Under the pieces are notes generated by a model, which had not been told where the DNA came from, did no database searches, and worked only from the letters and a program-made list of their open reading frames with translations. From Comamonadaceae bacterium (GTDB lineage: Bacteria; Pseudomonadota; Gammaproteobacteria; Burkholderiales; Burkholderiaceae_C): DNA of 39,413 nt. This document shows, in pieces, positions 1-39,413 of the stretch. The stretch lies in NCBI GenBank assembly GCA_947372745.1, contig CANBUY010000021.1, positions 1-39,413 of the forward strand. Reading direction: 5' to 3'. The translations under genes and the position numbers were made by a program. The number at the start of each line of letters is the position of its first letter. Position 1 is the first letter of the stretch.

Positions 1-1
1 C

Positions 2-826
2 ACGACCCCAGCCAAACCTTTGCCGCTTAGCGCTGAAGAAAAAACCAGCGCACGCAGCAACGCCGGACTCAACCGCGGCTTGGCGGCCATTGCCATGGGC
101 CTGCGTACCGAAGGCGTGCGTGAATGGAACTACAGCGTCAACCTGCACCAAAAAGGCGGCATGAACGACCGCGAACTGCTGGCCGCCGCTGACTTGGCCT
201 GCCAACATGAGGTGTGGGACCGCTGCATCAACACCAGCGATCGCACCAAAACACTGATCGATTTTGAGCAACGCTTTCCCATGCCCTTCAAAAAATCGGT
301 GATACAACGCACCACCCAGATTGGGCTTGACCCAGCTTATGTTTATGGTTTGATTCGTCAAGAAAGCCGCTTCATCATGGACGCCCGCTCAGGCGTCGGC
401 GCCTCGGGTTTGATGCAAGTCATGCCGCCTACCGCCAAATGGACGGCTAAAAAAATCGGCATGGTCGATTTCAAACCACACCAAATCACTGACCGGGACA
501 CCAACATTGCCATTGGCACGGGCTACCTGAAGCTTGTGCTGGACGATTTTGCAGGCTCCATGCCGATGGCCGCAGCCGCTTACAACGCTGGCCCTAGCCG
601 CCCACGCAGCTGGCGCGGCCAAACCGGCGGCCCGGTGCTGGAGGCCGCCATTTGGGCTGAAAACGTACCCTTCCAGGAAACCCGCGATTACGTAAAAAAG
701 GTGCTCTCCAACACCACCAACTACGCCGCCCTGATCACCGGCCAGCCCCAGTCGCTTAAAAGCCGTTTGGGTATGGTGGGCCCCCGAGACGCGAATGCAA
801 CTGTTGTCAACGCCGAACTGCCTTAA
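2..826 (+). CDS. slt: Soluble lytic murein transglycosylase, C-terminal part (5' end outside window)
   Basis: The reading frame is open to the left edge, so the N-terminus is missing. About 275 codons remain of a protein that is usually about 640-700 residues. The visible part carries the catalytic SLT domain (lysozyme-like fold). The motif RQESRF holds the presumed catalytic glutamate (codon 362-364), followed by GLMQVMP and AYNAGP, the standard substrate-groove motifs of family 1 transglycosylases. These enzymes cleave the MurNAc-GlcNAc bond of peptidoglycan in the periplasm with formation of 1,6-anhydroMurNAc. The lost N-terminal part would hold the signal peptide and the alpha-superhelical U/L domains, whose last helices are probably residues before about position 300. 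The next gene starts 30 bases downstream on the same strand. Confidence 0.9.
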   Translation, partial: TTPAKPLPLSAEEKTSARSNAGLNRGLAAIAMGLRTEGVREWNYSVNLHQKGGMNDRELLAAADLACQHEVWDRCINTSDRTKTLIDFEQRFPMPFKKSVIQRTTQIGLDPAYVYGLIRQESRFIMDARSGVGASGLMQVMPPTAKWTAKKIGMVDFKPHQITDRDTNIAIGTGYLKLVLDDFAGSMPMAAAAYNAGPSRPRSWRGQTGGPVLEAAIWAENVPFQETRDYVKKVLSNTTNYAALITGQPQSLKSRLGMVGPRDANATVVNAELP

Positions 827-856
827 ACCACGCCTCCCAAATTACCGGACAACACC

Positions 857-1540
857 GTGCTCAAACTTTATATCGGCAATAAAAACTACTCCTCCTGGTC
901 CATGCGACCTTGGGTGCTCCTCACCCAAGCCGGTATGGCCTTTGAAGAAGTCAAGGTTCGGTTCGACTCATTCGCAGCCGGTTCCAGTTTCAGGCAAACC
1001 GTTGACGCCATCACCCCCACAGGAAAAGTCCCTGTTTTGCTGGACAACGAACTGGTGGTGTGGGACACGCTGGCCATCGCCGAGTACCTGGCCGAGCAGT
1101 TCCCCGAGAAAAACCTCTGGCCCCAGGACAAAGCGGCCCGCGCCCGGGCACGCAGTGTGTGCGCTGAGATGCATGCGGGCTTCACTGGCTTGCGCAGCAA
1201 CTGCCCCATGAATATTGAGGCCTCGCTGCCCGAGGTTGGCGCGCTGATCTGGCGCGACAAACCCGCCGTGCGCAGTGATGTCGCCCGCTTGGTGGCCATG
1301 TGGCAAGGCTTGCTGGCTGCTCATGGTGGGCCGATGCTGTTTGGCGAGTTTTGCATTGCGGATGCCTACTTTGCCCCCGTGTGTATGCGCCTGAAAACCT
1401 ACGCTTTGCCGCTGCCTCACGATGTGGCGGCTTATGTCGAACGCGTCTTTGCGTTGCCCGCTGTCAAGTCCTGGGTGGAGGGGGCACTGGCTGAAAAAGA
1501 CTTTTTGGACTTTGAAGAGCCGTACCGACTCAAGCCCTAA
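857..1540 (+). CDS. Glutathione S-transferase family protein
   Basis: A 227-residue protein with a thioredoxin-like N-terminal domain (about 1-80) and an all-helical C-terminal domain, the usual GST length and layout. The start YIGNKNYSSWSMRPW matches a bacterial GST subgroup with the catalytic Ser/Cys-type SSWS segment near the first helix. The conserved cis-proline region is GKVPVLLDNE and the glutathione-binding acidic turn is DTLAIAEYLAE. The start is GTG at 857; no ATG lies in a suitable place. It sits between slt and cca on the same strand with short gaps (30 and 18 bases), so it may be co-transcribed. The substrate cannot be told from sequence. Confidence 0.88.
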   Translation: MLKLYIGNKNYSSWSMRPWVLLTQAGMAFEEVKVRFDSFAAGSSFRQTVDAITPTGKVPVLLDNELVVWDTLAIAEYLAEQFPEKNLWPQDKAARARARSVCAEMHAGFTGLRSNCPMNIEASLPEVGALIWRDKPAVRSDVARLVAMWQGLLAAHGGPMLFGEFCIADAYFAPVCMRLKTYALPLPHDVAAYVERVFALPAVKSWVEGALAEKDFLDFEEPYRLKP

Positions 1541-1558
1541 CCGGCGCACAACACAAGC

Positions 1559-2860
1559 ATGAAGATTTACCTGGTGGGCGGTGCGGTGCGCGATGCGCTT
1601 TTGGGACTTCCGGTCAAAGACCGCGACTGGGTCGTGGTCGGTGCGTCGCCCGAGAGCTTGCTCAAAAAAGGCTTCATCCCTGTCGGCAAAGACTTCCCTG
1701 TTTTTTTGCACCCCAAAACCCACGAAGAATTTGCGCTGGCCCGCACTGAGCGAAAAACTGCTCCCGGTTACCACGGCTTTCAGGTTCATGCGGCACCCGA
1801 TGTCACGCTGGAGGACGACTTGGCGAGGCGTGACCTCACTATCAATTCAATAGCTGCTTTAGCAATTTGCACGGAGCTTAAAGGCCGATTAGATGTAAAT
1901 ATCGCCATGAGTCCGCAAGACTGGCTTGACCAGCACTTGCTGGTTGACCCGCATGGCGGCCAGCAAGACTTGGCCTCCAAAGTGTTTCGCCATGTCACCG
2001 AAGCATTTCGGGAAGACCCGGTGCGAATTTTGCGGGTGGCGCGCCTGGCTGCCCGCTTCCCTGATTTCACTGTGGCACCTGAAACGCTGGCTTTGATGTG
2101 TGACATGGTGGCCCAGGGCGAGGCCGACGCTCTAGTGGCCGAGAGGGTTTGGCAAGAGTTGGCCAAAGGGCTGATGGAAAAAAAGCCCTCACGCATGTTT
2201 GAGGTGCTACGCGACTGCGGTGCGCTGGAGCGTCTGCTGCCCGAAGTCAACCGCCTTTGGGGCGTGCCGCAGCGGGCCGACTACCACCCCGAGGTTGACA
2301 CCGGCGTGCACCTGATGATGGTGATGGACATGAGTGCGCAGCTGGGCGCACCGCTGCCCGTGCGGGTGGCCTGCCTATTTCATGACTTAGGCAAAGCCAC
2401 CACGCCCGCCGAGATGCTGCCGCGCCATTTGGGGCACGAAGAGCGCAGCGCCAAAATCCTGAAAATCATCGCGCAGCGCTTGCGTCTGCCGGTTGAGTGC
2501 CGGAAAATTGCGGATGTGGTGGCGCGTGAACACGGCAATATTCACCGCAGTGGCGACTTTGCGGCCGCGCCCCTGGTGCGCTTGCTGGAACGCTGCGACG
2601 CCTTTCGCAAGCCCCAGCGTTTCGCCGACATCTTGCTGGCCTGCGAGTGCGATGCGCGTGGACGACTGGGCTTGGACCAAGTCCCCTACCCGCAGCGCCC
2701 CCGACTGATGGCTGCCCTCGAAGCGGCTCAAAGTGTTGCTACAGCATCAATAGCTGCTCAAGCTATGGCTGCGGGGGCTAGCGGTGTAAAAGTAGGTGAA
2801 CTCATCCACGCCGCTCGCGTGGAGGCCGTTCGGGCCTTGTTATGCTTGAATCATGTCTAG
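1559..2860 (+). CDS. cca: Multifunctional CCA tRNA nucleotidyltransferase
   Basis: This enzyme adds or repairs the 3' CCA end of tRNAs. The class II nucleotidyltransferase head is visible: VGGAVRDALLG, then the DRDWV metal-binding D-x-D, RTERK and the RRDLTINS motif. The arm RILRVARLAARF follows, and then an HD phosphohydrolase domain (CLFHDLGKATTP, with H-GHEERS) like that of the 412-residue E. coli protein. At 433 residues it is slightly long. The excess lies around residues 97-114, where a dispersed repeat is translated in frame, with a second copy near residues 396-412. The stop codon overlaps the start of the response regulator by 8 bases, so cca and the two-component genes are probably one transcript. 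Confidence 0.95.
   Translation: MKIYLVGGAVRDALLGLPVKDRDWVVVGASPESLLKKGFIPVGKDFPVFLHPKTHEEFALARTERKTAPGYHGFQVHAAPDVTLEDDLARRDLTINSIAALAICTELKGRLDVNIAMSPQDWLDQHLLVDPHGGQQDLASKVFRHVTEAFREDPVRILRVARLAARFPDFTVAPETLALMCDMVAQGEADALVAERVWQELAKGLMEKKPSRMFEVLRDCGALERLLPEVNRLWGVPQRADYHPEVDTGVHLMMVMDMSAQLGAPLPVRVACLFHDLGKATTPAEMLPRHLGHEERSAKILKIIAQRLRLPVECRKIADVVAREHGNIHRSGDFAAAPLVRLLERCDAFRKPQRFADILLACECDARGRLGLDQVPYPQRPRLMAALEAAQSVATASIAAQAMAAGASGVKVGELIHAARVEAVRALLCLNHV
1847..1900 (+). repeat. Dispersed AATAGCTGCT-type repeat, copy A, inside cca
   Basis: The segment begins TCAATAGCTGCT and ends with an AAAGGCC...GTAAAT part. It resembles the other copies at 2746-2793, 12889-12945 and 38935-38993 (the last in reverse orientation). 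It is read through in frame as about 18 residues inserted between the RRDLTINS motif and the conserved DPHGG segment of Cca, where other Cca proteins have only a short turn. Confidence 0.6.
2746..2793 (+). repeat. Dispersed AATAGCTGCT-type repeat, copy B, near 3' end of cca
   Basis: ATCAATAGCTGCT followed by GGGGGCTAGC and GTAAAAG. The left half is identical over 11 bases to copy A. It is translated in frame as an alanine-rich stretch near the Cca C-terminus. Confidence 0.55.
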
Positions 2861-3554
2861 TTTATTAATTGTTGAAGACGACGCCTTGTTGCGTGATGGC
2901 CTGCAGGCGCAATTAACCCAGGCCGGCCATACCGTGACCACTGCCAGTGATGGCCAGCAAGCCCAGCTTTGCCTGGAATCCACGCGCTTTGACGGCGTGG
3001 TGCTTGATTTGGGCCTGCCCAAGATCAGCGGCATGGACGTGCTGCACTGGATTCGCAAACGCCTACCCGCCTTGCCTGTGTTGATCCTGACCGCGCGTGA
3101 CGGTGTGGACGACCGGGTGCAGGGCCTCAATGCAGGCGCCGACGATTACCTCACCAAACCCTTCAGCACCGCTGAGTTGCAAGCCCGCCTGAGCGCCATG
3201 CTGCGCCGAGCCCGCTTGCCCGCATTTGGCGGTTCGCTGGAACTGAGCACACTCAGCACGCGCCGCCTTCGCGTAGACGCCACCCTGCCCCAGGCCTGGT
3301 TGGATGACGAACCCATTGAATTGACCCAGCGCGAATGGGCACTGCTGTCCCTGCTGGTCAGCCACGCCGGGCAAGTGGTGAGCCGTGAAGATGTTTTATC
3401 AGTGTGGCAAACCGTGCCCGGCGAAGGCAACGGCGTCCCGTCGAACGCTTTGGAGGTGTACATCCACCGCCTGCGCCGCAAGCTGGATGACTCGGGCCTG
3501 AACATCCGCAACGTGCGTGGTTTAGGCTACATGCTGGAATCCAAAGCACCGTGA
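2853..3554 (+). CDS. OmpR-family two-component response regulator (TctD/QseB type)
   Basis: 233 residues: a receiver domain (1-~115) and a winged-helix DNA-binding domain (~130-230). The acidic pocket is E8/D9, the phospho-acceptor is D52 (VVLDLGLP), the switch threonine is T80 and the conserved lysine is K102 (YLTKPF). The C-terminal domain shows LTQREWALL and VYIHRLRRKL...RGLGYML, typical of OmpR/PhoB proteins. The start overlaps the cca stop by 8 bases and the stop overlaps the kinase start by 4 bases, so translation is probably coupled. The paired kinase suggests control of a transport or metabolic gene set, but the target is not visible here. Confidence 0.93.
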   Translation: MSSLLIVEDDALLRDGLQAQLTQAGHTVTTASDGQQAQLCLESTRFDGVVLDLGLPKISGMDVLHWIRKRLPALPVLILTARDGVDDRVQGLNAGADDYLTKPFSTAELQARLSAMLRRARLPAFGGSLELSTLSTRRLRVDATLPQAWLDDEPIELTQREWALLSLLVSHAGQVVSREDVLSVWQTVPGEGNGVPSNALEVYIHRLRRKLDDSGLNIRNVRGLGYMLESKAP

Positions 3555-4951
3555 CCAGCCCTGACGCCCTTCCCGGGCATGGACTCTCACTCAAGCGGCA
3601 ACTACTCTTGTGGCTGTTGTTGCCCCAACTCCTTTTGTGGCTGGTGGGCGGTGCACTCACCTACCGCATCGCTTTAAGCTACGCCGAAAAAGGGATTGAC
3701 CAGTCGCTGACCCAATCGGTGCGCTCACTGGCACGCCAGGTCAAGCCCGTGGGCTCGGGCCTGCTGATCGACTTTCCTAGAGCGGCACAAGACATCATTG
3801 AAGAAGACCCGACCGACCGCGTCAGCTACATGGTCTCCTCGCCACCCGGCAGTTTTTTGCTGGGTAACGGCAAACTGCCCGAGCCCCCAGGTGTCGATAT
3901 TGATGTCACCGGCGAGCCCTTGATCTACAACACTACCGTCGATGGCAAGCCCATGCGGGTGGCGCTGCTGGATGTCAGCTACGGCGACCCGCTGGCCTTG
4001 CAACGCCTGCGCGTGCAAGTGGCCAAAAGTCTGGCAGTGCAGCAACGAATTGCCCAGGAATTGATCGCCGATGTATTGCTGCCCCTGCTCCTGCTGGGGC
4101 TTACTTTGGGCGTGCTGGTGTATGGCGGTATTTCCCGGGGTTTGAGCCCCCTGCGCCGCTTGCAGTCACAACTGGGTGGTCGGCAGGGACCCAGCGTGTC
4201 GGCCCTCGCCCCCATCGAGATGACACAAGCACCCCAAGAAGTACATGCCCTGGCGGGTGCTGTCAATGAATTACTCTCGGCGGTGCGCCGCAGTTTGTCG
4301 CAAGAAAAGCGCTTTTTAAACGACGCCGCCCACCAATTGCGCACGCCTTTGGCGGGCTTGATCAGCCAAACCGAGTTGGCGCTGCAAGAGACTGACCCGA
4401 AGGCCCTCAAAGACCGCTTGACCAAAGTCCTGTCTGGCGCACAGCGCAGTGCCCATCTGGTGCACCAACTCCTGTCCCTGGCCCGGACCGAGGCCGATGT
4501 GCGCCTGCAAACACTGGACGTCGCGGCACTGGCCCGCGAAGTGGCCCGCGAATGGACCCCACGCGCACTCGCCGCCGGGGTCGATTTAGGCTTTGAGGGC
4601 GAGGACAGCTTGCCGATTGATGGCGAAAAACTCTTGCTTCGGGAAGCCTTGAACAACCTAATTGACAACGCGCTTTTGTATGCTGGCCAAGGCAGTTTGG
4701 TAACCTTGCGGGTGCGCCGTGAAGCGGATCACGCGCTCATTGAAGTAGAAGACAACGGCCCAGGGCTCTCACCGGATGACTTGAAACATCTGTTTGAGCG
4801 TTTTTGGCGAGCCAGCGAGTTACCTGGTGGCTGCGGCCTGGGCTTGGCCATCGTCAATGAAATAGCCCACCGGCATGGGGGCTCTGCCTCAGCTAAAACC
4901 CTGGAACCACAAGGCCTGACAATTTCGCTGCGACTGCCGCTGGCAGTTTAG
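3551..4951 (+). CDS. Sensor histidine kinase, TctE-like
   Basis: 466 residues with two membrane spans (about 17-40 and 173-193) around a periplasmic sensor domain of the kind found in TctE/QseC-like kinases. The dimerisation/phospho-acceptor box is FLNDAAHQLRTPLAGL with H261. It is followed by the N box (ALNNLIDNALLY), the G1 box (VEDNGPGLS), an F box and the G2 box (GCGLGLAIV). The start is GTG at 3551 inside the regulator stop (GTGA overlap), a strong sign of coupled translation. It is the partner of the preceding response regulator. The ligand is unknown; tricarboxylates are bound by family members of the TctE type, but no tct transporter is next to it. Confidence 0.93.
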   Translation: MTSPDALPGHGLSLKRQLLLWLLLPQLLLWLVGGALTYRIALSYAEKGIDQSLTQSVRSLARQVKPVGSGLLIDFPRAAQDIIEEDPTDRVSYMVSSPPGSFLLGNGKLPEPPGVDIDVTGEPLIYNTTVDGKPMRVALLDVSYGDPLALQRLRVQVAKSLAVQQRIAQELIADVLLPLLLLGLTLGVLVYGGISRGLSPLRRLQSQLGGRQGPSVSALAPIEMTQAPQEVHALAGAVNELLSAVRRSLSQEKRFLNDAAHQLRTPLAGLISQTELALQETDPKALKDRLTKVLSGAQRSAHLVHQLLSLARTEADVRLQTLDVAALAREVAREWTPRALAAGVDLGFEGEDSLPIDGEKLLLREALNNLIDNALLYAGQGSLVTLRVRREADHALIEVEDNGPGLSPDDLKHLFERFWRASELPGGCGLGLAIVNEIAHRHGGSASAKTLEPQGLTISLRLPLAV

Positions 4952-4965
4952 CAACGCGAGACTGG

Positions 4966-5052
4966 ACGCCCGCCTGCGCGGGCGTGACGGACTTCATTGA
5001 TTCCCAACTGGCCTTTTAATTTCCCCAAGACCCGTCATTCCCGCGCAGGCAG
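4966..5052. repeat. Inverted repeat of the GTCATTCCCGCGCAGGC family between convergent genes
   Basis: Arms GCCTGCGCGGGCGTGACGG (4972-4990) and CCGTCATTCCCGCGCAGGC (5032-5050) are complementary apart from two positions and are separated by about 41 bases. The element fills the gap between the convergent kinase and ATPase genes, so it could end transcription from both sides. Sequences of this type are common intergenic repeats in beta- and gammaproteobacteria (from memory, not searched). Confidence 0.65.
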
Positions 5053-5069
5053 GAATCTAGCGACAGACC

Positions 5070-6140
5070 TTAACCCAAGCGCATACCGCTCTGGGCATTG
5101 AACCAGTTGTTGTGTTTGCTACTGACCGTCAAACCGGTTTGCTCGCCTACTTTGTAGCTGGTGTTCGGGGCGACGCGCACGGTGATCAGGCCTACGGCGG
5201 TTTTCACCACCACGTAGGTGTCAGCGCCGGTGGGCTCGACCAGCACTACTTCGCCGCGCCAGGGTGCCTCAGGGTGCAGGTGAATGTGCTCGGGGCGCTG
5301 GCCCAGTTTGACTGCCCCCACAGCGGGGCAAATCAGGTCGAGCGAACCGCCTGCAAACACAAACTTGCCTTGCTCGCCGGCTGCCTCAATCTGACCATCA
5401 ATGAAATTCATGTTGGGTGAGCCAATGAAGCCTGCCACATAAGTGTTCACCGGGCGGCGGTAAATGTCGTCGGGCGTGCCGATTTGTTGCAACACGCCGT
5501 CTTTCATCACCGCAATACGGCTGCCCAGCGTCATGGCTTCAATCTGATCGTGTGTGACATACACGCTGGTAATGCCCGAGACGTGGTGCAGGCGCTTGAT
5601 TTCAGCACGCATCTCCACGCGCAGTTTGGCGTCCAAGTTACTTAAGGGCTCGTCAAACAAAAACAGCTGCGGGTCACGGGCCAGGGCGCGCCCCATCGCC
5701 ACGCGCTGGCGCTGTCCACCTGAGAGTTGGGCCGGGCGACGGTCCAGCAAGTGCTCGATCTGCAACATGGCCGCGACCTCGGCAATGCGTTTGTTGCGCA
5801 CATCACGCGGCACCTTGCGCATCTCCAGCGCAAAGCCGATGTTGTCGGCCACGCTCATGGTGGGGTAAAGCGCGTAGCTTTGAAACACCATCGCAATATC
5901 GCGCTGGGCGGGAGCCACGCTCACCACGTCTTTGCCGTTGATCAGCAAAGCGCCCTCGGTGGGCTCTTCCAGACCGGCAATGATGTTGAGCAAAGTGGAC
6001 TTGCCGCAGCCCGAAGGTCCGACCAGAATCAAAAACTCGCCGGGTGCGACGTCGATGTCAATTTTCTTGAGAATTTCAACGGCCTTGTCACCGCTGCCGA
6101 ACACTTTGCGAATGCCTGAAATCTTGAGGGAAGCTGCCAT
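5070..6140 (-). CDS. ugpC: Carbohydrate ABC transporter ATP-binding protein (UgpC/MalK family)
   Basis: 356 residues. The nucleotide-binding domain shows Walker A GPSGCGKST (41-49), the Q loop, signature LSGGQRQR (139-146), Walker B FLFDEP (160-165) and H-loop H197. A C-terminal OB-fold/TOBE regulatory domain (about 240-356) is typical of MalK/UgpC proteins that power sugar importers. It is the last gene of the sugar operon, 6 bases after the preceding permease gene. The name ugpC reflects the family only; with a kinase and an isomerase-like cupin upstream, a hexose such as glucose or mannose is a likelier cargo than glycerol phosphate. It acts at the cytoplasmic face of the inner membrane. 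Confidence 0.93.
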   Translation of the reverse strand: MAASLKISGIRKVFGSGDKAVEILKKIDIDVAPGEFLILVGPSGCGKSTLLNIIAGLEEPTEGALLINGKDVVSVAPAQRDIAMVFQSYALYPTMSVADNIGFALEMRKVPRDVRNKRIAEVAAMLQIEHLLDRRPAQLSGGQRQRVAMGRALARDPQLFLFDEPLSNLDAKLRVEMRAEIKRLHHVSGITSVYVTHDQIEAMTLGSRIAVMKDGVLQQIGTPDDIYRRPVNTYVAGFIGSPNMNFIDGQIEAAGEQGKFVFAGGSLDLICPAVGAVKLGQRPEHIHLHPEAPWRGEVVLVEPTGADTYVVVKTAVGLITVRVAPNTSYKVGEQTGLTVSSKHNNWFNAQSGMRLG

Positions 6141-6146
6141 GATTTT

Positions 6147-7001
6147 TTATCCTTTCACCGCGCCAGCGGTGAGTCCTTTAACAAAATATTGACCAGCCAG
6201 TACGTAGACCAGCATGGTGGGTAAGCCCGCAATCACGGCAGCCGCCATGTCCACGTTGTAGCTCTTGACGCTGCTTGAGGTGTTGGCCATGTTGTTCAGC
6301 CCCACCGTGATGGGCTTGCTGTCAGCACCACTAAAGGCCACACCAAACAAGAAGTCGTTCCAGATATTGGTGAACTGCCAGATTAAAGTCACCATCAAAA
6401 TCGGGGTAGACATAGGCACCACAATGCGAAAGAAAATGCGCCAAAACCCAGCCCCGTCCATGCGCGCGGCGTTCACCAGTTCTTTAGGAATGGCGGTGTA
6501 GTAGTTGCGGAAAAACAGCGTGGTCCCCGCCAGACCGGCAATGCAGTGCACCAGTACCAGGCCGCCCAAGGAGCTGGACAAGCCCAAAAAGCCGAGCACC
6601 TGGCTCATGGGCAAGAGCACCACTTGGAACGGCATGAACACACCAAACAGCATGAAGCCAAACAGCAACTCACTGCCTTTGAACTTCCACATACTCAAGA
6701 CGTAACCATTGATAGCACCCCAAGCGGTAGAGATCAACACAGACGGCACGGCCAAAATAACGGAGTTCAAAAAATAGGGCTTCAAGCCACGGCAATCGAC
6801 CCCGGTACAAGCGCTGGACCAGGCCAGCCCCCAGGACTCAAAATTGAGCGAGGATGGCAAGCTCAACAGGTTGCCCGTGCGGATTTGCTCGGCGTCCTTG
6901 AACGAGGTGGCCAGCATCACATACAAGGGCGCCAAAAAGAACAAGGCGGCAAAAATCAGCAGGCTGTAAATAGCCAAACGGGATAAGAATTTAGTGCTCA
7001 T
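6147..7001 (-). CDS. Carbohydrate ABC transporter permease (MalG/UgpE type)
   Basis: 284 residues with about six hydrophobic segments. The N-terminal span (about 10-30) is followed by a periplasmic loop holding ATSFKDAEQIRTG, typical of the second permease in sugar importers. The coupling helix EAA motif is ELVNAARMDGAGFWRIFFRIVVP, which docks on the ATPase. It overlaps the upstream permease gene by 11 bases and lies 6 bases before the ATPase gene, so the three are one transcript. It forms the membrane channel with the other permease. The loop bears CTGVDCRG, two cysteines that might form a disulfide. Confidence 0.92.
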   Translation of the reverse strand: MSTKFLSRLAIYSLLIFAALFFLAPLYVMLATSFKDAEQIRTGNLLSLPSSLNFESWGLAWSSACTGVDCRGLKPYFLNSVILAVPSVLISTAWGAINGYVLSMWKFKGSELLFGFMLFGVFMPFQVVLLPMSQVLGFLGLSSSLGGLVLVHCIAGLAGTTLFFRNYYTAIPKELVNAARMDGAGFWRIFFRIVVPMSTPILMVTLIWQFTNIWNDFLFGVAFSGADSKPITVGLNNMANTSSSVKSYNVDMAAAVIAGLPTMLVYVLAGQYFVKGLTAGAVKG

Positions 7002-7869
7002 GGGGTTTGGCGCGAAGCTCGCTGTAAAGGTAAGGAACCACGATGGCGGCCACGGTTGCCAGCATCATGGTGGCGCTGGCTGCGCCCAAACCGATTTGTC
7101 CACGGGTAAAACTCATCACATACATGAAGGTAGCAGGCACATCGGATGAAAAGCCAGGACCACCCGAAGTGAGCGCCATCACCAGGTCAAAACTTTTGAT
7201 GGACAGGTGCGAGAGCACCAGCACGGTGGAAAACACCACGGGACGCAGGATAGGCAAAATGATGCGCCAGTAAATGCGGGGCAGCGAGGCGCCGTCAATT
7301 TGCGCTGCCTTGATGATGCTGTCGTCAATACCGCGCAAACCCGCCAGCGACAAAGCCATGGCAAACCCGGCGGACTGCCAAATACCGGCAATCACCACAC
7401 AGTAGATAGCGGTCTCACTTTGCACCAACCAGTCAAAGTGGAAACTGGTCCACCCGAGGTCGTGCATCAACTTTTCCAGCCCTAAGCTGGGGTTCAAAAT
7501 CCATTTCCACGCGGTGCCCGTCACAATGAAGGACAGCGCCATGGGGTATAAAAATATGGTGCGCAGCAACCCTTCAGCGCGAATTTTCTGATCCAGAAAA
7601 ATCGCCAAGGCCATGCCCAAAATCATGGAGCCGCCCACGTACAAAAGGCTAAAAAGCCCGAGATTTTTCAGGGCCACAACCCAGCGGTCCATCTCCCATA
7701 GCTTCACGTATTGCTCCAAGCCCACGAACTCGTCGTAGTTGGGCAGCATGCGCGAGCCCGTGACGGACAACACGCCATTCCAGATCATGAAGCCATAGAT
7801 AAACGCAAAGCCGAGCACGAAGCCCGGCGCGATTACCAGTTTGGGAATTAATTTTTCAATATTTTTCAT
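6991..7869 (-). CDS. Carbohydrate ABC transporter permease (MalF/UgpA type)
   Basis: 292 residues with about six predicted membrane segments, the first at about 12-32. The EAA loop is DSIIKAAQIDGASLPRIYWRIILP, characteristic of the first permease of glucose/mannose- or glycerol-phosphate-type sugar importers. It overlaps the next permease by 11 bases. It is separated from the binding-protein gene upstream by 177 bases that contain a palindromic repeat (7912-8040), which may lower expression of the membrane components relative to the binding protein. Confidence 0.92.
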   Translation of the reverse strand: MKNIEKLIPKLVIAPGFVLGFAFIYGFMIWNGVLSVTGSRMLPNYDEFVGLEQYVKLWEMDRWVVALKNLGLFSLLYVGGSMILGMALAIFLDQKIRAEGLLRTIFLYPMALSFIVTGTAWKWILNPSLGLEKLMHDLGWTSFHFDWLVQSETAIYCVVIAGIWQSAGFAMALSLAGLRGIDDSIIKAAQIDGASLPRIYWRIILPILRPVVFSTVLVLSHLSIKSFDLVMALTSGGPGFSSDVPATFMYVMSFTRGQIGLGAASATMMLATVAAIVVPYLYSELRAKPHEH

Positions 7870-7911
7870 GCATGAATTTCAAGGGTGCAGACAAACACCA
7901 AACCAATCGGC

Positions 7912-8040
7912 TTACGAAGATAGACTGCCGCGTTTCACTCGCAGTGACGACTACATTGCCGTCATTGCGAGCGCAGCGCGGCAATCCATGAACCTTCGAC
8001 TTGCGAAGATGGACTGCCGCGCTTCACTCACAGTGACGTG
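7912..8040. repeat. Intergenic palindromic repeat cluster between binding-protein and permease genes
   Basis: Two direct copies of a roughly 36-base unit (about 7915-7951 and 8004-8039) share GACTGCCGCG, TTCACTC and CAGTGACG. Between them is an inverted, related unit (about 7960-7990; GTCATTGCGAGCGCAGCG then CGGCAATCCATG). The middle unit can pair with either flanking unit, so two mutually exclusive long hairpins are possible in the transcript. The type resembles the widespread GTCATTGCGAGC intergenic repeats. Confidence 0.7.
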
Positions 8041-8046
8041 TGCGAC

Positions 8047-9297
8047 TTACTTCGTTGCAGCGGCTTTGGCGATGTTGGCGACGCCTTGGGCAACGGTGAT
8101 CTTGTCATCGTTCCAGAACTGGCTGACCGCATCCTTGATCGCGCCTTCGGCTGCTGGCTTGATAGCCATGCCGTGGGCGACTGAAGGCACCAAACCACCG
8201 GTTTTGGCGGTGTCAACAAAGTCTTTGCTGGACAGTTTGGCGCAATCGTCAAACTTGGCCATGCTCATGTTCAAGCGAACAGGGATCGAGCCCTTGTTCA
8301 AGTTGAATACTTCCTGGAATTCGGTGCCCATGATGGCGGCAGCCAAATCACCCTGCGCCTTTTGAGCAGCAGCGTCTTTGAGCTTGTACATGGCGAACGA
8401 ATCGACGTTGAAGGTGAACGAAGTGGATGTACCAGGAGCAGCAGCGCACAAGAAGTCTTTGCCTGGTGCTTTGCCAGCGGCAATGAACTCGCCCTTGGCC
8501 CAGTCACCCATGAACTGGAATGCGGCCTTCTCTTGCATAACCATAGCGGTGGCCAGATTCCAGTCGCGGCCAGGGGCAGCGGCGTCGGTGTAACCCTTGA
8601 CCTTGCGGAAGGTTTCCAAAGATTTGGTCATGGTGGCACTGGTCAGTGCTTTGGGATCCAGCTTCACGAGCGCGTCGTTGTAAAACTTGGCACCGCCCAC
8701 GCCCAACACCACCGACTCAAAAGTGGTGAAGTCTTGCCAGTTTTGGCCACCGTGTGCCACAGCAATCAGACCGGATTTTTTGACCTTCTCGGCGGCCACA
8801 AAGAACTCATCCCAAGTTTTAGGCATGCCCGTCACGCCGGCTTTTTTCAAGACTGCAGCGTTCGCCCACATCCAGTTGACGCGGTGCACATTGACTGGCA
8901 CAGCGACGTAATTGCCTTTGTATTTCATGACATCAGCGACGACTTTGGGCAGCAAGCTGTCCCATTTTTCAGCTTTGGCGGTGGCATCCAAATTAGCCAA
9001 CACGCCTTCACTGGCCCACTCTTGAATAGCAGGGCCTTTGATTTGAGCCGCTGCAGGGGGGTTGCCTGACACGACACGGCTTTTCAGCACGGTGGCTGCG
9101 TTGTCACCGCCGCCGCCGGCCACAGCGAAGTCTTTCCAGACGTGGCCCTTGGCTTCCATGATCTTTTTCAACTCAGCCACTGATTTGGCTTCGCCACCCG
9201 AGGTCCAGTAGTGAAGGACTTCGACTTCACCGGCCAAAGCCGCAGTGCCCGCGACCACAAGTGCCACCGCTGTGGCTAATTTTGAAAGTTTCAACAT
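8047..9297 (-). CDS. Sugar ABC transporter substrate-binding protein (extracellular family 1)
   Basis: 416 residues from the ATG at 9297. The frame is open further upstream, but only this start gives a normal Sec signal peptide (MLKLSKLATAVALVVAG, cleavage near ALA|GEVEVLHYW), and AGGA lies about 10 bases before it. The mature protein has the EVLHYWTSGGEAKSV start typical of glucose/mannose-binding proteins of the GtsA-like type. It contains many lysines and tryptophan-containing ligand-site segments (NVHRVNWMWAN, GGQNWQDF, FMGDWAKGEF). It acts in the periplasm and delivers the sugar to the two permeases. It follows the ROK kinase gene by 140 bases, which hold an A/T palindrome and probably a separate promoter. 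Confidence 0.93.
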   Translation of the reverse strand: MLKLSKLATAVALVVAGTAALAGEVEVLHYWTSGGEAKSVAELKKIMEAKGHVWKDFAVAGGGGDNAATVLKSRVVSGNPPAAAQIKGPAIQEWASEGVLANLDATAKAEKWDSLLPKVVADVMKYKGNYVAVPVNVHRVNWMWANAAVLKKAGVTGMPKTWDEFFVAAEKVKKSGLIAVAHGGQNWQDFTTFESVVLGVGGAKFYNDALVKLDPKALTSATMTKSLETFRKVKGYTDAAAPGRDWNLATAMVMQEKAAFQFMGDWAKGEFIAAGKAPGKDFLCAAAPGTSTSFTFNVDSFAMYKLKDAAAQKAQGDLAAAIMGTEFQEVFNLNKGSIPVRLNMSMAKFDDCAKLSSKDFVDTAKTGGLVPSVAHGMAIKPAAEGAIKDAVSQFWNDDKITVAQGVANIAKAAATK

Positions 9298-9377
9298 GTT
9301 TTGTATCCTGAAGTTATAACGACCGGCGCATCGGCCAGATCGCTTTGGGTTGATCCGCGCAGGCACCTTGCCGCTCG

Positions 9378-9400
9378 AATTAATTAATTGTTAATTAATT
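9378..9400. promoter_or_regulatory. Perfect A/T palindrome upstream of the sugar-binding-protein gene
   Basis: Arms AATTAATTAA (9378-9387) and TTAATTAATT (9391-9400) flank TTG. It lies about 80 bases before the binding-protein start, between the kinase stop and that start. It could be an operator or an A/T-rich promoter element. No regulator gene is attached to this operon in the window. Confidence 0.4.
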
Positions 9401-9437
9401 TTAATCTCAACGCATCAGGATTTACCCTTAAGCGCGG

Positions 9438-10436
9438 TCAGGCCACCAAAGCCAAGGCACCAAAGTCGCCCACTTGCTCCCCCAAGCCAGCCGCCACCAA
9501 CTCGCAGCCCTGCGTGAGCGCTGGCAATTTACCTCGAATTTGCGCACGCAATTTGGGCAACAAATACTCGCGGTGATGCCAAAACACACTGCCACCCAAG
9601 CTGATACGGCTCAGATCGAGCGTCACGATCAGGTTGTACAAGGTGCGCCCCATCACGCGACACAATTCATCAATAATGGTCTCAGCCACCGCCTCACCTG
9701 CATAAGCAGCTACAAAAAGAGAAGCAGCATCCGGGTAACCCTGGGCGCCAAAACGACGTGCAATGGCATTACCAGCGATCAAGCCCTCGACATCCCCCAC
9801 ATTGCCGCAGCCACACAAGGCGTCAGCGTTGTCACTCACAAACAAGTGTCCCGCGTGACCGGCATTGCCGTTTTTACCGCGCAGCACATGACCATCAACA
9901 CAAACGCCCACACCGATGCCGGTGCTCCAGGTCACGTAGGCGCAATGATCGAGCGCGCGGCCCTTGGTTTGCAGCGCCCCCCAGCGGCGCTCGGCCTCCA
10001 GCGCACCAATGCCATCGTTTTCAACCCGAACCCGCGCAAACACTTTTCTCAACGGCGCTTCCAGCAAGGCGGTATCCCAATCGTTGGGCAAGCCACGGGC
10101 TTTTCCGGCCATACCACCGCAAATATTGGGAGCGGCCAACTCCACCAGCCCGTCATTCAACACAAACGGACCACATGAGGACACACCCACCGCCGACACG
10201 TCGCTCAGAGCGATGCCCGCCAACTGGCAACTCTGCCCCACCATGCGAATAATTTGCAAGGCCAGCGCATCGTTAGTGCCTTCCTTGGCCGTGGGTTCGA
10301 CCACGCGACCCCGCACGCCTTGCGCATCAGCCACGTTGACTGCCACTTTGGTGCCCCCAATATCAACAAAAGCCACGGGGGCAGCACCTGCTGGCAGCCG
10401 AAAGGAAGCCACTGTCATCTGATTGTTCATGTTCAT
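9438..10436 (-). CDS. ROK-family sugar kinase (glucokinase-like)
   Basis: 332 residues. The N-terminal phosphate motif is AFVDIGGTKVAVNVAD (about 18-33), the catalytic Asp lies in RVENDGIGALEAE, and the ATP-binding segment is WSTGIGVGV. The ROK signature region is GNAGHAGHLFV followed by CGCGNVGDVEG. Two positions differ from the family pattern: the Glu usually before the GH pair is His, and the third zinc Cys (CxCGxxGC) is Asp. The gene lies 18 bases after the isomerase-like cupin and upstream of the sugar importer, so it most likely phosphorylates the imported hexose in the cytoplasm. The altered signature leaves the exact sugar, or even kinase activity, open. ATG at 10430 is an alternative start. 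Confidence 0.82.
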   Translation of the reverse strand: MNMNNQMTVASFRLPAGAAPVAFVDIGGTKVAVNVADAQGVRGRVVEPTAKEGTNDALALQIIRMVGQSCQLAGIALSDVSAVGVSSCGPFVLNDGLVELAAPNICGGMAGKARGLPNDWDTALLEAPLRKVFARVRVENDGIGALEAERRWGALQTKGRALDHCAYVTWSTGIGVGVCVDGHVLRGKNGNAGHAGHLFVSDNADALCGCGNVGDVEGLIAGNAIARRFGAQGYPDAASLFVAAYAGEAVAETIIDELCRVMGRTLYNLIVTLDLSRISLGGSVFWHHREYLLPKLRAQIRGKLPALTQGCELVAAGLGEQVGDFGALALVA

Positions 10437-10454
10437 GTCTATTAAAAATTAGTG

Positions 10455-10844
10455 TCAGGTGCGCCCGTAGTCATCACCCAGACGCACGATGTCATCCTCG
10501 CCTAAATAGGCCCCGAATTGCAGCTCAATAATCTCGACCAGATCAGCCGTCTGGTTGCTCAAGCGGTGAACCTGCCCACAAGCAATATCCACGTGACCGC
10601 CCACCGCCAAACTCAGCACCTGCTCACCCACGGTGACGAGTGCCACCCCTTGAACCACCACCCAATGCTCATCGCGTTGGCTGTGTTTTTGCAGGCTGAG
10701 CTGCTGACCCGGGTGGACACGAATGCGCTTGATTTTGTAACCCGGCACCCAGGACAAGTTTTCATACCAACCCCAAGGACGCTCTACCCGCTCAAGCACG
10801 GCACCAAGGGCACCAGCACTGGAAGGGTTTGTAGCATTTTGCAT
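10455..10844 (-). CDS. Cupin protein resembling type II mannose-6-phosphate isomerase
   Basis: 129 residues forming a single cupin barrel like the C-terminal isomerase part of ManC/AlgA. Landmarks are PWGWYENL, IRVHPGQQLSLQKHSQRDEHWVVVQG with probable metal ligands (the His of KHS and the Glu/His of DEH), and a second-motif His in GQVHRLSN. Stand-alone cupins of this type interconvert mannose-6-phosphate and fructose-6-phosphate, or are uncharacterised relatives. Position directly before a ROK kinase and a sugar importer fits a mannose or glucose utilisation role. Function by family and context only. Confidence 0.75.
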   Translation of the reverse strand: MQNATNPSSAGALGAVLERVERPWGWYENLSWVPGYKIKRIRVHPGQQLSLQKHSQRDEHWVVVQGVALVTVGEQVLSLAVGGHVDIACGQVHRLSNQTADLVEIIELQFGAYLGEDDIVRLGDDYGRT

Positions 10845-10920
10845 AGTGTCTGATGCTAAACGCTCAACGCACAGAAGGTTACCACCGGGTTACGGCAAAC
10901 CCACCCCAGGAATTACCCGC

Positions 10921-11358
10921 TTATTTCGCGTGCGCAAGCGCCCAGCGAACAATGTCAGCTGCACCCATCGCGCCGGGCTGCCGGGCCACCTCGCGGCCAT
11001 TGACGAACAAAGCCAGGGTCGGAATACTGCGAATGTTGAAGCGCGCACCCAGGTTTTTACAAGCCTCGGTGTCGACCTTGGCCAAACGGAATGAGGGTTC
11101 CAACTGCGCTGCGGCCTGCTCAAAAGCGGGGGCCATCTGCAGGCAGGGGCCGCACCAAGGCGCCCAAAAATCGACCAGCACCGGAATGTGGCTGCGTGAG
11201 ATGTGGCGCTCGAAATTGCCTTCATCGAGCGCAAGCGAATGCGCCACAAACAAAGGTTTATGGCAGCTGCCGCAATCAGGCGCGCTGGCCAAATCGGCAC
11301 TTTTCACGCGGTTGGTGGTGTGGCAATGGGGGCAGACCAGGTGCAGGGATTCATTCAT
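10921..11358 (-). CDS. trxC: Thioredoxin 2 (zinc-containing)
   Basis: 145 residues. The N-terminal zinc ribbon has C9-x2-C12 and C29-x2-C32, and the thioredoxin fold carries the WCGPC redox centre (68-72). This combination and length are diagnostic of TrxC, a cytoplasmic disulfide reductase reduced by thioredoxin reductase and often induced by peroxide through OxyR. No OxyR site was recognised. The region upstream has a run of eight C on the coding strand and no clear ribosome-binding site. It lies between the DUF2905 gene (34 bases) and the cupin gene (76 bases), all on the minus strand. Confidence 0.95.
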   Translation of the reverse strand: MNESLHLVCPHCHTTNRVKSADLASAPDCGSCHKPLFVAHSLALDEGNFERHISRSHIPVLVDFWAPWCGPCLQMAPAFEQAAAQLEPSFRLAKVDTEACKNLGARFNIRSIPTLALFVNGREVARQPGAMGAADIVRWALAHAK

Positions 11359-11392
11359 TATTTAAGGGGGGGGCAATAGCAGGCCATGAAGC

Positions 11393-11587
11393 CTAAATCA
11401 ACTTGGACAAACCACCGGCGACCATGCTGAACAGGAAGGTGGTGGCCAGCGGAATGTACCAGTCCCGCCCCCACAGCCGAAAAGAAAAATCGCCCGGCAG
11501 TTTGCAAAACCCAAGCTTACGCAACCAAGGCACCAAGCCATTGATGAGGATCAAGGCGAGAAAAATAACCAGAAGCCAGCGCAGCAT
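11393..11587 (-). CDS. DUF2905 family small membrane protein
   Basis: 64 residues with two hydrophobic spans (about 3-22 and 47-62) separated by the conserved segment KLPGDFSFR, which marks the DUF2905 family. Function is unknown. It sits 18 bases downstream of the MidA-like methyltransferase gene and is likely co-transcribed with it, an arrangement I recall as common in this group of bacteria. The small size, good hydrophobic pattern and conserved central motif make it a real gene rather than a chance frame. Confidence 0.85.
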   Translation of the reverse strand: MLRWLLVIFLALILINGLVPWLRKLGFCKLPGDFSFRLWGRDWYIPLATTFLFSMVAGGLSKLI

Positions 11588-11605
11588 TTTTAAGATCGCG
11601 AGGAT

Positions 11606-12733
11606 TTAAAGCGTGTGGGTTCGATCACCGTGCGAGAAGCCCAGGGCATCCCAAGGCTCGCCTTTGCACAGGCCAATGACCTTGAACAACTCACCCATTT
11701 CGTGCTCCATGATCAGGCGCTGCGCATTCACCCGCACCGCCAGCGGCGAGGCGTCCATCAGTGGGCCAATGCCGCAGTTGATCAAAAACCGCGCTTGAGT
11801 GCAATAACCCAGCACGCTCAGCCCCGCGTCTTGAGCTGCCAGCGCGATGCCCGTGAAATTGACATGGGCGGTGATGTCCTTGACGCCCACCTGATCCAGC
11901 GGGTCCGGGTCAGAGCGGTGGTGCTGGTGGCACATGACGGTGCCCATGTGGCGCTGCGGGTGGTAGTACTCAGACTCGGGAAAACCGTAATCAATAAAGA
12001 AAGCCGCACCAACCGTCAGCTTGTCGGCCAGCGTGCTGATAAAGGACTCGCCCTGGGTGTGGATTTCAGTCAGGTAGTCGTGCGCGCCTTCAATCTCCAC
12101 AGGCGGGCGCAGCGCCGTAGGTCGGTCTTGCCAAACAAAATCCTGGCCAGCCCCTTGGGCCACGCCACGTTCGAACCAAGCGCCGCCCACGCGCGCCAGC
12201 AACTTCACCGGCATGGCGTCCAGCACCTCATTGCCCACAACGACACCTTGCAAGGTGTCGGGCAATTCGTCCACCCAGCGGACGTGCTCGGCATAAAGGG
12301 CCAGTTTTTGCTGCTGCCGTAGGCGCAGGGTGCCCGACAAATCCACAATGGTGTAGACAGGCAAAGGCCGTCCCAGAGCCGCCAGACTCTCCAGCAACTG
12401 CAGCGCCAGCGCGCCCGTACCTGCGCCAAACTCCCAAATCTCGTGCGTGTGGGTGATTTGCAAAGCCTGGGCCACTTGGGCGCACAGCGCCTGACCAAAC
12501 AGGGGCGACATCTCGGGGGCTGTCACAAAATCACTGCCAGCCGCCTCGTCGCCCGCCTGCTTGACGTGGGGCAAGGTGCCAAATTTGGTGCTGTCGTTGG
12601 CGTAGTAGCCCAAACCGGGCGTGTACAGGGCTTGCGCCATGAAGGCATCAAAACCCATCCAGCCACCTTGTGCGGCCAAGCCCTTGGCAATATGGGCACT
12701 GAGGGCGTTCGTTAAACTATAGGGTGTTTTCAT
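11606..12733 (-). CDS. SAM-dependent methyltransferase, MidA/NDUFAF7 family (COG1565)
   Basis: 375 residues from the ATG at 12733. The longer in-frame extension would run into the divergent folM-like gene and is less likely. The Rossmann SAM motif is EFGAGTGALALQLLESL, preceded by GDFVTAPEMSPLFGQ, a hallmark of this family. NEVLDAMPV and FIDYGFPESEYYHPQR are further family blocks. Mitochondrial NDUFAF7 dimethylates an arginine of a complex I subunit; the bacterial role is not settled. Its start is only 19 bases from that of the divergent folM-like gene. Confidence 0.88.
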   Translation of the reverse strand: MKTPYSLTNALSAHIAKGLAAQGGWMGFDAFMAQALYTPGLGYYANDSTKFGTLPHVKQAGDEAAGSDFVTAPEMSPLFGQALCAQVAQALQITHTHEIWEFGAGTGALALQLLESLAALGRPLPVYTIVDLSGTLRLRQQQKLALYAEHVRWVDELPDTLQGVVVGNEVLDAMPVKLLARVGGAWFERGVAQGAGQDFVWQDRPTALRPPVEIEGAHDYLTEIHTQGESFISTLADKLTVGAAFFIDYGFPESEYYHPQRHMGTVMCHQHHRSDPDPLDQVGVKDITAHVNFTGIALAAQDAGLSVLGYCTQARFLINCGIGPLMDASPLAVRVNAQRLIMEHEMGELFKVIGLCKGEPWDALGFSHGDRTHTL

Positions 12734-12752
12734 CTTGCCCAATTGTCCCCGA

Positions 12753-13547
12753 ATGTCACCCTCCCCTTCGACCCGTACTGTTCTTGTCACCGGCGCTGCC
12801 AAACGCTTGGGCCGGGAAATTGCCTTGGCGTTGGCCAAAGACGGCTGGCAAGTGGCGGTGCATTACCGTGGCTCCCGCGATGATGCTTCAAAAACAGTAG
12901 CTGACTGTGCACGACTGGCGGGCTCTAGCTATTCTTTTTATTCAGATTTAACCGACGAGTCGCATGTGCGCCAACTCGTCCCTCAGGTCATCGCTCAAAT
13001 GGGGCGTCTGGACGCCGTGGTCAACAGCGCCTCCACCTTTGAACACGACACCACCGAGACCTTTGGCTTTGTCAACATGGACAAGCACTTCCGGGCCAAC
13101 ACCGGGGCGCCCATTATTTTGGCGCAAGCGTTGCACGCGCACATTTTGTCGCGCCTGGCGACTTCCGAGAGCGCCGAGCACGGTCCCCTAGGCGTGGTGG
13201 TCAACTTGCTGGACCAAAAACTGTGGAACCAAAACCCTGATTTTTTCAGCTACACCCTGTCCAAAGCCGCACTGGAAGCCGCCACCACCATGCTGGCCAT
13301 GGCGCTGAGCCCCCACCTCCGAGTGGTCGGTGTGGCGCCGGGCTTGACGCTGACCAGCCATTTGCTGACCGACGAAAAGTTTGCCGCCCTGCACAAACTC
13401 TCGCCTCTGGGCCGCTCATCAACCGCCGCTGATGTGGCAGCCACCGTCAAGTTTGCGCTAGATAACCAATCGCTCACCGGCACCACGATCCTGGTCGATG
13501 GTGGTCAGCACTTGATGAAGTTCGAGCGCGATTTTTCAATGCTGTGA
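12753..13547 (+). CDS. folM: SDR oxidoreductase, pteridine reductase/FolM-like
   Basis: 264 residues from the ATG at 12753; a TTG 18 bases upstream is a weaker option. The cofactor motif TGAAKRLG (13-20) with arginine in place of the usual glycine is characteristic of pteridine reductases and FolM. NSAS (91-94) and the Y167-x3-K171 catalytic pair (SYTLSKAAL) follow. FolM reduces dihydromonapterin or dihydrofolate with NADPH. The adjoining folB, which overlaps by a single base, supports a pterin role. A dispersed repeat (12889-12945) is translated in frame at residues about 46-64. Confidence 0.85.
   Translation: MSPSPSTRTVLVTGAAKRLGREIALALAKDGWQVAVHYRGSRDDASKTVADCARLAGSSYSFYSDLTDESHVRQLVPQVIAQMGRLDAVVNSASTFEHDTTETFGFVNMDKHFRANTGAPIILAQALHAHILSRLATSESAEHGPLGVVVNLLDQKLWNQNPDFFSYTLSKAALEAATTMLAMALSPHLRVVGVAPGLTLTSHLLTDEKFAALHKLSPLGRSSTAADVAATVKFALDNQSLTGTTILVDGGQHLMKFERDFSML
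12889..12945 (+). repeat. Dispersed AGTAGCTG-type repeat, copy C, inside the folM-like gene
   Basis: CAGTAGCTGACT is followed by GCGGGCTCTAGCTATTC. The two AGCT-containing ends are imperfectly complementary, and the right half matches copy D (GGGCTGCAAGCTATTTC). It is read in frame within the poorly conserved region after the second beta strand of the SDR fold. Confidence 0.55.
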
Positions 13548-13945
13548 TGCCTGCAGCCAACCTAGCCCTAAATATGCCCCACACCCAAGGTCACCAGACC
13601 CTCGCCCTCACTGGTTTGCGCTTTGACGCCAACCTGGGCATTCTTGAGTTTGAGAAAATTGCTCCCCAGCCAATTCAGGTTGACGCCGAACTCAGCCTGG
13701 GCGCTCAAGCTCTGCTGCCCCAAGACGACGACATCAACCGTGTGCTGGATTACCGCAAGGTGCGCCAAATCATTATTAATGAATGCACCAGCGAACACGT
13801 CAACTTGCTCGAAACGCTGATCGGTAAACTGGCCAACCGTCTGATGCAACTGCCCGGCGTATTGGGCGTGCGCGTCAAAATTGCCAAACTTGAAATTTTT
13901 GACGACTGTGAAGTGGCCATCCGGGTTGAAACCGGGCAATGGTGA
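13547..13945 (+). CDS. folB: Dihydroneopterin aldolase
   Basis: 132 residues from the ATG at 13547; GTG at 13544 is directly before it. The protein shows [17 protein letters not shown] near the start (FolB usually has I-x-L-x-G-x-x-x-x-x-x-H/N-G-x-x-x-x-E), the central [10 protein letters not shown] segment and [14 protein letters not shown], with the conserved Glu/Leu pattern of the tunnel fold. The enzyme converts 7,8-dihydroneopterin to 6-hydroxymethyl-dihydropterin and glycolaldehyde in folate synthesis. TGATG stop-start overlap with the folM-like gene implies translational coupling. Confidence 0.9.
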
Positions 13946-13970
13946 AATTTGTGATTATGGAGAACATGTA

Positions 13971-14912
13971 ATGAGTGCAGTCTGGACAGAAAACGATGAA
14001 GCCGAGCTGGAAAGCGCGACTGAAACCCAAGCAGCCCAAGAACCCAAAATTGGCCGCGACATTCAAAAGCTGGAAAAGCGCCTGCGCCACCAGGTAGGCA
14101 AAGCCATCATCGACTTCAACATGATTGAAGAAGGTGACCGCGTGATGGTCTGCGTCTCAGGCGGCAAAGACAGCTACGCCATGCTGGATATTTTGCTTAA
14201 ATTACAGGCCCGTGCCCCCATCAAGTTCGAGCTGATTGCGGTCAACCTGGACCAAAAACAGCCCGGCTTCCCCGACCACATCCTGCCCGCCTACCTTAAA
14301 TCGCTGGGCGTACCGTTTCATATCGAGACGCAAGACACCTACAGCATCGTTAAAAAGGTGATCCCCGAAGGCAAGACCATGTGCAGCCTGTGCAGCCGTC
14401 TGCGCCGGGGCATTTTGTACCGCGTGGCCGACGAACTAAAAATCACCAAAATTGCCCTAGGCCACCACCGCGATGACATGATTCAAACGTTCTTCCTCAA
14501 TATGTTTTTCGGTGGCAAGCTCAAAGGCATGCCGCCCAAACTGGTCAGCGACAACGGCGGCCACATCGTGATTCGTCCTTTGGCCAATGTGGCTGAAAAA
14601 GACCTGATCCGCTGGGCTGAGCACCGCGAATTCCCCATCATTCCTTGCACCCTGTGTGGCAGCCAGGAAAATCTGCAACGCAAACAAATTGGCAACATGC
14701 TGCGCGAGTGGGAAAAGCAATACCCCGGCCGCACCGAGACCATGTTCACCGCGCTGCAAAACGTGGTGCCCTCGCACCTGATGGACACCACGCGGCACGA
14801 CTTCAAAAACATCAAAACCACCGGCGTTCCCGAGGCAGACGGCGACAAGGGCTTTGATGAAGAAACCTTCCCCACCCACACCCGCCCCTTGTTGCAGGTC
14901 ATTAATATTTAA
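13971..14912 (+). CDS. ttcA: tRNA 2-thiocytidine(32) synthetase TtcA
   Basis: 313 residues from the ATG at 13971, chosen because GGAG lies 9 bases before it; the upstream frame overlaps folB. The PP-loop SGGKDS (63-68) binds ATP. C138-x2-C141 (CSLC) and C226-x2-C229 (CTLC) are the cluster-binding cysteines of TtcA, and [17 protein letters not shown] is a family block. The enzyme thiolates cytidine 32 of certain tRNAs using an iron-sulfur cluster. Length agrees with the E. coli protein (311). It lies 25 bases after folB and 11 before the phosphatase gene on the same strand. Confidence 0.96.
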
Positions 14913-14923
14913 GCTGACACCCC

Positions 14924-15565
14924 ATGCAGGCCACCCGCATCATCGCTATTCGTCACGGAGAAACTGCCTGGAATGTGGACACCCGCATTCAAGGACAACT
15001 TGATATCAGCCTGAATGAAACAGGCCAATGGCAAGCTGAACGCGCCGCCCAGGCCCTGGCCGGTGAGCCGGTCCATGCCATTTATGCCAGCGACCTTCAG
15101 CGGGCCTGGGAAACGGCCCACGCCATTGCAAAAGCTGTCGGTCAAATCCCGCAACCTGAAATCGGTCTGCGCGAACGAGGCTTTGGCATTTTTCAAGGCC
15201 GTACCTTTGCTGAAATTGAAGCCACCTGGCCCGAAGAAGCCAAGCGTTGGCGCCAACGTGATCCGCATTGGGCGCCCGAAGGTGGCGAATCGCTGGCAGC
15301 GCTCACCGACCGCGTCACCCAAACCACTGCCGAGTTGGCTGCACGCCACGCAGGACAACAAATTGTGCTGGTGGCCCACGGCGGCGTGATGGACGCGCTG
15401 TACCGCGCAGCCACAGGCCAAACCGTGCAAGCACCCCGCACCTGGCACCTGGGCAACGCGGCCATCAACCGCCTGCTCTGGACACCCCAAGGGCTCACCT
15501 TGGTGGGCTGGTCAGACACGCGCCACCTAGACGGTGATGACGCGCTGGATGAGACCACCACCTGA
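14924..15565 (+). CDS. Histidine phosphatase family protein (phosphoglycerate-mutase-like)
   Basis: 213 residues. The phospho-acceptor motif RHGET (10-14), the DLQRAWETA segment, the acid LRERGFGIFQG and the second catalytic His in VLVAHGGVMDAL are all present. Proteins of this size and pattern include GpmB-like, CobC-like and broad-specificity sugar phosphatases. No cobalamin genes are nearby, so no specific substrate is assigned. It is the last gene of the folM-folB-ttcA run and is followed by a strong terminator. Confidence 0.88.
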   Translation: MQATRIIAIRHGETAWNVDTRIQGQLDISLNETGQWQAERAAQALAGEPVHAIYASDLQRAWETAHAIAKAVGQIPQPEIGLRERGFGIFQGRTFAEIEATWPEEAKRWRQRDPHWAPEGGESLAALTDRVTQTTAELAARHAGQQIVLVAHGGVMDALYRAATGQTVQAPRTWHLGNAAINRLLWTPQGLTLVGWSDTRHLDGDDALDETTT

Positions 15566-15583
15566 ATGACTGAATACTTGGGG

Positions 15584-15617
15584 AAGGCAACTTCTCTGAG
15601 AGTTGCTTTTAGTTTTT
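15584..15617 (+). terminator. Rho-independent terminator after the folM-folB-ttcA-phosphatase run
   Basis: Stem of nine pairs including one G-T: AAGGCAACT (15584-15592) with AGTTGCTTT (15601-15609), loop of eight bases, followed by a T-rich tract to 15617. Confidence 0.85.
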
Positions 15618-15644
15618 AGTCGCCCGATAGAACGCCTCTTCACG

Positions 15645-16787
15645 ATGAACACATCTTTTCAAGCCCCATCAGATGCCGTCGTCATCGTTGGTGCAGGCCT
15701 GGCCGGCTTGCTCAGTGCGTACTTGCTGGAGCAACAAGGGCAAACAGTGCTTTTGATTGAGTCCCGTGATCGCATGGGTGGGCGTGTGCTCAGCGATGCA
15801 GCCACCACAGCTGAACCCTTCATTGATTTAGGTCCCAGCTGGGTATGGCCCGGCATGAACGAGCGGCTTAGCAAATGGACAGACACGCTGGGTTTGCAAC
15901 TCTTCCCCCAATACCAGCACGGCGCCGCCGTACTGGAAACGCAAGACCACCAAGTTAGGCGCTATGCAGCCACCTATGCGCAAGAACCCGAATCCCAACG
16001 TTGGGTCGGGGGGGCCATCGCACTTCTGAATGGATTGCTGGATCGTCTCCAACGCACCCAACTGCTGCTCAACACACAGGTCACGCTGATTCAACATGCG
16101 ACCGAAGGCGGTGTGATCCTCACTGCGCAAGGTCCGCAGGGAGAACAACAGCGACGCGGCGCATCGGTCATCGTCACGCTGCCCCCTCGTTTATTGGCCG
16201 AACGCATTCGCTGGGAACCCGCACTCCCCTCAAGCTTGACCGCGCAATGGCAAAGCGCACCCACATGGATGGCAGGCCAAGCCAAATTTGTAGCAGCCTA
16301 CAAAACACCGTTTTGGCGAGAAGCAGGTTTGTCCGGTTATGCATCGAGTCGCGCGGGGCCCTTGGTTGAAATTCATGACGCCAGTGATGAATCGGGGCGG
16401 TCGGCTGCGCTCTTTGGGTTTGTGGGCGTCCCAGCCCAATGGCGCGTCAAGATGGGCGAGGCTGAATTGATTCAACGCAGCCTCAAACAGCTCACCCATT
16501 TGTTTGGCCCCCAAGCGGCACAACCGGAATGGGTCAAACTCAAAGACTGGGCGCAGGACAGGCACACAGCGACAGCGGCCGATGCTTTGCCGGTGAACAA
16601 CCACCCCACACAGCAGCCCAGAAACTTGCCAGCGCCTTGGAAGGGATTGGCTTACTTAGCAGGGTCTGAGTTTGCCGACGACTTCAACGGTTATCTTGAA
16701 GGTGCGGCTCGATCCGCCGAATTGGTGCTCCGTGAGTGGGTGGCGCAGCAAGGCGCACAGCGGACCAGCCCGAGCGCCCCATGTTGA
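15645..16787 (+). CDS. Flavin-containing amine oxidase
   Basis: 380 residues from the ATG at 15645; the frame is open 42 bases further up, into the terminator region. The FAD motif VVIVGAGLAGLLSAYLLEQQG (about 13-33) is followed by ESRDRMGGRV and DLGPSWVWPG, the monoamine-oxidase-type flavin site. The C-terminal block YLAGSEFADDFNGYLEGAARSAE contacts FAD. It lacks an obvious secretion signal. Typical family members are 430-460 residues, so this one is short in the substrate domain. Substrate unknown; could be an amine oxidase or a related desaturase. Confidence 0.85.
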   Translation: MNTSFQAPSDAVVIVGAGLAGLLSAYLLEQQGQTVLLIESRDRMGGRVLSDAATTAEPFIDLGPSWVWPGMNERLSKWTDTLGLQLFPQYQHGAAVLETQDHQVRRYAATYAQEPESQRWVGGAIALLNGLLDRLQRTQLLLNTQVTLIQHATEGGVILTAQGPQGEQQRRGASVIVTLPPRLLAERIRWEPALPSSLTAQWQSAPTWMAGQAKFVAAYKTPFWREAGLSGYASSRAGPLVEIHDASDESGRSAALFGFVGVPAQWRVKMGEAELIQRSLKQLTHLFGPQAAQPEWVKLKDWAQDRHTATAADALPVNNHPTQQPRNLPAPWKGLAYLAGSEFADDFNGYLEGAARSAELVLREWVAQQGAQRTSPSAPC

Positions 16788-16866
16788 GCTGATCGGCTCA
16801 ATCGTTTGGTTTCCAAGTCTTGACGTCCGGCTTTGAGCAGAAGTTTGTTTGCTGCAAAATGTGACC

Positions 16867-17958
16867 ATGAATCAATTTCAGGTCATCGTGCTGGCCACAC
16901 CAATTTTCTTTGTCCTCATTGGGCTTGAGTTCGCTTGGGGCCGATGGCGTCAACGCCAAGGCACAGGGCGTGACACCTACCGTTTCAACGACACGGTCAA
17001 CAGCATCAGTCTGGGGGTTTTAAGCCAGCTTGGGGGCTTGTTTACCCAACTGCTCACGCTGGGCATTTACACCGCCATTTACACGTCTGCCGCCCTTTGG
17101 TCAGCGCCAGAGTTTTGGCAAAGTGGTGTCGGCTTTTTGGTAGCGCTGGTGTTTTATGATTTTTGCTACTACTGGCTGCACCGCGCCGGGCACCGCTGCG
17201 CCATTTTGTGGGCTGCGCACGGCGTGCACCACCAAAGCCAGTGCTACAACCTGTCGACCGCCTTGCGCCAGACCAGCAGCGGTCCCCTTTTGAGTTGGGT
17301 TTTTTATGTGCCCATGGCGCTTGCCGGCGTGCCACCTTTTGTGTTTGGCATCGTGGCACTGGTTGACCTGCTTTACCAATTCTGGGTGCACACCGAGCAG
17401 ATCGGTAAGCTGGGCTGGTTTGACCGGGTGTTTTGCTCCCCCTCCAACCACCGGGTGCACCACGCCGTGAACGACGACTACCTGGATAAAAACTACGGCG
17501 GCATCCTGATCATTTGGGATCGGCTGTTTGGTACCTGCCACGAAGAAAACGAAGTCTGTTTTTACGGCACCCGCGCCCCACTGGAAAGCTGGGACCCCCT
17601 ATGGGCCAATGCGCAAATTTACGCCCGCCTGCTGAAAGACTCTTGGCATGCTGAGCGCTGGCAAGACAAAGTGCGTGTTTGGTTCAAGCCCCCCGGCTGG
17701 CAACCTGCCGAAGTACAGGCCCGATTACCCCAATCGCCCTTCGACCTCTCGAGCATCAGCACCTACAACCCACCCCTCAGCCGAGCCACGCAGTGGGCAG
17801 TCGCTGGGCTCTTTATGGTGCTGTTACAAGGCGTATCCCTCCTGCTGTGGTTTGCTGACCGCCTGCCCAGCGAGCAATTAGCGCTGGGGAGCGCGCTGCT
17901 GGTGGCGGGTTACTGGTGTGTAGGTAAATTAATGAGGGTCAGATTCCAATTGTTTTGA
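16867..17958 (+). CDS. Sterol desaturase / fatty acid hydroxylase superfamily membrane protein
   Basis: 363 residues from the ATG at 16867, in preference to the TTG at 16849. Several membrane spans (about 7-23, 44-70, 85-110, 145-175 and two near 310-350) surround the di-iron histidine boxes HRAGH, HGVHHQS and NHRVHHAVN. Family members hydroxylate or desaturate lipids, carotenoids or alkylglycerols with O2. The last residues (RVRFQLF) come from a gggtcagattccaattg repeat fragment, so the original C-terminus may have been altered. Substrate unknown. Confidence 0.88.
   Translation: MNQFQVIVLATPIFFVLIGLEFAWGRWRQRQGTGRDTYRFNDTVNSISLGVLSQLGGLFTQLLTLGIYTAIYTSAALWSAPEFWQSGVGFLVALVFYDFCYYWLHRAGHRCAILWAAHGVHHQSQCYNLSTALRQTSSGPLLSWVFYVPMALAGVPPFVFGIVALVDLLYQFWVHTEQIGKLGWFDRVFCSPSNHRVHHAVNDDYLDKNYGGILIIWDRLFGTCHEENEVCFYGTRAPLESWDPLWANAQIYARLLKDSWHAERWQDKVRVWFKPPGWQPAEVQARLPQSPFDLSSISTYNPPLSRATQWAVAGLFMVLLQGVSLLLWFADRLPSEQLALGSALLVAGYWCVGKLMRVRFQLF
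17936..17952 (+). repeat. GGGTCAGATTCCAATTG fragment, resembling REP/RAYT-associated sequence
   Basis: This word and close variants are, from memory, frequent next to REP-associated tyrosine transposase genes in proteobacteria. It forms the last codons and stop region of the desaturase gene. No transposase is present in the window. Confidence 0.4.
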
Positions 17959-18038
17959 CAGGGCTTTATATACTGGGCACCCGCGTGGCAGAACACATAG
18001 CCACCCTCCTCATTTTGCGCACTCATTAAATACATCCC

Positions 18039-20240
18039 ATGGAAATTAAGGTCAACTTTCTCGACAAGCTTCGCCTGGAAGCCAAGTTCGACGACTTCAC
18101 GGTCATTGCCGATCAACCCATCCGTTACAAAGGGGATGGCTCGGCGCCTGGACCTTTCGATTACTTTTTAGCCTCGTCGGCCCTGTGTGCGGCCTACTTT
18201 GTCAAGTTGTACTGCGATACACGTAATATTTCTACCGAGAATATCCGCCTGTCGCAAAATAATATTGTTGATCCAGAGAACCGTTATCAGCAGATTTTCA
18301 AAATCCAAGTGGAGTTGCCAGCGGACATCAAGGAGGTAGATCGCCGAGGGATTTTGAACTCGATCGAGCGTTGTACCGTGAAAAAGGTGGTGCAAGCCGG
18401 TCCCGAGTTTGTCATTGAGGAAGTGGAAAGCCTGGATGCCGATGCGCAGTCTTTGCTGACCTTGGCGCTCTCCTCTGACACCAGCACCCATATTTTGGGT
18501 AAAGATCTGCCGCTGGAGCAAACCATCGCCAATATGACCGGCATTTTGGCAGCCCTGGGTATCAAGATTGAAATTGCTTCATGGCGCAACATCATTCCTA
18601 ATGTCTGGTCATTGCATATCCGGGATGCGCATTCGCCCATGTGTTTTACCAATGGCAAGGGTGCAACCAAGGAAAGTGCGTTGGCGTCAGCGTTGGGCGA
18701 GTACATCGAGCGGCTCAACAACAACCATTTCTATGCCGGCGCCTATTGGGGTGAAGACATCGCCAACGCTGCATTCGTCCATTACCCGAACGAACGCTGG
18801 TTCAAACCAGGTTCCAAGGACGCGCTCCCCGCTGAAATTCTGGATGCGTACTGTCTGGAAATATACAACCCCGATAGTGAGTTATGTGGCTCGCACCTGA
18901 TTGACACCAACTCAGGCAATGCAGAGCGCGGTATTTGCTCTCTACCCTATGTGAGGCAATCAGACGGCGAGGTCGTGTATTTCCCGTCGAACCTAATCGA
19001 GAACCTGTTCGTGAGTAATGGCATGAGCGCAGGCAATACGCTGGCCGAAGCGCAGGTGCAATGCCTGTCCGAGATTTTTGAGCGGGCGGTAAAGCGCGAA
19101 ATCCTGGAAGGTGAAATGGCTTTACCGGATGTGCCGCATGAGGTGTTGGCGAAATATCCGGGCATCCTGGCCGGCATTCAAGGCTTGGAAGCACAGGGCT
19201 TTCCGGTGCTGGTCAAAGACGCGTCGCTGGGCGGGGTCTACCCGGTGATGTGCGTCACTTTGATGAATCCACGCACGGGCGGTGTCTTTGCATCGTTCGG
19301 CGCCCACCCGAGCTTTGAAGTGGCGCTGGAGCGCAGTCTCACGGAATTGTTACAAGGTCGCAGTTTTGAAGGTCTGAACGATTTGCCCCAGCCCACCTTC
19401 GAGAGTAACGCGGTCACGGAACCCAATAACTTTGTTGAACATTTCATCGACTCCAGCGGCATCGTGTCGTGGCGCTTTTTCAGCGCTAAAGCGGATGTCG
19501 AGTTTGTTGAGTGGGATTTTTCTGGACAAGGCGAAAACTCCAATGCCGAAGAAGCCGCAACCTTGCTAGGCATTCTGGAAGACATGGGCAAAGAGGTCTA
19601 CATGGCCGTGCATGACCAGTTAGGCGCCATCGCCTGCCGGATTTTGGTGCCCGGCTATTCGGAGGTTTACCCCCTTGAGGATTTGATCTGGGACAACACC
19701 AACAAGGCGCTGCTGTTTCGAGACGACATTCTGAACTTGCACAGCTTGGACGATGCCAGCTTGGCTGCACTGCTTGAGCGCTTGGATACCAGTGAACTGG
19801 ATGAATACTCTGATATCGCCACCTTGATCGGTATCGAATTTGATGAGAATACGGTCTGGGGTCAACTGACCGTGCTCGAGTTGAAGCTATTGATCAACCT
19901 AAGCTTGATGCAATTTGAGCTTGCTCAAGAGCTAGTGGGCGCCTTCTTGCAGTTCAACGACAACACGGTGGAGCGCAAATTGTTTTACCAGGCACTGAAC
20001 GTGGTGCTGGAAGTGACACTCGATGAAGACCTGGACTTGCAAGACTATGCGGTCAACTTCCGACGGATGTTTGGCAATGCCCGCATGGATGCCGTCATGG
20101 GCTCAGTGGACGGCAGCGTGCGCTTCTTTGGACTAACGCCGACTAGTATGAAGCTAGAGGGGCTTGACAGGCACCACCGCCTGATCGATAGCTTTAAGAA
20201 ATTGCATGTGGCGCGTGGCAATGTAGCGGCTAAGCCCTGA
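18039..20240 (+). CDS. ycaO: OsmC-YcaO fusion protein
   Basis: 733 residues. Residues about 1-135 form an OsmC/Ohr-like domain (PFDYFLASSALCAAYFVKLYC, with the two family-typical cysteines in the central helix). Residues about 180-570 form the YcaO domain, with the ATP/magnesium-binding SALGEYIERLNNN helix and AEAQVQCLSEIFERAVKRE. A helical C-terminal part (about 590-733) resembles that of E. coli YcaO, which lacks the OsmC part and is 586 residues. YcaO proteins activate peptide backbone amides with ATP; E. coli YcaO is linked to beta-methylthiolation of ribosomal protein S12. No precursor peptide, TfuA or RimO gene is adjacent. It converges on the ferredoxin gene 25 bases away. Confidence 0.92.
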   Translation: MEIKVNFLDKLRLEAKFDDFTVIADQPIRYKGDGSAPGPFDYFLASSALCAAYFVKLYCDTRNISTENIRLSQNNIVDPENRYQQIFKIQVELPADIKEVDRRGILNSIERCTVKKVVQAGPEFVIEEVESLDADAQSLLTLALSSDTSTHILGKDLPLEQTIANMTGILAALGIKIEIASWRNIIPNVWSLHIRDAHSPMCFTNGKGATKESALASALGEYIERLNNNHFYAGAYWGEDIANAAFVHYPNERWFKPGSKDALPAEILDAYCLEIYNPDSELCGSHLIDTNSGNAERGICSLPYVRQSDGEVVYFPSNLIENLFVSNGMSAGNTLAEAQVQCLSEIFERAVKREILEGEMALPDVPHEVLAKYPGILAGIQGLEAQGFPVLVKDASLGGVYPVMCVTLMNPRTGGVFASFGAHPSFEVALERSLTELLQGRSFEGLNDLPQPTFESNAVTEPNNFVEHFIDSSGIVSWRFFSAKADVEFVEWDFSGQGENSNAEEAATLLGILEDMGKEVYMAVHDQLGAIACRILVPGYSEVYPLEDLIWDNTNKALLFRDDILNLHSLDDASLAALLERLDTSELDEYSDIATLIGIEFDENTVWGQLTVLELKLLINLSLMQFELAQELVGAFLQFNDNTVERKLFYQALNVVLEVTLDEDLDLQDYAVNFRRMFGNARMDAVMGSVDGSVRFFGLTPTSMKLEGLDRHHRLIDSFKKLHVARGNVAAKP

Positions 20241-20265
20241 TACCCAACACGACGTTTTCAATCAC

Positions 20266-20586
20266 CTAGTCAGGCATCTGCAAAAAAACGCGTCCACCCT
20301 CGATGCGCACCGGGTAGCTGTGTATGTCAGCCGTGATGGGTGCACAGGTGCCACGCCCATTGCGCACGTCAAACTTGCCCTGGTGCAATGGGCATTCAAT
20401 TTCATACCCATCAAGAAAGCCATCACACAGACGCGCATGGCCGTGAGTACAGACGTTATCGGTTGCGAACACTTGGCCATCAACCTTGTACAAAGCGATG
20501 TCGCGGCCGCTGACCGCGAGTCCGATGACGTCATCTTCGGGTACATCAGCTTCTTCAGTCGCGTCAATCCAGTGGGGTTTACTCAT
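20266..20586 (-). CDS. nagAb: Rieske [2Fe-2S] ferredoxin of ring-hydroxylating oxygenase (NagAb-like)
   Basis: 106 residues with the Rieske cluster ligands C46-x-H48 (CTHGH) and C65-x2-H68 (CPLH), the length of naphthalene/salicylate-type oxygenase ferredoxins. It carries electrons from the reductase to the oxygenase alpha subunit. Last gene of the four-gene run, 3 bases after the beta subunit. The arrangement reductase-alpha-beta-ferredoxin equals nagAa-G-H-Ab of naphthalene degraders. Confidence 0.88.
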   Translation of the reverse strand: MSKPHWIDATEEADVPEDDVIGLAVSGRDIALYKVDGQVFATDNVCTHGHARLCDGFLDGYEIECPLHQGKFDVRNGRGTCAPITADIHSYPVRIEGGRVFLQMPD

Positions 20587-20589
20587 GGT

Positions 20590-21078
20590 TTAAATCGGGT
20601 AGATGATGGAGTTAGGAATCATTTCGCTGTCGTACACACACAAACGTGAAGCAAACTTCAAGCCTTCAGGCGTGCGAACGATCACATCGATGTAGCGCCC
20701 AACATTAAAGACCGTCGACTCTTGTGACAGTTTGGTGCGGAACACAGCGTAGTTGGCCTCTGACTCAAAGCGGTTCTCGTCAGCTTTGTGAATAAGTGGC
20801 GCACCCACAACGTGGCGCTGGTAGTAGGGGTCATGAAACAAGGTCTCGCGGATGCCATAGACGCGATCTTTCAGCATCCCCTTGCTATCAAATGCCAGCG
20901 TTGACAAGGGAAAACCGCGCTCATAGTTTTCGCGGGGAATCAACTTGTAAAGGCAGTCCTCGACAAAAAACTCGGGCCACAGATCCCAATCCCCTGAATC
21001 AACCGCCTGAGCATAGTCGGCATACAACTGAGCGACAGCCAGGTAGTCCTCGAAATTTATTTTGACAGCGTTCTTCAT
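20590..21078 (-). CDS. nagH: Ring-hydroxylating oxygenase beta subunit (NagH-like)
   Basis: 162 residues with an NTF2-like cone fold pattern: [45 protein letters not shown] and the terminal [18 protein letters not shown]. Small subunits give structure to the alpha3beta3 oxygenase. The start codon overlaps the alpha-subunit stop by four bases (ATGA), so the two are made in balance. Ascribed to the salicylate 5-hydroxylase subgroup because of the alpha subunit and gene order. Confidence 0.88.
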
Positions 21079-22364
21079 GCTTGTGCCTCCATCACTTCGC
21101 GCCAGTATTGGTACATGCCGCGAATGAGTGTTTCTGTGACCATGTGGTCGGTGTCTTCAACCGTGCGGCCGCCTAGTTCGGCTAGCGTGCGGTGGTACGG
21201 CTTCTGCTCAAAACCCTGCTGAGAAAATTCGATCACTTCTCCGTCGTCGGCCGACACAAAGCCGGCGGGTCCAAATAGATTGGCCTGACGTAATCGGCGC
21301 TGTGTCATCTCTTCTGTATCGTCCTCAAAACCGAAGTGGGTCCACACGAAATCGAAGGAGCCGTGGCCATCAGGCTGGATGTGGCGTGTCGACACGCTGT
21401 TGACTTGCTGCTGCAGGATGACACTTGGAAAGAGCGTCATCATCACGGCGGTCGGGCCATTCCACCAGGGCTCAGGCTCGATTTCGAGAAAGCGTGGATC
21501 ATTGAGAACCATACTCTCCTTAAAACTTGATACCTGAGTCACCTGATCCGCTTTGCCCGAGTGACCTCGTGTCGAAATCATGGCCGCATGACGGTGGCGC
21601 GCATCCATTTTGAGCTCGGACTTGTTGTCAGCACGCCAAAGGCCAAAGGTGACAAACCAGGTGTGCAGCAAACCGGGATGATACGGATCCTTGATGTTCT
21701 CCTGCATCAACTTCCAGTTGCCAGGAATACGCTGTCGGTTGTAGCCCAGTATTTTCAGCTTGCGTCCATTGAAGAGGCGGTCGAAATAACTGAGAATGAC
21801 GGGCCCGAGGAAGTCTTCGAGTGATTCAATCTCGTGGTCAAAACTGGCAAACACCACACCACCACGCGTCGCCACTTTGAGCTTTTTTAGACTGTGGTCT
21901 GAGGTGTTGAAGTCAGCCGGCATGCCACCGTTGACCTTGCCGTCTTGCTTTACCCCACGGCGAAATGGCACGCCCTGCAAATCGCCCTTGAGCGTGTAGC
22001 TCCACTGGTGGTAAGGACAGACAAACTCCTTTTTGTTGCCGTGGCGTTCACGGCAAAACTGCATGCCCCGGTGTGCGCAGACGTTTTCGACCACACTGAT
22101 TGAACCATCGGCATCGCGGACCATGATGACGGAACGCTCGCCAACCACTGTGCGCTTGTAGTCGCCAGTATTGGGAATCTCCGCATCGAGGCCGACGTAG
22201 TTCCAATGCTTGGTGTAGAAAAAGCGCTCCAGCTCTTTCTTGTGTAGCGCTGGATCTGTGTACGCCATAAAAGGAATCCGGCTTGTGCCCTCTGATTCCC
22301 AATGCATCTTGTCGGGGAATACAACTTCGGAGGTGGTGGTCGGCGGGGTCATCTTGGTCTCCAT
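21075..22364 (-). CDS. nagG: Aromatic ring-hydroxylating oxygenase alpha subunit, salicylate 5-hydroxylase (NagG)-like
   Basis: 429 residues. The Rieske domain has C96-x-H98 (CAHRG) and C116-x2-H119 (CPYHQW). The mononuclear iron site has H229 and H234 in [12 protein letters not shown], with the bridging D226 that passes electrons between subunits. Long stretches such as [32 protein letters not shown] and [20 protein letters not shown] agree closely with what I remember of NagG, which converts salicylate to gentisate. That identification is from memory, not alignment. A related acid (for example an anthranilate or substituted salicylate) cannot be excluded. Confidence 0.85.
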
Positions 22365-22396
22365 TTTTCAATGATTAGTGGTGGTATTCATGGGCA

Positions 22397-23350
22397 TCAA
22401 GTGCCACTGGCGTAAAACGCGTCTGCATAAATCTGTTCGGACAGCACACCCATCTGGCGAACCAGTAAAGTGGTGGCCTCCACCATAGGCGGCGCACCGC
22501 AGAGGTAGGCGCGGAAACCATCCAAGCTCGCCCAGTCTTTGGCAATGGCGTCAGTGACCAAACCAGTGCGACAACCTGGCGCTTGGCCAGACGTGACCAC
22601 GATGTGTACATGCAGTTGGGGATGTTGGCGCTGAAGCTCTGCCAGCCATTCTTGGCCATAGATGTCGCGCTCCGAGCGCACCCCAAAATAGAGGTGAATA
22701 TCGTTCTTCATGCCCTCAGCAATCACGCCTCGGATGATGGACAAAATAGGCGCAAGGCCAGTGCCACCAGCAACGCACAACATGGGTCCTTGGTGCTTGC
22801 GGCGCAGGTAAGATGACCCCAAAGGGCCGCTAACGCGCACTGTGTCCCCAACCTTAAGCGTGTTGGCGATATAGCCCGTCACTCGGCCTTCGGGAACCAG
22901 ACGAACATGAAACTCCAACACTTCATCTGTGCAAAGCCCTGCCATTGAATAGGGGCGAATATGCGCTGGGGTAAATTGAAGTTGCGCGTATTGGCCAGAT
23001 GAAAACTCAATGGGCTTGGCTGGCTTGAGCCGGATGCTTTTGATGTCGTGCGTCTGGTTATCTATCGCGACGAGCGTTGTTTTAATGATTTTTGCCGTGT
23101 GGACAACGACCTCGTCGGGTTCGGGTATTTGAACGATGCAGGCTTCGGTAAGAAAGGTCTGGCATGCCAACACGTAGGGGTCTTCAGAATCCACCACCTG
23201 CCCACCGATCACCTTGCAGCGACAAGTTCCACAACGCCCAGACATGCAGCTGTACGACACCGGCACATCGTTCGCGCGCAACGCCTCCAGCAGGTTTACC
23301 CCTACGGCAACGGTCAGCGTTCGCTGGAGTGGTTGAATAAAAATTTCCAT
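22397..23350 (-). CDS. nagAa: Ferredoxin reductase of ring-hydroxylating oxygenase (NagAa-like)
   Basis: 317 residues. The N-terminal plant-type [2Fe-2S] domain has C35, C40, C43 and C63 (CMSGRCGTC and LAC). It is followed by a flavin domain (RPYSMAG, FAD contact) and a NAD(P) domain (CVAGGTGLAPILSI, YLCGAPPMVEA). It takes electrons from NAD(P)H and passes them to the Rieske ferredoxin. It is the first gene of the oxygenase run, divergent from the LysR gene across 88 bases, with a 32-base gap before the alpha subunit. Confidence 0.9.
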   Translation of the reverse strand: MEIFIQPLQRTLTVAVGVNLLEALRANDVPVSYSCMSGRCGTCRCKVIGGQVVDSEDPYVLACQTFLTEACIVQIPEPDEVVVHTAKIIKTTLVAIDNQTHDIKSIRLKPAKPIEFSSGQYAQLQFTPAHIRPYSMAGLCTDEVLEFHVRLVPEGRVTGYIANTLKVGDTVRVSGPLGSSYLRRKHQGPMLCVAGGTGLAPILSIIRGVIAEGMKNDIHLYFGVRSERDIYGQEWLAELQRQHPQLHVHIVVTSGQAPGCRTGLVTDAIAKDWASLDGFRAYLCGAPPMVEATTLLVRQMGVLSEQIYADAFYASGT

Positions 23351-23438
23351 GCGTCATCATCGGACGCCGACCATCATCAGTCAATACAATGGCATTAATG
23401 TTTTATATCACTGAAATCAATAATCATAGGGCGTATGA
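23351..23438. promoter_or_regulatory. Divergent promoter region between nagAa-like and nagR-like genes
   Basis: The 88 bases are markedly A/T-rich in the half near the LysR gene (ATTAATGTTTTATATCACTGAAATCAATAATCAT region). TGATTTCAGTGAT on the minus strand gives a short repeated TGAT pair that could belong to a LysR-type box. The exact operator cannot be fixed by eye. Such divergent regions usually carry both promoters and the regulator site. Confidence 0.5.
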
Positions 23439-24344
23439 ATGGAACTCAAGGACATCGACCTGAACCTGCTGGTGATCTTTAACCAATTACTCGTTGAGAG
23501 AAATGTTTCAAAGGTTGCTGAGAACCTGGGCCTTGGGCAGCCAGCCGTTAGCAACGCGTTGGCGCGGCTACGCAAGCTTCTTGGCGACGAACTTTTCATA
23601 CGTACCTCAAGCGGTATGCAGCCCACACCTTTTGCCGACCAACTGGCAGAATCAATCGGGTATGCGCTAGGCATGATTCACGGCGCGATTAATGTGAAAA
23701 ATTCATTTGATCCTGCAAACAGCAAGCGGCGCTTTTCAATCGGCATGACCGATATCGGTGAGGTCCACTTCCTGCCTCGCTTGATGGAGAAAATCCCACA
23801 GGTGGCGCCGTCTGTTTCCATCAGCACCGTGAGAAATACAAGCATCAACCTGAAGGATGCGATGGAGGCTGGTCATGTTGATCTGGCGATCGGATTGCTG
23901 CCGCAGCTCAAAGCGGGCTACTTCCAGCAACGATTGTTCACGCAGCACTATGTTTGCATGTTCAGGGCTGGGCACCCTTTGGACAATAAAAAAATTCTCC
24001 CAGCTGATTTTTATGCGGCCGATCACGTCGCGATTATTTCAGCAGGCACAGGGCACGGAATGGTCGATGACATACTGGATAAAAATCTAGCCCAGCGTAA
24101 GGTGAAGTTAACGGTTCCGCACTTTGTGGCGGTCAGTCACATTCTTCAATCGACTAACCTTGTAGCGACTGTGCCCGAACGCCTCGCAGAACACATGGCC
24201 AAGCCATTTGGCCTCAAATATGTGCCCCATCCTGTGAAGCTGCCAGAAATCGCCATCAATCTCTTTTGGCATGCCAAGTACCACAAGGACCCGGCAAACC
24301 AATGGTTAAGGGGGCTTCTCTTTGAAATGCATGCAGATAAATAA
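23439..24344 (+). CDS. nagR: LysR-family regulator, NahR/NagR-like
   Basis: 301 residues: a winged HTH (about 1-65; NVSKVAENLGLGQPAVSNALARLRKLLGDELFIRT) and a periplasmic-binding-protein-like effector domain. Segments such as MTDIGEVHFLPRLM, VDLAIGLLPQLKAGYFQQRL, AGTGHGMVDD and PEIAINLFWHAKYHKDPANQWLR follow the NahR/NagR/DntR pattern as I remember it. Those proteins respond to salicylate. Position divergent from the nagAa-like gene is that of nagR in naphthalene degraders, so it most likely activates the oxygenase genes with salicylate or its analogue. Confidence 0.88.
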   Translation: MELKDIDLNLLVIFNQLLVERNVSKVAENLGLGQPAVSNALARLRKLLGDELFIRTSSGMQPTPFADQLAESIGYALGMIHGAINVKNSFDPANSKRRFSIGMTDIGEVHFLPRLMEKIPQVAPSVSISTVRNTSINLKDAMEAGHVDLAIGLLPQLKAGYFQQRLFTQHYVCMFRAGHPLDNKKILPADFYAADHVAIISAGTGHGMVDDILDKNLAQRKVKLTVPHFVAVSHILQSTNLVATVPERLAEHMAKPFGLKYVPHPVKLPEIAINLFWHAKYHKDPANQWLRGLLFEMHADK

Positions 24345-24376
24345 GCACAGTGATGAATAGAAATTACTCACTGTGC
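24345..24376. terminator. Inverted repeat between convergent LysR and aldehyde dehydrogenase genes
   Basis: Nine-base perfect arms GCACAGTGA (24345-24353) and TCACTGTGC (24368-24376), loop of 14 bases, directly after the LysR stop. Read on the minus strand the stem is followed by TTATTT, so it may end the aldehyde dehydrogenase transcript. On the plus strand no T-run follows. Confidence 0.55.
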
Positions 24377-24448
24377 CGATCATGTGATTGAATGAATTCA
24401 CCAATAATTTTTTGGTCTCACAGCTCCAAAAAACTCAAAGCATTCCGT

Positions 24449-25900
24449 TTACACGGGATAGTGCTGAACCGAGGGCTCAATCGTGATCCACTTGAGTTCT
24501 GTGAACTCATCAATCACAGCGCGGCCATCAAACTTGCCATAGCCACTGTTTTTGGTGCCACCGTAGGGTGCCTGAGCCTCGTTTTGCACAGTGGAGCCAT
24601 TGACGTGGACAGAGCCCGAGTCAATGCGCATTGCCACACCCAGTGCCCGTGTCACATCGCGGCCAAAGACGGCGGCTGATAGCCCGTAGTCGCTGTCGTT
24701 GGCCACAGCCACGGCCTCTTCCACACCTTTGACGCGCACCACGGTGGTGATGGGGCCGAAGGTTTCATCACCATAGATGGTCATGCCAGGTTTGACATGG
24801 TCCACGATGGTGGCGGGCATGATCGCACCATCCGCTTTGCCGCCGCAGGCCAGTGTGGCACCCTTGGTCAAGGCGTCATCAATCATGGCGTTCAGGCGGG
24901 TGCCGGATTCGCTGGCCACCATCGGACCAATCACACAGCCCGGATTGACACGCGGGTCACCCATGAGCAATTCTTTGGCGCGGGCGGCAAATTTGGCGAC
25001 AAATTCGTCGGCCACGGCCTCGTCAACTACCAGACGCTCGGTTGACATGCAAATCTGACCTTGGTACAAAAACGAGCCAAACACCGCGGCCTTCACGGCT
25101 TCGTCAATGTCGGCATCGTCCAGTACGACCTGGGGTGACTTGCCACCCAGCTCCAGCAAGCAGCGCTTCAAGTGGGTCGCGGCCTTTTGCGCAATGATGC
25201 GACCCACGCGCGTGGAACCCGTAAAGTTGATGCGGCGCACAGCTTTGTGCGCAATCAGCGCATCAATCACCTCGGGCGCGTCTTTGGGGGCATTGGTCAC
25301 CAAGTTCAGCACGCCAGGGGGGAAACCTGCTTCAACCAAAGCATCTGCCACCAGCAAATGCGTCTTGGGGCTCGCCTCAGACGCACGGAACACCACCGTG
25401 TTGCCGCAGGCAATCGGGTAGGCAATGGCGCGCGCAGCCAGCACCACAGGGCCATTCCATGGCACGATGCTTAACACCACGCCCACGGGCTGGCGAATGG
25501 TCATGGAGAGTGCGCCGGGCTTGTCGGTAGGAATCGTTTCACCCTGGATTTGGGTGACCATAGAGGCCGCTTCACGGAACAGGTTGGCCGCCAGGTGAAC
25601 GTTGAAGCCGGCCCACAGCGCGGCGGCCCCCACTTCAGCGGCCATCACTTCGATGAATTGAGGTGTTTTGGATTCCAGAACATCGGCGGCCTTGAGCAAG
25701 AGGCGACGACGCTCGCTGGGTGGTGTGTGGCGCCAGGTCTGAAAGGCGGCATGGGCCGAATCGACCGCAGCCACAGCGTCTTCTACGCCACCAGCCGCTG
25801 CGGTAGTAATGATTTCGCCGCTCTCAGGGTGGAGTCGATTGAAGGTGGCGCCGGACTTGGCAGCGACAGATTGGTTGTCAATAATGAGTTGGGATTGCAT
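24449..25900 (-). CDS. nahF: Aldehyde dehydrogenase, salicylaldehyde dehydrogenase (NahF)-like
   Basis: 483 residues, NAD(P)-dependent class. Active-site residues are N149 (PWNG), E250 (LLELGGKSP) and nucleophile C284 (GQICMSTE). The stretch EVMAAEVGAAALWAGFNVH and the C-terminal end VIDEFTELKWITIEP match NahF as I remember it, including the numbering of the catalytic Glu and Cys. NahF oxidises salicylaldehyde to salicylate; benzaldehyde or vanillin dehydrogenases are near relatives. AAGGA precedes the start by about 8 bases. It follows the GMC oxidoreductase gene by 62 bases on the same strand, fitting alcohol -> aldehyde -> acid. Confidence 0.88.
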   Translation of the reverse strand: MQSQLIIDNQSVAAKSGATFNRLHPESGEIITTAAAGGVEDAVAAVDSAHAAFQTWRHTPPSERRRLLLKAADVLESKTPQFIEVMAAEVGAAALWAGFNVHLAANLFREAASMVTQIQGETIPTDKPGALSMTIRQPVGVVLSIVPWNGPVVLAARAIAYPIACGNTVVFRASEASPKTHLLVADALVEAGFPPGVLNLVTNAPKDAPEVIDALIAHKAVRRINFTGSTRVGRIIAQKAATHLKRCLLELGGKSPQVVLDDADIDEAVKAAVFGSFLYQGQICMSTERLVVDEAVADEFVAKFAARAKELLMGDPRVNPGCVIGPMVASESGTRLNAMIDDALTKGATLACGGKADGAIMPATIVDHVKPGMTIYGDETFGPITTVVRVKGVEEAVAVANDSDYGLSAAVFGRDVTRALGVAMRIDSGSVHVNGSTVQNEAQAPYGGTKNSGYGKFDGRAVIDEFTELKWITIEPSVQHYPV

Positions 25901-25962
25901 GGTTTATTCCTTGAGTTTGAGAATTTGTGAGTTAAAAAATTTTTTTTTCTAGCGAACACCGT

Positions 25963-27705
25963 TCAAGCGCGTGCGGTCAGGATGTCTGCCATGCGCTCGC
26001 CAATCAGCGCGCAAGACGCCATAGTGGCCACGCCAGCAATGCGCGGCATGATGGAACTGTCAGCAATGCGCAGCCCCTGCACGCCATTCACGCGCAGCTT
26101 GGCATCCACCACCGCTTCAGCGTCCTTGCCCATGCGGCAAGTACCGGCTTGGTGGAAATAGGTGGTGGCGCCATTGCGTACAAAGTCTTCCATGGCCTTG
26201 CCGGTCAATTTCTTGCCAGGTGCCACCTCACGTTTGACAAAGTCCTTCATGGCTGAAGAGTTCCCAATTTCGCGGCATACCTCGATACCAAAGGCGAGTG
26301 CCTTGACATCATCGGGATGACTCATGAAGCGGGCATCGACCACCGGCCTGTCCGCCACATTGGCAGAGCGCAGGCGAATCTCGCCACGGCTCTTGGGGGC
26401 GATCAAGCCCGCGCACAGCGCCCAGCTGGTGCCGGGCGGTGCGTATTCCTTGCCCACCACATCGCTGGCATAGGGCAGCTCAATTTGAACCAGATTGACG
26501 TCAGGCGAAGCCAGCGACGCCTGGCTCTTGAGAAAGCCCGCTGCGTTGGCGGCACTGTTGCGATGGGGAATGTGCTCCTTGGGCTCCCAGATGCAGCCGC
26601 CGTGAAGGATGTGGTCCTGAAAATTGCGCCCGACTTCCTTGGCATTCACCACTGTTTTGATGCCATGCTGGCGCAGCTGAGCCTCATCACCAATGCCACT
26701 GAGCATCAACAACTTGGGCGTATTGATGCCCCCCGCGCTGACAATGACCTCGGTGTTGGCGCTGATTTTCCGGACACCAGCGGCTGTTGCAATCTCAACA
26801 CCCGTGACCTTGGTGCCCGACAAGGTCAGGCGGTCCACATGGGTGTTGACCAAAACAGTGACGTTGGAGCGCGACAGAACGGGGTAGAGGTACGAACGGG
26901 CCATGCTTTGGCGGCGACCATCGCGGATGATTTGGTTCATCAACGCAAAGCCAATGCCGCTTTCCTCGCGCGCACCATTTTGGTCGGGCAGCACGGGGTA
27001 GCCCAGCGCACGACAAGCCTCCAACATAGCGGGGGCAGCAGGATGCGGGTTGTGCGCTGGCTGGCACCAGACCGGGCCGTTCTTGCCACGGTAGCGAGCG
27101 TCTGGCGCACCTTGCCAGTTTTCCATGCGGCGATAAATCTCCAGCCCTGACTCGTAACCCCAAGCGCGGTCACCGCTGGCTTCGGCCCAGAATTCCAGGT
27201 CAGCCTTGAAGGGACGTGCCCAGATGGTGGCATTGATACTGCTGCCGCCCCCCACCACCCGGCCCATGTGCTCGGGTATGGCGCGGTTGTTGGTGCTGGG
27301 TGAAGCCAGGGCGACATCCTTCCAATCCCGCACGGAGCCCAGGTTGGTAAACCAGACGCTGGGGTCCATCACCGAGGGCGCCACATCCCAGTCGCCCGCC
27401 TCAATCATAAGAATAGAGGCGTCCTTGCGGGTGGCCAACCTGCCGACCAAGGCGGAGGCGGCCGAACCGGTGCCCACAACGATGTAGTCGTAAGCGCCTT
27501 GCACTTTGGCACTGCGTTCATTCTGGTTGGCACGGATAGCGTCAAGCTCATCCGCCAGAGCGCTCAGCCCTGCGGTGGCAAAACCTGCTGCGGTGGCGGT
27601 GCGCATAAATCCGCGGCGGCTCATGCGGTCAGCGATCAGTGCCCGTTCAAGATGCTCCAGCAAGCTATCGGGGGGCGCATTCGGCGTTTTTGAATCAATA
27701 GTCAT
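25963..27705 (-). CDS. GMC-family FAD-dependent alcohol oxidoreductase with Tat-like leader
   Basis: 580 residues from the ATG at 27705; a TTG 51 bases upstream would lengthen it. A twin-arginine motif SRRGFM with a hydrophobic alanine-rich stretch (TATAAGFATAGLSAL) follows an unusually long polar start of about 28 residues, so export by Tat is possible. FAD binding: YIVVGTGSAASALVGRLA. GMC signatures: GRVVGGGSSINATIWARP and SAGGINTPKLLMLSG. The catalytic His is in YFHQAGTCRMG. Relatives oxidise choline, aryl or alkyl alcohols. The aldehyde dehydrogenase gene downstream suggests an aryl alcohol such as salicyl alcohol, which is an inference. Confidence 0.87.
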   Translation of the reverse strand: MTIDSKTPNAPPDSLLEHLERALIADRMSRRGFMRTATAAGFATAGLSALADELDAIRANQNERSAKVQGAYDYIVVGTGSAASALVGRLATRKDASILMIEAGDWDVAPSVMDPSVWFTNLGSVRDWKDVALASPSTNNRAIPEHMGRVVGGGSSINATIWARPFKADLEFWAEASGDRAWGYESGLEIYRRMENWQGAPDARYRGKNGPVWCQPAHNPHPAAPAMLEACRALGYPVLPDQNGAREESGIGFALMNQIIRDGRRQSMARSYLYPVLSRSNVTVLVNTHVDRLTLSGTKVTGVEIATAAGVRKISANTEVIVSAGGINTPKLLMLSGIGDEAQLRQHGIKTVVNAKEVGRNFQDHILHGGCIWEPKEHIPHRNSAANAAGFLKSQASLASPDVNLVQIELPYASDVVGKEYAPPGTSWALCAGLIAPKSRGEIRLRSANVADRPVVDARFMSHPDDVKALAFGIEVCREIGNSSAMKDFVKREVAPGKKLTGKAMEDFVRNGATTYFHQAGTCRMGKDAEAVVDAKLRVNGVQGLRIADSSIMPRIAGVATMASCALIGERMADILTARA

Positions 27706-27733
27706 AGTGATGCAGTTTGAAGTAGTGGTGATT

Positions 27734-27784
27734 AAAAAAGGAGTCTCCAGCGGCAAACGCCAAGCGCGAAAATTTCGCCGCTGG
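27734..27784 (-). terminator. Leader hairpin with T-run upstream of the GMC gene (possible attenuator)
   Basis: On the minus strand CCAGCGGC (27784-27777) pairs with GCCGCTGG (27754-27747), with a 22-base loop, followed seven bases later by six T (27739-27734). It lies between the candidate operators and the GMC start codon (29 bases further on). It may end read-through from the regulator gene, or act as a conditional leader. Confidence 0.45.
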
Positions 27785-27820
27785 TGACAAACTTTAAGTA
27801 ATTACGTCTGCATCAAATAC

Positions 27821-27836
27821 ATCGGGATTTCCCTAA
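27821..27836 (-). promoter_or_regulatory. TTAGGGAAA-CCCGAT motif, copy 1 (upstream of GMC gene)
   Basis: On the minus strand the site reads TTAGGGAAATCCCGAT. A near-identical word occurs at 34579-34595 with the same orientation relative to the minus-strand gene it precedes. The core GGGAAATCCC is nearly palindromic. Confidence 0.5.
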
Positions 27837-27843
27837 GATGTAG

Positions 27844-27862
27844 TTGTTCCGTATCGGAACAA
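27844..27862. promoter_or_regulatory. Perfect palindrome TTGTTCCG-TAT-CGGAACAA, candidate operator
   Basis: Eight-base arms at 27844-27851 and 27855-27862 with a three-base spacer, between the AcoR-like regulator stop and the GMC start, eight bases upstream of motif copy 1. A site of this shape suits a dimeric regulator with a Fis-type or TetR-like HTH; the neighbouring AcoR-like protein is the obvious candidate. Confidence 0.6.
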
Positions 27863-27913
27863 TAAAAACCAAAAGAAAACCAAGAACAGGCCTCAAGACC
27901 TGAAGAAAAATGC

Positions 27914-29113
27914 CTACATGCCTTTGGAACGGCGATAGATCAGGCCACGAGAGACCTTGAGCTTGCGTGATGCTGCAGAGACGTTGCCGCAGCATTCCTT
28001 GAGCGTCTTGGCGATCAAATCCTCGTCTGCATCCCGAAGACTTACAGGCTCAACTTGGTTGACGGTCGGAGCGACTGAATCGAAATCCATTAGACGCTCA
28101 CGGGATAGAGAAGCATCCTGGTTTACGTCATTCGAAAGAGCCTCTTGCGCAGGTCGTCCATGAGCGAATAGGTGGTGATGCCCATCACGTGCCTTGAGCT
28201 CGCACCGCACATGCACCTGCAATCCGTTAGACAAGCGCAATAACACATAGCTGAGGCCACATATCGAAGCGAGCGCAGAAAAGGTGCATTGGAAATCATT
28301 TTCAATTTTTCGGTGTCCAGACTGCACACCATCCTCAGGCAACCCCAATAGTCTGGAGGCGGCAGCATTTCGCCAAACAATTTTGCCTTCCATATCCACC
28401 CCCATCAGGCCGACCATGGGGGTATCGAGCATGGCAGGTGAAATCTGGAAACGGACAATGAGGTGCTCGTTGGATTGCGACACCAGTAAACGGTTTTCGA
28501 TGGACGAGGCGTAAAGACCCACAACCGTTGCTGAATCAAAATTAAAGGGGAGGCCTTCGCTCGACATGTCCAAAACACCCGCTAAGTTGCCATGAATATC
28601 TCGAATGGGGGCTGCCGCACAATGCATGAAGTTGACACTCTCAAAGTAGTGCTCAGCACCCGATACACAGACCTGTTTACCCGTCCGCGCCACAATGCCA
28701 GGAGCGGTAGTGCCTAGGGCTTCTTCAGTGAAATTTACACCTACGCGGTGCGCCACGGGTGTAATTTTTTCATGTACACGATCGGTACGGGTGGCGCCAA
28801 TCAATACACCACTTGGATCGGTCAACATCGCACTGCAATTGGTTGCACCCAGAACTGCGTGGAGCTCGTTGGCCTCAGCCAACCATGCTTCATGTAACAA
28901 GCGGTTTTTTTGCAGCGCGAGCTGCGCCCTGCTGACGGATACCGGCTGAAACTCCAAGCGGCTGCGCGGGTCTAGTTTCAGCCTAACACATCTTGACCAG
29001 GACTGGAAAACGGCCTCACTCACAATCCCGGAAGGAAGCTCACCGCTCTCAAAAAACTTTTCCCGAGCAAGTGCAACTCGATCGGCTTGGGTCGTGAAAA
29101 AGATAGATTGCAT
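27914..29113 (-). CDS. AcoR-like transcriptional regulator lacking the AAA+ domain
   Basis: 399 residues. Order: an N-terminal helical part with SWSRCVRLKLDP; a GAF-type sensor domain (about 80-210; GVNFTEEALGTTAPGIVARTGKQVCVSGAEHYF, the AcoR/DhaR pattern); a PAS-like region (about 225-310); and a Fis-type HTH at the end (DLIAKTLKECCGNVSAASRKLKVSRGLIYRRSKGM). Full AcoR-type activators are about 600-670 residues because they carry a sigma54-contacting AAA+ module with GAFTGA and Walker motifs; none of that is present here. It should therefore bind DNA and sense a small molecule without activating sigma54 polymerase. It follows the SDR gene by 40 bases. Confidence 0.82.
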   Translation of the reverse strand: MQSIFFTTQADRVALAREKFFESGELPSGIVSEAVFQSWSRCVRLKLDPRSRLEFQPVSVSRAQLALQKNRLLHEAWLAEANELHAVLGATNCSAMLTDPSGVLIGATRTDRVHEKITPVAHRVGVNFTEEALGTTAPGIVARTGKQVCVSGAEHYFESVNFMHCAAAPIRDIHGNLAGVLDMSSEGLPFNFDSATVVGLYASSIENRLLVSQSNEHLIVRFQISPAMLDTPMVGLMGVDMEGKIVWRNAAASRLLGLPEDGVQSGHRKIENDFQCTFSALASICGLSYVLLRLSNGLQVHVRCELKARDGHHHLFAHGRPAQEALSNDVNQDASLSRERLMDFDSVAPTVNQVEPVSLRDADEDLIAKTLKECCGNVSAASRKLKVSRGLIYRRSKGM

Positions 29114-29153
29114 GGCCGGTCCTATTTAAGAATCGATGTGCCATCGAAGGCAT

Positions 29154-29924
29154 TTAATGAATGTGTGTTCCACCATTCACATCAATCGTGGCGCCTGTCA
29201 CGAAACCGGAAAGCTCAGAGGCAAGAAACAGACATGCGCCGGCCATTTCACGGGTAGTTCCCGTGCGCTTCAAAGGAATTGCATCAATGATGCCACGCAG
29301 GCGATCTTCTGACAAACCGTCAAGCATCGGGGTCTCTATCATTGCCGGACAAATGGCATTTGCACGAATACCAAGCGAACCAAACTCTCGCGCAATACTT
29401 TTAGTCAAACTCAACATTCCGCCCTTGGAGGCAGCATAGTGTGAACCACCAACTAGCCCACCTCCGCGCTGCGCTGCCAGTGAGGCCACATTAACGATGG
29501 CGCCAGAGCGGTTTTCCTTAAAAACTTTGAGTACGCTTTGGCATAAGAAAAAAGCACCCTTGAGGTTGATATCGAACATGTGATCAAGTTCTTTTTCAGT
29601 GATTTCAAGGATTGGCTGCGAGCGGACGATACCTGCAGAATTAACCAAGCAGTCGATCGTGCCATGCAAGGCCAGAACTTGACCAACCATTTCATCACAA
29701 GCCTCTGGCTTGCTGATATCACAACGTAGTCCATGAACAGAAACCGGCCCTGTCACTCGAGCTTCAATGGCTGATTTCACCTCATGAAGAACCTCATCGT
29801 TCATCATCACATCGACAACGACAACCTTTGCACCATGTTCCACAAATAACTCTGCTGTGGCGTATCCAATGCTTCGGAGTGACGCGGCACCCACGATGAC
29901 ACAAATCTTATCCTTAAGCAACAT
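29154..29924 (-). CDS. SDR-family oxidoreductase (FabG-like)
   Basis: 256 residues. The cofactor motif is GAASLRSIGYATAELF (a variant of TGxxxGIG), followed by NSAG, catalytic Ser in NVASLAAQ, the YAASK tetrad and the C-terminal GATIDVNGG. It likely uses NAD(P)(H) to interconvert an alcohol and a ketone, for instance a 3-hydroxyacyl-CoA formed by the hydratase encoded at 34661, though this link is an inference. The start overlaps the end of the upstream epimerase gene by 11 bases. Confidence 0.88.
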   Translation of the reverse strand: MLLKDKICVIVGAASLRSIGYATAELFVEHGAKVVVVDVMMNDEVLHEVKSAIEARVTGPVSVHGLRCDISKPEACDEMVGQVLALHGTIDCLVNSAGIVRSQPILEITEKELDHMFDINLKGAFFLCQSVLKVFKENRSGAIVNVASLAAQRGGGLVGGSHYAASKGGMLSLTKSIAREFGSLGIRANAICPAMIETPMLDGLSEDRLRGIIDAIPLKRTGTTREMAGACLFLASELSGFVTGATIDVNGGTHIH

Positions 29925-30870
29925 AAAGCCCTTTAGTTTTAAACTTGCACATTATTTTTTCAGTTGGCATTTCACCAAGAATCCAATCCACCACTGAATC
30001 GTGGCGGGGTACCCAGCCAAGCTCATTCTTTGCACGTACTGAGCGAACTCGACTATTACTTCCAAAAGAATAGTGCGCTCTTGGAATTCCCCATAGATTG
30101 GCAGCGACATCAGGATTCAACGACTCAACAGCAGGCAGACCTAGTCGTTTTGACAATGCGCTTCCAATTTCTTTAAACGACGCCTCGCCATTTTCAGCAA
30201 AATACAGCGCACCTGCTGGTGCTTTTTCTAGGCATAGCATATACAAATTAACCACATCATCAATGTGCACGTTCGACCACACGTTAAGTCCAGCGCCAAC
30301 AATTTGAACGCGACCTTGCTGCCTGGCATTGCTCGCAAGAAACGGAACTTGTACGCTGTTCGGGTTTAAGCCTTCTCCTTGTCCATAAATGAGACTTGGA
30401 CAAATGACTATTGAACGAATACCCATTGCCGAAGCAGAAAGAACTTTCAAATCGATATTTCGACGTGCTAGCTTTAACTCTGACACAACAATTGGGGTGT
30501 ATTCATCAAAAATCGTGCCTGACTGATGACTTCCCCGCGCATCGTCCCCCACAATGCTTGAACCACTTGTATGTAAGAGCGGCTTGGAAGTTCCGGACAG
30601 CCCTTTGATCAAAGCCTGTACAGATTCAGCGTGATCTGCACTGGCGGCATTAATGACACCATCTGATTTCCGCGCCTCGAGCTCCAATAAGTCTGAATCC
30701 GACAGTTCACCAAGAACCGGCTCAATTCCATGGGCAACAAGCCAGTCGGCATTTACTTCATTTCGAATGAGTCCCCTTACGTGGACGCCACTTTTAACCA
30801 GCCGTACTGCGATGGAACCACCTATGTACCCGGTGGCTCCAGTGATGAAAATATTTTTTGGAAATGCCAT
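29914..30870 (-). CDS. NAD-dependent epimerase/dehydratase family protein
   Basis: 318 residues from the ATG at 30870; a GTG directly before it (30873) is an alternative. Extended SDR fold: ITGATGYIGGSIAVRL at the start, then HTSGSSIVG, and NVHIDDVVNLYMLCLE. The usual Y-x3-K catalytic pair is not evident at the expected place, where EYTPIVVSELKLARRN and ICPSLIYGQGEG are seen. The class includes sugar epimerases, ketone/aldehyde reductases and lignin-type reductases. Tightly coupled with the TRAP permease gene upstream (TGATG) and the SDR gene downstream. Confidence 0.8.
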   Translation of the reverse strand: MAFPKNIFITGATGYIGGSIAVRLVKSGVHVRGLIRNEVNADWLVAHGIEPVLGELSDSDLLELEARKSDGVINAASADHAESVQALIKGLSGTSKPLLHTSGSSIVGDDARGSHQSGTIFDEYTPIVVSELKLARRNIDLKVLSASAMGIRSIVICPSLIYGQGEGLNPNSVQVPFLASNARQQGRVQIVGAGLNVWSNVHIDDVVNLYMLCLEKAPAGALYFAENGEASFKEIGSALSKRLGLPAVESLNPDVAANLWGIPRAHYSFGSNSRVRSVRAKNELGWVPRHDSVVDWILGEMPTEKIMCKFKTKGLYVA

Positions 30871-32765
30871 CACTGGCCAAATCCAACGGATAAGCCAGGC
30901 ACTGCGGCAACAATGAGCGTTCCAATGATGAGGGCAACGATATAGCCCACAATGGGTCGCATGCCACGACTTGGACTGACCCCGCTAATGGCACAAGCTG
31001 CGTAGTAGCCAACACCGAAGGGGGGAGCAAATAGTCCAATACCCATAGAGAGCACAACGACCATAGAGTAATGAACATCATTGATCCCGAACTGTTTGGC
31101 GATGGGAAAGAGTAAAGGACCAAACACCACAATAGCGGGAATCCCTTCCAGTACGCTACCCAGAATAATGAATGCCAAGATGGAGACAGCAAGGAAACCG
31201 CCTGCGCCCCCAGGTAACTGAGTCATCGCTTGTGCAAGTTGGCGAGAAAAACCGGATTGCGTCAATGCCCATGCCATACCTGTCGCGGTGCCAATAATCA
31301 ACAGAATAGATCCTGATAGTGACGCGGTGTCGACCAATGCGGGCCAAAGCTTCTTGTAATCTAATTGGCGATAAATAAAGACACCAGAGAGGATGGCGTA
31401 TGCAATGCCTATCGTCGACACTTCAGTTGCTGTCGCTACCCCTTCGACCACTGCCGCACGAATAATGAATGGCAATGCCAGTGCTGGACTGGCGATGAGA
31501 AGCGCTCTTCCAATTTCACGCCACGTTGCGCGTCGAACGCCCGTCATGTCCACTTTGCGATTGCGCAACCAGACAACAAAACAGAGCAGCACCGCCAAAA
31601 CCAACGCAGGCACTAAACCGCCAGAAAAAAGTGCGGCAATTGAAATTCCTGTCACAGATCCAATCGTGATTAAAACGATGCTGGGCGGAATGGTTTCCGT
31701 CTGCGCGCCTGTGGCCGCAAGCAACGCAACCATCTCACCTTCATCAACACCACGCTTGCGCATTTCAGGAAATAGCACCGGTGCGATAGCCGCCATGTCT
31801 GCGGCCTTTGATCCAGAAATACCAGAGACAAGATACATACCACCGACCATCACGTAGGAGAGTCCACCGCGTACATGGCCTAGAAGCGAAGCAAGAAATT
31901 GGACCATGGCTTTAGCCATGCCACTGAGCTCAAGAACGACGCCAAGAAAAACAAACAGCGGAACCGACAGGAGCACCAGATGGGACATTCCCTCATCCAT
32001 CCGACCCACGATGACAGTTGTCGGCTTACCCGTCGTCAAGGCAATATAGCCAAACGTTGCCAATCCAAAAGCAAAGGCAATAGGGATGCCGGTGAGCACG
32101 AGTGTCGCCACAATCACAACAAAAAATATGAATAAATTGATATTTCCAAGAGTCTGAAAAATTGGGGTCATCAAATAAAGTGCAACAACAGCGAATGCAG
32201 AGACAGCCAATGCAGACACCAAACGCTTCCAGTTCGAAACTTCCGCAAGTTTGAGGGCAGCGGCAACGCCCATCAACAGAATGCCGCAAGGCAGGGCTGC
32301 GGCACGCCAGGCATTGGAAATTTCTAGCGATGGTGAAGTGACGATAGCCTCATCTATCGCAAATTCAAATGATGGATAACCAATTAAGACTAAGAATGTT
32401 GCGGCTGCTACAACGCCTAATAGGTCCATGAATGCACGCTTTTCTGGCGAAGCCTTATCGACCAGCGCAGTCATGCGCATGTGCGCTGAACGACGAAATG
32501 CAATGACCGATCCCAGCATGGCAAGCCATAAAAACATAATCGCCGCAAGTTCATCAGACCAAGTCAGCGGCCGATGGATCACGTATCGACTAACGACACC
32601 CCCGAATAGAACCAAAATTTCAAGCAATACCAAAATTGCAGCGGGCACTTCAGTAACGAACCCAAGAATCCGATCAACTTTTGCGACAGTCCGAAACCAA
32701 GCGGTATCTGGCAGCCCGTTCGTTTTAATTCCGGATGAATTTTGTGTGTGAGATGACGAGTCCAA
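30870..32765 (-). CDS. TRAP transporter fused small and large membrane subunits (DctQM)
   Basis: About 631 residues. The N-terminal part (to about 190) is a DctQ-type four-helix unit (VPAAILVLLEILVLFGGVVSRYV, TWSDELAAIMFLWLAMLG). The rest is a DctM-type permease with many spans and family blocks (GIPIAFAFGLATFGY, SGISGSKAADMAAIAPVLFPEM, ETIPPSIVLITIGS, FGPLLFPIAKQFGINDVHY). It imports an organic acid with the DctP protein using the sodium or proton gradient. The start is unsure: TTG at 32765 has GGAG eight bases before it and was chosen; TTG at 32807 adds 14 residues but lacks such a site. Both are unusual. Confidence 0.88.
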   Translation of the reverse strand: MDSSSHTQNSSGIKTNGLPDTAWFRTVAKVDRILGFVTEVPAAILVLLEILVLFGGVVSRYVIHRPLTWSDELAAIMFLWLAMLGSVIAFRRSAHMRMTALVDKASPEKRAFMDLLGVVAAATFLVLIGYPSFEFAIDEAIVTSPSLEISNAWRAAALPCGILLMGVAAALKLAEVSNWKRLVSALAVSAFAVVALYLMTPIFQTLGNINLFIFFVVIVATLVLTGIPIAFAFGLATFGYIALTTGKPTTVIVGRMDEGMSHLVLLSVPLFVFLGVVLELSGMAKAMVQFLASLLGHVRGGLSYVMVGGMYLVSGISGSKAADMAAIAPVLFPEMRKRGVDEGEMVALLAATGAQTETIPPSIVLITIGSVTGISIAALFSGGLVPALVLAVLLCFVVWLRNRKVDMTGVRRATWREIGRALLIASPALALPFIIRAAVVEGVATATEVSTIGIAYAILSGVFIYRQLDYKKLWPALVDTASLSGSILLIIGTATGMAWALTQSGFSRQLAQAMTQLPGGAGGFLAVSILAFIILGSVLEGIPAIVVFGPLLFPIAKQFGINDVHYSMVVVLSMGIGLFAPPFGVGYYAACAISGVSPSRGMRPIVGYIVALIIGTLIVAAVPGLSVGFGQ

Positions 32766-32877
32766 AGGGGCGTCTCCAAATAATTGATTGGAACCTGTAC
32801 GATTCAAGAAGGGGCATCAACTGACCGCCGAATATTTTTAGTATTCGAACCTAAATTTGAAATTTAAAGACGGCCTG

Positions 32878-32909
32878 AATGGAGTCAGTCCAAATGGACC
32901 GACTCCATT
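32878..32909. terminator. Strong hairpin between dctP and dctQM genes
   Basis: Arms AATGGAGTC (32878-32886) and GACTCCATT (32901-32909) continue, after one mismatch, into GTCC/GGAC, with loop AAAT. No T-run follows, so it looks more like an mRNA-stabilising or processing hairpin behind dctP than a full terminator. A second inverted repeat, CGAATA/TATTCG, lies at 32829-32847. Confidence 0.6.
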
Positions 32910-32920
32910 TCATGAACTGG

Positions 32921-33973
32921 CTAGACCAGCTTACCCGTGTACTTTTCAAGCAGGGACCATGTTTCGGGGCCAAACTTCTTCTGCCATTCAGCGTAATAGC
33001 CAGCTTTTTGCAAGGTTTCACGGAATGGTTTCGTCTCAACACGATTGAACTGCATACCCAATCCTTTTAACTTGGTCTCAAGAGTAGCGTTCAAGGTATC
33101 GTGCGCTGTTCGCTGCTTCAATGCATGCGCGTCGAAGATACGAGTTGCCATCGCTCTCAGATCTTCCGGTAAGGCATTCCAGTTCTTTTTATTCCCAACA
33201 AGTGAGAAGTACTCCCACATATGCGAGGTGGTAGAGCAATATTTTTGAACTTCGTAGAGCTTAACTGCATCAATGGTTGGAAGCGCATTCTCTTGTCCAT
33301 CCACCACCTTGGTCTGAAGTGCGGTGTAGAGCTCACCGATTGGCACTGTTGCGGGCGAAGCATCAAAGCCCTTGAACATCGATGTCCACAGTGGCGTTGC
33401 AGGTACACGAATCTTCATTCCAACCAAATCCTTTGGCGTCGAAATTGGCTTGGTCGAATGTGTAATTTGACGGAATCCGTGGTCAAAGACTCGGCCAACT
33501 TGCGTCAGATTAACCTTATCAAATGATGCGCGGATGTGTGCTCCAAGCTCCCCATCCATAGCCTTCCAAACGGTCGCGTAATCAGGAAATGCAAACGCAA
33601 TCGAATTTATAGCCGCTGTTGGCATCAGATTTCCATAAATGGAGCCTGCGGTGCAAATGAAGTCAATAGCGCCTGATCGGACTTGAGAAAGCGTATCCGT
33701 GTCACTACCCAACTGACCACTGGGATAGACCTCTACATTCAGGCGACCGTTTGATTCCTTCAAGATTTCTGCACAGGCAGCTTTCAGTGCAATTGGTGTT
33801 GGATGACTTTCAGGCAACGTAATTGCAATTTTAAAATTGAATTTTGCAGCACCTTGCGCAAGCAGCATGCCTGGAATCAAGCTTGTTACAGCCACGCCAG
33901 CTATACGCTTCAATGCAGTTCTACGACCGCTCTGATTTTCGCTAACTACGTTTGTTTTATTTATCAAAATCAT
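32921..33973 (-). CDS. TRAP transporter substrate-binding protein (DctP family)
   Basis: 350 residues from the ATG at 33973, preceded by AGGAGA at good spacing; the frame is open further up, through the VOC gene region. The N-terminus has GRRTALKRIAGVAVTSLIPGMLLAQGA, a twin-arginine or Sec leader. The mature part follows the DctP pattern: ALPESHP-like start (ITLPESHPTPIALKAACAEI), YPSGQLGSD, and RVPATPLWTSMFKGFDASPATVPIGELYTALQTKVVDGQENAL. The arginine in KIRVPATP is the usual carboxylate clamp, so a carboxylic acid is the likely cargo. It acts in the periplasm. Confidence 0.92.
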   Translation of the reverse strand: MILINKTNVVSENQSGRRTALKRIAGVAVTSLIPGMLLAQGAAKFNFKIAITLPESHPTPIALKAACAEILKESNGRLNVEVYPSGQLGSDTDTLSQVRSGAIDFICTAGSIYGNLMPTAAINSIAFAFPDYATVWKAMDGELGAHIRASFDKVNLTQVGRVFDHGFRQITHSTKPISTPKDLVGMKIRVPATPLWTSMFKGFDASPATVPIGELYTALQTKVVDGQENALPTIDAVKLYEVQKYCSTTSHMWEYFSLVGNKKNWNALPEDLRAMATRIFDAHALKQRTAHDTLNATLETKLKGLGMQFNRVETKPFRETLQKAGYYAEWQKKFGPETWSLLEKYTGKLV

Positions 33974-34007
33974 GTCTGTCTCCTGTTGATGTAATTTACT
34001 GATTTTT

Positions 34008-34430
34008 TTAGAACACATTGGGCTGGTGAACTTCGATGCAATGGCCATCTGGGTCGTAAAGGAACACTTGGTGCCAACCAGGGATCGCCCAGCATCCGTA
34101 GTCTGAATAGCGAATGCCCATCGCATCGCACTTACGCATAAAGCCCTGTATGTCGTCGGTACGGAAGCAAAAGTGACCATGCCCCATGGGGTTGACGAAC
34201 TTCTTCATTTTGAAGCCAGTTTCCAGATCACGTTCCGACCAATGGAACTCAATGTCGCCATCGGTCAAGAAATCAACTTTGCCTGTATACGCACGATCGT
34301 CACGCTCTCGGCTAATCACGGTATGTTCGTTATCCGTAATCGTTCCAAGCTCAAACAGTGTTTTGTAGAACTTGGTCAATCTGGGCAAGTTGTCTGAGCA
34401 AATATTCATGTGGTGAAACTTGAATTCCAT
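34008..34430 (-). CDS. VOC-family metalloprotein (glyoxalase/dioxygenase fold)
   Basis: 140 residues forming two beta-alpha-beta3 modules. The likely metal ligands are H7, E61, H86 and E133 (HHMNI, DIEFHW, GHGHFCF, DGHCIEVHQP), the His/Glu/His/Glu set seen in glyoxalase I and methylmalonyl-CoA epimerase rather than the two-His-one-Glu set of extradiol dioxygenases. It is the first gene of the minus-strand TRAP operon, 34 bases before dctP. The reaction is unknown; an isomerase, epimerase or lyase acting on the imported acid or its CoA ester is plausible. Confidence 0.8.
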   Translation of the reverse strand: MEFKFHHMNICSDNLPRLTKFYKTLFELGTITDNEHTVISRERDDRAYTGKVDFLTDGDIEFHWSERDLETGFKMKKFVNPMGHGHFCFRTDDIQGFMRKCDAMGIRYSDYGCWAIPGWHQVFLYDPDGHCIEVHQPNVF

Positions 34431-34660
34431 AGCGCTTTCTTTCGGTTAGGTTACGAACCCTCGATGACCGAGGCCATGCGAGGCAGCTCCAAATAATTGA
34501 GCTGGGAGCTTTACTTCGCCCGGATCTGTACGATACATGTATTTACATATGAAGTAAATAATTCGCCAATGAATTTTGATCGGGGTTTTCCCTAATCTTT
34601 CACGCATTTTTTAGCCTTAAACTAGAATAATTAATTACCAATGAATAAAATAATTCATAC
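34431..34660. promoter_or_regulatory. Divergent control region between the VOC/TRAP operon and the hydratase operon
   Basis: 230 A/T-rich bases with several short inverted repeats: CCTCG/CGAGG (34459-34473), CAGCTC/GAGCTG (34484-34504), ATACATGTAT (34533-34542) and ATTTAC/GTAAAT (34541-34559). The shared TTAGGGAAA motif (34579-34595) and an ATGAAT/ATTCAT repeat next to the hydratase start (34641-34666) are listed separately. Both operons must be transcribed outward from here. No -35/-10 pair could be fixed with confidence. Confidence 0.6.
34579..34595 (-). promoter_or_regulatory. TTAGGGAAA-CCCGAT motif, copy 2 (upstream of VOC/TRAP operon)
   Basis: On the minus strand it reads TTAGGGAAAACCCCGAT, one base longer than copy 1 at 27821-27836. 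About 150 bases before the VOC start and 65 before the hydratase start. Confidence 0.5.
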
Positions 34661-34666
34661 ATGAAT
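34641..34666. promoter_or_regulatory. Overlapping ATGAAT/ATTCAT inverted repeats at the hydratase start
   Basis: ATGAAT (34641-34646), ATTCAT (34653-34658) and ATGAAT (34661-34666) form two overlapping palindromes, with the last ATG being the start codon. Bound regulator would cover the ribosome/promoter zone. A related word (TCATACAGGTGAAT) lies upstream of the iclR-type gene at 37606-37619. Confidence 0.4.
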
Positions 34667-35527
34667 CAATTAAATGAAGAGCATTTAGCGCTGGCAACCA
34701 TCCCGGAAGCCACCCTTCGCAAGGAAATCTGCAGTATTAGCGCGGCGCGAAGAGTCGCGGCAATGCTTGATCTGAATCCTGATGAGATCGTTGAAGGCGC
34801 ACCGCTTCCACGCGGCTGGCAATTTATTTTGTTGGGGGCTGATACGAAACGATCGCTACTTCGTGCGGATGGTTTTCCAGGGCTTGGGGTGTCTATGCCA
34901 GACCTGGGGCTTCCGCGACTCATGCTCGGGAGCAGGTCTGTTGCATATAAGGAGGACATACCTATTGGTGCCTCAGTCAGTCGCCATAGCTTCATCCAAA
35001 GCCTTAAACAAAAATCAACGAAGTCGGGACCCATGGTCGTTGCCACAATTCAACATGAATTAAGGCTTGACAGTGAAGCCCCGCCTGCCCTGATTGAAAC
35101 GCAAACGTACTTGCTACTGCCAGCGACCAAAGGCGCTTCGTTATTAACCGAAGCGAGTATCCCGCCCATCGTGACAGGGGATCTGGTGAAGACGGTGGTG
35201 CCGAATGAAACTCTCCTGTTTCACTACTCAGCGCTTGGGTTCAACTCACACAAAATTCACCTTGATAGAACCTATGCCCGCAATGTGGAAGGTTTTCCGG
35301 ACTTGGTTGTGAATGGTGGTCTTTCAACCTTGCTACTTACTGATTTTTTTCGCCAGAAAACTGGCGCAACACTTTCTTCATTCAAGGCGCGTCACTTGGC
35401 GCCCTTGTACTGTGGAAGTCCCATCACGATGGTCGTCAAAAAAATTGAGTCAAAGTGGCAACTCCAAGCTTATGACAACCGTTCAACCCTTGCCGTCGAT
35501 ATAGAGGTAGAAACCCATGAGCTTTAG
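34661..35527 (+). CDS. Hotdog-fold hydratase, HTD2/mesaconyl-C4-CoA hydratase-like
   Basis: 288 residues. A degenerate N-terminal hotdog (LPRGWQFILLGADTKRSLLRADGFPG, GLPRLMLGSRS) and a C-terminal hotdog with the active-site segment SALGFNSHKIHLDRTYARNVEGFPDLVVNGG (N195, H197, H200) match the COG3777 type. Relatives add water to the double bond of CoA esters such as mesaconyl-C4-CoA or itaconyl-CoA, or act on acyl-ACP. It overlaps the CoA-transferase gene by 11 bases, so hydration of the CoA ester made by that enzyme is likely. No Shine-Dalgarno sequence is visible before the ATG. Confidence 0.8.
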   Translation: MNQLNEEHLALATIPEATLRKEICSISAARRVAAMLDLNPDEIVEGAPLPRGWQFILLGADTKRSLLRADGFPGLGVSMPDLGLPRLMLGSRSVAYKEDIPIGASVSRHSFIQSLKQKSTKSGPMVVATIQHELRLDSEAPPALIETQTYLLLPATKGASLLTEASIPPIVTGDLVKTVVPNETLLFHYSALGFNSHKIHLDRTYARNVEGFPDLVVNGGLSTLLLTDFFRQKTGATLSSFKARHLAPLYCGSPITMVVKKIESKWQLQAYDNRSTLAVDIEVETHEL

Positions 35528-36716
35528 TCCTTTAAAAGGCATTCGAGTCCTTGACCTCACCAGCGTGGTCGTTGGCCCGGTCTGCACTTGGCGATTAGGA
35601 CAATATGGCGCTGAAATAATCAAGGTTGAAAACCCTGAAGGTGACTTGATGCGCGAACTTGGTGGCGGTTCACCCACGGGACAGCATTCAGGTACCTACC
35701 TTCACCTCAATCGTGGCAAACGCAACATCTGCCTCGATCTTAAAAAATCAGATGCCACCCAAGTGATGGATCGATTAATTGAATCGGCTGACGTTATCGT
35801 TGCAAACATGCGTCCGCAAGCCTTAAAAAAACTTGGCTTGGATTCTGAGACTATACGGGGTCGTTATCCAGACAAGATTTACTGTTTGATCACGGGCTAC
35901 GGCACCGACGGACCTTACGCCGGTCAACCCACCTACGACAGTGTTGTTCAAGGTGCAACAGGGATGGCCGGACTATTCCTTCGGCGTGATGGAAGTCCAA
36001 ACTATGTGCCCATGCTCATCTGCGACCATGTCGCAGGTGAAATAGCTGCAGGCGCTATTCTTGCGGCCATTGTTGAACGAAAGGTGAATGGAAATGGCAG
36101 CACCATTGAAGTCCCGATGTTCGAAACAATGGCGGCCTTTGTCCTGCAAGAACATCTAGCGCAACATAGCTTCGATCCTCCTGTTGGACCACCCGGAGAT
36201 CTTCGCTTACTAAGTCCTCACAACAAGCCCGTAAAAACATCAGATGGTTGGATTTCGTTCACCATGAACACTGATACGCAGGTTCGTGCGTTCCTACGTG
36301 TCACAGGCAGAGAGGCCTTAATTGATGACGCACGATTTAACTCTGTATCAGCCCGAGCGAAAAACGTTACAGAATGGTTTGAAGTCCGGGGAACGCCTCT
36401 GACGGGTATGACAACTGAAGAATGGCTTGAATTATTACAAAAAGCCGATATCGCAGCCCAACCCTGCCACACACTTGAAACGCTTCCGCATGACAAGCAC
36501 CTCACAGCGGTTGGTTTAATACAGCACGAACAACACCCGACAGAAGGGAAAACGGCTGCCATTCGAGCGTCTATCAAATTCAACGACGCCTACCTTCACT
36601 TGCGCGAATCTTCACAACCTAAAGGCTGGGAAACCAAGCAGTTGCTTCAAGAGATGGGCTACGAGAAAAGCGAAGTTGCTGCTCTGCTGGCCACCGGATC
36701 GGCGATTTCTGCCTGA
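35517..36716 (+). CDS. CaiB/BaiF (class III) CoA-transferase
   Basis: 399 residues. Typical blocks: LKGIRVLDLTSVVVGPVCTWRLGQYGAEIIKVENPEGD, LNRGKRNICLDLK, ADVIVANMRPQALKKLGLD, ITGYGTDGPYAGQPTYDSVVQGATGMAG, and the probable catalytic aspartate D170 in CDHVAGE. Class III enzymes move CoA between carboxylic acids (formyl/oxalyl, succinyl/mesaconyl, succinyl/itaconate). The start lies inside the hydratase gene with GAGG a few bases upstream. Together with the hydratase and the TRAP importer it suggests activation of an imported unsaturated or hydroxylated acid. Confidence 0.92.
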   Translation: MSFSPLKGIRVLDLTSVVVGPVCTWRLGQYGAEIIKVENPEGDLMRELGGGSPTGQHSGTYLHLNRGKRNICLDLKKSDATQVMDRLIESADVIVANMRPQALKKLGLDSETIRGRYPDKIYCLITGYGTDGPYAGQPTYDSVVQGATGMAGLFLRRDGSPNYVPMLICDHVAGEIAAGAILAAIVERKVNGNGSTIEVPMFETMAAFVLQEHLAQHSFDPPVGPPGDLRLLSPHNKPVKTSDGWISFTMNTDTQVRAFLRVTGREALIDDARFNSVSARAKNVTEWFEVRGTPLTGMTTEEWLELLQKADIAAQPCHTLETLPHDKHLTAVGLIQHEQHPTEGKTAAIRASIKFNDAYLHLRESSQPKGWETKQLLQEMGYEKSEVAALLATGSAISA

Positions 36717-36743
36717 ACCAGAGTTTGAGTTTTAGCGTCTAAT

Positions 36744-37562
36744 TTAGGAAGGCAAGCTACGTTTTACAGTGCCACCTATTTTTTCAGAGAGTGTTCGTGC
36801 TGACGCGCCAAGGGCGGCTGTTACTTCAGGAATCGATTTACGTTGGTTCTCGTCAATCCGCTCGGAATAAGGAACGGTCAGGGCTGCAAGCGCACGTCCT
36901 TGCGTATCCAAAATAGGAAAGCTCACTGCGTAGAGTCCTCGAACTTGCACACTGGGACTTGATTCGAAGCCAATCTTCCGAATGACATCAAGAATGGGGC
37001 TGACTTGAGGATCTGCCTGAACTGGGCGCCGCTGAATTGACTCTTCTATCCATAATTTAGTGGTTTCAGAACTTTGAAACGCCAAAAGTACACGACCTGA
37101 TGCTGAGATCAAAACATCAAGTTCCGAACCTGCACGCACGCTAAACCCCATTCCGCTTGGCGCATCAACCTTCGCTAGAACCAATTGCTTGCCTTGCGAA
37201 TAAACGGTAAGGTGGCAGGATTGGTCAAGTTCTTTGGCCAATCTTTGCATGACGGGCATGGCCTCAAAAAGCAATCGATGGGTTGGCGGATTGATGTGCG
37301 AAAGTTCAAATAATTTAGTGGTAATCGTGTAAGAGCTTTCATCGACTTGAGAAACGTAATTTCTGTCAACAAGGCAGCTCACCATACGGTAAATTTCACC
37401 TACACTGCGCCCGAGCTGCTTGGCAATCTCTTTTTGCGAGAGCGCACCTTCGCTCTTGCAGAGCATTTCGAGAATGTCCAAACCCTTCTCAAGTGCCGGG
37501 GCTGCGTAAATGCGCCGCTCCGCTTCAGCTTTGCCAACAGTCACCTTCGATTCATCACTCAT
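36744..37562 (-). CDS. IclR-family transcriptional regulator
   Basis: 272 residues. An N-terminal winged HTH (about 25-85; GALSQKEIAKQLGRSVGEIYRMVSCLVDRNYV) and a GAF-like effector domain (about 100-260; SCHLTVYSQGKQLVLAKVDAPSGMGFSVRAGSELDVLISASGRVLLAF, RGLYAVSFPILDTQGRALAALTVPY). IclR proteins often control adjacent catabolic genes and bind short palindromes. It converges on the CoA-transferase gene (27 bases apart). It most likely controls the hydratase/CoA-transferase operon and perhaps the TRAP operon. Confidence 0.9.
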   Translation of the reverse strand: MSDESKVTVGKAEAERRIYAAPALEKGLDILEMLCKSEGALSQKEIAKQLGRSVGEIYRMVSCLVDRNYVSQVDESSYTITTKLFELSHINPPTHRLLFEAMPVMQRLAKELDQSCHLTVYSQGKQLVLAKVDAPSGMGFSVRAGSELDVLISASGRVLLAFQSSETTKLWIEESIQRRPVQADPQVSPILDVIRKIGFESSPSVQVRGLYAVSFPILDTQGRALAALTVPYSERIDENQRKSIPEVTAALGASARTLSEKIGGTVKRSLPS

Positions 37563-37651
37563 TCAAACCCGATCGAGCGTAGTTACATTTACGCATACAA
37601 GTTGATCATACAGGTGAATAATGAATTTTAAATATGAATATCAATTCCACC

Positions 37652-37668
37652 CATTTCCATTGGAAATG
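37652..37668. promoter_or_regulatory. Perfect palindrome CATTTCCA-T-TGGAAATG upstream of the iclR-type gene
   Basis: Eight-base arms with a one-base centre, about 90 bases before the IclR start codon and 67 bases after the ruvB stop. Candidate operator, for autoregulation or for another regulator; no T-run on either side, so not a terminator. Confidence 0.5.
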
Positions 37669-37734
37669 TACTAAGCACGATAGTTGCCGCTTCATCGAAA
37701 TGCTTGATTTCAATCAGGTTCATCAGTCCAAACC

Positions 37735-38793
37735 TTAATCCCCTGCGCTATCGCCCTCGCGACGGGGAGGCGTTACGCCCAAGTGCAGATAAGCCGCATG
37801 GGTGGCGATGCGGCCACGGGGGGTGCGTTGCAGGTAGCCTTGCTGAATGAGGTAGGGCTCAATCACGTCTTCGATGGTTTCGCGCTCTTCACCAATGCTG
37901 GCCGCGATGTTGTCCAGGCCAACAGGGCCGCCGTCAAAGCGGTGGATCACGGCTTCGAGCAGTTTGCGGTCCATCAGGTCGAACCCTTTAGGGTCAACAT
38001 CAAGCATGACCAGAGCGCTGTTGGCAATATCGAGTGTGATTTTGCCTGCGCCTTTCACATCCGCATAATCACGCACCCGACGCAGCAGCCGGTTGGCAAT
38101 GCGGGGGGTGCCGCGTGAGCGTCGGGCAATCTCGTAGCCGCCGCGCTCGTCAGTGGGTACTTTGAGCAGGCCGGCACTGCGGCGCACAATCAAAGCCAGT
38201 TCGTCATCGGTGTAAAACTCCAGCCGCGCCACAATGCCAAATCGGTCGCGCAGCGGGTTGGTCAGCATCCCGGCGCGGGTGGTGGCACCCACCAGCGTGA
38301 AGGGCTGCAAATCGAGCTTGATGGAGCGCGCTGCGGGGCCTTCGCCGATCATGATGTCAATTTTGTAGTCTTCCAGAGCGGGGTACAAAATTTCTTCCAC
38401 CACGGGGCTCAGGCGGTGAATTTCGTCAATAAACAGGACGTCGTTTTTTTCCAGGTTGGTCAGCAACGCAGCCAAATCTTTGGGCTTTTCAAGCACCGGG
38501 CCGCTCGTTTGGCGCAGGTTAACGCCCAACTCATGCGCAATGATGTGGCTCAGCGTCGTCTTGCCAAGGCCGGGCGGACCAAACAGCAGCACATGGTCAA
38601 GCGCTTCGTCGCGCATTTTGGCGGCGCTGATAAAAATCTCCAACTGCTCACGTACCTTGGCTTGTCCCACGTACTCGTCGAGCAGCTTGGGGCGCAGGGC
38701 GCGCTCAATGGCCTCCTCAACCGGCGAGGCCGGTGCGGCGGACACCACGCGCTTGGAAGGTGCGGGGGCAAAGTTATCGGTCTGAATACTCAC
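37735..38793 (-). CDS. ruvB: Holliday junction branch migration DNA helicase RuvB
   Basis: 352 residues. Walker A GPPGLGKT (72-79), Walker B FIDEIHRL (121-128), sensor 1 region LVGATTRAG, and the C-terminal winged domain ([40 protein letters not shown]). The [11 protein letters not shown] start is the RuvB hallmark. RuvB forms the hexameric motor that drives branch migration with RuvA and RuvC, neither of which is in the window. Length agrees with other betaproteobacterial proteins. Confidence 0.97.
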
Positions 38794-38848
38794 AGAGGTT
38801 GGCCGTTTGGGAATGGGCCTTGACTATAGCTTGCGCTAGCGCCCAACT

Positions 38849-39413
38849 TCAGAACGCGTCTTCCGGCATGTCGGCGCAGGTCGGGTCGCGCCGTGACACC
38901 ACCCCAAGCCAGGCGCCTATTTTGGGCAATTCATAATGATAGAAATAGCTTGCAGCCCTTATGCGACCAGCATGAGCAGCTACTGATTGCGTAGCATCTT
39001 GGCGCAAGGTTGCCAGTGCCACATCCAGCCACATCCAGGCCAGCACGGTGTGGCCAAAGGCCTGCAGATAGGGCACGGCGTTGGCAAGGGCCTCGGTGGG
39101 TTGCTCAGTGGCCCAAGCTGCTTGAGTAGCCTGGCTGACGTCTTGCAAGGCCTGCAACAAAGCTTGTGCATAGCCCGCAAGCGCAGGCACGGCCTTGGCC
39201 TGCGCCGCCGTCTCATGCATGCGCGAAGCGAGCAAGGCCAGCCCTCGGCCGCCTTCCATGCGGACTTTGCGGCCTAACAAGTCGGCAGCCTGAATGCCGT
39301 GGGTGCCTTCGTGAATCATGTTCAGGCGGTTGTCGCGCCAGTATTGCTCCACGGGACAATCTCGAGTGTAGCCATAGCCGCCATGCACCTGAATGGCCAG
39401 TGAGTTGGCCTCC
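38849..39413 (-). CDS. Acyl-CoA dehydrogenase, C-terminal part (5' end outside window)
   Basis: The frame is open to the right edge. About 188 codons remain. The visible start EANSLAIQVHGGYGYTRD is the family's C-terminal flavin-contact motif, followed by QYWRDNRLNMIHEGTHGIQAADLLGRKV. The remaining roughly 130 residues form an extra helical C-terminal domain as in the 600-residue type of acyl-CoA dehydrogenases (PF12806-like). The enzyme oxidises acyl-CoA to enoyl-CoA with FAD. A dispersed repeat (38935-38993) is translated in the tail. It lies 55 bases upstream of ruvB on the same strand. Confidence 0.9.
   Translation of the reverse strand, partial: EANSLAIQVHGGYGYTRDCPVEQYWRDNRLNMIHEGTHGIQAADLLGRKVRMEGGRGLALLASRMHETAAQAKAVPALAGYAQALLQALQDVSQATQAAWATEQPTEALANAVPYLQAFGHTVLAWMWLDVALATLRQDATQSVAAHAGRIRAASYFYHYELPKIGAWLGVVSRRDPTCADMPEDAF
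38935..38993 (-). repeat. Dispersed AGTAGCTGCT-type repeat, copy D, inside the acyl-CoA dehydrogenase gene
   Basis: On the minus strand it reads CAATCAGTAGCTGCT ... AAGGGCTGCAAGCTATTTC. It shares the left half with copies A and B and the right half with copy C. Read in frame near the protein's C-terminus (VAAHAGRIRAASYFYHYE segment). Confidence 0.55.

Follow-up and report, generated by a model that had tools for sequence, protein, structure and literature searches.

In Pseudomonas, itaconate is degraded by the Ict CoA-transferase, the Ich hydratase and the Ccl lyase. Ring opening in the benzoyl-CoA pathway is carried out by 6-oxocyclohex-1-ene-1-carbonyl-CoA hydrolase, which is a crotonase-fold enzyme. 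The pathway from salicyl alcohol via salicylate to gentisate, employing NahF, salicylate 5-hydroxylase and gentisate 1,2-dioxygenase, is not known to involve CoA steps. Pseudomonas fluorescens GM16, which oxidizes Populus-derived salicyl alcohol to salicylate, resembles the pathway proposed here in this conversion and in having 3-oxoadipyl-CoA thiolase as the last enzyme, but differs in that its route passes through salicylate hydroxylase and catechol; the main text of that paper does not contain the word salicortin (PMC9959693).

The window, i.e. the entire stretch of 39,413 nucleotides analyzed here, belongs to a draft genome of 217 contigs (86% complete, 6% contaminated). For each gene named in the first-pass annotation there is an undisrupted reading frame that lies at, or falls within, the positions assigned to it, and the protein families it proposed are backed by Pfam/NCBIfam matches. 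Like Pseudomonas itaconate degradation, the locus encodes a CoA-transferase together with a double-hotdog hydratase of the Ich fold. It differs in that no lyase was found, a VOC protein and a short-chain dehydrogenase (SDR) being present instead, and in its probable thiolase-type ending. The salicyl alcohol to gentisate genes adjoin this module in the window, lie near it in relatives and form a separate arm. The hydrolase of the benzoyl-CoA pathway would act on a similar 6-oxocyclohexene-carbonyl-CoA; no crotonase-fold enzyme is encoded among the window genes at 20590-37562.

The block is a widely conserved catabolic module. Judged by protein family, it consists of a putative VOC isomerase, a double-hotdog hydratase, a class III CoA-transferase, an SDR, an IclR regulator and an exchangeable transporter. 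Hydratase and CoA-transferase genes occur together near the VOC gene in 55 of the 83 loci examined, and 47 of these 55 also contain the SDR and the IclR regulator (36744-37562, minus strand; Pfam IclR_C/HTH_IclR), whose family is present in 60/83 loci. The 55 module loci cover Beta-, Alpha- and Gammaproteobacteria as well as Bacteroidota, with freshwater and plant-associated Proteobacteria among the bearers, and the transporter differs between them. As the gene set recurs across phyla, the arrangement exceeds chance. Neighbourhood conservation had been named in the first-pass annotation as the test of its own proposal, and the genes are indeed kept together.

For the scan of module homologues the best 80 of 395 relatives were kept; L047 and L051, duplicates of G085 and G076, were removed before counting, and hydratase relatives at about 35% identity (L034-L038) were dropped, having other neighbourhoods. 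Genes were called by a simple longest-ORF script, which accounts for some genes missing from the locus counts, and many loci stop at contig edges. The VOC gene was called in 70/83 loci, although each of the 79 loci from the scan contains a match to it. In L122 the hydratase (51% identity) falls outside the hydratase cluster. A Cupriavidus plasmid carries hydratase and CoA-transferase genes with no VOC gene listed nearby and no VOC match in the record. Many module bearers are MAGs with no known Salicaceae link.

A 3-hydroxyacyl-CoA dehydrogenase is added in 20 of the 55 module loci, and a 3-oxoadipyl-CoA-type thiolase lies beside the module in 11 (11/83 of all loci examined); the pathway therefore probably ends in beta-oxidation. 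Two of three thiolases run passed the 3-oxoadipyl-CoA thiolase cut-off, and the third, from L033, is a fragment scoring below it. The earlier statement that the locus lacks a thiolase thus holds for the window genes examined, but not for the relatives with an adjoining one. Another contig of the window genome encodes a thiolase copy 85% identical to that of a relative. In G085 and G076 the module is associated with an adipate-type operon for beta-oxidation; as this is not general, it was retained only as the broader association with 3-hydroxyacyl-CoA dehydrogenase and thiolase. Around the thiolase of the window genome, none of the further operon genes tested for was detected.

The VOC metalloenzyme (34008-34430, minus strand; Pfam, ligand set and model) carries the four-residue, glyoxalase I-type site H7/E61/H86/E133 already noted at first pass, and is predicted to bind a metal. 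H7, H86 and E133 are present in 71/71 family members and E61 in 64/71, the other 7 having Gln. The model (pLDDT 92) is nearest in fold to methylmalonyl-CoA epimerase and Ni glyoxalase I (Foldseek), to whose metal-ligand positions these residues presumably correspond. Identity to those enzymes amounts to 12-20% in the best 50 Foldseek rows and the partners are different; the protein scores above no NCBIfam cut-off. In the FabG-like classical SDR (29154-29924, minus strand; Pfam, NCBIfam and residue alignment), Ser148 is conserved in 78/78 cluster proteins, paralogues included, and Tyr163 and Lys167 in 77/78 each, with one gap each. The Epimerase/NmrA-like extended-SDR protein (29914-30873, minus strand; Pfam and residue alignment) keeps Lys134 in 22/22 homologues, whereas the position of the catalytic Tyr is occupied by Val (16), Ile (5) or Pro (1). 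It occurs in 22/83 loci, 20 of which also contain the DctP family. Thus, two working dehydrogenases in the module are not supported, and a single canonical SDR is left at the locus.

The class III (CaiB-like) CoA-transferase (35517-36716, plus strand; Pfam CoA_transf_3, 2.2e-92) has family members in 57/83 loci. In 56 of them identity to the window protein is 63-86%; the 57th cluster member (L098) is a 31% paralogue. Asp170, which we take to be the catalytic Asp of this class, is conserved in 57/57. With the NCBIfam mesaconate equivalog, whose cut-off is 700 bits, the protein scores 146, and it is far below the cut-off for the glutarate enzyme, too. The hydratase (34661-35527, plus strand) belongs to a family present in 55/83 loci at 38-73% identity. 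It has no NCBIfam match and a weak Pfam match (FAS1_DH, 8e-05), and its nearest solved relative is itaconyl-CoA hydratase (profile match, E 1.4e-21). The predicted model (pLDDT 89) is best matched by 8huc/8khg in Foldseek, with a TM of about 0.8 at 26-27% identity, so that the modelled structure provides a firmer basis for the assignment than Pfam.

The neighbouring genes overlooked at first pass point to a substrate context, as they include a NahF-like salicylaldehyde dehydrogenase and a salicylate 5-hydroxylase, together with a GMC alcohol dehydrogenase. The NahF-like protein (24449-25900, minus strand) matches NahF (4jz6) with 732 bits (E 2.2e-219), and its next best match (552 bits) is likewise a salicylaldehyde dehydrogenase. 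Salicylate 5-hydroxylase (20590-23350, minus strand) comprises reductase (22397-23350), alpha (21075-22364) and beta (20590-21078) subunits; the alpha subunit matches 7c8z, a salicylate 5-hydroxylase, with 783 bits (E 7.6e-235), its second-best match reaching 311. A LysR regulator of the salicylate genes (23439-24344, plus strand) is assigned by annotation and by its neighbourhood in relatives. The GMC oxidoreductase, a putative salicyl alcohol dehydrogenase (25963-27756, minus strand; Pfam and structure-database sequence matches), is nearest to choline oxidase, followed by various alcohol oxidases, and contains a Tat-like RR motif. On another contig, a gentisate 1,2-dioxygenase candidate (258.7 bits; cut-off 442.1) is accompanied by fumarylpyruvate-hydrolase-like and maleylpyruvate-isomerase-like genes.

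Co-occurrence was analyzed in 49 genomes, namely those of the 79 scan loci holding hydratase and CoA-transferase, with L090 omitted for having the same identities as L089. Genomes were assigned to groups by record titles. Salicylate 5-hydroxylase alpha (at least 60% identity, fragments counted) is present in 26/28 module-bearing genomes of Betaproteobacteria and Sphingomonadales versus 22/195 module-free relatives (Fisher p 1e-18), and NahF (at least 68%) in 20/28 versus 2/195 (p 4e-20), NahF at this threshold being absent from 8/28; both thresholds were set after the tables were seen, and the control set, made up of close relatives of the window genome, holds no Sphingomonadales. The 22 module-free relatives indicate that salicylate 5-hydroxylase does not need the module. 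Of the remaining 21 module bearers, which comprise 11 Bacteroidota, 8 other Alphaproteobacteria and 2 Pseudomonas, one has NahF at this level and none has salicylate 5-hydroxylase; the association is thus confined to the two groups and may have an ecological cause. Within 28 kb, a Blastomonas plasmid combines the module with gentisate dioxygenase, aldehyde and alcohol dehydrogenases, a beta-glucosidase and the alpha subunit of an oxygenase, which shares 65% identity with that of the window. Two plasmids of Agrobacterium that carry both VOC and hydratase genes have aspen and willow as recorded sources, the full module set being seen in the one from willow. Strains AP50, OK212, OK607, GM50 and YR768 are presumably of Populus origin, for which a literature search found no record; this was not used as evidence.

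From gene content, catalytic residues, conservation and the association with salicylate genes we infer the substrate of the module, the order of steps and each of the reactions. With somewhat less than even confidence, we propose that the substrate is 1-hydroxy-6-oxocyclohex-2-ene-1-carboxylate (HCH), which forms the acyl moiety of the salicortin-type glucosides found in Salicaceae. The DctP solute-binding protein (32921-33976, minus strand; Pfam) was assigned the shorter frame, the longer listed one overlapping the VOC gene; with the fused DctQ-DctM permease (30870-32807, minus strand; Pfam, NCBIfam) it forms the TRAP importer that would take up the acid. In favour of this reading stand the cross-phylum recurrence of the set, the salicylate genes beside it in the window, their co-occurrence with it in Betaproteobacteria and Sphingomonadales, and the Blastomonas and Agrobacterium plasmids. 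In addition, the nearest solved relative of DctP by sequence is 4oan (363 bits), which presumably binds 2-acetolactate, a compound sharing with HCH the 2-hydroxy-3-oxo-acid motif. A review includes 2-acetolactate among TRAP ligands, in a passage that does not name 4oan (PMC5812351). CoA would be transferred to the acid, probably from succinyl-CoA, which would also guard the beta-keto acid against decarboxylation. The VOC protein may then isomerize the enolate, and the hydratase may catalyze hydration and ring opening, followed by oxidation by the SDR and 3-hydroxyacyl-CoA dehydrogenase and thiolysis by the 3-oxoadipyl-CoA-type thiolase. The thiolases found beside the module would fit HCH, with C7 giving CO2 + C4 + C2. 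Decarboxylation of HCH to 6-hydroxycyclohexenone as the first step was considered but discarded, because it would deprive the CoA-transferase of its acid substrate. The other part of salicortin, salicyl alcohol, would be converted to salicylaldehyde by the GMC enzyme, to salicylate by NahF and to gentisate by salicylate 5-hydroxylase. In the moth Cerura vinula, hydrolysis of salicortin yields saligenin and HCH (PMC12745818). Weighing against HCH are the restriction of the salicylate association to two groups, the eight bearers there without NahF at the chosen level, the 22 module-free relatives with salicylate 5-hydroxylase, the Cupriavidus plasmid and the many MAG bearers. Nor do most loci share a single esterase or glucosidase that would free HCH; alpha/beta hydrolases are encoded at a number of them, one family at 6 loci that all belong to Bacteroidota.

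Willows and poplars defend themselves chemically mainly with salicortinoids. No bacterial HCH pathway was described in the titles and abstract openings of the literature matches listed for salicortin, HCH and salicyl alcohol degradation, and no literature on this gene combination was found. Even more tentatively than the substrate itself, we suggest that this is the first recognized bacterial route for the HCH ring: a horizontally mobile, cross-phylum module with ring opening of a CoA thioester by VOC protein and hydratase, 3-oxoadipyl-CoA thiolysis and a salicyl-alcohol arm. If so, module and arm together would use both parts of the salicortin molecule, giving bacteria of soil, rhizosphere and freshwater a possible means of mineralizing major defence compounds of Salicaceae leaf litter. 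The module would then be a sequence marker for salicortinoid breakdown ability, and its VOC protein and hotdog hydratase, by converting a cyclic 2-hydroxy-3-oxo acid, would represent new enzyme chemistry. Should the substrate be a different one, the five genes still make up a catabolic module common to two phyla with no description among the literature matches listed.

A possible but somewhat less probable substrate is a different small acid of C5-C7 size, branched and either hydroxy/oxo-substituted or unsaturated (e.g. from plant or algal exudates), the salicylate link then reflecting a shared plant-litter niche. The similarity of the hydratase to itaconyl-CoA hydratase and the lack of salicylate 5-hydroxylase in all module genomes outside the two groups argue for it, as do the algal-phycosphere isolate and Phaeobacter among the bearers and the SBF transporter of the Bacteroidota module loci, which fits the PanS (pantoate) model best, though at 230 bits against a cut-off of 400. 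Against it stands the very strong, often local association with salicylate genes within Betaproteobacteria and Sphingomonadales. Such linkage would also be accounted for if the module performed CoA-dependent beta-oxidation of o-coumarate or melilotate by CoA transfer, side-chain hydration, SDR oxidation and thiolysis, feeding salicyl-CoA or salicylaldehyde to NahF and salicylate 5-hydroxylase. The enzyme types suit, but we consider this unlikely: it accounts for neither the VOC protein nor the alcohol dehydrogenases, two thiolases exceed the 3-oxoadipyl-CoA thiolase cut-off, the nearest relative of DctP is presumably a small-acid binder, and the hydroxylase is missing from the same 21 genomes. 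A known itaconate/mesaconate-type route with its lyase encoded elsewhere is very improbable despite the CoA-transferase and the itaconyl-CoA-hydratase-like protein, given scores below the equivalog cut-offs, the low identity of the hydratase to PaIch, the recurrence of VOC and SDR genes, and the absence of a citramalyl-CoA lyase family among the window genes at 20590-37562 and of any lyase among 15 recurring non-module neighbour families (drawn from 22 found in four or more loci) run against Pfam/NCBIfam; filing under this heading was rejected, and the original suggestion of a conserved import, CoA-transfer, hydration and oxidation route distinct from it is upheld.

The GAF+Fis (AcoR-like) regulator (27914-29113, minus strand; Pfam) has no AAA+ domain match. 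It had been counted among the module regulators; in relatives, however, it goes with the GMC gene, being adjacent to it in L057, L058, L128 and L131, 4 kb away in L126 and, in L060, separated from it by 14 kb with the module in between. By gene order it is thus assigned to the neighbouring salicyl-alcohol genes. The initial interpretation is partly supported: the conserved catabolic route stands, while a role of this regulator in the module and a second working dehydrogenase find no support. Alignment of 11 homologous intergenic regions revealed conserved blocks in the divergent promoter region (34431-34660) between the VOC and hydratase genes, which in the window copy read TGAAT-N6-ATTCA at 34642-34657, AGGGAAAACCCC at 34582-34593 and TTCATATGTAAA at 34542-34553. 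These are candidate shared operators. A repeat finder run on the window copy alone detected no inverted repeat in this region; the consensus of the blocks is more palindromic than the window copy.

The genes from which the first-pass annotation had read an organic-acid pathway were confirmed as intact reading frames with families supported by Pfam/NCBIfam; the hydratase (34661-35527), weakly matched in Pfam, is firm by profile and fold. It lies on the plus strand with the class III CoA-transferase (35517-36716). The minus strand carries the IclR regulator (36744-37562), a VOC protein (34008-34430), DctP (32921-33976, the shorter start being taken as it avoids overlap with the VOC gene), a fused DctQM permease (30870-32807), an NmrA/epimerase-like protein (29914-30873), a FabG-like SDR (29154-29924) and a GAF+Fis (AcoR-like) regulator (27914-29113). 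The divergent promoter region spans 230 bases and, when 11 relatives are aligned, shows three conserved palindrome-like blocks, which would be consistent with a common control of both divergent operons; a repeat finder applied to the window copy alone detected no inverted repeat there.

The VOC alignment was used to scan GTDB species genomes, and the best 80 of 395 relatives gave 79 distinct loci. Two duplicates were removed, the loci of two same-genus relatives and four from plasmids were added, and the resulting 83 loci were clustered. The hydratase was found in 55 of them, always accompanied by the CoA-transferase (55/55), and SDR and IclR were also called in 47 of these 55, bearing out the expected co-conservation of the gene set. 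Overall, the CoA-transferase occurs in 57/83 loci (one a paralogue; 63-86% identity to that of the window in 56), IclR in 60/83 and SDR-family proteins, paralogues included, in 64/83; in 60 of these 64 the SDR of the window is matched at 42% identity or more. DctQM (24/83), DctP (23/83) and the epimerase-like protein (22/83) are less frequent, and TRAP and epimerase-like genes are mostly paired (DctP in 20/22 epimerase-like loci). The transporter is TRAP in Betaproteobacteria, SBF in 13 loci, all Bacteroidota, and MFS in 6, with ABC transporter genes near some others. Because of this recurrence and the CoA-transferase identities, the unit is a five-gene core of VOC, hydratase, CoA-transferase, SDR and IclR with an exchangeable transporter. 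By record titles, its bearers include Comamonadaceae, Sphingomonadales, Rhizobiales, Rhodospirillales, Pseudomonas and Bacteroidota. The IclR-to-SDR block is in unchanged order in two same-genus relatives (G085 and G076), which together with the window's own genome were the only VOC-positive ones among 198 searched at E 1e-10. Using tblastn, VOC and hydratase were also located on plasmids of Blastomonas, Phaeobacter, Agrobacterium and a Rhizobium, four of which were viewed; on a plasmid of Cupriavidus, hydratase and CoA-transferase genes are present but tblastn gave no VOC match.

The fused DctQM is of two types with similar flanking genes, one of about 71-84% identity (L048, L053, L056, L059, L071, L074, L076) and one of about 47-50% (most other bearers). 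VOC identities to the window's protein fall into two bands, 70-96% and 43-55%, with none between, unlike the partner genes, whose identity declines gradually. In sphingomonads and Rhizobiales (L055, L062, L064, L066-L070) a VOC 81-89% identical stands beside partners at 35-71%, a pattern resembling exchange of just the VOC gene among modules. In a variant seen in four loci (L075, L079, L080, L081), the stretch examined has VOC (71-72%) and SDR (58-60%) beside a GntR regulator and a flavin monooxygenase resembling HsaA; the hydratase and the module CoA-transferase are absent from it. VOC and SDR may be a sub-unit acting before CoA transfer.

Asp170 of the CoA-transferase is kept in 57/57. In the VOC protein His7, His86 and Glu133 are kept in 71/71 and Glu61 in 64/71 (Gln in the other 7); methylmalonyl-CoA epimerase and Ni glyoxalase I have the folds closest to its predicted structure (pLDDT 92), with low sequence identity. 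Among 55 hydratases, F194, N195, H197, I199, H200 and N218-G219-G220 are invariant and S196 is present in 54; the closest fold to the predicted structure (pLDDT 89) is itaconyl-CoA hydratase (TM ~0.8, 26-27% identity). Of two SDR-type enzymes proposed earlier, the FabG-like one stands, with Ser148 in 78/78 and Tyr163 and Lys167 in 77/78. The epimerase-like protein keeps the Lys but, because the catalytic Tyr is replaced by Val, Ile or Pro in 22/22, is by its sequence not a canonical SDR.

Adjoining the module and next to a GMC oxidoreductase, a putative salicyl alcohol dehydrogenase, the window encodes an aldehyde dehydrogenase (24449-25900) that scores 732 bits with NahF, a salicylaldehyde dehydrogenase of solved structure (runner-up 552), and a Rieske oxygenase alpha subunit (21075-22364) scoring 783 bits against the solved salicylate 5-hydroxylase (runner-up 311). 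These three genes and the AcoR-like regulator are clustered in G085 (L126/L127), G076 (L131) and Curvibacter (L128), together with gentisate dioxygenase-, fumarylpyruvate hydrolase- and maleylpyruvate isomerase-like genes; the Caballeronia set (L130) has a zinc alcohol dehydrogenase and is without GMC and AcoR-like genes. The hydroxylase lies ~36 kb (G085), 24 kb (Curvibacter) or 34 kb (Caballeronia) from the module VOC, and on a different contig from the module in G076. A 28 kb stretch of the Blastomonas plasmid combines the module with alcohol and aldehyde dehydrogenases, gentisate dioxygenase, beta-glucosidase and an oxygenase alpha subunit that shares 65% identity with the one in the window. 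The AcoR-like gene, previously regarded as a module regulator, follows the GMC gene even away from the module (on another contig in G076) and is therefore assigned to the salicyl-alcohol genes.

With a threshold of 60% identity and fragments included, salicylate 5-hydroxylase alpha is present in 19/21 betaproteobacterial and 7/7 sphingomonad module genomes, 0/21 of other groups and 22/195 module-free relatives. NahF (at least 68% identity) is present in 20/28 betaproteobacterial/sphingomonad and 1/21 other module genomes vs 2/195 module-free relatives. Fisher p values are 1e-18 and 4e-20, respectively, ignoring relatedness, with identity thresholds set after the tables had been seen and only close relatives of the window's genome as controls. 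Our reading is that in two groups salicyl alcohol catabolism is accompanied by a CoA-dependent route for another compound, an acid, and that elsewhere this route exists without it.

Salicortin is a natural compound giving salicyl alcohol plus an unusual acid, 1-hydroxy-6-oxocyclohex-2-ene-1-carboxylate (HCH), which is a cyclic 2-hydroxy-3-oxo acid. Among solved proteins, 4oan is nearest to DctP in sequence (363 bits); its ligand was reportedly modelled as 2-acetolactate, a simple acid carrying the same motif. 2-Acetolactate is listed among TRAP ligands in PMC5812351, a listing that does not name 4oan, and hydrolysis of salicortin to saligenin and HCH is described for a specialist moth (PMC12745818). 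For two of the Agrobacterium plasmids that carry VOC and hydratase genes, aspen and willow are the recorded sources. We tentatively propose HCH as the module substrate; its carbon balance would fit (C7 = CO2 + succinyl + acetyl), with ring opening and the VOC role as presumed chemistry. Against HCH speak, however, the hydroxylase distribution, both its absence from the 21 module genomes outside Betaproteobacteria/sphingomonads and its presence in the 22 module-free relatives, the lack of a freeing esterase common to most loci, and the many bearers that are MAGs without known plant link. Another plant or algal acid is a possible substrate in place of HCH, and o-coumarate a less probable one. 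The families of the parts are known. Among the papers listed for bacterial salicortin, HCH or salicyl alcohol degradation and for the gene combination, none described a pathway that the assembled module matches.

3-Hydroxyacyl-CoA dehydrogenases of two families occur in 22 loci, 20 of them among the 55 hydratase loci, and thiolases in 11/55. The recurrence of both suggests a beta-oxidation-type ending. Two of three thiolases run exceed the curated 3-oxoadipyl-CoA thiolase cut-off of 597 bits (700 and 608 bits); the third, a fragment, is below it. The window's genome, a draft of 217 contigs, encodes on a separate contig a thiolase 85% identical to a relative's; with the thiolases near other modules, this answers the first-pass remark that a thiolase is lacking. 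In the two congeners (L031 1-8400, L033 1-9400) an adipate-type beta-oxidation operon with acyl-CoA dehydrogenase, FadB and 3-oxoadipyl-CoA thiolase lies downstream of the module, as does a gene that is presumably hemerythrin-like.

Ten loci, most of them from Bacteroidota (L044, L083, L088-L092, L094-L096), encode DUF1080 (3-keto-disaccharide hydrolase-like) proteins close to the module; of two run against Pfam, one was above and one below the cut-off. A right-handed beta-helix protein, found in 7 loci in all, accompanies them in some, and glycoside processing is a possible role of these neighbours. The window also has, at 5070-10436, ROK-family genes and genes for the ATPase and solute-binding protein of an ABC transporter; these could serve a glucoside's glucose moiety or have nothing to do with it. 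At 18039-20240, a 733-aa protein combines OsmC with YcaO and YcaO_C domains.
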